Origin: Hirudinaria manillensis
Taxonomy: Eukaryota; Annelida; Clitellata; Hirudinida; Hirudinidae
Assembly (NCBI GenBank): GCA_034509925.1
Contig: CM067526.1
Coordinates: 910,001 to 974,000, forward strand
Direction: 5' to 3'
DNA: 64,000 nucleotides
Position 1 is the stretch's first letter. Every line of letters begins with the position of its first letter. Shown here one piece after another: positions 1-64,000 of the stretch. A program made the position numbers and the translations under genes. A model generated the notes under the pieces. The model made no database searches. It was given only the letters and a program-made list of their open reading frames with translations, and was not told the DNA's origin.

Positions 1-162
1 ATTTATTTATTTATTGAACTTGAAATTAAATTTTTAAAAAAATTTCAAATATTCTTTCGAATATTATTCACGGAATTGGAAAATTCTTCAAGGATTCTGT
101 TCTTCAGATCGGCACGACTTCCGCTTCAGAAATATTTTCAAGAATTTCATTGTTATTATTAA

Positions 163-199
<37 letters not shown>

Positions 200-1457
200 G
201 TATTTCTATTTTAAAAATTACAATTTTTTTGGGGGAACGACATTTTTATTTTCCCCATTTGAACGAATAAATGACGAAAATAGCATCCGAGAATTTCAAC
301 CATTTTCTTGCTTCTATTTCTGAGGAAATTTTGAGGAATTTTCGAAATTATTCGCAAAAATTATGGCTATTAAAAGGATTTATGTAATATTAAAAAGGAT
401 TTGTATAAATATTTAAATACCAAAAATTACCAAAAAATTGTTTTTAAAATAAATATTTAAATATAAATAATATTATATTTATTATTTAATGGAATTATTT
501 TTAAATTCCATTTCGGCATTTATCGATATTTAAAAAAAAAATTTTTTATTTTCATTTTTAATTTTGAATTGTGATTTTTAATTCCTATTTTTATAAACGT
601 TAATGGCACGAAAATGTGAAGTGACGTGAGTCTTATCATTGATTCCAGATATAAGTTATTATAATAAATACAAATATTATAATAGACGTTAATATTATAA
701 TAAATTACATAAATATCGTCGTCGTCATCATCAGTTCCATCATAGTGTTTCAAGCGAAATGAGTCTTATCATTGATTCCACATATAAGTTATTATAATAA
801 ATACAAATATTATAATAGACGTTAATATTATAATAAATTACATAAATATCGTCGTCGTCATCATCAGTTCCATCATAGTGTTTCAAGCGAAATCAAATAT
901 GGCCTCCACACTCATATTTTCCAGCCGAAGATGGAAAATTAAAAAAAAAAACCCTTTAAAACCTTACACGACGATCAAGTTCAGGATTTCCAAAGAGTTC
1001 TGAAGTTTCGCTTCGTTTTTAATTTCTTTTTTTAAAATTTTATTTTTGCACATCCCTGTTTTGAGAGCCACGCCCTCTTCCCATTGGGAAAAAATACGTT
1101 TTTTTTTGTGTGTGTAGGAAATGACGATTTAAAAACGAAAAAAAAAACTGGTGGGGTTGAATTATTGCATCCATCTGGGTGGATCTGTTGAGTCGCCGGA
1201 TGAATAGATGAGTGAGTGAGTGGATGAGAACGAACGAATGAACGAATGAATGAATGAATGAATGTGAGTGTGAATGTGGATGAGTAATAATGGTATTGAT
1301 GGTGGATCTTTTGAATGGATGACGTTGCCATGGTGATGTTGATGTCGTGGCTGATGTTGATAATGATGGCTGTGATGATGATGAGGATAAAGGTGTGGTG
1401 ACACTAAGAATTTTTAAAAATTTTTTCTCAATAAAATCATGGCGGTCCATTAGCGGG
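1..1457. other. AT-rich intergenic DNA, no gene seen
   Basis: The stretch holds poly-A/T runs, a short (TTA)n tract near 154-199, a 133-bp tandem duplication (listed separately) and GAATGAAT-type simple sequence near 1208-1265. Open frames here are short and follow simple sequence. I see no splice-consistent coding region or RNA gene. Confidence 0.6.
628..893. repeat. 133-bp direct tandem duplication
   Basis: Two adjacent copies begin with GAGTCTTATCATTGATTCCA at 628 and at 761. They stay near-identical through CAAGCGAAAT, which ends at 760 and 893. The only difference I noticed is CCAGAT versus CCACAT. The near identity suggests a recent duplication. Confidence 0.9.
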
Positions 1458-1823
1458 AGAAAACAAACAAACAAACAAACAAACAAACAAACAAACAAAC
1501 AAACAAACAAACAAACAAACAAACAAACAAACAAACAAACAAACAAACAAACAAACAAACAAACAAACAAACAAACAAACAAACAAACAAACAAACAAAC
1601 AAACAAACAAACAAACAAACAAACAAACAAACAAACAAACAAACAAACAAACAAACAAACAAACAAACAAACAAACAAACAAACAAACAAACAAACAAAC
1701 AAACAAACAAACAAACAAACAAACAAACAAACAAACAAACAAACAAACAAACAAACAAACAAACAAACAAACAAACAAACAAACAAACAAACAAACAAAC
1801 AAACAAACAAACAAACAAACAAA
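1458..1823. repeat. Long (AAAC)n tetranucleotide microsatellite
   Basis: About 365 bp of uninterrupted CAAA/AAAC repeat, roughly 90 copies. Because 4 is not a multiple of 3 and no stop arises, all frames stay open. This explains the long TNKQ- and VCLF-type open frames on the two strands, which I do not regard as genes. Confidence 0.97.
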
Positions 1824-2322
1824 CCGAACCGGGAAGCGCTTAAAAAGCAGGTGAAGACAAACGCCTTTTCAACGCTTATTAAAAAACAACAACAACAACA
1901 ACAGCACCAAAATTGCCAGGGTTAGTGTTGGAGGTTAGGCATTCAACGTTCATCAAAGGAGAGAAGCAAAAATGCAGCCTAAAGCCGTCAGTCAATCAAT
2001 CAATCAATCACTTCCTCAGTTTTATTCGATTTTTTGAAGAAAGACGATTTAAATCCCTAAAGGATATTATATGGAAAGAATCATTCAGAATATCATTTAT
2101 CCGATGATGATAACAAAATCCAAATTAATCAAGAATTCATAAACTTAGGATATAAAACAATTTCAGAGATTTTGCTCCATAAACATGTATATTGATCTGT
2201 AACCCGATTGTGTTTCATTTTCAAGATCCTAAATTGAGTTTTCTGAAATGCCTTCAAAAACAAAGTGTTGAAAATAGGGATCACCCCCAATTAAGTCCCA
2301 GTAATCTAATTCATCATCTCTT
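1824..2322. other. Flank downstream of the PAN/fucolectin gene
   Basis: No coding region is supported. The minus strand carries an AATAAA hexamer (TTTATT on plus, 2021-2026), about 300 bp past the stop of the neighbouring minus-strand gene. It could be its polyadenylation signal. A short CAAT repeat lies at 1992-2010. Confidence 0.4.
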
Positions 2323-3737
2323 TCAATAACCACCGAAGACCTGAACTTCACACAGATTCAGGTAGCCGCCGATTGTGAGATCACCAATCGGAGTCAGTTG
2401 GACGCTGACGTACCTGGAAGGTGCACCGGAACAATTCATTTCAATCCAGTAAGCTCTCGGTGGTACGTAAGGGTAGATTCCGCACGAAGGATACTTGTTT
2501 CTTGCCGGTCTCTTGATGAACCATGAAGAATTGGCCAAGTCGATGATCAGGTCACGGTATCTAGGAGCTTTCAAATGTGGAATTTCTCGATTTTAAAATT
2601 AAATTTTAAAAAAAACCACTTAACGTTTTAAGAATAATTAAAACAAATTAGTGTCAACATCAGACGCCAAAGAATCCACGGTTAACCCTAAGCCAAATCC
2701 TAACCCTAACCCTAATCCTAATCCTTAGCTATTAGAAACATTAATTCAGATTTGATAGAGCTTTTTTTCGTCTCGCAGAGATCTAAGAAAGTCTTAAAAC
2801 TCACGGTCGACATCGTAAGGGGTCAAAACCCGAACGTGGCTGACATTGGCAGTTTGCATCAAGTCGACCATCCACCAATTCTCTCCTCCGTCTATTTCCC
2901 TGGTCTGAGCGCATTGAGCCAAATACACACCGATCCCTAGCAACCCGTCCACTGCTAGCCAGGAATAAAGGATTCCCAAACTGACTTGGTCAGTCGAACT
3001 CTGACATGTTGGTCTTCTTTCGGCTAGATTTCCGGTCTCTTGAAGTTTAAGGTCAGGGTTAGGGGTTAGATTAACAGAAGACAGACAGAACTGAGACTGA
3101 ATAGAGGAATAGACTGACACGTAGATGTCTTTACTCACTTCGTATATCCACCATGGAAGGATCCTGTAAAGCAAGACACATTAATTACAATAAAAAGGAA
3201 AGAAACACATCCAATGGGTTAACTATGCACGAGTTACAAGTTATTTTAATTAATTATTTCGTGTTTCTAAGTCGCAAAACGTTGAAAAGTGTCAAATGCA
3301 AGTGGCATCTCAAGTAGTACATAGTGCTATAAAGGGCCGAAAGCTTTGCAGATGGGGCAATCCTCTCTGAGGATTCTTGTCGGCGCTCGTCCATAGTATT
3401 AATTTCTAGTATGTATCGCAGTATCACAACTCACATAGTATGCACAACAGTTGGAAGAGGACGATATCTTGTAGGGTAGGAAATTAAACAACTTGCATGT
3501 CCTGGTCTTTTTCAAGTAGTTGAAACTGGTACAATTCTTCTCCATCTTACAAATCACTGCACAGTTGATTGCACTTCTGACTCCACTTTTCTCGGAAGTC
3601 GGAACGTCACATGCACAACCAGCTGTCCCGCTACAGTCGAGCGTCTTCTGGAACACGCTTTCGACGGATTCTGAACACCTGGTCTGATGATTGCAGAAGA
3701 TCAGTGATGAAATTAGAATCAATTTGTAGGAAATCAT
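2323..3737 (-). CDS. Secreted PAN/apple plus fucolectin-like (FTP, F5/8C fold) protein, 4 exons
   Basis: My model has four exons: 3435-3737, 3139-3163, 2805-3038 and 2323-2567, totalling 807 bp and 268 residues with consistent phases. Exon 1 starts with a hydrophobic signal peptide (MISYKLILISSLIFC), then a PAN/apple-like cysteine pattern (NCAVIC, NCTSFNYL, RTCKLF) up to about residue 100. Exon 2 is a 25-bp microexon. Exons 3-4 encode a fucolectin/tachylectin-type domain: NLAERRPTCQSST, then WWMVDL, and RYVSVQL...LNLCEVQVFG at the end. Families with this fold bind sugars, often fucose, and many are secreted recognition proteins. The ligand here is unknown. Exon 1 is preceded by an in-frame ATG at 3737 followed directly by the signal peptide, which fixes the start. 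Confidence 0.85.
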
Positions 3738-4116
3738 TTTTTTTTTTTAATTATAAACTTGACGAGATATTCGGAGACGTGGAGAAGGTAAAAGCATTTG
3801 AGATTTTCCCGAGACTTTCCGAATATAAAATTCGCAAAGGAATTTACATTTGAAAGGATATTTCTAACAATAGGTGATCAAAGGTAATGAAAAAGACGTA
3901 AATAATTTCAAATCAACGCATTGCTGTAGTCCTGACCCTGGATAATAAAAAGAATAATTCCGATTAATTGATTCCATAATTAATATTCAGAATATTTTAT
4001 TTGTAAAAATATCCCTGAATGGAACAGTTATGGCGCGTTTCAATACTTCAGTCTAAGTTCATAACTTCCAATTCATAACATCTCAATACCAATGACGTTA
4101 ACTGAACACCTTCAAT
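3738..4116. other. Intergenic, likely promoter side of the PAN/fucolectin gene
   Basis: The stretch lies upstream of the minus-strand start at 3737. I see AT-rich sequence but no convincing TATA box and no coding potential. Confidence 0.4.
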
Positions 4117-4160
4117 AGGGTTAGAATTAGGGTTAGGGTTAGGGTTAGGGTTAGGGTTAG
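4117..4160 (+). repeat. Short interstitial telomere-like (TTAGGG)n tract
   Basis: Five near-perfect TTAGGG units follow one degenerate unit (TTAGAA). The tract lies directly 5' of the retrotransposon remnant. Similar short tracts occur near 2695-2728 (CCCTAA) and 3049-3071 (GGGTTAGGGGTTAG). Confidence 0.9.
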
Positions 4161-4199
4161 TCTAACTAGTTAAGTCTAACCTCCCATAAGCTAATTGCG

Positions 4200-4800
4200 A
4201 ACCCGGGTTATAACATTGGTGTCAGGAGTGGTTCCTAACAGGTGACAAGATGTTGGATCGGTTGAAGGCGACAGATAATTTCATTCCTGGAAGAGTTGAC
4301 CCTAAAACCCTAATGGCCTAAAAGCCGAGCGTCTTACGGAATGGCTGCTGATGAACAACCATGACCCATCTGAATTTGAATTCGTGGATCCAGCATCGCT
4401 CAGTCTACATACTACGATTATTGGGGTCCAAACATCTGTAGGGAACCTGAAACATTATATAGATCTAAGAACCGACGTATATTCCACAATTAGCGAATTG
4501 AGGACAAAGATGAATCTTGCGGAACACCAACGGACCGAGGGGGAATGCCAACCACAAGCACCTCAGGGTGAAGTCAGAATGGAACCCAGCATCTTGCTGG
4601 ATAAGGATGATTAAACCTCCGACATTCGCTGGTCAAGCGCCATGGGATGTATTTAAACAACAGTTTGAGACTGCGGCCAGAAGAAGAGAAAACTAACGAC
4701 AGAACTGATCATGACTCAAGGAGAATCAGCAAAACTCTTGCAGACCACGTTGAAGTGAAGTTTGTTACAACAAACTAACGGAGACTTGGGAAAAAATGGT
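4200..4800 (+). mobile_element. Decayed Ty3/gypsy-type retrotransposon: primer-binding site and gag fragment
   Basis: TGGTGTCAGGAGTGG at 4217-4231 matches, with one change, the primer-binding site complementary to the 3' end of tRNA-Leu used by several metazoan Ty3/gypsy elements. It follows ...AACA, compatible with an LTR end near 4215. Downstream, an open frame at 4351-4614 and the following sequence (PPTFAGQAPWDVFKQQFE read from about 4615) resemble the N-terminal half of gag capsid (P-F-G-W-x-x-F-x-x-QFE pattern). Stops and frame changes interrupt it, and no protease, reverse transcriptase or integrase follows. I read it as a dead 5' fragment. No matching LTR pair was found by eye. Confidence 0.6.
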
Positions 4801-5239
4801 CCGGAAATGCACATATGGGAGAAGTGAATTTTGTGATTAAACCTAAAGCAATAAAACTAATCTCATTGAATGTCCGCCATCTGTCGAAGAAAATTATAAT
4901 GACAATGACGACAACGACGACGATGCTTCAATGGGAAGGTCCAAAATACTAGCAGAGGTATACCCTCACCGTGGAATTTCAATGGACGTGAACGTGTCCT
5001 GAAAAGTGCCAGAGTGTCTGACAAGCAATTAAACTCAGATCAGGTGTCCCACAGGTGAACGGATGAATGGGTAAGTTGGAAGTGAATGAATTAATGATTG
5101 AATGAACGAACGAACGAATAATTGAGTGGATGGATGAATGAATGAATGAATAAATTTAAAGTCTTGTATAAATGACTTCCCTGAGGTTAAACAAAGCAGT
5201 CAACTTTCAACCCGGAAATCCAAATCCGTCGTGACAAGA

Positions 5240-5310
5240 AGCACGCACACTCACACGTACACATACAAACACGCACGCACACACAAACACACACACAAAC
5301 ACACACACAC
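5240..5310. repeat. CA-rich microsatellite
   Basis: An imperfect (CA)n tract with ACGC and AAAC interruptions. Confidence 0.85.
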
Positions 5311-5526
5311 ACGCACAGAAACAAAACAAACCTTCCCATGAGATTTCTCAGGTGTTGAGATAAAGAGGTGAGCGCCACATAAATTAGCTCTTTTTTAAAG
5401 GCGCTTTTGGGTTTATCAGCTGACGAGTTCTTTATTTGTAGTTTGGGAAAAACCCTTTTTACTTTTCCTCCTGTAACTCACGAAGACCGGGTGGGAAATC
5501 CTTTAATGTTTAATTTGCTTTTTTAC

Positions 5527-5796
5527 ACAATATAATATAATATAATATAATATAATATAATATAATATAATATAATATAATATAATATAATATAATATAA
5601 TATAATATAATATGATATAATATAATATAATATAATATAATATAATATAATATAATATAATATAATATAATATAATATAATATAATATAATATAATATAA
5701 TATAATATAATATAATATAATATAATATAATATAATATAATATAATATAATATAATATAATATAATATAATATAATATAATATAATATAATATAAT
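5527..5796. repeat. Long (TATAA)n pentanucleotide microsatellite
   Basis: About 270 bp of near-perfect TATAA/ATAAT pentamers with a single TATGATATAA interruption near 5611-5620. The minus-strand open frame across it (repeating YYIIL) is an artefact of the repeat. Confidence 0.97.
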
Positions 5797-6810
5797 AATG
5801 AATAACAATAATAATAACTGGTATATCTGTGTATATTATTACAAATATAAATATAATTATAATTGTCTACACAATGTTATTATTACAATTTAAATTTATT
5901 TTTGAAATAATAAACAAACATTAGGCTGATGATTAAGTTACTTTCAACGTTACGTCTCAACAACAACAACAACAACAACAAATGTTTCTTTTCAAAAAAA
6001 CAAAACAAAAAAAAAACAAAATCCAATGGGAGATAAATGTAGACAAATATCCGACCTCTGTGGTGCTGCTGGAAAACTTCGAAGGAAAATCTAAAAAAAA
6101 TACTCAGAAGCCCTTCATGATAATGATGACAAATGCGCATCATCGCCGTCGTCGTCATCACCATCATCATCATCAGGAGCTCAGGTAACATCTATTGCGG
6201 CCATCTTAAGACATTCTGTATTCGTCAAAAATTATCTTCAGTTATCATTTCTTATAAATATTAAGGAATTAGTAAAAGTTATTTAAATGCTAAATGGTTG
6301 TAATTCATCTTCATCGTCATCTGCCATTGAAGTGTATCTAATTGAAACAGTACGCCGCTACTAATGGGTAGCTTCCCCTTGCCATAGGTAGAGTGGAATC
6401 CGGAGATATCTGCAATCCAGAAGAAAACAATTGGATCCAATTGAACCAGGAAACGTCAAGTTTTAACAGGTAATACTTCGGAATTTCTCTGGAAACGGAA
6501 GAAAAAGCTGGATTGGAAATGGCCAGGAATTCCCCAGAATCGCAAAACACTAAATACTCTCGCAGATTACAAGAAACTGATAATTAAATAACAAAAATTG
6601 CTATAAAATACCGATCCAATTCCTTACTTCTTGGAAGGGCACTACACTCCACTACACAACCACGTATAATAACAATAACAAAAGCATAGACATAATGTTT
6701 ATATTATGTAATTAACTTAAACACATTCAAGGACCTCACAAAGCCCGAAGGATGGTCCCTGCATAAGTTACAAAAAATTAACACAAGAAATAATCTATAA
6801 TTTAACATTA

Positions 6811-7200
6811 TCCTAACCCTAATCCTAAAACTAATCCTAACCCTAACACTAACCCTAACCCTAACCCTAATCCTAACCCTAACACTAACCCTAACCCTAA
6901 CACTAACACTAACCCTAACCCTAATCCTAAATCTAACGCTAACACTAACCCTAACCCTAATCCTAACAGTAACCTTTTAGTGATGAACTAACCCTAAATC
7001 CCAAACCTAACTTAATCATAAACCTAAAGCTAACCGTAAACCTAAACCTAACCCCTAACCTAACCCTAACCCTAACACTAAACCTAAATCTAACCCTAAC
7101 CCTAACACTAACCCTAACCCTAACCTTAAACCTAATCCTAACCCTAACGTTAACACTAACCCTAATATGAACCCAAACTCTAACCCTTAACCCTCAACCT
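6811..7200 (-). repeat. Interstitial telomeric-like tract, degenerate (CCCTAA)n
   Basis: About 390 bp of CCCTAA hexamers (TTAGGG on the minus strand) mixed with variants such as TCCTAA, CACTAA and CCTAAA. The degeneracy argues for an old internal tract rather than a chromosome end. TTAGGG is the common animal telomere repeat. Confidence 0.93.
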
Positions 7201-8431
7201 TTCAGCGATGAACTATACATACAACCCTAATCCCATCCGTTTGGAAAAACGTTGTAAAAACTTTTGTTGAAAAATTGTCGATGATTTCCAAGTATAATCT
7301 TTAAAAAAAAAGTCATAAATTACTCTGTAATCTTGAGACTCCTAGGTTTTTAATCGATGTATTTATTGTCGTTGTTTTTTTTTTGTTTCTGTCAACAAAA
7401 CGCAACATAAAACAATAACAAAAACATTGTATGTTATCAGAATCATCCTTTCTGTCGTCGTGGTGATCTGTTGAATCCTAGACAGAAATTTCTGAGCGAT
7501 CGATTTGCGCATCACTTTTAAATCTCCAAATGCATTGCATTTTCCTGGATCATTTTCAGATAATTAAAGACTCTGCATTGTTTTGAGCATACGATTGTGT
7601 ATTAATACATACATATTTATACAAAAATGTTTGTTTGTGATATCAACATCCAGTATCCAGTGAATGGAATTTATAAACGCCTCCAGGACATTAAGAGTCT
7701 TTGTCAATTTCTCGTCTCCATCTGTCGTCCTAGTCTGAAACAGATAAATTTAAAACTCAAAAGCGATTTCCAATATTATATTTAATTTTTATAAAATATA
7801 ATTTCTCTTTTATATACATATTTCAGTATTGAAAGTACTTCTACATTAGAGATGGAAAATTTAGTATGAATGCCCACGCTTTTATTTTTGGTATTTTAAA
7901 TAAATTCTTATATTTTTGGATGACATCTATACAAAATTATTGCATTCATTTTAGTTCATTTTGGCATAAAAGCGTGTTTTTAAGGAACATTTTTTTATAT
8001 AAATTTTCATTAAAACATAGTATGACAATCAGCCAATAGCAAACCTTATCCTCTTAGAGAGGCGATTCGCCCACTACTTGAAGATAAGGATATCAGGGAA
8101 GCATTTAATATCGAATCGACTTTTTAATTCCAATTACGTCGGTCATGTCAACAACAACAAAACAGGAATCAAAACAATCCTCTGGAAAATTACCATCCAT
8201 TTCCAGCTTACCCGGCTGTGGCGACATCTTCCGACATCCGCATGTAACCAAGCAAACCGGAAGACATGGCCGACTCAGACATGCGCTCCAGCAAGTAGAC
8301 TTGAGAGCGAGACCTTAATCTTGATCGATAAGAAACTGCACTTCTAAAGATAAATAAAGGCCAAAATTCGTTGCGATAAGAAAGATAGTTCCAATGGTTA
8401 GCTGGTATTACCAAAGGGACGTCTCTTTAGG
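7201..8431. other. Intergenic; possible small minus-strand gene exons
   Basis: Two minus-strand stretches look exon-like. One runs from about 8389 down to 8215: acceptor TTATCTTTAG, open frame with SYRSRLRSRSQ and MSESAMSSGLLGYMRMSE, donor GGGTAAGC. The other starts at about 7735 after acceptor CTGTTTCAG (DGDEKLTKTLNVLEAFINS in one frame). Joining them by the visible donor and acceptor gives only about nine more codons before a stop, so the two open frames do not combine. I do not recognise either product. If real, the gene would be divergent from the tetraspanin. Confidence 0.3.
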
Positions 8432-8439
8432 TATAAAAG
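8432..8439 (+). promoter_or_regulatory. TATA box of the tetraspanin gene
   Basis: TATAAAAG lies 126 bp upstream of the tetraspanin ATG at 8565, which leaves a 5' leader of about 100 bp. The sequence match is good; its use is inferred from position. Confidence 0.6.
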
Positions 8440-8564
8440 CAAGGTTTGTACCTTAATTAGGATATTCTCGTCTAAATAAATTCGAAGCTGACTCGTAAGC
8501 CAGTGCTAAATAGTTTCCATCGAATTCTTCTGCTCAATTTTTTTTTGAGACGACCCCAAAGATC

Positions 8565-9618
8565 ATGTGTCTTTCTCTGATTGTCACTGCCGTTCTGTTC
8601 GCCTTCAATGTCCTGCTCGGGGTAAACTTTTCTTGTTCAGGATTGAATTTAACATATTATTCGAATTTGTAGAGTTTTTTTTTAAATCGAATTAAAATTA
8701 TTTTTCAACCTAAACAGAACTCATTATTGAAGCAATTGTTTATGGTTTTATTTAAAATTATTAAACAAAATTATTTAAAAAAAAGAAGAAATATTAACAT
8801 TAAAGTTGTCATTCAATTCTATTTATTTATAAACGTCATGTTTTACATAATTTTATTACAAAACGATTTCATTTCTATTAATAATATTACTCTTTCTTCA
8901 TTTACTTATTTAATCACACAATTTTAAAGAAATTACATTTTATTATTATTAAACAAATTACACAATATTCCTAAACAAATCACTTTTCACACCACCACCC
9001 CAAATTAACCCTAACCCTCGATTAAAGCTGAGCGGCATAGCCATGCTAATCATCGGAATCTTCTTGCTGGTCACTCCAAACGAATTGCTCGACATCTTCA
9101 AAGAAATCGACATACCCAATTACCCGGAACTCACCGAAGGATTCAAAATAGACGGACTCATCGACATCTCCAGCATCTTTAAGGGCTCATCAATCACCCT
9201 GATAGTTCTGGGGACGGCCATTTTTGTTCTGGCAGTTGCCGGAGTCTGTGCCTCTTTATGCGGGGGTTTGTGCCGACTGATGGTGAGGATAATACGGGAT
9301 AATACGGGATTAGCTGATTTTTAATTAATATTTCATCGTCGGCAAAATTTTAATCATTTATTATTATAAATAGTTATTACTATTATAAATTGCAAAATAA
9401 ATAAATAAAATCCTGCAATTTAACATATAATATACACTTTAATAACATATAACATATAAATTACTAAATTAAAAATTCAAGATCTGCTCAGTTGGACCAT
9501 TTAAATTTTTAGTATTGTGTTCTTCTCTGCTTCGTTCTTGTCACTGTTGTTGGTTTCATCATCTTCCAGAGTAGCAGGGAGGGTAAAAGAGAAGTAAGTA
9601 TTTTTATAACATAATAAA

Positions 9619-9654
<36 letters not shown>

Positions 9655-11209
9655 TAATAAGAATATTAATATTAATATTAATATTAATAATAACTATTTC
9701 AATAATTTCATTAAAATATTTTAATGTTTAACTTTTTTTCTTTTAAGTTTAAACTGAAGATTCTCCAGGCTCTAAGTACGACTTTTGTTGAATACAGAAA
9801 ACGTTAGTTACCTTTAATTCTTGCAGATGTCTGATGTGGCATTAATGATTCTTAATAAGTAATGGTGGATATGAAATAATAAAAAAACATATTAAATAAT
9901 TATATAAAAATGAAATATTTTATAAAAATGTTCATATATCAACCTAAAAATTCAGCCATTTAAGTTCTGGTTACTTCCAAATTCTCTCATAAACCTGTAC
10001 TACTTTATGACTGCGTTTATAAATAAATTTAATTCATCAGGTAATCAGGTAATAAATTTTTTATAGAGGATTGAATTCATATTTATTCGTCTCAATGGTT
10101 TTTGTTAGATGTCGAGACTGTGGACAATAACGGAAACATACAAGTTACGAACGAGAGCAAAGCATGGTTTTTCTACCAAACTGAGGTCGGCCAACTCATC
10201 TTTTACGGGATCAACAAATAATTTTTGTAAAAAATTCTTGTCGCTTTTATATTTTATTAAAAATCGCTCGTATTATTTTATTGTTAAGAATTAGACTTCT
10301 AATGTACTTATGACCATATGTGCTTTTCAACATTTTACGCCGACAGAATTTTTGTTGTGGCGTCACTAACTACAGCGACTACCTCGGTCGAGTTCCGCCG
10401 TCTTGTTGCCAGCTCAAAAACCAAGAGTCCTTGCCGACACATAAGGAGAATTACACTAACTATGATAATTGCATCAAAAACGATTCGAGTTCTTATCTCA
10501 ACGTCCAGGTATTCGATAAGAGTTATTTCAAGACTTAAAGCATGATCTAAAAATGTGTGTAATTTTATTTGGGTGTTCATCACAAAATCTGACTTTGCAG
10601 TCAGAATAATTGAACCCTAACTCCTAACCATGTTGGTTGGAGGCAAGATGGTGATTACTAACTATTCTTAGAATACCATAATAATTGAAGCACATCACTC
10701 TTGAAAGATATGATTAAGATCTGCATTAAAAGATATGATGACAGCAAATTTTGAACTTTTCTTGCTTACTCATATTAAATTCCTGAAAATAGGTTTCTTG
10801 CGACACCCTCATCATCTCCCAAGTTTGCTTAGTCAACATGTTAATCACAATTTCTAGAGCTTTATTGCCATCAAAAAGTTGATCTGTTGGATTTAAAACT
10901 GTTTGTCCAGGGCTGCTTGGATGCAGTGTACACGGAGTTCATGAGCGGGCCGCATCTGGGGATAATCTTGTTAGCCATCTCTCTGCCATTCTTGGTTAGG
11001 CGTCTACTTTCAATTGTCTTATCATCCAACTTCCTCACCATTCACAGGAAGCATTTCTGGCACAATATGGCATCTCCATCAAAACTATTTAATGACTAAA
11101 AAATAAATAAATAATTCAAAATGCTTCACATAAACAAACGTCAAACGTTTATTCTTTCTCTCGCACCTAGGTCGGCTGTCTGCTACTATCAACTTACCTA
11201 ATGGGCTGA
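8565..11209 (+). CDS. Tetraspanin, 8 exons
   Basis: Exons: 8565-8621, 9028-9282, 9513-9593, 9748-9802, 10109-10185, 10347-10508, 10911-10994 and 11171-11209. They total 810 bp, 269 residues, all phases consistent. Transmembrane segments: TM1 spans exons 1-2 (FAFNVLLG / LSGIAMLIIGIFLLV), TM2 ends exon 2 (ITLIVLGTAIFVLAVAGVC), TM3 is exon 3 (CVLLCFVLVTVVGFIIF), and TM4 spans exons 7-8 (LGIILLAISLPFL). The large extracellular loop carries the hallmark CCG (NFCCG, about residues 178-180), PPSCC and a GC before TM4, giving the disulfide pattern of the family. The cytosolic N-terminus is very short. Tetraspanins organise membrane microdomains by partnering integrins and other receptors; this member's partner is unknown. 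The exon 2 acceptor (CGATTAAAG) has a CCCTAACCCT tract in place of a normal pyrimidine tract. Confidence 0.92.
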
Positions 11210-11325
11210 TCAGCATTTCCACACCCGCTCCGCTGTCAACGGCGCCAAAAGTATACCTGACCCCGAAATTACTCTAAGAGTTTATAACTCATCGCTAGCA
11301 CCTTTTACTGGCAATTTGACAGCTG

Positions 11326-11331
11326 AATAAA
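11326..11331 (+). promoter_or_regulatory. Polyadenylation signal AATAAA of the tetraspanin gene
   Basis: AATAAA lies 117 bp past the tetraspanin stop codon on the same strand and is the first good hexamer there. Confidence 0.6.
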
Positions 11332-12377
11332 TTCGAATATTTAAACCCGTTCTGACTCTGGTTTAGTCAAAAAAAAAAAGTCAAAGATCCAAACTCGTCT
11401 AAACTTTACTGCTTCCAAATATTCCTCACGAACCTCTAAACACGAGAGCAATCTCGAACGAGAGCACGATAGCCAGCGAAAAGGAGGCGATTGTCAATTC
11501 GTAGAAGGAACGACTCTGCCGTGGTTTCACCTTGAAGCGTTGATGAGTCAAAACTAAGAGGGGCTTCCAACGAAAACGACCCCCGATCCACCAGAGCATA
11601 CCGAAACACTTCTCACCCGTACGTGTGTGTAAGGTATTAAATCCAGCCGAAGTTTTAGCCATTAGTAAATAAGTGCTTACGCTATGAGTGCAAAACACAC
11701 ACGCACGCACGTACACAAACACACCGAACAGGAAAACCGACGTGAGAGGACAAATCGTGTTGATTTCTTAAAGAGAAAGCACCGCCTATAAATATTGTAA
11801 AATTGTTGAGCAGCTATCACAAAAAGCCCGTTTCGTCTCGTCCAATCGAGCAAGCCGAACTGCCTCGAACCCACGCCCCGAAAAGCCAGGCACCTACGAA
11901 CCCTAGCCAATAAGCAGAAGTCGGTAGACAAATTGCAGCTCGGTTTAGATGCCGGAAATGCAGAGTTAACTCATCTTGTGCGCACCGAACGAGAGAACGT
12001 ACGTACGTGCAGACGTATCTTGCGTGCGTCCGCCGTCGAGTTCCGAACGAAATGCTCGTCGGGCGGGACACGACAAAAACTGAAACGTCTCTCGCGACTT
12101 CTACGAATGACTCGACGAGACGAGGGTCTGCACCCGGGGTCGGGGCATCGCCGCTCGGCAGGTCGAGATGGAAGGATACGAACGAAAGCAACCAGACTCG
12201 ACTTTTGGACACAATTTCGTGTAGCAGATGAAAAGACAAACATCCTCGGTACTCGTGGAGAACGAAAAAAAAAAAAATATTACCAACAAAGAAAAACAGC
12301 GACCTCCTCGCCAGCATTATAATGAACACCATCATCATCACCACCATCATCAACAACAACGACGACAACATCATCCC

Positions 12378-12422
<45 letters not shown>

Positions 12423-12485
12423 GAAAGCAACAAATGTTCATTGTCACATTGTTGGGTTTCGGTGGCCTAGCACCAGAGCAACTCC
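11332..12485. other. CpG-rich noncoding stretch, probably 3' flank or UTR of the 14-3-3 gene
   Basis: The stretch is richer in CG dinucleotides than its surroundings and has several overlapping open frames on both strands. None shows family resemblance or splice-supported continuity. It lies directly downstream of the minus-strand 14-3-3 stop codon. A (CAT)n/(CAA)n tract fills 12327-12422 and creates poly-His and poly-Met frames. Confidence 0.45.
12327..12422. repeat. (CAT)n/(CAA)n trinucleotide tract
   Basis: Imperfect CAT, CAC and CAA triplets, ending in about 15 perfect CAT copies before ATGAAAGC. Confidence 0.9.
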
Positions 12486-15400
12486 TCAGTTGCCTTCACC
12501 CTCCCCGCGGTCCTCTTCCTCCCCTTGGGCATCTGACGTCCACAGCTGCAAAGAAGAAAACATCGAGAACTTGCTACGCAAAATTTTTGCAAGAATGGAA
12601 ATTAAAGTTCATAAACATCGAGAACCACTGGCATAGAAAGCACCACAACAACAACAACAACGAAGGAGGTCATCCCGGTGCCATGACGACGACCTCATAA
12701 ACACCAAAGATGATGCGGACGACCAAACTAACCGTCAGGTTGTCTCTCAAAAGCTGCATGATGAGGGTGCTGTCCTTGTACAGGTCCTCATTGAGAGAGT
12801 CCAGCTCAGCCATGGCAGCATCAAAGGACTGAAAGAAATAAGTTCTTACTTCGAGAATTCGTAACGAGGTTTACGTGTCTGTAAATTGTAACGTTAATAA
12901 GAAAATCAATTGATAACAAGATTCTTAGTTGTGCTCCCCATCAATCTCTGACCTATACAAGACCCTCACAAGACCCTAGCAGCTGACTTTAAGGAGATTA
13001 CATTCCTAAGACTCCACAATGCATTAAAGAGGTCACTTTATGAATCACTTTGCATCAATGACCTCGAGCATTCGTGATTGGTTTGGTGATTACCAACGAT
13101 TATTAGTTTGCGTCTGCTGCAATTTCCCCGAGCTACGAACCGACTTCGATGCCGCCTCCACAAAGCGGCGCCAGATTTGATGAATTAATGATGAATTAAG
13201 AGGTGAATTAAGTTAATGATGCTTCATTTCTACGATAGAAAGGAGGTAGTTACTGTTCAAACTGAAGTTCATTATAGCAATTATTTCTCAATTTTCTTGC
13301 TCCTGAATTAGTAAAATACAAATAATGACCAAGCACCTAATTCTTCTTAGTGAATTTTCAGAAATCTTTCAGTTTGTTACTATCATCATCACCATCATCA
13401 TCATTATCAACATTAATATTAAATAGTTACCTTAAAGTTAGCTGAAACTATCTTAGCTGGCCCTCGTAACTATAATCACTACTTCCGTATCCAAGTTATT
13501 CAGAAGCAAGCACCCACAAACAAGACCTTAATAATAGTAATTGGCCGTATCATTAGACCAGCGATAATTGTTCCTAATGATTTAAGTCATTGTCATACTT
13601 TAAATTGCAGTCTACAATTAACAGGACATCTTTCATACGAAGGCGGGCAGGGAGACCCTATTTAAGGAACGCACGTCGCGGCCGGTCTCTAATCCGATTC
13701 TCGACACTCGTCTAAGTTCGTCACGTCGTCCGAGATGGTTCGAGAAGACGACAAAAGACGTGCAGAGCCGCTTCCAACCCTACCACGGCACGTGCAATTC
13801 GCTTCTAGCTAAACTCGAATCCTATTAAGCGGTCCGGCAGAGGCACCGTCACCTCACGGCCCCCAAAACCCTCCGCAATACGTTTTCATGCGAACTCTTT
13901 GTTGAACTGGTTGCCCCTCTGGAGTCTAAATTTTATGAGCAGACAAAAATAAAACAGCCTCTCCCATCAGCTGCTTCTCCGCAACACGTGCTCCTGACAT
14001 CCGTTCGGTCTTCAATCTTTCGACTTTGACGGCAACAATTGACAAACCCGCCGCGACAATCGGGTTATAGAAAAGCTCCCCGAGGCCTCGGCACGACGTC
14101 ATTCTCGTCATCACTTCTACTAGCCACATCCTAACTAAATTCTACCTAAGCAGTGAACTTCTACCCCCTTTATTATGCGAACCTGGATCCCTACGACCCT
14201 CTAGCACAAGAGGCAGCGGCTCTGGCAAGTCTACTCTTTGCCAGACTATTTAACTTAAAAACAAAGCCGGTCCACTCGGACAATAAAATATGAATAACGA
14301 TTTGAAAGACATCGAACGAGCTCCTAAAGAGAAACTAAAATTAGACAAGAGCAGACCTGCTTGGCCAGATTGCAAGCCTTGTCGGGAGCATTGAGGATTT
14401 CGTAGAAGAAGACAGAGTAGTTGAGTGCCAGACCCAGTCTGATGGGGTGGGTGGGCTGCATCTCCTCCTGTGCCACCTTCATGGCTTCCTCATAGGCCTT
14501 TTCCGAGTCGCTCACAGCACCTGCACGATCATCATCATCATCGTCATCATCATCATCATCATCATCAGTTTGACACTGTGGAAACGGTCTACCATCGTAA
14601 CAAAGCAAATGAATCCAAAGCCACTTTTGACAAAAGGTCAATCACGAATCAAGAAGCTAGTGCAAAATACTAATGGCCGTCTCCAGCCAATCGGGGCGGA
14701 CGGAGGCGAACGACTCACTTTGCTTATCGTCCCCTCCAATTTCTGCCAGGTAGCGGTAATAATCGCCCTTCATCTTGTAGTAGAAGACCTTGCTCTCTCC
14801 TGAAGCGGCCTTGGGAATCAAGTGTTTGTCAAGGAGATTCTGTCGGAGTAAAAACATTTATATTGAGTTTAAAACGAGTTTTATTTTTTTAATAAAAATA
14901 ATAATCTTTACGAAAAATTATCAAGGGCATATTTTCCTAATCATTGCTAAGCCATTATCTGAAAGTTAAGTTAACAATCACAACCTGTGGACAAACTTAG
15001 TGGCAGCTGGATATGCTGTGATTTCATAACATCTTAAGGGACGTACATTCAACATTAGGTGGATGTAATGGGAATAACCATTCTTTCAAAATTTCATTCT
15101 AATTTCATTCAGTCTCTCGATTGACACAGGAGAATTTTTAAGACTAAACTTCTACAGGCATTCAAAAATCAAGACAGCACCCCACTCAACAGTCCAGATG
15201 GAACTGACAGGATAGAAACATTCCAGTGGAAACAGAAGATTTAGAAAAACCTCCAAGTCTTTTCACACATGACAGGACTTTGCAAGACAGAGGCACATCC
15301 AAACAAAGTCACAAAGACAATTCGTATATCTAATTGGCTGAGAAAAATTAAAAGGTCGGAGAGAATAGAAATGTCTAAAACTGAGATCTGGCAAAACTCA

Positions 15401-17623
15401 AATCAGATATTGGTGACAGGTGAGAGAAATTATCATTATCATAATACCGAGAACTAGTGCAGTATCAGGTCCGAACTTTTACATTTAGACAGATACTAAT
15501 TTTAAACACGCAGCACATTTGGCTGTGTATTCTCTCGTAAATTCCACTAGTAAATTCCTTTATTCTACAAACTATTGGTTGATTAGTCAGAATTCAGTGA
15601 ATCATTACAAGAGGCACAGACTGCGCCCACAGACATATCAACTTACTTCACTCACTCACTCACACCCAACTCAACTCATTCACTCACTCAGCAGAGAAAG
15701 TAATCAAGACAATTTGCGCATGCCGAACTCCAAAGAGAGTCAATTGGTCCCTTTAGTCCACGCACGAAGAATGCCACGCATGGCAACCCGGTGTAGCAAT
15801 TTAGAGAGTTCTAAGTAATTCGATCTCAAATTCCATATATGGCCTGTTGATTATCGGGGTCTCGATACACCGAGCAGCCTATTATTGAGGGGGCAGTTTG
15901 ATTGGTTCTCTCTAACTGAGCCTCCTCCGAAGCGATGCATGCGCATTCAAAACAAAAACAAAAAAATAATAATAATTCCCTCCGATTCCTTCCAGCCCGA
16001 GTGCACGAAGGGGCGCCAATCATCTGCCTGGAGAGCGTCATCGCTTCCATCTCTCCAATGGAAAATTACCCAGCCTGGGAAAACGCAGACGAATGTCCGT
16101 CAGGTCCGAAGATGTGAACTTTTTGAGGGGATTTTCTTTTTATTCGAGTCGCAATCAATACAATCTAGTGCGCCTTTGTTGTTGCTGATTCACCAATTAG
16201 GCGCAGTTACTCGAGTTATTGAGGGATATGTTTATCAGATCACAAGTGTATGACTCGTGCCCGTGTGTTTTATTTATATTTTTATAACAATACTAATTCC
16301 TGACGAATTTGCTTCGTCAGCACCGACAGTAGCAGTAACAACAGGAGAGTCTCGAAGTGCCCTCTGAAGGATCCGCTCAGCAGCGGCCATCATCGGCGAC
16401 GCAACCACGGATCCAAGCAACGACATCCAAGACGATCGTCAGACGGTCACCAGACCAGAGCAGCATGGAAAGCTCGCACGGATTTTCCTAGCAGCCGTAT
16501 TCTCACGTACGCGTATCGTTTCACACGCTCACGTTCCCTACAAGTGCTCTCACGTACGGTCGCATGCACACGACAAGTCTGTACAAGCACCGCCTCGATT
16601 GTTACAGCTCTCTAGTACGCCTTGCTGCAAGGTGGGAGTGCGTGTGTGGAGAGGAGATCCACTGGAAAGATTCACGTACGAGGAGCCCGACGAACATTAA
16701 AATGGCGGGCATCCTATCCTAGCCAAGAAGTCCGAAAACCGGTTTCGGCGAGACTCAGTTGAAATCTCTGGCAATAGAGAAATTCTTGCTCGAAACGCCG
16801 GCCGAGTTCAATACATAGCTTCCCCTCCAGTAGCCTGAAACAGTGCACGCCACTGGGCCGCTATGAATTAATGCGTGCATGCATTATGCATACGCAACTA
16901 AAGAGCTCACATTCACGTGATAACAATGGCCATGAATGTGGCCTCGCATTACCTAGATTGGCTGTACAGAAATTTCTGCATAATTCTCAGACTAGAGTCA
17001 CATTTCTGATTTAAATACTTTAAATTGCCTAGCTGAAAATTTCCATAAAAGTGAAAACTATTGAGTTCACACCTCTGTGTCACATTTGTCTATAACCATA
17101 TTGCCACAAAGTACTTCCTGCATAAATTGGTATAGAGCCAGAGACCCACTTTAGTGCAACTTAAAATGTCTAATTGTCAAACAAAAGTTGAAAAACTAAC
17201 AAAATTTGCTCATTATAATGGATAAATTACAAGAACTAAAACCTACAACTAGTCTACTTTCAGACAGAGCATAACCCACCAAAATGTAGCCTAAAAAGTA
17301 ACATGTTTAATTGTAAAACTCACAATGACGTCTTTACTGATTTCCCTCAGCTCCTTCTCAATCACAGTCTTGTAGTCCTTGACCATGGCATGCTTCTTCT
17401 CATTGCCCTCAGTCTTGACTTCTATGCTGGAAATAACTCTCCATGCAGATCGTCTGGCCCCTATGACATTCTTGTAGGCCACAGACATGAGGTTTCGTTC
17501 TTCATTGCTCAGTTCTCTGTCCATTTCCGTCACTTGCTTCATGCAAGCCGTCATGTCGTCGTATCTCTCGGCCTGTTCGGCCAACTTGGCTTTCTGGATA
17601 AGTTCTTCCCTTGTGTCGGCCAT
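12486..17623 (-). CDS. 14-3-3 protein (zeta-like), 5 exons
   Basis: Exons: 17324-17623, 14719-14839, 14357-14520, 12733-12828 and 12486-12545, totalling 741 bp and 246 residues. That is the normal 14-3-3 length, with consistent phases (0, 1, 0, 0). Diagnostic stretches: [14 protein letters not shown] near the N-terminus, [31 protein letters not shown] (phosphopeptide-binding Arg), [28 protein letters not shown], and [15 protein letters not shown] joined to LWTSD in the last exon. The acidic tail ([12 protein letters not shown]) is encoded by the last exon. 14-3-3 dimers bind phosphoserine/threonine motifs in cytosolic clients such as kinases. The start is the ATG before ADTREEL; the upstream frame holds no better one. 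Introns of about 1.5 and 2.5 kb are unusually long for this window; I saw no alternative exons in them. Confidence 0.96.
16300..16760. other. CpG-rich block inside 14-3-3 intron 1
   Basis: The block has many CG, CACGTACG and ACGT motifs compared with the AT-rich surroundings, and no long open frame. It may be an unmethylated regulatory island or decayed older sequence; the sequence alone cannot decide. Confidence 0.3.
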
Positions 17624-18230
17624 TTCAATTGAACTAAATCAAACCTAGACTCGAATTAACAAGAGAGCAGTTCAAGACACCCGCAACCTGACGGAACACA
17701 CCAAGCAGAGCTTGTTATGCAGATGAAGGGCTTCCGTGTCAAAAACACTAAAGAAGATATAGGCAGCCTGCCTGACACATTTACGTCGTAGCGATGCTAA
17801 GATATTAATTTCTTTACCAAAATTTGATAAATTAAATTATTTAAAATTATTGATGCATTAAAAATTATCAATTAATTTTAATTTTGTGAAAAGATACATA
17901 CGACCACGGAACATTTTTATTGCATAAAAATTGTTTTTCAACTTTGTTGCAGCAAATAAAAATGCCATTAAAATATTACAAATAAACGGCAGCTATTAAA
18001 TTTTATGCTTTAAACAGAAACATGTTTCGTAAAGCAATTCGATGTTTGATAGAAAAACCAAAAGTGGATTTCGAGCCGAGGCTGTCTGGGATGTCAGTTT
18101 ATCAACGGCGTTCGTTGGCTTGATCGTGCTTGACGTCGGCGTGTGGTTTCTGGTTAGCACTGGAATGGGTTTCAACTTTTAGTCAAAGTGTTTGAAATAA
18201 ATGGAACGCTGCAACAAAGAATTTGCAAAG
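17624..18230. other. Region between the 14-3-3 start and the TSSK-like stop
   Basis: It contains the promoter side of 14-3-3 and the 3' flank of the kinase, both minus strand. A minus-strand AATAAA (TTTATT on plus) near 17917 could serve the kinase transcript. No TATA box is evident upstream of 14-3-3, and no other gene is seen. Confidence 0.4.
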
Positions 18231-19869
18231 TCACTTGCTGCTCTTTTTCTCTGCCGCAGGCTGGGAATCTTTTCGCTCGAATTTAGCCACCGTTGCGGCA
18301 AGCCATTCAGATTCTTTGATATCTTTGATGGTGAACCGTTTCTCGATGCTGGCGTTCAACATTCCGTGGACAAGTTTTTGTAGTTCATCGGATATTTTTT
18401 TGCTTTTACTGAATGTTACTCTCTTCTCCAGCTGTGTGGCTATCATTTTCTTCACGTTCGAATCATCAAACGGCATGGAACCGCATGCCTGCGGGAAATT
18501 TTAAATCGGATTTAATTAATGATTCGATCATTTAGTAATTACCGGTAAAATTGGCTTGACTTTTAAAGCTTTTATTTTTTTTTTAACAAATAAAACTTAA
18601 AACGATGTCTAAAGTTGCCAAAATTTCAAAGCACTAGAGACCTCAGTCCAAATTTTAAATATTTGCAACTAATTAAAAGCTAAAGAAGAGCTGACAATGA
18701 TGTATAAGATGACTCCAAGACTCCATATATCTCCCTGGGTGCCCTTGTAAGGAATGCCTTGAAGGATTTCTGGTGCAGTATAAGCAGCACTGCCACAGTA
18801 AGTCTTGCTCAGCTGGTCTGTCAGTTGGCGCCTGGAGAAGCCAAAATCCGACACTTTGACGTTGTTGTCGTTGTCCAAAAGAATGTTCTCGCACTTCAAA
18901 TCTCTGCTTAACAACAATTTCGTTAATGAAAATTAATGTCGGATTTCACCGGGTCGACCCTAAAGAATATTAGTCTTTGGCCAATACAGAGTAGTTGCCA
19001 AGATAACGACGGGGTAGTAGCTGAGTTCATGACCTTATGGTACAAGTCCTCGTTATAGCGAGGACAGCAAATGCGATAATTATATTTAAAGACATTTGAC
19101 CCATGAGATCTCCTGAAGCTATCCACATATTCAACAAACCTGTGGACAATGTTTCGTATGTGCATGTACTCTACGGCGCTCAGGAGTTGATAGAAGAATA
19201 CTTTTGCCTTTTCCTCGGGCATGGCGCCACGTAATTTGATGTAATTCAATAGATCGCCTCTACCAGCCAGCTCCATGACCAAAATTATCTGCAACAATTG
19301 CATTAACATTCAATGTCGTACAATGTCTTATGTGCTGCGAGTGAACCGAAAAAAGTGACACAACAAACTTCCATCTGGCGAATAGATTATAAAATACGAC
19401 ATAAAGAGTAAATAACTGAGACAAATCAAAATTCTTTTTCCAGCATGAAATGTAGACATAAAAAATTTTCAAAATCAAGTCGAGGATCGAAATCGAAATT
19501 CGATTTTCAAGATGTCTCGCATTCTGCTTTATGTTTTTTTCACGGGAGATTGAGGGAAAATCAAAGTAAAACTGACGTCTCACAGCTAAAGCTGACCTTA
19601 TCGTTGACGTCTATGACTTCGTAGAGTTTGACGATGTGCGGATGGTGCAGTGACTTCAGAGTTTCGATCTCTCTGGGCAGAAACTTGGAATAGTAATCCT
19701 TAGAAGGGTGTTTCTTGTTGATGATCTTCAACGCCACCTTGCCGTAGGTGTTGGAAGTGGCCGACATGACCTTGCCATAGCTTCCTTCGCCAAGAACGGA
19801 GTTGAGTTCATATCCGAGTTTTCTCAGTTCCTCTTCTAAGGTCACATTGCCCTTCCTGGGCATAGCCAT
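18231..19869 (-). CDS. Testis-specific serine/threonine kinase (TSSK)-like protein, 4 exons
   Basis: Exons: 19597-19869, 19140-19288, 18696-18903 and 18231-18488, totalling 888 bp and 295 residues. The catalytic domain fills most of the protein. Glycine loop GEGSYGKV at 27-34, VALK lysine at 48, helix-C Glu at 67 (REIE), HRDLKCEN at 140-147, DFG at 160-162, then [21 protein letters not shown] and [20 protein letters not shown] plus CGSAAY...PEILQGIPY is typical of the TSSK branch of the CAMK group. After [12 protein letters not shown], the exon junction gives ACGSMPFDD, aligning with the family's (C)MPFDD. All catalytic residues are present. Vertebrate family members act in spermatids. A second ATG two codons in (19863) could also be the start. 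Donors after exons 1 and 3 are weak GTCAGC sites. Confidence 0.93.
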
Positions 19870-20892
19870 GAGCCATGAATGTATTACGCTGCTCAGAAAC
19901 AACCCTGCAGCTTATTGGTCGATTTTGGAGAAAATCAAACTTATATATAAAAAAAAAAAATAGAATTGACGTGGAATTTAAAGCCCTTTCTTTGAGCTTA
20001 TGATTTATTGAGATTTCGTCTTCTCGATTTGACTCTACGATGTAACTTTAAAACTGCAAAAGATATCTTTCCCTTCTCTTATCCTTTCTCTCGGCTAGCC
20101 ACAAAGTTCACGGTCATTTTGCCCCCATATAATAAACATTGGAGCGCGAAAAAAATGCAGGCGAATGATTGAAAATTTCCAAAAGCTTCGATTATTTTAC
20201 TATGTTTTCTTTTCGAGTCTGTTTCGCTATGATTTTTATTGATGTTTCTTCTTTCAATACAACAACGTCATAATAACACGATCGGCCACGAGATAGCAAT
20301 TGGTAATCCCAGTTAAAGTTATTAATCCCAGTTAATAAAGGCATTTTTAACATTTAATTTTCATTTTTCAAGAAATCCTCATATTTTTTTCATACGAATC
20401 TCATAAAAAACAAAGAGATTTTCTTCCATGTGTTCTTGACCAACGTAACTTGTGGGAGGGATTGCTGGGTCTTTGTGAATATTTCCTATAAATATTTTGC
20501 AAGATTTCGTAAATAATATTCGGATATTTAGCAAAAACGTCTCTTTTGTAAAGCCATCTCACTTTAAATCTTAATGTAAATCATTAATTATCCTATTTGA
20601 CGTAAGTCATAACTGTAAATGATCATTGTAACATGATTCTCTCCCGAGGATTCTCAAAAGTACAATTTTAAACAATTTAAAGGATAATCATTTTAAAAAT
20701 GTTTCCAGAAAGCCGGAGCGATGGAGATCCATATTTTCCATCGTCGGGGATGGATCTCAAAAAGATTGACTCCGATTGCTCCACAAATGGAATATCTTTT
20801 CGAACGTGCTCCGCTCCGTTCAGAACGTTTCGAGTTTTTACACATTTCAAATCGAAATCAATTTACTTGTCAAATGTTCTTTTTATTATATA

Positions 20893-20909
20893 AATTATTA
20901 TTATTATTA

Positions 20910-20961
<52 letters not shown>

Positions 20962-20978
20962 CATCATCATTATTATTA
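20893..20978. repeat. (TTA)n trinucleotide tract
   Basis: Near-perfect TTA repeats, continuing into CAT/CAC repeats up to about 21068. Confidence 0.9.
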
Positions 20979-21302
20979 TTATCACAGTATCATCTTCATC
21001 ATCATCATCATCATCACCATCATCAACAAAGACACTATCAGCATCACCATCGTCGTCGTCGTCATCATAATTAATTTATTATTGTCGTTCATTGAGACAC
21101 CAATCGAGATAAATTATGTATCGTGTTCGTCCGAGACATTTTTTATAATATTTAAATATTTACGATTTAACAGTATATTATTGTTAAAACAATTTCCACA
21201 AAATTATTAATATATTGGAACATTAAGATGGTGTTAAATATATTTTCGATAATGTCTCTCATATATAAATATTTTACACACGTTATATTATGTTTTATGT
21301 TA

Positions 21303-21320
21303 TTCTTCTTCTTCTTCTTC

Positions 21321-21352
<32 letters not shown>

Positions 21353-21373
21353 GTTATTATTATTATTATTATT
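21303..21373. repeat. (TTC)n then (TTA)n tract
   Basis: Six TTC triplets followed by about 16 TTA triplets with one GTT interruption. Confidence 0.9.
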
Positions 21374-21693
21374 AGCAGTAATAATAATCGTATTATAATA
21401 TTAATTTTATTCATTTCACTCAGTCTGATTGTCATTCTCAATGTCAAAACAAGAAAGAAAACCATCACTGAATATTTACGAGTTTATTTTTAACCACCGG
21501 AAATTTCCCGACAACCGATTTCGAATTTTCCATCAGCCTTAAGATAATAATCGTAATATATTATTTATAATTACAAATCATAATTTAAGATTACGATTAC
21601 GACGACGACGACGACGATGATGGTGATGATCCCATTATCATTTCTTGGATAATTTCTCAAATTAAAGATATAATATTTTCTTTAATAAGTCTT

Positions 21694-22184
21694 TCATTTT
21701 CCTCCAATAAATTCTGAGAATTTCTTCGACACCATCTTGGAACCTCTGTAGGGTCTCGGCCAGCCTTGCCTCGGGACGTAATGGAGGTAGTCCCTGTCTG
21801 GAATGAAAATACATTATTCAAACAACGAGCCTGTAATAAATTATGCAAACGAGTTGCTAATAAACGTTTCTATTAGAACTAATAACAGACACGAATTCAG
21901 TTCAGTCCAAATTGTGAACTACTACATATTCAAAATGCAAATTACTGACGACAATAGATAATTTTATGCAAACGAGCCAAATATGAATGAATAAAATTCA
22001 TGAATTTCATTGGAACTCCATTAAATCGTAAATGTTTAGCATAGAAATTCATTTTTAGCAAAAAGAATGTCCAAGATCAGTTGTATGTGCCCAACGTCTT
22101 TCATACAGTCTCACGGACCTCCAATAGAGATAAATCCAGAAATGGATTGCTCTCATGACACTGGTCATTTATTATTATAATAAA

Positions 22185-22217
<33 letters not shown>

Positions 22218-23161
22218 CATTAATATTGTTAATATTATTTTACCATTTATATTGCAGAGTCCCCGAGTTCAACCCCTACCTTTGGACTCAAGGTACGGGT
22301 TTAACGCGACCCCTGTCCACGGTCCAATGTCCTCATACTAATTGTCGTAATTTGAATTTAAAATTATGAATCGCAGCAATATTAAATCGACATAATTAAA
22401 GTTTAAAAAAAAAAAATTTAAAATGTCCGCTTAAGGTTTCGTCGAATCGAAAATGAAACATTCTTTCGCCGAAAATTCCCCGGGCATTATAAAATTGGAT
22501 TCATTGTTTTAATGGAAATTTATCTATCAATTGACTTTGGCTCACTTGTGATAATAACGATCGCTATGGTCATGATGATGGTATCATCATCATCACTGAC
22601 TATCATATATGTCGACGACGACTACGAAGATGATGATCGCGGTGTCGTTGTTGATGATTATGATAATGATGCGTAATTTGAAAAGAACTCTCTAACTTGT
22701 ACCATGTTATTAATCTAGTAACAGTGCTAACTAACAACTTCAGCGTTTGTCAGCGAGACGTTAGTGTGCTAGTAGATCGGTTAAATTGTTCCATTCATAA
22801 AAATTAATATGTCCCAAACTTCAGGCCTAATCATTCACCCATACATCCATCTACCCATAAGCCTAACTTTTCACGCATCCACCAATCCATCTATCCACCC
22901 ACAATCCTTTCATTCATCCGTCTGTCTACTCGACCAACCTGTTGTCTTGGATTCGTCATTCTCGCCGTATTCCTCTTGCAGCAGTTCAACTGGATACCTC
23001 TCCGACTCGAAACTCCTGTACGTCTTGGGGTAAACTTCCTCCAAGCTCTTCATCTGGTTCCCGTAAAAGCCAGGTGAGACGGGCCGCTTTGAGATGACCA
23101 GCGATGCCAAAAGTACCACCAAGATGACGCAGAGGCTCCTCTGACAGAACATCTTCACCAT
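21694..23161 (-). CDS. Candidate neuropeptide/secreted peptide precursor ending in EFIGGK
   Basis: Coding exons are 22939-23161 and 21694-21797, joined in phase 1 (ACAG/GTTGGT donor, CATTCCAG acceptor), 327 bp and 108 residues. The coding exon extends 5' as UTR to an acceptor (CCTTTCCAG) near 23224. A donor CCC/GTGAGT at 23693 could end a tiny leader exon just after the TATA box at 23732-23739. The product begins with a clear signal peptide (MVKMFCQRSLCVILVVLLAS), then KRPVSPGFYGNQMKS. It ends with KK followed by FSEFIGGK and the stop. KK plus a C-terminal Gly-Gly-Lys is what a dibasic-cleaved, amidated peptide would need (FSEFIG-amide). The ending resembles protostome EFLGamide (TRH-related) peptides, but there is one copy and Ile replaces Leu. 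The signal peptide and splice model are seen; hormone identity is inference. Confidence 0.6.
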
Positions 23162-23731
23162 TAGCTTCACTTGGTCTTGGATTTGAAGTTAAAGAGCTTT
23201 GGAGAGATTCAGAAGACAGGATTTCTGGAAAGGAATGCAATGTCAGGATTAAGAACAGGATATAATTATAAAAATAATTGCAATAAAAGAATATTATGGT
23301 AATATTTATATTGTATAATATCATATAATAATTATTACGATAATTGAAATCCATCAGTTATGATGGAACTACCACAATAATTATTATTTATCGGAATTAT
23401 TTATAATAATTATAATTATTGATATGATTAATTGATGGTCATCCAATTCCGATCAATATTTTGATTTTCTTAATCAAATGGGATTTTGAGGAAACGACCG
23501 AAACAATAAAGAATTAATTTTGCTTCGATTTTAAAAGATTATTTACGAATTAAAACAAATATCAGATAATTAAAACAAATATCTGTTTTAAATCTCCTCA
23601 AATTTAATTATTTCAAATAAATTAATAATTCAACAAACTAAAAATTCACTATTATAATAACTTGTAAAAAATAATAAGCCCAGAGAACTCACGGGAGAAG
23701 GTGGAGCGGATAACGACGGCCAGAGCTTCTT

Positions 23732-23739
23732 CTTTTATA
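23732..23739 (-). promoter_or_regulatory. TATA box for the peptide-precursor gene
   Basis: TATAAAAG reads on the minus strand. A donor-like CCC/GTGAGT follows about 40 bp downstream at 23693, consistent with a very short noncoding first exon. Confidence 0.55.
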
Positions 23740-23767
23740 GACTTCCACTGAAACGGAAGGCGTCATC

Positions 23768-23960
<193 letters not shown>

Positions 23961-24100
23961 TCATCGTCGTCGTCATCATCATTATCGCTTATTGTTCTTA
24001 TTTTTATCGTTAATATCGAACCGCTGTTTGCTTCTTGGCGTCCTCAAAAAGTCGTTATTGAATCCTTGGCAGAACTTCGTAGACGAAGTGCACTGAGGCA

Positions 24101-24375
24101 CAGGGACATCCGAACGGTCAGAGGAAGGTACAGACAGGGACATCCGGACGGTCAGAGGAAGGTACAGACAGGGACATCCGGACGGTCAGAGGAAGGTACA
24201 GACAGGGACATATCCGGACGGTCAGAGGAAGGTACAGACAGGGACATCCGGACTGTCAGAGGAAGGTACAGACAGGGACATCCGGACGGTCAGAGGAAGG
24301 TACAGACAGGGACATCCGGACTGTCAGAGGAAGGTACAGACAGGGACATCCGGACGGTCAGAGGAAGGTACAGAC
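24101..24375. repeat. 34-bp minisatellite, eight copies
   Basis: The unit GGGACATCCGGACGGTCAGA plus GGAAGGTACAGACA repeats with 34-bp period from 24103. The fourth copy has a 2-bp AT insertion (GGGACATATCCGG). Some copies read GACTGTCAG instead of GACGGTCAG. It is open in all frames, so the 124-codon frame over it is not evidence of a gene. Confidence 0.93.
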
Positions 24376-24519
24376 GGTCAGTCAATCGGACAGAAAGACG
24401 GGGTTACAGAGTTAGAGAGACAAATACAGGAACTGACTAAAATCTAAACAGAGGCCCTTTTGATTTGGATTGTGATTGTAGTTAGTTCTCGTTAAAATTA
24501 TCATTGTTAATTTATTATC

Positions 24520-24538
24520 ATCATTATTATTATTATTA

Positions 24539-24591
<53 letters not shown>

Positions 24592-24596
24592 CATTA
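24520..24596. repeat. (TTA)n trinucleotide tract
   Basis: Near-perfect TTA repeats with one ATTTATT interruption near 24541. Confidence 0.9.
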
Positions 24597-25297
24597 TTAA
24601 TTTTAATTTTAAAATCAAACATTTTCATTAGAGGAAATGTTCCTTTTCAGATCAATAGATGAAAAGATTCCCAAAAGACAATGTCTTGTGAACTCAAAAA
24701 AAAAAAATGGCGCGCAGAAAAATCAGTCGCCATCTTGACAAATATGGCCGACACAATCAAACTTCGATCATTCAGTGAATTCTTATCGAACATTAAAGGA
24801 AGGTTAAATTGTTGATTGAAAATGTCCAAACAAAAAAGGCACTGAAAATGTTTTCTTTGGATTATAAAATAATTTTGTTTTTTAAATTTATTTGTTCAGA
24901 AAAATATTTTAAAATATTTGCACTTATTGAGGATTTGAATTTGTCGGCTAATATTTTAAGTTTCGTCAGTCCATCCATTCGACCGTCTGTCCATCCGTCC
25001 GTCCATTTTATCCATTTCAGTTGCATTAATAAATAAGCATGAATAATAAAATAATATAATATAATATAATATAAAAAAAAACATAATTATATTATTATAA
25101 ATTAATTATGATTCGTAATTGCCGTGGCGCGCTGAAAATTATGAGGCGCCACCTGCTTAAACAAGGGAGGGTCGTCTGCTATCGTTGTCGTTTGTTCACC
25201 TTTCAGTCCATCCGTCATCCAGGTGAGAGTGATTGCTAGAACGTTGGAGGAATGTAGTTATGGAGGTGTGATGGATATCACAGCATCAACTGGACGA

Positions 25298-25540
25298 GGT
25301 AGGATAGGTGGATGGATGGAGGAAGGGAAGGATGGATGGGTGGATCGATGGATAGATGGGTGGATGAATGGCTAGATGGGTAAAGATGTGGATGCAAAAA
25401 CAAGTGTACAAATAGATAGATTGATGGGTAATTGAAGGAATAAAATGAAATGATGTGTTCATGGATTGATGGAAGTCTGGATAGACAGAAAATGGATGGA
25501 TGGATTGATGGATGAATGGATGGATAGATGGAGAGGGTGG
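25298..25540. repeat. GGAT/ATGG tetranucleotide-rich block
   Basis: Imperfect GGATGGAT and GATAGATG repeats. The reverse strand reads as Ser-Ile-His-Pro repeats and is not coding. Confidence 0.85.
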
Positions 25541-27698
25541 AAAACGAGTGCAAAAAAGCGATCATGAAAGAACATCTTCCAATGTTCGACGCCACTTCCC
25601 AGTGATATCGAATCTCATAAGTGGACGATAATTACGAGCCCCTTGTGCCTTCGCACGGAGAGTTTTTGCTGGAAAAGTCTTTAACGCCCTATCAATTAGT
25701 GGTGGGAGAAGATAAGGATCATGATTATGATGATGATACTGATCGATATAGTGATGATGTTGATGCCACTGATATTGTTGATGACGGTGATGACGTCTAT
25801 GACGATGATGACGACGACGATGATGGTGGCAGTGATGAAATAGTCATAAAAATAACCGGTCATCCATCTGACGACCGTCCAGCTGCGTACCTGCGGATGA
25901 TAACGACGTTTACTTACTTATTCCTAAATTTATCTCGGGTCACGTGACCAGAGGGAGAGGGGTTCCTGAGGTGCCCATACTTTCTGCCGGCTTATGGCTC
26001 CACAGGTTCTAGGTGAAGACGATGATGATGATGATGATGATGATGATGACGGTGACGATAACGTCCACGACGATGATGATAATCGCAATGATCCTATGAC
26101 TTTCCCCTCCCGACCAATGCCATTGGTTAGCTCCAACATCCAATAGAATGCATTAAAAGAACCAACCAATCATAGACGAGGGTGAAATAAGTTTTTTAGA
26201 AAATGCCCTTCTAGGTTTTTAGCGAGTTGTTTGGTGATACTAAAAATAAACTCTTTGGGAGCCAAGCCACGCCCACTTTTTTGATTGTTCTGGCCATTCC
26301 CTACTGCCCTCACAGCCATTGGGCGGACTGGGACGTCGACCTTTGCTGACCCCTGCTTAATTAATCCGTTTAGCGTGCCCAGTGGAGAACTGTCATTTAC
26401 TTCGATTTAAAAATATTTTAGCAAATAATAATTAAAATTTCTGACAAATAGCGAATCAAATAAAACTTTGAATAAAGTGTGTTGTAGTCGGACAAATGGA
26501 TGGATCGATGGATGGATTGGTTGAGAATGCTCAGATGTATTGTTTAAAAATGAATCTCCAAGAGATTAATACGATTATAATTTATTATAACCACGATAGC
26601 AACATGATGCTTGGATGAAGCTCATTATAATATTGATTATGATTATGATATTGATACCACAAGATGGCAATGCAATACTTGATGCTAATTATATATATAT
26701 TTATCATAACCGGCCTTGCTAATTAACAAATTTATTACAATATATATTGTTATTTAGTTGTTTAATATCCACGATAAATGAATTAAAATGAAATAAAATA
26801 AACATTTCGATGGCGAGTGTTTTTTTTTGTTAAATCGAATTTAAAATTATTTTTACGCCAAATTTCGCGTTTTCCATAATCGCTCAATTTCCACAACGTC
26901 AGCTGCATTTTCCACTTTTCCAACAGTTTTCTTTGATCACGACTGATGACTGCGCCTCCGCTTCCGAGAGTTGTCTCCAAGTGCTCAGAGGAAATGCAAA
27001 ACTTGTCGAAATTAAACCTTAGATTTCATACTCAAACTTCTAAATAATTCTTCCATTAAAGTTCATTGGCCCAGGTTCATTCATAGCTGAAGTGTTTCGA
27101 ACACCCTTGTGCTGCCTCGTCCTATCCCCATTCCTCGATCACTCCAATCTCACAGTCCATCACACCCCCTCCAGCCCGGGTTCAAAAGGTCAAAGTTGGG
27201 GTCGGAGACAGTAATTTGTATTTCTTATTGAGAACCAGCTAAACCGCTGATTTGTTGCTGCCGTCGTCAAGGCAACGACCGGAGATTCCAGTTGTCGAGG
27301 CGTAGTCAGCATTAACATGATTATGCCAATTTTACCATTATTAATATTATTATTGCTAGTATTAATAATAGGATAATAAATTAGCAATAGTGGCACCGCC
27401 ACATGAAACACTTCAAATTAATTTCTAAGCCGCAGTACCCCTGACTGAACACGTAGCTCCCCTGGTCCGTGTCATGACCGTCGGACACCTTTTTATTTTC
27501 TGCACCTCACCAGGTTCACAGTCAATGGCCATCACAACGAGGGCCTAATTCGTTATTCAGTTCTAAGGGCCATGACCCAACACCTTAAATATCAGGTACT
27601 TAAAAATTTGAACTGATTTCCTCAATTTGCACCAGAGTAGAGACAGTGTGAAACCTTAAGTTCTTCAAGCAGCTCCATTAGGTAAGTCAGTCAGTCAG

Positions 27699-27731
<33 letters not shown>

Positions 27732-27836
27732 TCATGATCGATGTGTCATGATGCGGTAAAAAACAACATATTGACAAAATAAACAAAATAACATGATTTA
27801 CAACAACAAAAAACTGGACTGTATTAAGTCTCATAA

Positions 27837-27842
27837 TTTATT
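27837..27842 (-). promoter_or_regulatory. Polyadenylation signal AATAAA of NAT10
   Basis: TTTATT on plus (AATAAA on minus) lies 85 bp past the NAT10 stop codon and is the first good hexamer downstream. Confidence 0.6.
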
Positions 27843-27926
27843 AAGGACAAATAATTAACAAGATGTAATAATAATAATAAAAATAATAATGGAACAAAGA
27901 TGCTGTCATTTGGCCGGACTTTTTTA

Positions 27927-30900
27927 CTACTTTTTCGTTTTCCTTCCCGTCTTCCTCTTCTTCATGTTCTTGACGAGTTCGCTCTCATCTCCTGTCTTCC
28001 TCTTCAGGATGCTGGAAGGAAACATGGTTGTTGTTGATGAAGATGTTGTTGATGATGATGTTGTTGTTGATGATGATGATGATGTTGTTGATGTTTTGTT
28101 TTTGCAGTTGATGATGATAATGATGACTATCTCAATGCATGATGACTTCGTGAATTATTAAACTACACCAATGGTCATGATCAGATGAACCTCAAAACTA
28201 AATCTGTCGATAAAATTCAAAACCTTCTTCCACCCGACTCAACCAATCAACGACAATCAATCAACCGGTAGACCAACAATGTATCAATCGATCGGGCAAT
28301 CGATCAATCACTCACTTGGACTTGCTCTTCTTTCCCACCTTCTCCACCTCCTTCGTCCAGAGGTCGTCCTTTTGCCCTCCAATGGCAAACCCTTTGAGGT
28401 CGGAGACCTTGAACTCTTCGAGGGCCTTGTGCCTCTGCTTACCGACCTCTATGGCGTCTTCCATGTCGTCGCGGAGCTGCTGGACAAGATCCAGTTTTTC
28501 CTTCATGGATTCCTTCTTCTTCTTTTCCTCCTCTTCATCTTCATTGTCGTCATCCGGGCAGTCCTCGCCAGACTTTTTCTACGGTAAGGGTTTAATCGTT
28601 ACTTGATTAATTGCTGGTTAACTGATTGTTTATTACGCAATAATTATTAACATATAATTTAATTAAGCCATGCAGAAGACTCAGTCTGTTTGTTAGATGA
28701 GAATGGACTGTCAACATTGCTATGAATTTTAGATCGTTCACCAAAGCAATCATCGACAGAATCATAAGAGACAGATGAACGAATAAATAAATCGTTATAA
28801 TCCGACGATTAACTGTGCGTGATGACAATCATCGCCGTGCCAACCATGATGCAGGCCCTGATGGCCTGTTTGTAGAAAGCTTCGCGTTCTTTGGCGTCCG
28901 TGTTCGGGAGGTCCGCGGCCATTTCCTCGACCGATTTCCTCTGGATGCCCATCCCCAGGAATATTATCTGTGGAATTTAAAGGGTTTTTTTAGTACCTTT
29001 GTGAAATTAATATTTCAAATGGCTAGGATTTGGTACATCAGTCATGCAGTGGCTGAGAAGATTTCAAAGTAATAGTCTAACTGATAGCAAGTCATTAATA
29101 ACAAGACCTAACTAATCATATTATGTGCTGTCTTTCATTTAATATTCATTCATTCATTCAATCAATCAATCAATCAATCAATCAAGAGGCAGCAAATCGA
29201 AACCAATCAGACGACTAAAAGCACTTCCATGGCTTTTTACCTCCTTCAGCTCGGTCAGTCTGAGTCCCAACTTCCCAGAGAAGAGTGAATGTGCCAGCAG
29301 GTAAACCAGGGTCGAGATCTGCTTCTCAGAGCACATGTCCTTCATGAAGTGGTCCAAGAGAATATCGTCATCTTCCACGAAGTACTTGGAAGAATTTTTT
29401 TCCTCCTCCTCCTCCTCTTTGCCGAGAGCTGGATGGGAAAAGGGACGGATACTTAAGTTTATGGCCTTCGTCATGCTGTGTTGCATTGTGCGATGATGAT
29501 GATGGTGGTGATGAATGAGATGAAAAAAACTCTTATCATCGATAATGGTTAATGCGATGGTTGTGAATGAGAACTTGGATTAGCCAATGATATTATAGAC
29601 TATTGATCAAGATTATAGAATGATAATTCATCATCACGATCATCATCATCACATTCTCACCTGTCGTAGACATGTTGACGTGGACGTTCTTGAGCACCTC
29701 GAGGGCGAGTCCCGTCTCCAGTTCCCGGAAGACATCCGTCAAAGAATCGAGGAAGGTCTGCTGGAAGTCTGTCGGAGACAACGAGTTTGTAAGACGTAAG
29801 TCGGATCCGTCACCAACACGAGCGAGCGAGAGATCGTTCGTTCGAATGATTGACGGATCGTTTATTTATTGTTATTTACTCCTTTTTGCTCAATACTTTT
29901 TAAAATAAAAATAAAAAAAAGATATCGCTCGACAATACCTCTGAGAATGCCCACCAGCCAGGATGGGAGTACGACACCCTTGGACTTCTCATGTCGACCC
30001 TCGTCTTCTTCTTCCATTTCGATGATGTCATCTTCGACGCGGTTGATCGGTTTCAGGACGATGCCGTTGTAATCTCCGGTAAGAGCGTTCTAATAAAGCA
30101 CATTGGTCATCATAAGACGTCATAACGAGCATCAATAACCATTACTTAACCATTAACTATTATTAACTATGCATCAACCAACTGTGACTCAATAAATCAC
30201 TTACTGTGGTTTTTGATGTTTAGGTTATTTTAGCAACTCGTTATTATTATTATTAATATCATTGGGTTATCAATCTTTTTGCAATGTCCAATCAGGATCA
30301 CGTCCCCAGGATTATGCAATCATTTATCACACAACTATTTATCGTTGATACCACTATCGCTCATAATTTTGTAAATAATTTGTAGAAAAAACAATTATAA
30401 TTAAACCTTTGTCAGTGATATGCAGACTGTGACCATGCCCTGCTTCTTCCAGAACCTACACAGGAAAAAGACAAAGCCCACATCGTGAACAAGACAACAT
30501 CAACAGATCATGACATCATCAAACTCCACACTCAACATACAAACAAAATTCCAGATGCCCGATCCAGAAATGGAGCTCCTTGACAAACGTATGCGACCCG
30601 ATCTTACCTGAGCAGGGGCGTGGTCAGCCCGAAGGATGCCCCCATGTAATCCATCCTCTCCGGCCTTCTCTTGCCCAACTCTACCATTAGGGGAGGGAGG
30701 TTGGACCTCGGTTTGATCTGCTCGGAGTGGGCCGCGGCCAGCTGGAATGTTTTGGTCATTGATTAATTATTATTATTATTGTTGTTGTTAACTATGATTT
30801 TAATTTATTTAATCATTTTTCAAGGTAATTGTTTTTAATTATTAGTGTAACAACACGTTTATAATTTGGATCGGTATAACAAGTACAATGTGGCCAATAT

Positions 30901-31986
30901 CCAAGTCAGATTTGCTTAAAATGCAAACAAATACCAATAATCACATAACATTATTATTAGTATTATTGTTATTATAATTTATAATATATATATAACATTA
31001 AAGGTTAGAATTACAATAGCAGCTTTACAGTGGTCCTTATTTAAAAGCCATGAACTCACTGACCTCACTAGCTGTCATGTTTTTGACGTTTTCTTCCTTC
31101 ATTTCGAGGTCCATCAATCGACCCTCGTAGTATTTGGACAGCAACTCCATGGCCCTTGAACCGTAACCACCCTGATGATGATAATGATGATGATGATAAT
31201 GGTGATGATTTTGAGGTTAATAGTTAGTGATGGTAATGACAAATGAATGATGACAATATGCATGTTGTGGTAGCACATGTTATCTTTTTGTACCATTTTT
31301 ATGATAATTAATTGAAATAATTCTGGTTGAAATAATAATAATAATAATAACAGTTGCTTTTGTGGACGTAATAATTCTTTTGGCTCACCCTCTGCAGTCC
31401 CGGATGGGTAGCAATCCTGACCACCCTGACTCCCATCTTTTGGGCAAAACCTCTGCCTCTGTACTGTGAGTAAAACAAATTGTGGTATACTGGCATTCAA
31501 ACAATTATGGTAACTACTATCATTGATAATAATAACTTAACAACAATAATAATAATATAATAAATCGTGGCTATACCTTTTCCTCAATGATCCATGGTAT
31601 GAGGTCACCATCACCTCTTGTACCCCTCCTGAGAGCAGACGACACAGTCTTCTGATCCACTCCTCCCTCATATGCAACCTGTTTGTTGTTGATAATTATA
31701 ATTATATCAATTATATCAACAAATTGGTTTACTACTAGACAGTATTCATGTGTAATTACAATCATTATGACTTGAATATGCTTTATTAATGTTATAAGTT
31801 TGCTGTTAGTTACTATGTCCAATTTTAGATGTTATTTCAAATAATAATAATAATAATAATAATAATTATAATAATAATGTTAAAGATTTTAAAGCAAATT
31901 TATGAAAATTTTTCAGTAGTGAAGCATAACAAGCTTAAGCAGATTTAACGACTTTCAGTTCGTTTGTTATCAAATCACGTTATTAC

Positions 31987-32060
<74 letters not shown>

Positions 32061-34712
32061 AGCCTCGTGCATTACTTAAGATGAGAAGCGAACCTGAATG
32101 GCACAGAGTATCGTGGGCTTGTCTGAGGTTTTGACGGATGGTCCGAGGAGGCAGAAGACGTGATGGTTGGGTGCGTCGGAAAGCATCATCACGTCGTTCG
32201 GAGTGTTCTGTTCGATCGGGCAGAACGTAAAGAGGTTACGGATGAATTACTCTTGTTTACGACTTGTGATGTACGTTACCTTGTAATGGGAGGCAGCAAA
32301 TACGGAGACCAGCTCTTGTAGGAATTCCTCGGTCTTTTTGTGGCCGGAGAAGAGGGTATCCTTGTTAACGTAGTAAAGTTCACAGGAGCTCGGGTAGGGG
32401 CATTCGCGGGAGGCATGGTCTCCACCGGTGTTGAGGCAGAGCAGCCCGTTTAGCCACGGTTCGACCAGGTCTTGGGGGCCGTATCTGACTGGTGCCAACA
32501 GTTCTATCTCATGGAGGACTCTGTTACCTAGAATATGGTTGATAGGTGTTGATGATGTGGTATAATTTATAATTACGGTTGCCTATAATTATGTTTTAAG
32601 GTTTTGTTCTGAGTATTTTTTAGTTTATTCAGAACAAAATCAATCATTAGAAATAACAAAAAATTGAATTAATAATAAATATAATTAATAATAAACATAA
32701 TTAATAATAATATATTTAACTTATAATTACAAGTTTAATATTACTTTTAATTATAACCACTTAATTACTAAGATACAACAAATAGTAATAAATAATTTAA
32801 ATGGTGATGATAATCATTTTTTTTAAATTCCAAAAAAAAATCCACACCCATTTCATTGAAGTCGTCTGCTACGTTCTTCTTGATCTTGTCGATGGTCTTG
32901 GCCACCTCGAGGCCGGTCTCGCAGACCAAGACCTTCTGCCTCAAGTCAGAGATCAACTTGTGGGAGAGGGCCCTGCCCGTACCTTCGTAACTGTGAATAA
33001 TAATCATGGTATCATACTAATTTAATAATAATAAGGAAAATTGAAGCTAATAATAATAATACATAATATCTTATTATAATAATAAGGATGATAAGGATAA
33101 TTGAAGGTAACTTAACAATATTAATAATTATAGCAAAAATTACAACCACCATTAGTTTGTAACAACAGTTTATAATCTAAATACAAACAGTTTATAATCC
33201 ACGATTGCAACATCACAACAATACGCGATATCCAAGACACGCTCGCTCTCAACTCACCCGTTGACCGTCGATGTCATGAAGACGTATCGGGCCGACATCA
33301 TCTCCTTGACGTATGTCGTGGGTATCGCAGCAGCCTCGTCGATGCACAGAAACTTGGTGCCGGAGATCAGCCTGTGGTCCTCCGGTCGGACATACTGCAA
33401 TCGATTGAATCAATAAACGAGGTGAGTTGAGGTAAGCAAATCAATATTCAACTGACACATCAACTACTGTCTTCAAAAATCACTAATATTTTTATCATTA
33501 TAATATTATTACATAATAATACTTAATATTAATAATAATAATATCACATTAATATTATTATAATAATAATAATCGCTCTCAAATGAAGATTTAATCTGAT
33601 CCAACCTCAACTTTCTGAACATGATCTCTGTAGACTTCAAAGCCATGACAGTGCTTGGATGTTGGACTGGCAGAGATCCTCCTGAACTCGCTATCCTGAT
33701 GGAAATTATGGATGAAAATTAATCACCTCAACTTTCAAGACTGGCATGAAGCAACGATGATGATGATGATGATGATGTTGCCAATGACAATGAAAGACAG
33801 TCATAGTTTTGCTGTTGACGGCGATGACGACAATGATGTGGAAGAGATGAGTTTGGGCCGTTGCCGTAGAAACGAACTTTGAAGTCGAGAGCCCGGAGTC
33901 CGATCTCGATGTATTCGTAAACGGTGGAAATGTTTTCTGGACTCGGAGCGGTTATGTAGACGTCTCCGAATCTGTAGGTAGAGACGGATTTAATGTAGAT
34001 TAATAGTTAGCTGATAATTAGTTAGATTAGGCTTATGGCCATCTTTTTGATCATTGAGGCTAACAATGGCCACAAACAAAGTAGAAAATGATGATTGCAT
34101 GCAAGAATGGAAAACAGCAAAAAAAAGAAAAAAAGAAAATTGCTCGACTTTAATTGATAATCCACTTAAAACATTTTTTTTAAAATCATTGCAACAACTT
34201 ATTATTATTATTATTATTACTATAATGACTCCTACACTCAACAAGACAAACACCGAAAGGTGTTATTATTGTTTACAACTAAGAAAGTGGTTTAAAATAT
34301 AATAATAATACTATAAATTATTAATAAATATTATGATAATAATATTTTCAATGAACATTCGACTGACTTGTAGGCAATGGCCGCAGCCATGCCGAGACCC
34401 AGGGCCGCAGACTTGCCCCTTCCCCTGGCTGCAGTCACGACCAGGGTAGACGGGAGGGACTTGTTAGTGATGGCTCCGATCATGGCCAGGACTGTTTTGG
34501 CCTGTTGTGAAGATGAGTCACACGTCGTTGATGTTTTATTATACCATTACATCATGTTGTTTATATTATCATAACTGTATCATGCTAATTATGTTAATTA
34601 CTAATTTATGAGTCGTAGGTCAAAAGGTCATGTGCACCTAATCCACAAGAAACCTATATTGTACATTAATGGCACTATGGCATTATGGTATATAATTCAT
34701 AGTTCATAGGAC

Positions 34713-34772
<60 letters not shown>

Positions 34773-37061
34773 ATTATTATTATTATTACTGTTGTTGTTA
34801 AGCAAAAATGATCAACTCACCTGGTCCATGGTGGCACAGCACTTGATCAAAGACCCTGCTATACTGGTCTCTGATTGGCTGAGGAGAGTCTCAGACAGTT
34901 CCTGTACGTCTGCTTGTTCTTTTTTGGAATGTTCCTGAATTATTAAATCAACATTTTGCAACAATTAATAATAATTAATAATAATAATAATAATAATACA
35001 ATAACAACAACAATAATAATTACTGGCATAATTTAAATGCTCACATGGCCATAAATATTAATCAATGCATTAATAATAACATTAATAATTATTGTATCGA
35101 CCACGATACCGATATCATTACCATGACGTCCGAAGGTTTTAAGCTCCAGAGGCAGTAGGAGGAGTTGGAGTGGGAGAGGACTCGCAACCGGTCGTCGACG
35201 ACGACGCAGCTCCGACATCTGGTGAGCGAAATCAGAAATCTGTCGACAGACAAAAAAATAGGTTGTGATGTTGTGAAATTGTGATGATAATGATGACAAT
35301 AACTAGGTCATCGTGATAACGTATTGGTTCAGATTGCCCACAAACAGCAACCTTTGGGGTCATTTTCAATTATCATTAATATTGATAACAACGACCTCGT
35401 TAATAGGTTATCACTCAATAAAAACCAGGACTAAGTTATAATATCCAGCATCATCTAATTATGCATAAAAACCTATGATCGTAATATTCATCACCTCTCC
35501 GTAAACCTTGGCATCGCCCCTGTCCCAGAGGGGCTTCTCAAACGACCGTGCAGATCCTGAATTTCGATTCATTAGCATGTCTTAACGACCAATGGTAATA
35601 AGTAATAGCTAATTTGTTAAGGAATAATTCCACATTAAAACCAATTTCTTAATGGATTGAAGGATGGAGGAATGATGTGGAAGAGTGAGTGATTGGATTG
35701 ATGATTGGACAAATAGATGCCTGACTGGATTAATGTAATTAATGTAAATAATGATAAATTAAAAATATTCTGTCAAAAGTCTCGCTTGGTAATAAAGATA
35801 AATGATAGCAACTCTATCAGCAAGCCGGTATCGACGCTAGAGATGCAAGCAAGAAGAGTGAATACCATCTTCGTCTTCAGCAGTTCGTTCAGTCTGTTGA
35901 TGTGCTCCAGGAGGAATACCACCATTCCTCCTGCCTGGACTGTCTCTATGCCCTGAGCCAGTATGTTGGGTGTAATGGCCTCAAAGTTCTGAATGATGAA
36001 GTACTTTCTATGATGACGATGTTGACTTTGCTAATAATGTTCTAATAATAATAATAACAATAACAACAATAATAATATTAATAACAATAAATATGTGCAG
36101 CACTACATGCAGATAGAATCAGAGGTGTCCCATTAAAAGGCTTGGTGTCTCACATGGACTAGAATTGCAACCAACTTGAAATAAAACATATAATAGATAG
36201 TAAAAGATTGGCAATATGGCGAAGGTCGAGAATCACGACCGCATGATAAACAGAGAACCCTTCCGGTCTCGTCAGATACTAAAAACTCTAAGTCACCTGA
36301 AACACGCAGATTCTGCACGAACTCCCGAGGAAGTCCCTGGAATTCTTGTACTCGATGCGACGGACGGCAAGAGCGTCGAAAATCTTCTCGGGCAACTTGC
36401 AAGATTTCTTTTCCTTCTTGCTGCCTCTGATGAGGGTTTATAAGAAATTTTAATTAATATTAATGAAATATTGCTCCACTCCAGTAGGCTTTAGTTGCAG
36501 AATAAACAATAGCAACTGTCGGGTCTTTGGAAATGAGACCATGACAACCATGACAATGGACGACCCAATGCTTATAATGTTCAAAATTAAGTAATGTGAA
36601 TAACACTTGCATCAATAATGTATATAATTATTCCTAATTCTTAAAAATAAATATAATAATAATTTTTACCTGTCTGTGTCATTGATGTACCAGTTCACCA
36701 ATCCACTAACAGTAGGTTCTTTTATAAATGCCAAGTTGCACAAATTTGGTACCTGAAGTGGGATTTAGCTCATCTGATGATCATGTTAATTAAGTTAACA
36801 AGTGATCATGGCATTAACTTGTATTTATTGCTACTATTATGATTTGATGCCTAATAATTACTTATTCTGTAGGGACTTATTCTTGCTTGAGACAATCTAA
36901 TCCCTCTAGAGACTGTTAAGAAGATGGGTATAACTCATTTCATTTCTAAAACAAATACTTACTTGTTTTTCTGCGTTCGTACCTAAAACAACTACGACAG
37001 AACGTCCATCAGTCTTTCTGCAGTTTTCAATCAACGTCTTGAGGCGTTCATCGTTATCCAT
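27927..37061 (-). CDS. NAT10: NAT10, RNA cytidine acetyltransferase, 25 exons
   Basis: Exons (5' to 3'): 36963-37061, 36670-36752, 36297-36426, 35866-35988, 35495-35556, 35122-35239, 34821-34934, 34368-34501, 33878-33971, 33606-33695, 33258-33394, 32848-32990, 32280-32527, 32094-32207, 31577-31678, 31389-31463, 31064-31171, 30608-30741, 30407-30455, 29939-30089, 29661-29768, 29241-29428, 28845-28967, 28316-28578, 27927-28011. Total 3075 bp, 1024 residues, essentially the length of human NAT10 (1025). Phases all fit. Seen: TAARGRGKSAALG Walker A (Lys about 273), IDEAAAIP Walker B (about 367-374), STVNGYEGTGRALS, the GNAT motif RVVRIATHPGLQR/GGYGSRAM (about 610-630), and a Lys-rich nucleolar tail. 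The enzyme makes N4-acetylcytidine in 18S rRNA and tRNA using ATP and acetyl-CoA in the nucleolus. Least certain: the exon 23 donor (ATG/GTTGGC) and the ATG choice (37061 versus non-conserved 37100). Confidence 0.97.
31985..32060. repeat. (TTA)n tract in a NAT10 intron
   Basis: Near-perfect TTA repeats running almost to the intron 14 region, about 35 bp from the end of exon 14 (32094). Confidence 0.9.
34716..34790. repeat. (TTA)n tract in a NAT10 intron
   Basis: TTA repeats with one TAATTA interruption, between NAT10 exons 7 and 8. Confidence 0.9.
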
Positions 37062-38048
37062 ATTGGAATAAGTTGATCTTTCCGATGTTTCGCTAATCAT
37101 GCGAAGACTTGCTCTCAGACTACCGATACACGCGACTCACAAATCAATGAGTAAACAAAAGCGATAATATCCCAGTGCTATCAAACATTTACGGATCAAA
37201 ATAAATGAACTCCATTTATATCAAAACATAACTTTGACTCAATTTTGCAAGAAATGTGAAATAAATATTACTTAATTAAACATAAAATAAGTCATAAGTT
37301 CTCACGTAGTCATGATGTAGCAACCTCGCATATTTTCAAGGAATGTTAGATATTGTAACAGGCTTGCTTACACCCACGAAACTTTATCACTTAACCTTCT
37401 TTACTCCACCCTGGTGAATCGAAGATAGTGCCAACAGCTTCCAAAATACTTCCCCCATCCGAGCCTTAAGCTTAGTGATGCAAACTTAGACACAAGTATT
37501 TTCTATTGCTTCACCTCTGAAGTAAAAGCACGTGTCTATGAATTTAGGATTGAGTTGATTCACAATCTAAGAGCTCAGTATTTTTAAGAAAGCAGCATCT
37601 GGCAAGCTCGAAACCAAAGAATAGTCGATCATAGTCGAGTTTTGTTTTCCAAACAATTCCCCACCACATACTAATCACAAATGAATAGACATTTCCCATT
37701 TACAAAAAAGGAACTTTTATTAAAGCATGATACAGTAATCAAATAAGACATAAGCTCTTGACTTCTGATCTCCACTCCAGTGACTTTAACTGGCCTTGAT
37801 AAGCAGGATACAGTCATTATATAAGACATAAGCTCTTGGCTTCTGATCTCCACTCCAGTGACTTTAACTGGCTTGATAAGCACTGTTAAAGAAAAATCAA
37901 TCATTTAAATGACTTGGTATCTGGCATAAGTTAATTGTTGATATAAAACAGACATTGCCTTTAAAAATTAAATCAAAGCATAAACTAAAAAGGCACTTTT
38001 ATAAAACAATATCTTGTTTAAAATTCCCTCAAGAGACATACCCTAGAT
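37062..38048. other. NAT10 promoter side and intergenic DNA
   Basis: No TATA box stands out upstream of NAT10, as is usual for a housekeeping gene. The stretch includes a 78-bp tandem duplication (listed separately). No other coding region is supported. Confidence 0.4.
37727..37884. repeat. 78-bp tandem duplication, two copies
   Basis: TAAGCTCTTG starts at 37751 and again at 37829, with the following CTTCTGATCTCCACTCCAG and flanks nearly identical. Since 78 is a multiple of 3, a 77-codon minus-strand frame (37671-37904) contains two 26-residue copies (KVTGVEIRSQELMSY). It has no ATG that I can see and no family resemblance. Confidence 0.85.
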
Positions 38049-38399
38049 CTACCAATCCATCCTTTCCATTTTAGCATTGTAGTGCCTCTCTTTAAGATGA
38101 TTGAAGACTGCAGAAGCATTATTGGCAGTGAATGGAATCCAATCGGGTGGCTTATTGTTTTTCCTCTTCTCACTGCGGTACCTCTCTCTGCATTTTACGC
38201 ACGCCCATTTTCCACTTCGGACACGATGTTCCACTTTGTCGGATTCCAAAATGTGAGACACAAAAATCAACACTCCTGCCTTAATATCTTTCTGACATGT
38301 TACGCAGAACGTTCTGTCCTTAGGTTTTACAGGAATAAACTGAATGAATCGGTAAAACGTTGGCAATTCTCCGTTCTTTAGATTGTCTTTTTTGGCCAT
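38049..38399 (-). CDS. Hypothetical intronless zinc-finger-like protein (BED-like?)
   Basis: The single-exon frame from the ATG at 38399 encodes 116 residues (the frame stays open upstream through a TTG at 38414). Seen: a first CxxC (FCVTCQKDI), a second CxxC (WACVKCRERY), then a Lys/Arg-rich spacer and NASAVFNHLKERH near the C-terminus. CxxC followed by H-x4-H resembles a BED-type or C2H2-like zinc finger, often found in hAT transposases and their domesticated relatives. I do not recognise the protein, and there is no transposase catalytic region behind it. It could be a small host gene or the N-terminal remnant of a DNA transposon. The frame is longer and less repetitive than the spurious frames around it. 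Confidence 0.45.
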   Translation of the reverse strand: MAKKDNLKNGELPTFYRFIQFIPVKPKDRTFCVTCQKDIKAGVLIFVSHILESDKVEHRVRSGKWACVKCRERYRSEKRKNNKPPDWIPFTANNASAVFNHLKERHYNAKMERMDW

Positions 38400-41300
38400 G
38401 ACTCGCCAACCCAACTAAGAACTAATTAAAAGTTGACATGCGTGGAGGCAGTTACATGGTACTCAGAAAAATAATTAAACCATATCTAGTAAATATTAAA
38501 TTACATCACAATAATAATAATAATTAAACAAACACAAATAAATTATTTGACGGAAAGAGGATGACTTTGCGAATGGTGGCTTTATTCCAAACATTGCTTA
38601 ATGAAGGTTCAATTTTATTGCTAATTAGGATATTAATATTTTAAATAGACTTAGAAATATTAAAATCCTAGTTTTAGGCTAAACAAACATTAAAGCGCGA
38701 TTCCCGAAAAACAAAGTTCATGGGAAAAATTAATTAGATAGCCGATTAAGACAACAAAGCTCTAAAAAAAACAGAAATAAAATAAATTATTCTTCTAAAA
38801 TAAAATGCACTCCAAACATCAAAGGAATAACTGTCCCAGAACAAAGTTGAATTTTAAATCGGGAATGGTACATGATGATGAATAGGGAGGAGTTATAAAT
38901 GATGAAATGTGAGCTCATCAGGAATGGGAGGTTAAGTGGAGTACATGTAAGCGTTTGCATTTAGGCTATCATCTGAGCGATTTGTGCATCCTAAACCGAT
39001 TACACCTTAAGGTATTTCTTAATCGAAAGCATTTGTATATAGCAAAAGCACTTGGGGCGGGCCGGCCTCCAACATTTCAAAGTGGGCCTCGGCGGGCCAT
39101 GTTCAGAGTTTGTGTCAATTATTTCGGTCTTTATTTTCAACAAAATTTCGTATAGATTCGTGAAGTAAAATTTGAATGTGAATGAAAATCTTGAATCCCT
39201 TTGGTGTCGTTCAAAACGTTTCGAACATTAAGGATTCTGCACGAAATATTATTAGCCGTAACCCTGGTTTTAGACAATAAATAAGTAAAATTGATATTGC
39301 AACAATAAAGCGAAATAGTTTTTATCAAATCTGGAAATTGTGATCCTGCATGTCAGACTATTTAAGCCATTGTTATTTATGAATATTTGTAGTTTGAGTC
39401 ATGTTTTGCGGGGTTCAAGCACGCTTATGCAGACGGACCGGATTTTTAAACTCAGACAATCGATCTAACCGCCGGAAGAGCCCGAACAAACAATTCCGAT
39501 AGGGCACCTTTCTAATAATACCAGATTCTAGGGCAAACCCTTGTGGTGCAGACTGGCTGCCAAATACAAACTAAGTGTCAGGCTCTGGTGTTTTCACTTG
39601 ATTTTTCATTTTCAATTTGGAATTAATTTGTATTAATGAGTGTAATGCGCTTGCCTTCCCGACTGTTGTCAGCGCGAAATGAGCGCGAGCTTTGATTTCG
39701 TACATTTACGCTCTTTGGTTTTCTAGACAGGTGAGGTTTGAGTTCTAGAGTTTGGTTCTAGATGCTTCTTCGAATTTGTTCCAAGAGTTGGCATATTTCA
39801 AATACAAGTTCTTATTGGAGTCGTTGTAAATTTCAAGCGGGTTAAATAGAGTGACTCGGCCGTTATTCATTACCTTCCAACCTTAGAGGTTTAACAACAA
39901 TTTCCTAGGCACCGTGGAAATCTAAGGAAATTGTTTATTTCCCATACTCGGGTTTTTGTTTCGCTTGTGGATGGGTGATCGGCGTGATTTCAAGAACTTT
40001 CGGTAGTTCTTGATTGGTGATTCGCGTACATGCGGCGTGTTCTGGCTTAATGTTCAGAAGGTGAAAGTGGGATTCGCCCAGAGTTTGACGATGAGGTGAA
40101 CTTGTTGAGGTGCTTGCAATATTTAAGCGATTGTGGCGAATTAGATTAGTTGCGAAGTTGGTGATTTGCGATGTCTAAAATATGTTCAGAGATGAGTGAC
40201 GAGTTGATTGCTTAGTGTCCTCGAGCTGTTTGAATGATTCATTTGTGTGATGATGACTCATTAGATTCTAATATTGTAGGCGAATCGATAGATCAGGAAA
40301 TTATTGACGCACTTTTATAAATTAGCGACGAGCGATTTCGAGATCGCACCGGTTCGGTACGAGAATAGAGCAAGAGTTTCATCTAGAAATGTAAAAAAGA
40401 ATTTTTTTAGCACGAAATAAAACTAGAGTTCCATCGGTGAAATTTTGTCTAAGTTTTTTTAATGTCATATTTTGGTTTTTAATGTGGTTTTAGTTTGTGC
40501 TCTATTATATATATACTTCCGGCATAGAGGGAGGAGCTACATTTAGTATCTAAATTTCAAAAATTCCGAATAACTCGAATATTGCCCGACAAAGGCACCG
40601 CCAAAATAAGACTTTTTATGACTTGGTAAGCCGCAGTCATTCATTTCCACAACATTTATCTCCGCCTTTAACACTTACGCATGACTTAATAAACAAAAAT
40701 CATAAAACCAAAAACAGGGCATACCAAACCTTTTCCCGTTTATTTACTTATTAATTAGAGGCACTTGATTTGATGATGGTGTTAAAATCAAATGGAGATC
40801 AAAACAATGAGAATTCAATAAAGTGAAACTTAACTATATCTATTATACTTCTTTTGCAAAGGCCCCTGAAAAGAGAACTCAGGTTATGATCATCAGGAAA
40901 TGAGTCACTGACATCACTAATGTTTGCAATCAAAGATTCATAATGTCTCAACTGTAGGAACTCTGCTAGAAATATTTGTCATCAGCAGTGGTACCTATTA
41001 AAGCAATTTTACAATAAATATAAGGCTAAATTGTTTATTTTGTAGAAATAAGACTAGCATTCAACCTGAAGACTTGAACTTACTTAATGACCCATGAAGT
41101 TATTAAGCTTTAAATTATTAAATTTAAACCAAAGTAATTCAATCCTGATGAAAGTATTATACTTGTTAAATTTGATGTTTAAAAGATGTATGTCAAACAA
41201 GAAATCGGAACAATGTTTACATGCCACAGTAATTTTTGTTAAACCTGACCTTAAATTTTGATCAAATACTCCTCATATAGAAACCATAAGGATACCCACA

Positions 41301-42880
41301 ACATTTCCCGATAATTGAGTAACCATAAACTGTAATTGAACTTAATAGCTGATTCCAATGACCAGAACTTATAAACCCATACAATTACATCGGAACATCT
41401 TGGCAAGGTGATTATAGATTCTACTTGCAATCCTAGTTGGTTCTCAGTTTACAGAAATAACAAGTATTTCAAACAATTTCTTCACAAGCATCAATCATGG
41501 CGATAATCAAATAAAATATTTTAAGTTTACATATATTTATTACCATGCTCTGTTAATTACCATTAATTTAAAGTTCATTGAATTAAATTTTCCATTTATT
41601 AATGCTTTGGGCTTTTCTCTCATAATTAATATCCACTGAATTAATAAACAAATTGAAAAATGAAGATTGGTGGTGAATTTTAGAAATATTTAAACACCAA
41701 TAAGGAAAACTTGTATTCTGATATAGTCGTGCATATCTTACAAGACATTTTTCCTATGAATTCAGAGAAGCAAGATACCCATTCGGGTTTTGGACAAAAT
41801 TAATTATTGGTTTAGTTAGGTGTGATGAGATTGTTATTAATGATCAGTATAACCCAGTCTCTAAACCATATATTGCAAATGTCATGCACCATAAAAATAT
41901 CAAACTATTTATTTTAATACCATAATATAACTTATTATATATATTGCATAATGTTACAATATAATATTGTACACTGCTCATTAAATACAACATAAAATAT
42001 AACCAAAAGTACTTCAAACAATTCCTTCATAAGCATCAACCATGGGATCAATTGAAATATTGTAAGCTTACATAAATTTATACATTATAATATAATTTGT
42101 TACAATAACGAACCTGCGTAATATAATATCGATCGCTTATATTTTATAGGCATTATCCAAATTTGTAGCTTAAAACTTTCGATAACACAGAAATTCGCAT
42201 ACTCGAATAGGCAAACACAGAAATAAGTGGATCAAATTGTCAGTTTTCTACACATTCTAAGGTTAAAAGATAATATCACCTTCATCCATATTGATTATCC
42301 ATTCAGTTGGCGGATCCCAGTCGCAAAGCGCCCAAATTCACGCACCACCTACTGCCAGTCATCGGTCGGTGCCCGACAGCCGCTCTGATATGCATTGTTA
42401 ATCCGTTCCTCTTCATAAATTTTGAAGCCCATGAAGGACCTACTTCGAAGGGATTCAAAGTTAACTGTCAGTTGCTTTGCCACCTTACCTCGGGCATTTC
42501 TTATGAATTATGTTTCGCACAAAAATGTTACTTTCTTTCGTATAATTTTATTACCTATAAGATTATATTATTTTAAAATATCCTATATTAAATAACGAAG
42601 TTGGTCCTCAGCCGAAGAACCACAGAGATATTCCGACATGATTAAACCGGAAAAACGAAGTATTAGGAAAAACTCAAAAAACATAAATTAACAAACCTTT
42701 ATCTAATATTTTAAGTTTTAATTTCAAATTTTGTTTAATTTATTTTTAAAATAATATCAACAACTAGAAATATGTCAAAATTTAACGAAATAGTCATTCC
42801 TCTTAAGTATTGTTTTTATCCCGCTCCTAGGCAATTAATATTCATGAGGTCAACGTAAACAAATTTCAAACATTCCAAAA
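38400..42880. other. Large intergenic region, decayed fragments only
   Basis: I see no intact gene. Notable pieces: a GC-rich GGGCGGGCCGGCC...GGGCC patch at 39056-39098; a frame near 40171-40320 starting ATGTCTAAAATATG that is broken by three stops (reads SDELIA, then CDDDSLDSNIVGES); and a frame near 42307-42576 after a CATTCAG acceptor whose start (APKFTHHLLPVIG) faintly resembles an I-set Ig exon. The rest is AT-rich unique sequence. Confidence 0.45.
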
Positions 42881-42888
42881 ACAAGCGG

Positions 42889-42898
42889 TATATAAAAG
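42889..42898 (+). promoter_or_regulatory. TATA-like element upstream of the tandem array
   Basis: TATATAAAAG lies about 670 bp upstream of the first array gene's ATG and just outside the repeated unit. It could serve unit A if a leader exon exists, but the distance makes this uncertain. Confidence 0.3.
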
Positions 42899-43565
42899 GG
42901 ATGTACCGAACATCTGAGGAATAGTTTTGAAAACTCATGCGAATAATCGAATTAAAAAAAATTATGATATTGTCACAAAATGACACTGATTTATAATGGT
43001 TATCAAATGTTTAAGGTGACCGAGATCTGTATAATACTTTAGTGATTCAAAAGATGTCGGTTCTTTGACACGGTGAAGATGAAAACATGAGTAGAATTCT
43101 TGCTGAGACTGATGAACGTTGTAAAACACCCAATTGTCCTAGTTGAGCTTACAAACTCACATCATTTTGACTTTTTTTGCAGGATTCTTAAAAAAAAAAA
43201 CTTATAATAATTTTTATATATCTTCTAGGAACTTGTCGGGGGGCAATCATCTGAAGATCTCTAACAGAATGCTCGCGCAAGAGTTTCAATCAATATTACA
43301 TTAACTTGTAGGTTCTCGATTTCGAAAAAAATAACATCAAATTTGACGCTGGGAAATTAACATCAGGTTTTTTGATCTGTTTGTGCAGTTCTTAAAAATA
43401 AATCTTTTGCAGGCAGGTCTTTTATTGGAGGCATCCACTAACCCTTAATAAATTTGTAAAAATAATAAAATTTGATTATTTATCTTTCAATGTTGAAGTC
43501 CAAACCACTCAATCAATGTAATTGGTCAAAAAAGCCATCGAAATAAATAAAATAATATTTAAAAC

Positions 43566-46500
43566 ATGTCTGTAGACGAAAGTAAAGTAATAGAGACTGG
43601 TAAATTTTTTTTGTTTAAATTTCTATTATATTACCATTCACTGATACATTAACAATAATCTTAAAATATTTAAAAAATTACTCAGTTTTTTTTATATTTA
43701 TTATTTATTTATATATTCAGAAATGTTAGAAGTATTAGAGAATTTAAAAAATGAGGCTTATGAGAATGAAAAGGTTGAATCTAATTAAATAAATATTTTA
43801 TTCATAATTTCATACATAATTTTACAATTGGAACAATCTTTAACAGCTCTCGGAAATTAGCTTCAATCGCTTTATGAACATCTCAAAGAAATTGAGGTTA
43901 GAAAAATTATATAGTATTATATAAAAACGTTGATATGATAATTTTCATTAATATTATAAATTAATTAATATTATTATTAATATTATAAATTAATTAATAT
44001 AATAATAATTATAATAATAATTAATATTATAATAATATGATATTATATTATGATATTATAATTTTTATTATTATTATTATATAATTATAATATGATTTAA
44101 CTATTGTACCGTCATTTAAGAGTTCAAAATAGCTAATAATAATAATATTATTAATAATACATTTAATAAACTTAAAAGAGTTGATCTCTAATAATTCGTA
44201 TATTGTTTCAGCAACTTCTTACCAAAACTACCCAAGGATTCGGATATCTTCGCTATTGATGATCTTTTGTATCCGACAAATGACGTCACTGGGTCAAACG
44301 AAGCTGGTTAGATTTAATCTTTTTATAAACTCTATGGAATGCTATATCTATATATCTGAACAAATTGAATTATTTTTGAAATCTCAGATGTTAGTTCCGA
44401 AGAAAAGAACGTTGCTTTTTGTGACCAGTGTATTGAAGAATACAAGGCGATTTATGAGCTTTTAGTCAGCATCTTGAAACTTTCTACATTAGCATAAATT
44501 AATGGCATCTTGGTTAACGAAATGAATTATAAAGCTACATGCTTAATTAAGAATTTTTTTTACTTAGGAACAGAGTGATTGGAAAACCAATCGTCTATTG
44601 GATGAGACATACCTCCAGACTATATTCGTAAAGAAACCCGACTCTATTGTTAAATACTACTCTGGCCATATTGGGTAAAAATAATTTTTAATTACTAATT
44701 TATATACACAAATATAATTAATATTTCCTTTAATAATAGTTTTGCAACCTACCTAACCTGGAGAAAAACAACATGGAATGTTTGTTTTGCAATCAAAATA
44801 TTCAGGATCACCATTGAAGAAGATTGCGATTATGTACTGAAAAAAATAGAAGAAAATCAAGCAAGTATGACTTTAAATTATATTTTGTCTAAAGGTTTTG
44901 ATTAATTACAACCTATATTTTAATATTTCAGTATCTTATTTATACCTATGGATATCGAAACTGCAGCAAATTCCACAAGCTAAAAGTATTCAACAAAAAA
45001 GGATCTCTGATTGGTTGAGGCACCAATGTAGGAAAAATATAAATTAATTAATAGAAATTTTACAAAAGGGAATATTAATGTTAATATTATGACTAACCAT
45101 TATTTCATCAGCCACTGTTATCGTAAATATCGTTGAATCTAAGCCATTCAAGTTTGAAGAAATACTCCAGGATTATTTAGACGTCTATCAACCAGAGGTA
45201 TGGAAAGCCGATTTTAAATAACATGATAATGTTGCGTTATTTTAGCATTATTTAGCTAATGTCATAATTTTTATATTCGCCAGCAATACGACTTAAGATA
45301 CTCAAACAGGATGATTTACTTCCTAACAGACCGTGATTCCTTCATTTGTGACCACCTCCATCATTTCTTCACGTCTGCAAAAAGTGACCAAGAGAGACTC
45401 GACCGATTGAAGAATTTTCTCCTAGGAGTGTCTTGCGAAGTAACATATATTTAACCATTAATCATTTAAATTAGATTATAAAATACTATCGAACTATTAT
45501 AATAATAATTATTATTATTATAAATTTGTTATGATTAATAATAAATAAATCTAACTGGTTTAGATAATTAAATGTATTTGGGACTGGGAGTAAATGGCTA
45601 ATTTACCTCATGTTTACACGATTTATCTTGTTTTTCCAGTTTTTGACGGAAGATTCGATGCTAGAAGATATCCAATATCCCAATGATACGGAATATGTCA
45701 CAAATCAGATTGGTGATATTTTGTCTTTCCAGTTTTCTAAATATTTCAAAAAATTTACCAAGGTATACTTATTTGTAAAACTAATATGAGAAATTAATAA
45801 ATATCACCAACCTTACAATATATCTCATTTCAGAAATATTTCTTGTACACGGATGATGAACTAAGAAAAATGGAAAGGACCTTAGGATACGATACGATTA
45901 AACCTTATCTTGAAGATGCCGATGTTCAAGTTGTGAAATTCAATTTGAATGATGAGCCTACCGACAATTCAGCAGAGGACGATGACGAAACTGATTATAC
46001 CATTGAACAATTCATCTTCTATGATGAATTAATGAAAAAGCTTGAGGTACTGAGTGCCATGCACGCTGCATGCATGATGTGCCAAAGAATACTCCAGGTT
46101 AGTTTTACATAGAAAATAGGTTTTTTGCCAGAAGATAATGAATGTCTTTATTTTCAGACCAAAGGTCATTCCATTGGTTGCGATACCTGTCATTTCAGAA
46201 GCGTTAATTCCCCCATTTGGGAATACATCGAAGATGCATTTGAGAATCTTAATACGAAACGTCGCTCCATTCCTTGGATTATGGAGATGCTGATGAAGAA
46301 TTGGTGAGATTAAATATTATTAGATAAAGAGAGTTTCGCCCGACGGCATGTATTAATCACTCACAAAATGAGATTTTGCAGGTTTTATGTATTATTTAAC
46401 TGAATTTTTCAAATGTGTGGTTATTTTTTCAGTCCTTTCCTGTTTCTACCGAAGCGCCTCGAACATGTGGCCGATGATTTCGTCAGGATGCTGAAAGGTG

Positions 46501-46677
46501 AAGAAGTCGACGAAGTATGCATGTTTAAATTTGTTAAAATTAACCATTATTCATGACTTTCGTTTGATAAATTTTCGATTCAAACATAAATGAATATCAT
46601 TTCAATAACTTAATCTGTTTTAATATTTATTTTTACAGTTTGCCAAAGAAAGATTATATTACATCATTTATAGTTAA
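43566..46677 (+). CDS. Array gene A: uncharacterised ~510-residue protein, 15 exons
   Basis: Exons: 43566-43599, 43721-43773, 43847-43896, 44212-44306, 44388-44464, 44568-44674, 44740-44864, 44932-45027, 45112-45197, 45284-45439, 45640-45762, 45834-46097, 46158-46303, 46433-46514, 46639-46677. They sum to 1533 bp, 510 residues plus stop, with every phase consistent. The protein starts MSVDESKV, has no signal peptide or membrane segment, and is rich in charged, helical-looking stretches. An acidic run (DNSAEDDDETD) sits in exon 12. Three CxxC pairs are present (FCDQC in exon 5, CMMC in exon 12, CDTCH in exon 13), possibly metal-binding. I recognise no family. The exon 5 donor is weak (GTCAGC); without it the frame would run to a stop 11 codons later. 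An AATAAA lies at 46738-46743. Reading-frame conservation across four copies supports a real gene. Confidence 0.8.
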
Positions 46678-46810
46678 CCGACAGAAATTTTCAAAACTTT
46701 TTGATCGAGCTTTGAGCGAATTCAGACGAAAATTTAAAATAAAATTAAATTATACTGCAATCGTAAATATTGTGAATATAAGAAGTAATTTGTCAAAAAA
46801 CATACGTTTT

Positions 46811-47142
46811 AGTCTAAATGGACATTAAATCGTACTGGTTCTCAGAATGCAAAGGAAATGAACTCCACTATCAATTAATAAATCTCGTACTACTAGGATG
46901 CTCTGCCTTGAACCTTAGCCTCAGAATCTCCCCACAGGAAGCTCTGGGTCACCATTTCTCGATAATAGAGCTGGTTTTGGTCATCTGAACGACAATACTA
47001 AACGCATGATTGATAGCCTGAATCTGAAACATCCTGTTGCCTGAACATTTCAATATTTATTATATAAAATATTTATATAACAATATTCTTGACAATTTTA
47101 CATTTCACGAGTATTGCGTGAGCAATTTTGACTATAAATAAA
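46811..47142 (+). pseudogene. Kinase 3' fragment in unit A
   Basis: From about 46811 to the TGA at 47042-47044 the sequence aligns with the last ~70 codons of the intact kinase at 59731-60747, and continues through its 3' UTR to an AATAAA at 47137-47142. A 1-nt insertion (CCTGAGCCTCAG versus CCTGAGCTCAG) breaks the frame in all four units. A further deletion at CACCATTTC is seen in A and D. Confidence 0.85.
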
Positions 47143-47530
47143 TACGATTAAATAGATAATGTCGTATGATATATCAACGATTGGTTATTAACTGGTTGAG
47201 GTGAACGAAGTCTCTTAGTGATTCAAGAGTTGTTGGTACATTGACGTGGTGAAGAAGAAACCGCGAGCAGAATTCTTGCCGAGACCTTTGAGCATTTCAA
47301 AAAGACTAATTTGAGGCCAGCAAATTGTTTTGAGTTATTTTGCAGTTCATCAAAAAATAAATCTTTTGCTGGCAGGTTTTTTATTTGAGGCATTCACTAA
47401 CCGATAATAAATTTGTAAAAATAATAAAATTCGATTATTTATCTTTGAATGTTGAAGTAAAAACCACTCCGTGAATGAAATCATTTAAAAACAAACGCCG
47501 AAATTTAAATATTAGCATAATATTCAAATC

Positions 47531-50493
47531 ATGTCTGTAAAAGAAAGTGAAGTGACAGAGACTGGTAAAATTCTTTTAATATTTCAAATGTAATACCAAT
47601 CAGTAATATAGTAACAATAAAAATGTTAAATTTAGTTCAAAATTTCTTAGTTTTATTTTATATATTCAGAAATTCAAATATTGGAAAATTTGACAAAAGA
47701 GGCTTGTCAGCATGATAAGGTTGAGTCTAAATAAATATTTTCGTAAATAAGTTTATTCGTATTTTCACATATAATTTTATAATTGGAATCACTTTTAACA
47801 GCTGTCAGAAAATAACTTCAATCAATTCATGAACATCTCAAAGAAATTGAGGTTGGAAAAAATATATTGTGTTATATAAAACAATGTTACTAATAACAAT
47901 ATAAAAATATAATAATGTTTACTATTATTTTCATCAACTTATGATAGCATTATTGTGCAATTATTTAAACATTTAAGGTATATAACAGAGGTGATCTCTA
48001 ATAATTCGTATATTCGTATATTGTTTCAGCAACTTCTTACCTAAACTACCCGAGGATTCGGATATCTTCGCTATTGATGATCTTTTGTATCCGACTGATG
48101 ACGTCACTGGGTCAAACGAACCTGGTTAGATTTAATCTTTTTATAAACTCTATGGAATGCTATATCTATAGATCTGAACAAATTGCATTATTTTTGAAAT
48201 TCCAGATGTTAGCTCGGAAGAAAAGGTCCTTGTTTTTAGTAACCAGTACATTAAAAAGTACAAGGAAATTTATGAATATACTGTCAGTATATTTAAAGAA
48301 GTATCTTGTTAATACATTGACATAATTTAATGCCATCTAGGCTAATGAAATGATTGATAAAGCTAGATGTAACCAGTTAATTTGTTACTTATGCACAGTG
48401 TGATTGGAAAACCAACCGTTTATTGGATGAAACATACCTCCAGACCATGCTCATACCAGAATTTGTTACCGATTTCAAGGATTATATCTGGTAAGATTAA
48501 ATTGTATTAACCGATTTATATCTTTACAATTCCTTATTATTTCATTTATTGTTAGCCATGCCGATTACCGAAACTGGAGAAGAAACATAAGGAACTGTTG
48601 TTTCGCCGTCAAAATATTCAGGATCGCCCTTGATGAAGACTGCGACACTGTTTTGGAAGATATGGAAGAGGAAGAAACAAGTATGACATTACAACATATT
48701 TTGTCTAAATATTTTGAATGATTCCACATTACATTTTATTATTTCTGTAGGTTCTTTATATTTATGGATATCGAAACTGCAGCAAATTCCACAAGCTAAA
48801 AGTATTCAACAAAAAAGGATCTCTGATTGGTTGAGGCACCAATGTAGGAAAAATATAAATTAATTAATAGAAATGTTACAAAAGGGTATATTAATGTTAA
48901 TATTATGACCTACCACTATTTCATCAGCCACTGTTATCGTAAATATCGTTGAATCTAAGCCATTCAAGTTTGAAGAAGTGCTCCAGAATTATTTAGACGT
49001 CTATCGACCAGAGGTATGGAAAGCCTATCTCAAATCAATATCAATACTAATTTTGCTTTATTTTAGTATTTATTAGTCAACGTTATATGAATTAGCTAAT
49101 TATTATTATATTTTTTGAACTTTAACAAAATTCCAGCAATTCGACATAAGATATACGAACAGGATGACATACCTCTTTACAGACCGCGATTCCTTTGTTT
49201 GTGATCACCTTCATCATTTCTTCATGTCTGCAAAAAATGAAGAGGAGAGACTCGAACGATTGAAGAATTTTCTAATAGGACTCTGCAGCCAAGTAATGTA
49301 TTATTAATAATTTATAAAATTTTATGAAAAACCATCGAATTATTATTGTTATCTTAAAAATGTATTATAAATAATAATGAAATCTAATTGGCTGAGATCA
49401 TTAAAATTAATTGGAACTTAGATTAATAAGATAGCTTCACTCACGTTTCCATGTCTTTTCTATTATCCCAGTTTTTGTCGGAAGATGACGTTCTAGAAAA
49501 TGTCCAATATCCCGTCACGACGAAAGATGCCATAGATTTACCCCTCCATGAAATCATGAATTTCCAATATTTTACATTTTTTAAAAAATATATCAAGGTA
49601 TAGACATTTGTATACATAGTCTGGGAGGAGAAATTACTAAATGTCACCAACCTGATAATAAATTTTATTACAGAGATATTTCTTGTACACGGATGATGAA
49701 CTAAGAAAAATGGAAAGAACATTAAGATACGATACGATCAAACCTTATCTCGAAGATGCCGATGTTCAAGTTGTGAAATTCAATCTGAATGATGAGCCTA
49801 CAGATAATGCAGCAGAGGACGATGATGAAACTGATTATACCATTGAAAAATTCATCTTCTATGATGAATTAATGAAAAAGCTTGAAGTACTGAGTGCCAT
49901 ACACGCTGCATTCATGAAGTGCCAAAAACTCCTCCAGGTTAGTTTTACATAGAAAATAAGTTTTTTGCCAGAAAATAATGAATATCTGTATTTTCAGACC
50001 AAAGGTCATTCCATTGGTTGCGACACATATTATTTCAGAAGACTTAGTTCCCCCATTTGGGAATACATCGAAGATACATTTAAGAATCTTAACACGAAAC
50101 GTCGCACCATTCCTTGGATTATGGAGATCCTGATGAAGAATTGGTGAGATTAAATATTATTAGATAAAGAGAGTTTCGCCCGACGGCATGTGTTAATCAC
50201 TCACAAAATGAGATTTTGCAGGTTTTATGTATCATTTAACTGGATTTTTCAAATGTGTGGTTATTTTTTCAGTCCTTTCCTGTTTCTACCGAAGCGACTC
50301 GAACATGTGGCCGATGATTTGGTCAGGATGCTGAAAGGTGAAGAAGTCGACGAAGTATGCATGTTTAAATTTGTTAAAATTAACCATTATTCATGGCTTT
50401 GATAAATTTTCGATTCAAACATAACTTAATCTGTTTTAATATTTATTTTTACAGTTTGCCAAAGAAAGATTATATTATGCCATTTATAGTTAA
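47531..50493 (+). CDS. Array gene B: paralogue of gene A, 15 exons
   Basis: It has the same 15-exon layout. First exon 47531-47564 (MSVKESEVTET), exon 2 47670-47719, last exon 50455-50493 (FAKERLYYAIYS then TAA). Phases are consistent throughout, predicted about 510 residues. Exon 5 has a normal donor (AAAGAA/GTATCT) that units A and D lack. Exons 10 and 11 differ strongly from A (IGLCSQ; DDVLENVQYPVTTKDA), while exons 12-14 are close. The CxxC pairs of A are lost: FCDQC reads FSNQY, CMMC reads FMKC, CDTC reads CDTY. I do not recognise the family. It sits between units A and C, followed by its own kinase-tail fragment. Confidence 0.78.
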
Positions 50494-50620
50494 CCGACAG
50501 AAATTTTCAAAACTTTTTGATCGAGCTTTAAGCGAATTTAGACGAAAATTTAAAATAAAATAAAATTAAACAGCAATCGTAAATATTGTGAATATAAGAA
50601 GTAATATGTCAAAAACATAA

Positions 50621-50860
50621 GTTTTAGTCTAAATGGACATTAAATCGTACTGGTTCTCAGAATGCAAAGGAAATGAACTCCACTATCAATTAATAAATCT
50701 CTTCCTGCTAGGATGCTCTGCCTCGAACCTGAGCCTCAGAATAAACCCATAGGACGCTCTGGGTCATCCATTTCTCGATAATAGAGCTGGATTTGGTCCG
50801 CTGAACGACAATACTAAACGCATGATCGATAGCCTGAATCTGAAACAACCTGTTGCCTGA
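50621..50860 (+). pseudogene. Kinase 3' fragment in unit B
   Basis: It aligns with the kinase C-terminus and still reads HPFLDNRAGFG then NDNTKRMIDSLNL and PVA before TGA at 50858-50860. It carries the same CCTGAGCCTCAG frame-breaking insertion as the other units. The kinase 3' UTR-like sequence follows. Confidence 0.85.
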
Positions 50861-51345
50861 ACATTTCAATATTTATTATATAAAATATTTATATAACAAT
50901 ATTCTTGACAATTTTACATTTCACGAGTATTGCGTGAGCAATTTTAACTATAAATAAATACGATTAAATAGATAATGTCGTATGATATATCAACGATTGG
51001 TTATTAACTGGTTGAGGTGAACGAAGTCTCTTAGTGATTCAAGAGATGTTGGTACATTGACGTGGTGAAGAAGAAACCGCGAGCAGAATTCTTGCCGAGA
51101 CCTTTGAGCATTTCAAAAACACTAATTTGAGGCCAGCAAATTGTTTTGAGTTATTTTGCAGTTCATAAAATATAAATCTTTTGCTGGCAGGTTTTTTATT
51201 TGAGGCATTCACTAACTCTTAATAAATTTGTAAAAATAATAAAATTTGATTATTTATCTTTGAATGTTGAAGTAAAAACCACTCCGTGAATGAAATCATT
51301 TAAAAACAAACGCCGAAATTTAAATATTAGCATAATATTCAAATC

Positions 51346-54317
51346 ATGTCTGTAAAAGAAAGTGAAGTGACAGAGACTGGTAAAATTATTTTAATATTTC
51401 AATTGTAATACCAATCAGTAATATATTAACAATAAAAATATTAAATTTAGTTCAAAATTTCTTAGTTTTATTTTATATATTCAGAAATGCAAATATTGGA
51501 AAATTGGAAAAAAGAGGCTCGTCAGCATGATAAGGTTGAGTCTAAATAAATATTTTCGTAAATAATTTTATTCCTAATTTCACATATAATTTTATAATTG
51601 GAATCAATTTTAACAGCTGTCAGAAAATAACTTCAATCAATTCATGAACATCTCAAAGAAATTGAGGTTGGAAAAAATATATTGTGTTATATAAAATAAT
51701 GTTACTAACAATAGTATAAAAATATAATAATGTTTACTATTATTTTCATCAACTTATGATAGCATTATTGTGCAATTATTTAAACATTTAATGTACACAA
51801 CAGAGGTGATCTCTAATAATTCGTATATTCGTATATTGTTTCAGCAACTTCTTACCTAAACTACCCAAGGATTCGGATATCTTCGCTATTGATGATCTTT
51901 TGTATCCGACTGATGACGTCACTGGGTCAAACGAACCTGGTTAGATTTAATCTTTTCATAAACTCGATGTAATGCAATTTATATATCTGAACAAATTCCA
52001 TTATTTTTGAAATTCCAGATGTTAGCTCGGAAGAAAAGGTCCTTGTTTTTAGTAACCAGTACATTAAAAAGTACAAGAAAATTTATGAATATACTGTCAG
52101 TATCTTTAAAGAAGTATCTTGTGAATACATTGACATAATTTAATGCCATCTAGGCTAATGAAATGAATGATAAAGCTAGATGTAACCAGTTAATTTGTTA
52201 CTTATGCACAGTGTGATTGGAAAACCAACCGTTTATTGGATGAAACATACCTCCAGACCATGCTCATACCAGAATTTGTTACCGATTTCGTGGAATATAT
52301 CTGGTAAGATTAAATTTTATTAACCGATTTATATCTTTACAACTCCTTATTATTTCATTTATTGTTAGCCATGCCGCTTACCGAAACTGGAGAAGAAACA
52401 TAAGGAACTGTTGTTTCGCCGTCAAAATATTCAGGATCGCCCTTGATGAAGACTGCGACACTGTTTTGGAAAATATGGCAGAGTTAGAAACAAGTATGAC
52501 ATTACATCATAATTTGTTTAAATATTTTGAATGATTCCACATTACATTTTATTATTTCAGTAGGTTTTTTATATTTATGGATATCGAAACTGCAGCAAAT
52601 TCCACAAGCTAAAAGTATTCAACAAAAAAGGATCTCTGATTGGTTGAGGCACCAATGTAGGAAAAATATAAATTAATTAATAGAAATGTTACAAAAGGGT
52701 ATATTAATGTTAATATTATGACCTACCACTATTTCATCAGCCACTGTTATCGTAAATATCGTTGAATCTAAGCCATTCAAGTTTGAAGAAGAGCTCCAGA
52801 ATTATTTAGACGTCTATCAACCAGAGGTATGGAAAGCCTATCTCAAATCAAATACTAATTTTGCTTTATTTTAGTATTTATTAGTCAACGTCACATGAAT
52901 TAGCTAATTATTATTATATTTTTTGAACTTTAACAAAATTCCAGCAATTCGACATAAGATATACGAACAGGATGACATACCTCTTTACAGACCGCGATTC
53001 CTTTGTTTGTGATCACCTTCATCATTTCTTCATGTCTGCAAAAAATGAAGAGGAGAGACTCGAACGATTGAAGAATTTTCTAATAGGACTGTGCTGCCAA
53101 GTAATGTATTATTAATAATTTATAAAATTTTATGAAAAACCATCGAATTATTATTGTTATCTTAAAAATGTATTATAAATAATAATGAAATCTAATTGGC
53201 TGAGATCATTAAAATTAATTGGAACTTAGATTAATAAGATAGCTTCACTCATGTTGCCATGTTTTTTCTATTATCCCAGTTTTTGTCGGAAGATGACGTT
53301 CTAGAAAATGTCCAATATCCCGTCACGACGAAAGATGCCATAGATTTACCCCTCCTTGGAATCATGAATTTCCAATATTTTGCATTTTTCAAAAAATTTA
53401 CCAAGGTATACATATTTGTAAAACTAATATGAGAAATTAATAAATATCACCAACCTTACAATATATCTCATTTCAGAAATATTTCTTGTACACGGATGAT
53501 GAACTAAGAAAAATGGAAAGGACCTTAGGATACGATACGATTAAACCTTATCTGGAAGATGCCGATGTTCAAGTTGTGAAATTCAATCTGAATGATGAGC
53601 CTACCGACAATTCAGCAGAGAACGATGACGAAACTGATTATACCATTGAAAAATTCATCTTCTATGATGAATTAATGAAAAAGCTTGAAGTACTGAGTGC
53701 CATGCACGCTGCATGCATGAAGTGCCAAAGACTCCTCCAGGTTAGTTTTACATAGAAAATAAGTTTTTTGCCAGAAAATAATGAATATCTGTATTTTCAG
53801 ACCAAAGGTCATTCCATTGGTTGCGACACATATTATTTCAGACTTGGATCCCCCATTTGGGAATACATTATAGATACATTTAAGAATCTTAATACGAAAC
53901 GTCGCGCTATTCCTTGGATTATGGAGATGCTGATGAAGAATTGGTGAGATTAAATATTATTAGATAAAGAGAGTTTCGCCCGACGGCATGTATTAATCAC
54001 TCACAAAATGAGATTTTGCAGGTTTTATGTATTATTTAACTGGATTTTTCAAATGTTTGGTTATTTTTTCAGTCCTTTCCTGTTTCTACCGAAGCGACTC
54101 GAATATGTGGCCGATGATTTGGTCAGGATGCTGAAAGGTGAAGAAGTCGACGAAGTATGCATGTTTAAATTTGTTAAAATTAACCATTATTCACGACTTT
54201 CGTTTGATAAATTTTCGATTCAAACATAACTGAATATCATTTCAATAACTTAATCTGTTTTAATATTTATTTTTACAGGTTGCCAAAGAAAGATTATATT
54301 ATGTCATTTATAGTTAA
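51346..54317 (+). CDS. Array gene C: paralogue, B-type with an A/D-type segment
   Basis: It has the same exon layout, start 51346 (MSVKESEVTET) and stop at 54315-54317 (VAKERLYYVIYS). Exons 1-10 and most of exon 11 match gene B closely. From the end of exon 11 (AAAAAATTTACCAAG) through intron 11 and into exon 12 the sequence becomes the A/D type, as though converted. Exon 13 has an in-frame 3-bp deletion (FRLGSPIWEY). CxxC status: FSNQY in exon 5, CMKC kept in exon 12, CDTY in exon 13. Phases remain open throughout. Family unknown. Confidence 0.78.
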
Positions 54318-54442
54318 CCAAGAGATTTTTTGAAAACTCTTTGATCGAGCTTGGAGCGAATTCAGATGAAAATTTAAAATAAAATTAAATTAAACAGCAA
54401 TCGTAAATATTGTGAATCCAGGAGGAATTTGTCAAAAACATA

Positions 54443-54683
54443 CGTTTTAGTCTAAATGGACATTAAATCGTACTGGTTCTCAGAATGCAAAGGAAATGAA
54501 CTCCACTATCAATTAATAAATCTCGTACTACTAGGATGCTCTGCCTCGAACCTGAGCCTCAGAATAAACCCATAGGACGCTCTGGGTCATCCATTTCTCG
54601 ATAATATTGCTGGATTTGGTCCGCTGAACGACAATACTAAACGCATGATTGATAGCCTGAATCTGAAACAACCTCTTGCCTGA
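54443..54683 (+). pseudogene. Kinase 3' fragment in unit C
   Basis: Same content as in unit B, ending ...LNLKQPLA then TGA at 54681-54683. It has the shared CCTGAGCCTCAG insertion and ATATTGC in place of ATAGAGC. Confidence 0.85.
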
Positions 54684-55196
54684 ACATTTCAATATTTATT
54701 ATATAAAATATTTATTTAATAATGTTCTTGACAATTTATATTTCACGAGTATTGCGTGAGCAATTTTAACTATAAATAAATACGTTTAAATAGATAATGT
54801 GGTATGATATATCAACGATTGGCTATCAAATGGTTGAGGTGACCGAAATCTGCATGACGATTCCTAGTGATTCAAGAGATGTTGGTACATTGACGTGGTT
54901 AAGAAACCGCGAGCAGAATTCTTGCCGAGACCTTCGAACATTTCAAAAACGACAATTTAACTAACTTGAGGCCAGCAAATTCACATCGGTTTTGAGTTAT
55001 TTTGCAGTTCTTCAAAAAATAAATCTTTTGCTGGCAGGTTTTTTATTTGAGGCATCCATCAACTCTTAATAAATTTGTAAAAATAATAAAATTTGATTAT
55101 TTATCTTTGAATGTTGAAGTCCAAACCACTCAATCAATGTAATTGGTCAAAAAAGCCATCGAAATAAATAAAATAATATTTAAAACATGTTTGTAG

Positions 55197-58100
55197 ACGA
55201 AAGTAAAGTAATAGAGACTGGTAAAATTTTTTTGTTTAAATTTCTATTATATTACCATTCACTGATACATTAACAATAATCTTAAAAAATAGATAAAAAA
55301 ATTACTTATTTTTTTTATATTTATTATTTATTTATTTATTATTTATATATTCAGAAATGTTAGAAGTATTAGAGAATTTAAAAAATGAGGCTTATGAGAA
55401 TGAAAAGGTTGCATCTAATTAAATAAATATTTTATTCATAATTTCATACATAATTTTACAATTGGAACAATCTTTAACAGCTCTCGGAAATTAGCTTCAA
55501 TCGCTTTATGAACATCTCAAAGAAATTGAGGTTAGAAAAATTATATAGTATTATGTAAAAACGTTGATATAATAATTTTCATTAATATTATAAATTAATT
55601 AATATAATAATAATTATAATAATAATTAATATTATTATGATATTATATTATGATATTATAATTATTATTATTATTATTATTATATAATTATAATATGATT
55701 TAACTATTGTACCATCATTTAAGAGTTCAAAATAGCTAATAATAATAATATTATTAATAATGCATTTAATAGACTTAAAAGAGTTGATCTCTAATAATTC
55801 GTATATTGTTTCAGCAACTTCTTACCAAAACTACCCAAGGATTCGGATATCTTCGCTATTGATGATCTTTTGTATCCGACAAATGACGTCACTGGGTCAA
55901 ACGAAGCTGGTTAGATTTAATCTTTTTATAAACTCTATGGAATGCTATATCTATATATCTGAACAAATTGCATTATTTTTGAAATTCCAGATGTTAGTTC
56001 CGAAGAAAAGAACGTTGCTTTTTGTGACCAGTGTATTGAAAAATACAAGGCGATTTATAAGCTTTTAGTCAGCATCTTGAAACTTTCTACATTAGCATAA
56101 ATTAATGGCATCTTGGTTAACGAAATGAATTATAAAGCTACATGCTTAATTAAGAATGTTTTTTACTTAGGAACAGAGTGATTGGAAAACCAATCGTCTA
56201 TTGGATGAGACATACCTCCAGACTATATTCGTAAAGAAATCCGACGCTATTGTTAAATACTACTCTGGCCATATTGGGTAAAAATAATTTTTAATTACTA
56301 ATTTATATACTCAAATATAACTAATATTTCCTTTAATAATAGTTTTGCAAACTACCTAACTTGGAGAAAAACAACATGGAATGTTTGTTTTGCAATCAAA
56401 ATATTCAGGATCACCATTGAAGAAGATTGCGATTATGTACTGAAAAAAATAGAAGAAAATCAAGCAAGTATGACTTTAAATTATATTTTGTCTAAAGGTT
56501 TTGATTGTTTACAACCTATATATTAATATTTCAGTATCTTATTTATACCTATGGATATCGAAACTGCAGCAAATTCCACAAGCTAAAAGTATTCAACAAA
56601 AAAGGATCTCTGATTGGTTGAGGCACCAATGTAGGAAAAATATAAATTTATTAATTGAAATGTTACGAAACGGTATATTAATGTTAATATTATGACTAAC
56701 CATTATTTCATCAGCCACTGTTATCGTAAATATCGTTGAATCTAAGCCATTCAAGTTTGAAGAAATACTCCAGGATTATTTAGACGTCTATCAACCAGAG
56801 GTATGGAAAGCCGATTTTAAATAACACGCTAATGTTGCGTTATTTTAGCATTATTTAGCTAATGTCATAATTTTTATATTCGCCAGCAATACGACTTAAG
56901 ATACTCAAACAGGATGATTTACTTCCTAACAGACCGTGATTCCTTCATTTGTGACCACCTCCATCATTTCTTCACGTCTGCAAAAAGTGACCAAGAGAGA
57001 CTCGACCGATTGAAGAATTTTCTCTTAGGAGTGTCTTGCGAAGTAACATATATTTAACCAATAATCATTTAAATTAGATTATAAAATACTATCGAACTAT
57101 TAATAATTATTATTATAAATTTGTTATGATTAATAATAAATAAATCTAACTGGTTTAGATAATTAAATGTATTTGGGACTGGGAGTAAATGGCTAATTTA
57201 CCTCATGTTTACACGTTTTATCTTGTTTTTCCAGTTTTTGACGGAAGATTCGATGCTAGAAGATATCCAATATCCCAATTATACCGAATATGTCACAAAT
57301 CAGATTGGTGATATTTTGTCTTTCCAGTTTTCTAAATATTTCAAAAAATTTACCAAGGTATACATATTTGTAAAACTAATATGAGAAATTAATAAATATC
57401 ACCAACCTTACAATATATCTCATTTCAGAAATATTTCTTGTACACGGATGATGAACTAAGAAAAATGGAAAGGACCTTAGGATACGATACGATTAAACCT
57501 TATCTTGAAGATGCCGATGTTCAAGTTGTGAAATTCAATCTGAATGATGAGCCTACCGACAATTCAGCAGAGGACGATGACGAAATTGATTATACCATTG
57601 AACAATTCATCTTCTATGATGAATTAATGAAAAAGCTTGAGGTACTGAGTGCCATGCACGCTGCATGCATGATGTGCCAAAGACTACTCCAGGTTAGTTT
57701 TACATAGAAAATAGGTTTTTTGCCAGAAGATAATGAATGTCTTTATTTTCAGACCAAAGGTCATTCCATTGGTTGCGATACCTGTCATTTCAGAAGCGTT
57801 AATTCCCCCATTTGGGAATACATCGAAGATGCATTTGAGAATCTTAATACGAAACGTCGCTCCATTCCTTGGATTATGAAGATCCTGATGAAGAATTGGT
57901 GAGATTAAATATTATTAGATAAAGAGAGTTTCGCCCGACGGCATGTATTAATCACTCACAAAATGAGATTTTGCAGGTTTTATGTATTATTTAACTGGAT
58001 TTTTCAAATGTGTGGTTATTTTTTCAGTCCTTTCCTGTTTCTACCGAAGCGCCTCGAACATGTGGCCGATGATTTCGTCAGGATGCTGAAAGGTGAAGAA

Positions 58101-58272
58101 GTCGACGAAGTATGCATGTTTAAATTTGTTAAAATTAACCATTATTCATGACTTTCGTTTGATAAATTTTCGATTCAAACATAAATGAATATCATTTCAA
58201 AAACTTAATCTGTTTTAATATTTATTTTTACAGTTTGCCAAAGAAAGATTATATTACATCATTTATAGTTAA
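55197..58272 (+). CDS. Array gene D: A-type paralogue, 15 exons
   Basis: Near-identical to gene A along its whole length, introns included. Start 55197 (MFVDESKVIET), stop 58270-58272 (FAKERLYYIIYS). It keeps all three CxxC pairs (FCDQC, CMMC, CDTCH). Like A it lacks the B/C exon 5 donor and would need the weak GTCAGC. Differences include FVDE for SVDE, KYKAIYKLL in exon 5 and DDDEIDY for DDDETDY in exon 12. Open phases in every exon suggest it is functional or very recently duplicated. Family unknown. Confidence 0.8.
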
Positions 58273-58401
58273 CCGACAGAAATTTTCAAAACTTTTTGAT
58301 CGAGCTTTGAGCGAATTCAGACGAAAATTTAAAATAAAATTATATTAAACAGCAATCGTAAATATTGTGAATATAAGAAGTAATTTGTCAAAAAACATAC
58401 G

Positions 58402-58639
58402 TTTTAGTCTAAATGGACATTAAATCGTACTGGTTCTCAGAATGCAAAGGAAATGAACTCCACTATCAATTAATAAATCTCGTACTACTAGGATGCTCTG
58501 CCTCGAACCTGAGCCTCAGAATCTCCCCACAGGAAGCTCTGGGTCACCATTTCTCGATAATAGAGCTGGATTTGGTCCGCTGAACGACAATACTAAACGC
58601 ATGATTGAGAGCCCGAATCTGAAACAACCTGTTGCCTGA
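58402..58639 (+). pseudogene. Kinase 3' fragment in unit D
   Basis: Same as in unit A (CACCATTTC deletion and CCTGAGCCTCAG insertion), ending ...LKQPVA then TGA at 58637-58639, followed by kinase 3' UTR-like sequence. Confidence 0.85.
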
Positions 58640-59133
58640 ACATTTCTATATTTATTATATAAAATATTTATATAACAATATTCTTGACAATTTCACATTT
58701 CACGAGTATTGCGTGAGCAATTTTAACTATAAATAAATACGATTAAATAGATAATGTCGTATGATATATCAACGATTGGCTATCAAATGGTTGATGTGAC
58801 CGAAATCTGCATGACGATTCCTAGTGATTCAAGAGATGTTGGTACATTGACGTGGTTAAGAAACCGCGAGCAGAATTATTGCCGAGACCTTTGAGAATTT
58901 CAAAAACACTAATTTGAGGCCAGCAAATTGTTTTGAGTTATTTTGCAGTTCATAAAAAATAAATCTTTTGCTGGCAGGTTTTTTATTTGAGGCATCCATC
59001 AACTCTTAATAAATTTGTAAAAATAATAAAATTTGATTATTTATCTTTGAATGTTGAAGTCCAAACCACTTAGTGAATGAAATCAGTGAAAAACAAACGC
59101 CGAAATTAAGAAAATAATTATAATATTTAAATC

Positions 59134-59300
59134 ATGTCTGTAGAAGAATGCGAAGTAATAGAGACTGGTAAAACTATATTATGCCATTTATAGTTGACTG
59201 ACAGAGCTTGTCTTAAATATTTGATCGAGCTTTGAGCGAATTCACACAAAAATTTAAAATAAAATTTTGTTGAATAACACTCGTAACATTTACATGTTGC
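59134..59300 (+). pseudogene. Truncated array unit E: exon 1 joined to the terminal exon
   Basis: Exon 1 (ATGTCTGTAGAAGAATGCGA..., 59134-59167) and the first bases of its intron are followed, near 59170-59176, directly by terminal-exon sequence (TATATTATGCCATTTATAG). Exons 2-14 are absent. The terminal stop TAA has become TGA in a diverged context. The following AAAATTTAAAATAAAATT matches the other units, then similarity fades. It lies about 430 bp upstream of the intact kinase gene. Confidence 0.85.
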
Positions 59301-59730
59301 AATGCAGTCATTCCACGATACTGTTTTCATCAAACCTCTGAGTCATGGTCTATGCGAGCCTCTCTTAAGTCTATTAAACCTCATAAACTTGATTTCTGGA
59401 TTTCAACATTAGATTTTTTTTTTGTAGATACGGCTTTTTGATTATGAAATATCTAGATCTTATATAATAGCTTACGCTATTGTTGTTTCGGGTAGGGGCA
59501 ACGCGAATTAAAAGTTAATTTATAATTATTAATTAATTTTTCGTAAATTGCGGGAATTTTCAGAATCTTTTATTGCAGCTCGGTAACTTTAAATATCATA
59601 TCTAGTCGTTCAAAGTGCAATCCAAATTATATAGAAGTGAAAGTATTATAAAACAAACGATTGAAATATTATTGCCTTTTGACCAAAGTAAGGATTCTTG
59701 ATTTTTGTTCATAAATTCCAGGTTCCAGAG

Positions 59731-60747
59731 ATGGAAAGAAAAAATAGCGCCGATTCGCCTTTGGGTAACAAGTACAAAGTCTTGGAAAAAATTGGAAATG
59801 GGTCTTATGGTCTCGTCCTGAGAGCTCTGGACTTGGAGGAGAACAAGCAGGTAGCCGTAAAACTGGCTATGAATAAGGACGGGAACTACGAGAGAAATGT
59901 CGACGAGGCTCAGATACTCGAGAAGATCAGCAAGATCGACTCATGTCTCAGCCAGTACGTCATCAAGGTCAAGACCTGGTTTACAGTCAGGGATTCCGTA
60001 GTCACCGTCATGGAGCTCAAGTCGGGCTCCCTCAGGCAACGAATCTTCAAAAACAGGATCAGACATTATTCCAAGCTATCGAAGTATGCTCTGCAGATGG
60101 TTGAATTCCTTTACTTCATGTCTCAGCTGGACATCATTCATGGCGATCTCAAGCCTGAAAATATCCTTCTCGATGAAGCTGATGATGAACTCGTGTTTGC
60201 AGACTTTGGCCTTTCCTATGCTCCTTTCATAAAAAATAAGCCTAAGCTCATCCAGACCTTGGACTATAGAGCGCCAGAGGTATTTCTAGGTTATGATTAT
60301 ACGGCTTCTGCCGACACCTGGAGCATAGGCTGCATCTTGCTGGAATGCCTGACAGGTACCTGCCCTTTTTACGGCGAAGATGCGGACGACGTGATGGAGG
60401 CAATATTGACCAAAATAGGATCTCCTAGGCAAGAATACATTGAACGGGCACCAAACAGATCAAGTTATTTCACTCGAATAGATGGTCTGTGGGTTCTAAA
60501 AGGATATAGAGAGCCCATAAAACCTACCGGCTTTCAGGAAGTAAGGAGCGAAAAGAGCGAACATTACGATCACTTTATAGATCTTGTTCAGAAGATACTC
60601 TGCTTCGAACCTGAGCTCAGAATCTCTCCACAGGAAGCTTTGGATCATCCATTTCTCAGGAAGGCCATGAGGGCTGGATTTGGCCGGCTGAACGAAAATA
60701 CTAAATACCAGTTGGAGAGGTTGTCTCTAGAACTACCCGTAGCCTGA
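59731..60747 (+). CDS. Intronless DYRK/CMGC-like protein kinase (copy 1)
   Basis: 338 residues from the ATG at 59731. The frame is open further upstream from a TTG, but ATG-ERKNSADS follows an acceptor-like TTCCAG and is the natural start. Kinase domain about 15-315: GNGSYGLV glycine loop 22-29, VAVK Lys44, helix-C Glu about 59, IIHGDLKPENILL (HGD 137-139 in place of HRD), FADFGLS (DFG 158-160), YRAPEVFLGYDYTASADTWSIGCILLECLTG, and a late PELRISPQEALDHPFL. The HxDLKPENILL motif and GSP/insert region point to the CMGC group near DYRK. The YxY activation tyrosines of DYRKs are not present (LIQTLDY). Catalytic residues are intact, so it may be active. AATAAA at 60840-60845. TATAAAAC at 59647-59654 may be its TATA box. 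Its 3' end is the parent sequence of the fragments in units A-D. Confidence 0.9.
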   Translation: MERKNSADSPLGNKYKVLEKIGNGSYGLVLRALDLEENKQVAVKLAMNKDGNYERNVDEAQILEKISKIDSCLSQYVIKVKTWFTVRDSVVTVMELKSGSLRQRIFKNRIRHYSKLSKYALQMVEFLYFMSQLDIIHGDLKPENILLDEADDELVFADFGLSYAPFIKNKPKLIQTLDYRAPEVFLGYDYTASADTWSIGCILLECLTGTCPFYGEDADDVMEAILTKIGSPRQEYIERAPNRSSYFTRIDGLWVLKGYREPIKPTGFQEVRSEKSEHYDHFIDLVQKILCFEPELRISPQEALDHPFLRKAMRAGFGRLNENTKYQLERLSLELPVA

Positions 60748-61524
60748 AGATTTTATTGTTTATTATGTAAAATATTTATTTAGTAATGCTCTGGATATTT
60801 GTACACTTTACAAGTATTGAGTGGACCGTTTTAAGTAGAAATAAATATTAACATGAAAAATGCGGGAACATGCTTTGGATGCTTTGGATTTTTCGTTTCA
60901 ACTTTTGCTTCAATCTTACTTTAGTTTTTTTTTTTCATGTTTTTAGAATTTAATAAATGATTGCAATAACGCATTTGGTGTTTCAAATTTGTCTTTTTGA
61001 TATATTGGAATATTTTGAATTAATTGAGTAATATAACTATTTTAATAGCTTTTGGTTTTCAAATGCCTATATATTTTGTAATATTATTTTAAATTATAAA
61101 TAATATCGTTGATCAAAAGGCTGAAACTTTCTACAATACTGATGATGATTATAATGCCGACCGTGATGGAATTATTTGCCATTGGATATTGTCAGCTGAT
61201 GATGATATTTTTCAGTGTAGGTTCTTCACTATACCGGCTGCTTATCACCAACGAAGCACTTGATTCGTATCAAAGTCAACAGTTGTCATGGAAACGTTGG
61301 GTGAACCAAAACATCGGCATGCAGAGATTGTTGATTAATTTTTAATAATCGACTCCTTTTTCCTAAATTATATTCAGAATCTTTTATTATCGCGAGGAGC
61401 CTCGAATTAGCTTATCTAGGCGTTCAAAATCCAATTCAAGTCAAATTATTGTAAAACAAACGATTGAAACACTCTTGCCAATCAACCCTATCCAAGGTAA
61501 AATACTCCTGACTTTTGATCGCAA
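60748..61524. other. Spacer between kinase copies
   Basis: The last ~150 bp before copy 2 (from TTCAGAATCTTTTATT near 61375) is similar to the region before copy 1 (from about 59561), including GTAAAACAAACGATTGAAA versus ATAAAACAAACGATTGAAA. The 5' flank was therefore duplicated with the gene. No further gene is seen. Confidence 0.6.
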
Positions 61525-62478
61525 ATGAATGCCGATATAGAAAAACGTAATGGCATCGATTTCATAATAGCCGGCAAGTACAAAGTTTTGGAAATAATTG
61601 GAAATGGGTCTTATGGTCTCGTCCTGCGAGCTCTGGACTTGGATGAGAACAAGCAAGTAGCCGTCAAACTGGCTATGAACAAAGGCGGTACCTATAAGAA
61701 AAACATCGTCGAAGCTCAGATACTCGAAAAGATCAACAAGGTCGAATCCCGTCTCAGTAGGTACGTAATCAAGTTAAAGATCTGGTTCATCGTCAAGGAT
61801 TGCGTCATCATCGTCATGGAGCTCAAGTCGGGCTCACTTAGGCAACGAATCTCAAAAAACAGGATCAAACATTATTCCAAGCTATCGAAGTATGCTCTGA
61901 ACATGGTTGAATTTCTTTACTTCATGTCTCAGCTGGACATCATTCATGGCGATCTCAAGCCTGAAAATATCCTTCTCGATGAAGCTGATGATGAACTCGT
62001 GTTTGCAGACTTTGGCCTCTCCTATGCTCCTTTCGTAGAAAATAAGCCCAGGCTCATCCAGACCTTATATTATAGGGCGCCAGAGGTATTTCTAGGTTAT
62101 GATTATACGGCTTCTGCCGACATCTGGAGCATAGGCTGCATCTTGCTGGAATGCCTGACAGGTAACTGCCCTTTTTACGGCGAAAATGAGAACGACGTGA
62201 TGGAAGCCATTTTTACCAAAATAGGATCTCCTAAGCAAGAATACATTGAACGAGCACCAAACAGATCGCGTTACTTCGTTCGAAAAGCTGGTCTGTGGGT
62301 TCTGAACGGATATAGAGAGCCCATAAAACCTATTGGTTTTCAGTTAGTAAACCGGGTTTGCAATGATAAGTATGATCAATTTATAGATCTTGTTCAGAAG
62401 ATGCTCTGCTTCGAACCTGAGCTCAGAATCTCCCCCGAGGAAGCTCTGAATCATCCATTTCTCAAAAATAAAAAATAA
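61525..62478 (+). CDS. Intronless DYRK/CMGC-like protein kinase (copy 2)
   Basis: 317 residues (MNADIEKRNGID...), closely related to copy 1 and almost identical at nucleotide level across the catalytic loop (SQLDIIHGDLKPENILLDE). Catalytic elements are present: GNGSYGLV, VAVK, HGDLKPEN, FADFGLS, YYRAPEVFLGYDYTASADIWSIGC. It ends HPFLKNKK, about 20 residues shorter than copy 1, whose tail GFGRLNENTK...LPVA is missing. The activation segment reads LIQTLYY instead of LIQTLDY. No introns. The product should be an active Ser/Thr (or dual-specificity) kinase if expressed; its substrate is unknown. Shared 5' flank with copy 1 argues for DNA-level duplication. Confidence 0.9.
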   Translation: MNADIEKRNGIDFIIAGKYKVLEIIGNGSYGLVLRALDLDENKQVAVKLAMNKGGTYKKNIVEAQILEKINKVESRLSRYVIKLKIWFIVKDCVIIVMELKSGSLRQRISKNRIKHYSKLSKYALNMVEFLYFMSQLDIIHGDLKPENILLDEADDELVFADFGLSYAPFVENKPRLIQTLYYRAPEVFLGYDYTASADIWSIGCILLECLTGNCPFYGENENDVMEAIFTKIGSPKQEYIERAPNRSRYFVRKAGLWVLNGYREPIKPIGFQLVNRVCNDKYDQFIDLVQKMLCFEPELRISPEEALNHPFLKNKK

Positions 62479-62816
62479 GGCCGTGGTGATCAAATGCCTC
62501 TTACCTGTTGGTCCAGCAAAACGGTGGTTCAATTGAAAATGAAAGATAAGCAGATGGCGCATAACATTTCACATGCATGAAGCTACGAATTGGAACAGAT
62601 ATTTCTCGGCTGAATTTGATATGTCTTGACATTTTAAATAAAATAATATCACAAATTTAATCTCCAACCAAAATGTTTCTAACTAATTAACATTCAATTT
62701 GTTTTATGTTAATTCAATCACATAAATTTAAATATTTAATTAATCACCCATAGTTTAAAAAAAAAAATTCACCAACAAAACTTGGTTTGATCGATTTCAT
62801 TCACTTACAAAAACAG

Positions 62817-63343
62817 GTTCAATTTGTCCGACTTCGGCCTCTGCTATGCTTGCTGTGCTGCCTCAAAATTGTCCCTTATTCAGACCCTCTCCTATAGGGC
62901 ACCAGAGGTCATCGTCGGTTGAGACTACGATTATTCGGTCGACATGTGCAGCGTCGACTATATTTTATTGGAGTGCGTAAGGAGGAATTTATTCTTCGAC
63001 AGTGGAGGTGACGAACTGGGGCAACTGCAACTGATTGTCCATATATTCGCCCCTCCCCCTGCCTCGAGACTTAATAATCAATTCGACAAGAGACGCCTTC
63101 TATCACTTCCACGAATAGATGAAATAGTGGATCCTGGATGATTCGAAGTGGCCGAAAGTGCCGATCGGTCTGAAAACTTATTTTACCTCTGTACACGATA
63201 GGAAAGAAACTAGTCTGATGGACTTGGTTGACCTTGTGGAGCGCATGATGAGTGTCGAATCTGTCCGTAGGATCAAGCCGCACGAGTGCTATGACTTTCC
63301 TTTTCTGGATTATTTCAACCACTCCTCTTTAAACGAGCAGTGA
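62817..63343 (+). pseudogene. Decayed third kinase copy
   Basis: Kinase resemblance begins mid-domain just after an acceptor-like ACAAAAACAG: LSDFGLCYACC, then SLIQTLSYRAPEVIVG, followed by an in-frame TGA, then DYDYSVDMCSVDYILLEC. After frame changes it resumes as LVDLVERMMSVESVRRIKPH...DFPFLDYF to TGA at 63341-63343. The N-lobe and catalytic loop are absent. It is more diverged from copies 1 and 2 than they are from each other, so it is an older relative. I do not reconstruct a product. Confidence 0.75.
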
Positions 63344-64000
63344 TCGACTGAATGAATGAAACTCTGGAAAATAGATTTGCATTGTATTATTTACCCTGTA
63401 CATAAAGTTTTAAACCTTAATGCTGATTGATTTAAACTGAAAAAAAAAACTAAATCAATAATAAAGAAATTGCAATCTGCAAATAAATTATGACGATCGG
63501 CTTACACAAGACTTGTACTAGACAACGAATGAAAGAAGGTGATTAAAATGTGGGAGAAAGAATGAAGAAATAATACACACATTCCTACGAACTGTGTGAG
63601 TGGCGGATGCATGGAAGCAGGCGATGAGCCTTCAGAATCATCTGCTACGTCCGGCGGGATGTGGAAAAACTCAAGTCGGATTGGAAAGTCACTTTTTTGT
63701 GACGCATCTGAAATTGACCCCAATTTTGGCAGCTGTCAATCAAGTCTTTCTGACGGCACAAACTTCAAAGGCGGTCGTCAAGCCGCACTTTGTGTTTGAG
63801 GAAAACTTCATTTTCCAGTTGTAGTCTGAGATCCATCTGTTTATTTTCCCATTTGCATAAAAATAAAAAAATCTTCCTGCATTTTCTCCATTTTACATAC
63901 TTTATTCATTTACTTATTTATTCACTGATTATTACCATTTCGAATCAAATTTAATAATATTAAAACAAATTATGTCAAAAATAATCATATTTCACCAAAT
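63344..64000. other. Intergenic, no gene supported
   Basis: Short overlapping open frames at 63502-63824 occur on both strands (for example LLRPAGCGKTQVGLESHF on plus), but no ATG-led, splice-supported or family-like product is visible. The last ~150 bp is AT-rich. Confidence 0.4.

Follow-up and report, generated by a model that had tools for sequence, protein, structure and literature searches.

Large intracellular protein families that join a docking part to a variable part are known from nematodes, in which the F-box and MATH-BTB genes form big tandem families with rapid turnover. Leech genomics has so far focused on secreted anticoagulants. A tandem gene family in these animals is the globin GLB3; according to passages of PMC10087013, two blood-feeding leeches carry seven or eight copies of it in tandem and Whitmania carries one. 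Here, we describe a tandem array of 15-exon genes in a 64,000-nucleotide stretch of Hirudinaria manillensis DNA (the window), together with its relatives elsewhere in the genome. No account of this family was found in the literature searched, including passages of PMC10087013, PMC10671345 and PMC11897028.

Gene structure and genomic extent of the family

The array (42997-58776, forward strand, as are all features below) was delimited by blastn self-comparison and consists of four intact direct units, A (42997..47181), B (47182..50997), C (50998..54819) and D (54820..58776), unit A being made up of gene A and a 3′ kinase-tail remnant. These are followed by one mostly deleted fifth copy (58777..59286), located by blastn of 58777-59300 against the window. 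It lacks exons 2-14: after the 5′ region and exon 1, the opening bases of intron 1 run straight into the final portion of exon 15, which is followed by the 3′ flank. Rfam and tRNA scans of the whole window gave no matches.

The 15-exon model was derived from copy A and then projected to B, C and D via a MAFFT alignment. Gene A, whose splice model was accompanied by an exon-by-exon protein search of its own genome, extends from ATG to stop at 43566..46677 and encodes 508 residues (exons 43566-43599, 43721-43773, 43847-43896, 44212-44306, 44388-44464, 44574-44674, 44740-44864, 44932-45027, 45112-45197, 45284-45439, 45640-45762, 45834-46097, 46158-46303, 46433-46514 and 46639-46677); alternative acceptors at exons 6 and 8 make protein A 508 or 510 residues long, and the intron 5 donor is weak (GTCAGC/GTCAGT). 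Gene B (47531..50493, 504 residues) has its exon 8 acceptor moved by 3 nt (exons 47531-47564, 47670-47719, 47802-47851, 48030-48124, 48206-48282, 48399-48490, 48556-48680, 48751-48843, 48928-49013, 49137-49292, 49472-49597, 49674-49937, 49998-50143, 50273-50354 and 50455-50493). The projected model of gene C (51346..54317) likewise encodes 504 residues (exons 51346-51379, 51485-51534, 51617-51666, 51845-51939, 52019-52095, 52212-52303, 52369-52493, 52561-52656, 52741-52826, 52945-53100, 53280-53405, 53477-53740, 53801-53943, 54073-54154 and 54279-54317), and that of gene D (55187..58272) encodes 508 (exons 55187-55220, 55355-55407, 55481-55530, 55815-55909, 55991-56067, 56177-56277, 56343-56467, 56535-56630, 56715-56800, 56887-57042, 57235-57357, 57429-57692, 57753-57898, 58028-58109 and 58234-58272). 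Gene D was also recovered independently of the projection, by a spliced aligner given protein B only, which returned all 15 exons and ended at the codon that precedes the stop.

The exons, stop included, sum to 1527 nt in A and D and to 1515 nt in B and C. All 56 introns (14 in each of the four copies) are GT-AG, with phases 1,0,2,1,0,2,1,1,0,0,0,0,2,0 in every copy; the coding frame holds no stop before the terminal one in any copy, compared with 28-48 in the two remaining frames of the spliced sequence. Exon indels come in multiples of three (3/3 for A-B, 4/4 for A-C, 1/1 for B-C, and none exist for A-D), as do 8 of 23 intron indels for A-B. The original prediction of four direct units, each with a 15-exon gene whose exons are all open, in phase, and constant in size or changed by multiples of three, was thus accurate, and by their sequence the four copies are protein-coding genes. 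The introns record a further process: between A and B, introns 4, 8 and 12-14 differ by 1-7% and introns 5-7 and 9-11 by 22-34%, and at intron 11 copy C is 1.4% from A, while B is 22.5% from C. Blocks of the tandem copies have been homogenised, most likely by gene conversion, as this patchwork suggests.

The four window copies are a small part of the family. When the genome was searched with protein A, nine contigs yielded at least 71 loci (counted by eye), 67 of them outside the window and most in arrays on the contigs C4, C6 and C8, so that the expansion originally proposed had been understated. Ten of 12 fetched loci yielded near full-length spliced models, ~30-39% identical, with scores of 416-562. 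By comparison, the opposite strands of the 12 loci scored 48-71, three unrelated loci 58-84 and shuffled protein A 44-81. The models were guided by protein A with an aligner that penalises stops, a bias towards models that are open and similar; nine of the ten contain neither a stop nor a frameshift. All ten have introns at positions 78 (phase 1), 211 (1), 469 (2) and 496 (0) of protein A, and paralogue proteins placed on copy A gave 26, 25, 21 and 26 of 28 boundaries exactly. The loci L046 and L047, on C11 and C8, are similar across the whole 5.5 kb fetched, beyond the gene itself, as in a segmental duplication. Taken together, the genes form a large multigene family, rich in introns, that has been duplicated both in tandem and across chromosomes, homogenised in blocks and kept under modest purifying selection.

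Predicted product and kinase neighbours

The proteins are 504-508 residues long, and A and B have a pI of 4.8-5.0, a mass of 60 kDa and a highest 19-residue hydropathy of ~1.0, in agreement with the ~510-residue protein without signal peptide or membrane segment that had been expected. Profile searches of Pfam-A, NCBIfam 20.0, PHROGs 4 and PDB sequences gave no significant match, and within these collections the product indeed fits no recognised family. A prokaryote-contig scan returned pattern matches but no confirmed relative. With searches that covered profile libraries, PDB sequences and prokaryote and viral contigs, the lineage-specific expansion originally suggested is a candidate reading. 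The best Pfam match of protein A is the Spt4 zinc finger (E 0.12); a zinc ribbon of this type was rejected, since both CxxC pairs occur in A and D only (of the four cysteines, one is missing from C and two are missing from B) and the pairs are not kept in the aligned paralogues.

Compared with protein A, the paralogues are most similar in exon 14 (57%), exon 8 (45%), exon 12 (44%) and exon 4 (42%), and exons 7 and 11 are at 18%; motifs in the conserved stretches include IDDLLY, KRISxWLRxQ, DYTIEKFIFYD, CPFLxLPK and LKGExVDE. Helical periodicity was found in 303 of 494 windows, whereas 100 shuffles of the columns gave 149 (sd 30, max 256). The same periodicity would be expected if the family were a strongly diverged branch of a known helical-repeat fold (PCI, HEAT, MIF4G or GANP-like) with an ordinary housekeeping adaptor role that was amplified, and weak matches to CID_GANP (E 0.015) and PCI (E 0.12) point in the same direction. 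However, each was found in one member of 10 and below the cut-off of its profile; moreover, the 10-member profile found nothing among PDB sequences up to E 10, and the 4-member profile found only Cif 3efy (E 0.065). A diverged helical-repeat fold is a serious candidate that falls somewhat short of an even chance.

Every unit closes with a dead fragment of a kinase 3′ end. The remnant of unit A (46867..47144) matches positions 60566-60847 at 72.6%, with stops breaking its frames, and those of units B (50682..50960), C (54505..54782) and D (58462..58739) match at 73.3%, 73.3% and 74.0%. Just downstream of the array lies the intronless protein kinase K1 (59728..60744, 339 residues, Pfam Pkinase E 1e-47), a source-like relative of the remnants and a neighbour rather than a family member; a second intronless kinase, K2, also adjoins the array. 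The Pfam kinase profile picks out K1 and K2 but neither protein A nor protein B, so that the 15-exon product shows no kinase domain. Related intronless kinases form long arrays elsewhere in the genome (26 rows on C8, 9 on C11). A TSSK-like kinase was read by eye at about 18.2-19.9 kb of the window.

These neighbours, the in-unit remnants, the kinase arrays on C8 and C11 and the TSSK-like gene would suit a germline or sperm family of testis-biased structural or regulatory proteins, whose expansion would have accompanied that of intronless kinases, as in animals in which sperm kinases have expanded. However, the kinase link is local, because neither the 13 family loci fetched outside the window nor 30 kb downstream gave a kinase match, and this reading appears rather unlikely. 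A link to the kinases was rejected, the in-unit tails being stop-bearing remnants and the fetched paralogue loci being without a kinase. Spread as the cargo of a mobile element or virus, now partly domesticated, might explain the dispersal over nine contigs, the three intronless members and the tandem arrays, but is very improbable in view of the 14 conserved introns, the resemblance of the L046/L047 pair to a segmental duplication, two viral-contig scans (207 and 259 pattern matches) without confirmation and a best PHROGs match of E 0.035.

Selection on the protein

A neutral control for A-B, in which 227 substitutions were drawn with the intron spectrum in 400 runs, gave a mean of 14.1 stops (minimum 5) versus 0 observed, and 155.6 residue changes (sd 6.3) versus 128 observed; the NG86 estimates for this pair are dN 0.135 and dS 0.314. 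The dN/dS comparison proposed with the original prediction came out below 1 by maximum likelihood, with omega 0.653 for the four copies (2dlnL 7.24 vs. omega 1), 0.534 for their exons 5-7 and 10 (2dlnL 6.72) and 0.379 for a 13-member family (lnL −12775.2 vs. −12925.1 when omega was set to 1 and kappa left unchanged). Exon 11 reaches 1.86 in the four copies, not significantly above 1 (2dlnL 1.39), showing no positive selection. Since A and B differ by 17.1% in introns and by 15.0% in exons, the protein is weakly constrained as a whole. Purifying selection is thus real but modest.

The close pairs, taken alone, say little about constraint: A-D shows 11 residue changes vs. 11.5 expected neutrally, with zero stops in 33% of runs, and B-C shows 36 vs. 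38.1, with zero stops in 2.75% of runs. Their NG86 ratios (0.65 and 0.74) are close to the outcome of drift, and recent pairs elsewhere in the genome also look nearly unconstrained (L037-L043 0.62, L038-L045 0.89, L046-L047 0.59, partial L044-L048 0.68). The proposal that frames maintained through many amino-acid changes argue for selection therefore stands for A/D against B/C and for the wider family, but not within recent pairs. A decaying, functionless pseudogene array, to which the deleted fifth copy, one frameshift in the partial locus C4:7159867 (L039) and the recent-pair ratios near 0.6-0.9 could be ascribed, is hardly credible against the stop-free frames of the four copies, the family omega of 0.38 and the nine open paralogue models.

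Interpretation and comparison with known systems

The best explanation as a whole, to which we give about half of our confidence, is a selected, tandem-amplified and block-homogenised family of adaptor-like intracellular proteins. The product would be an acidic protein of ~60 kDa, mostly alpha-helical and located in the cytosol or nucleus, that might act as an adaptor or scaffold, a role proposed by analogy. The conserved stretches of exons 4, 8, 12 and 14 could hold a constant partner or fold, and the rapidly changing ones (exons 5-7 and 11) could set the binding target of each copy. Intact tandem copies, truncated or frameshifted members and dispersed paralogues with a common gene structure are all present, as in birth-and-death evolution, which may proceed here like that of intracellular recognition families in defence or reproductive conflict. 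A bolder and distinctly unlikely version is that a previously unnamed animal family with a new fold serves leeches for recognition inside the cell, in defence or in reproductive conflict. In this version, the C-terminal docking part would stay constant while the middle varies, and the diversity would stem from tandem duplication and gene conversion together with dispersal across the nine contigs.

At least 71 loci for uncharacterised, apparently intracellular proteins would amount to a large blind spot in a medicinal leech. The family is also a tractable case of rapid turnover, with a firm gene structure, known array coordinates and public RNA-seq (SRR15881191-SRR15881251 for H. manillensis, named in a passage of PMC10671345).

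The nematode F-box and MATH-BTB families resemble it, by analogy only, as large intracellular families in tandem arrays with a conserved docking and a variable part and fast turnover, whereas no F-box, BTB or MATH domain was found in the 10 leech members scanned. GLB3 of blood-feeding leeches, as described in passages of PMC10087013, is likewise a tandem expansion within the same animal group, and one linked to lineage; GLB3 is a named globin family, whereas the leech 15-exon family is unnamed, intron-rich, larger and dispersed.

Structure of the tandem copies and their surroundings

The original prediction described four direct units, each with a 15-exon gene whose exons stay in phase in every copy and encode a protein of about 510 residues, and this description holds. 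By blastn self-comparison, the directly repeated units start at 42997, 47182, 50998, 54820 and 58777, the first four being copies A to D. A 15-exon model derived on copy A and then projected onto B, C and D gives GT–AG borders in 56/56 introns and a single phase pattern common to all four copies. The predicted proteins comprise 508, 504, 504 and 508 residues (A to D), lengths that may vary by 1–2 residues because alternative acceptors lie within a few bases of each other at exons 6 and 8; protein identity is 74.6% for A–B, 97.8% for A–D and 92.8% for B–C. Copy D was also recovered from protein B by an independent spliced aligner. Furthermore, when copies A and B served as targets for proteins modelled at four paralogue loci outside the window (L045, L043, L046 and L040; ~30–39% identical), matching boundaries resulted at 26/28, 25/28, 21/28 and 26/28 positions on A and at 22/26, 20/28, 16/28 and 25/26 on B, respectively, a cross-check that is not wholly independent because these proteins were modelled with protein A as guide.

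In the fifth unit (58777–59286), exon 1 with the opening bases of intron 1 is fused to exon 15. The 3′ flank of every unit resembles the 3′ end of K1, the adjacent kinase gene, with 73–74% identity, and these kinase-like flanks have stops in all frames. Downstream of the array lie two intact intronless kinase genes that are 79% identical, K1 (59728–60744, plus strand; Pfam E 1e-47) and K2 (61525–62475; Pfam E 7e-49), followed by a third, broken one (62824–63307). Elsewhere in the genome, 26 near-identical intronless kinases with 471-aa open frames and ~42% identity to K1 stand head-to-tail at ~1.9 kb spacing (C8:3218640-3267062), and nine more K1-related intronless kinases form a cluster (C11:8124345-8140154), 8/9 of which share a strand and a ~1.8 kb spacing.

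The window also contains long simple arrays of AAAC (91 copies, 1461–1824), AATAT (54 copies, 5529–5797) and a degenerate telomere-like CCTAAC (64 copies, 6812–7199), the last of which sits inside a chromosome arm. A 34-base unit is repeated in tandem at 24100–24375 (8 copies, 96% match) in a stretch otherwise free of annotation, and genes for a putative 14-3-3 protein and a putative TSSK-like kinase were read by eye on the minus strand at 14250–19911.

The wider family in the genome

The genome searched comprises 148,429,096 bases in 23 contigs, the window being C1:910001-974000; a published account of Hirudinaria manillensis (PMC10671345) gives 148.59 Mb in 22 scaffolds, of which the 13 longest range from 14.76 down to 8.30 Mb, and a mitochondrial genome besides. 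The leech-associated Pfam family Hirudin (PF00713) has one match above the cut-off in this genome (33.9 bits, E 5.8e-6), with one stop within the matched frame, and none above the cut-off in 14 control genomes.

Protein A gave at least 116 matching rows in its own genome, and the family counts are lower bounds because 84 of 290 candidates were scored. Counted by eye at one per locus, at least 67 family loci lie outside the window (at least 30 on C6, 19 on C4, 12 on C8, two on C10 and one each on C2, C9, C11 and C13), which bears out the predicted expansion. Many are evenly spaced, at ~4.8–5.5 kb on C8 and C4; no further copies were found over 30 kb beyond the window's downstream end or in the readable 7.5 kb of the 10 kb upstream.

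Twelve intron-bearing paralogue loci were fetched for spliced modelling against protein A and scored 323–562, vs. 44–84 in all controls. Models at 10/12 span at least residues 42–501; L039 is partial with a frameshift, L048 covers residues 337–508, and L042 has one frameshift. Introns at positions 78, 211, 469 and 496 of protein A recur in 10/10 near full-length models, and those at 46 and 420 (phase 0) in 9/10 each. The models are poorly determined in the exon 5–6 and exon 11 parts, where L041 and L044 have doubtful extra exons. L046 (C11) and L047 (C8) are 90% alike across the entire 5.5 kb fetched, and therefore this inter-chromosome duplication carried more than the gene. Three members are intronless: a 475-aa one on C9 and a pair on C10, of which one reads as 535 aa and the other is known from its matching row alone. 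L036 (C10) and the C9 locus (C9:2478518-2479846) share 23–31% identity with protein A and probably represent ancient retrocopies, or else a distinct branch that lacks introns. The 15-exon genes belong to a real, large and fast-turning multigene family.

Block homogenisation and selection on the protein

Copies A and B diverge by 22–34% in introns 5, 6, 7, 9, 10 and 11, but by 1–7% in introns 4, 8, 12, 13 and 14 and by 4.6% in the 3′ flank; exon divergence follows the same blocks. In intron 11, C is 1.4% from A, yet B is 22.5% from C. Two-against-two sites group A+D against B+C at 387 positions, the other groupings having 2 and 1. Since divergence is low in introns as well as exons, gene conversion acting block by block between copies is the most likely explanation.

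The maintained reading frames had been taken as a sign of selection on the protein. Counting (NG86) dN/dS is 0.43 (A–B), 0.48 (A–C), 0.42 (B–D) and 0.48 (C–D), and 0.65 and 0.74 for the close pairs A–D and B–C. A codon model of the four copies, with kappa on a grid, gives ω = 0.653 (2ΔlnL = 7.24 vs. ω = 1). For 13 members, i.e., the four copies and nine paralogues (L039, L042 and L048 excluded; 458/596 codon columns), ω falls to 0.379, with lnL −12775.24 vs. −12925.08 at ω = 1 and the same kappa. Recent pairs elsewhere in the genome have counting ratios of 0.62, 0.89, 0.59 and 0.68. Selection acts on the protein, although its hold on recent duplicates is loose.

In the proposed comparison by exon among the four copies, exons 5–7 and 10 have ω = 0.534 (2ΔlnL = 6.72) and the remaining exons 0.606 (4.04); exon 11 alone gives 1.858 (1.39, not significant), and exons 5–7 and 10 taken together with exon 11 give 0.681 (3.12, not significant). 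Because of the probable block conversion, these differences are not readable as plain constraint.

Predicted product and possible role

The product (60 kDa, pI 4.8–5.0) agrees with the prediction of a protein free of signal peptide and membrane segment: no signal peptide was seen by eye at the N-terminus, and proteins A and B have no membrane-suggesting hydrophobic stretch. It likewise matched no known family, with no significant matches in profile and sequence searches of Pfam, NCBIfam, PHROGs and PDB sequences or in scans of viral contigs and prokaryote genomes, scans in which distant relatives could be missed because short conserved peptide patterns were required first. Helical periodicity is well above that of shuffled alignment columns, and paralogue identity to protein A peaks in exons 14, 8, 12 and 4 and reaches its minimum in exons 7 and 11.

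Composition and conservation suggest that the protein may be an adaptor or scaffold that combines a constant part with a variable one. It could at the same time be a diverged version of a known fold, which is quite possible, if somewhat short of an even chance. A germline reading of the family seems rather unlikely. Both are compatible with an adaptor or scaffold role.
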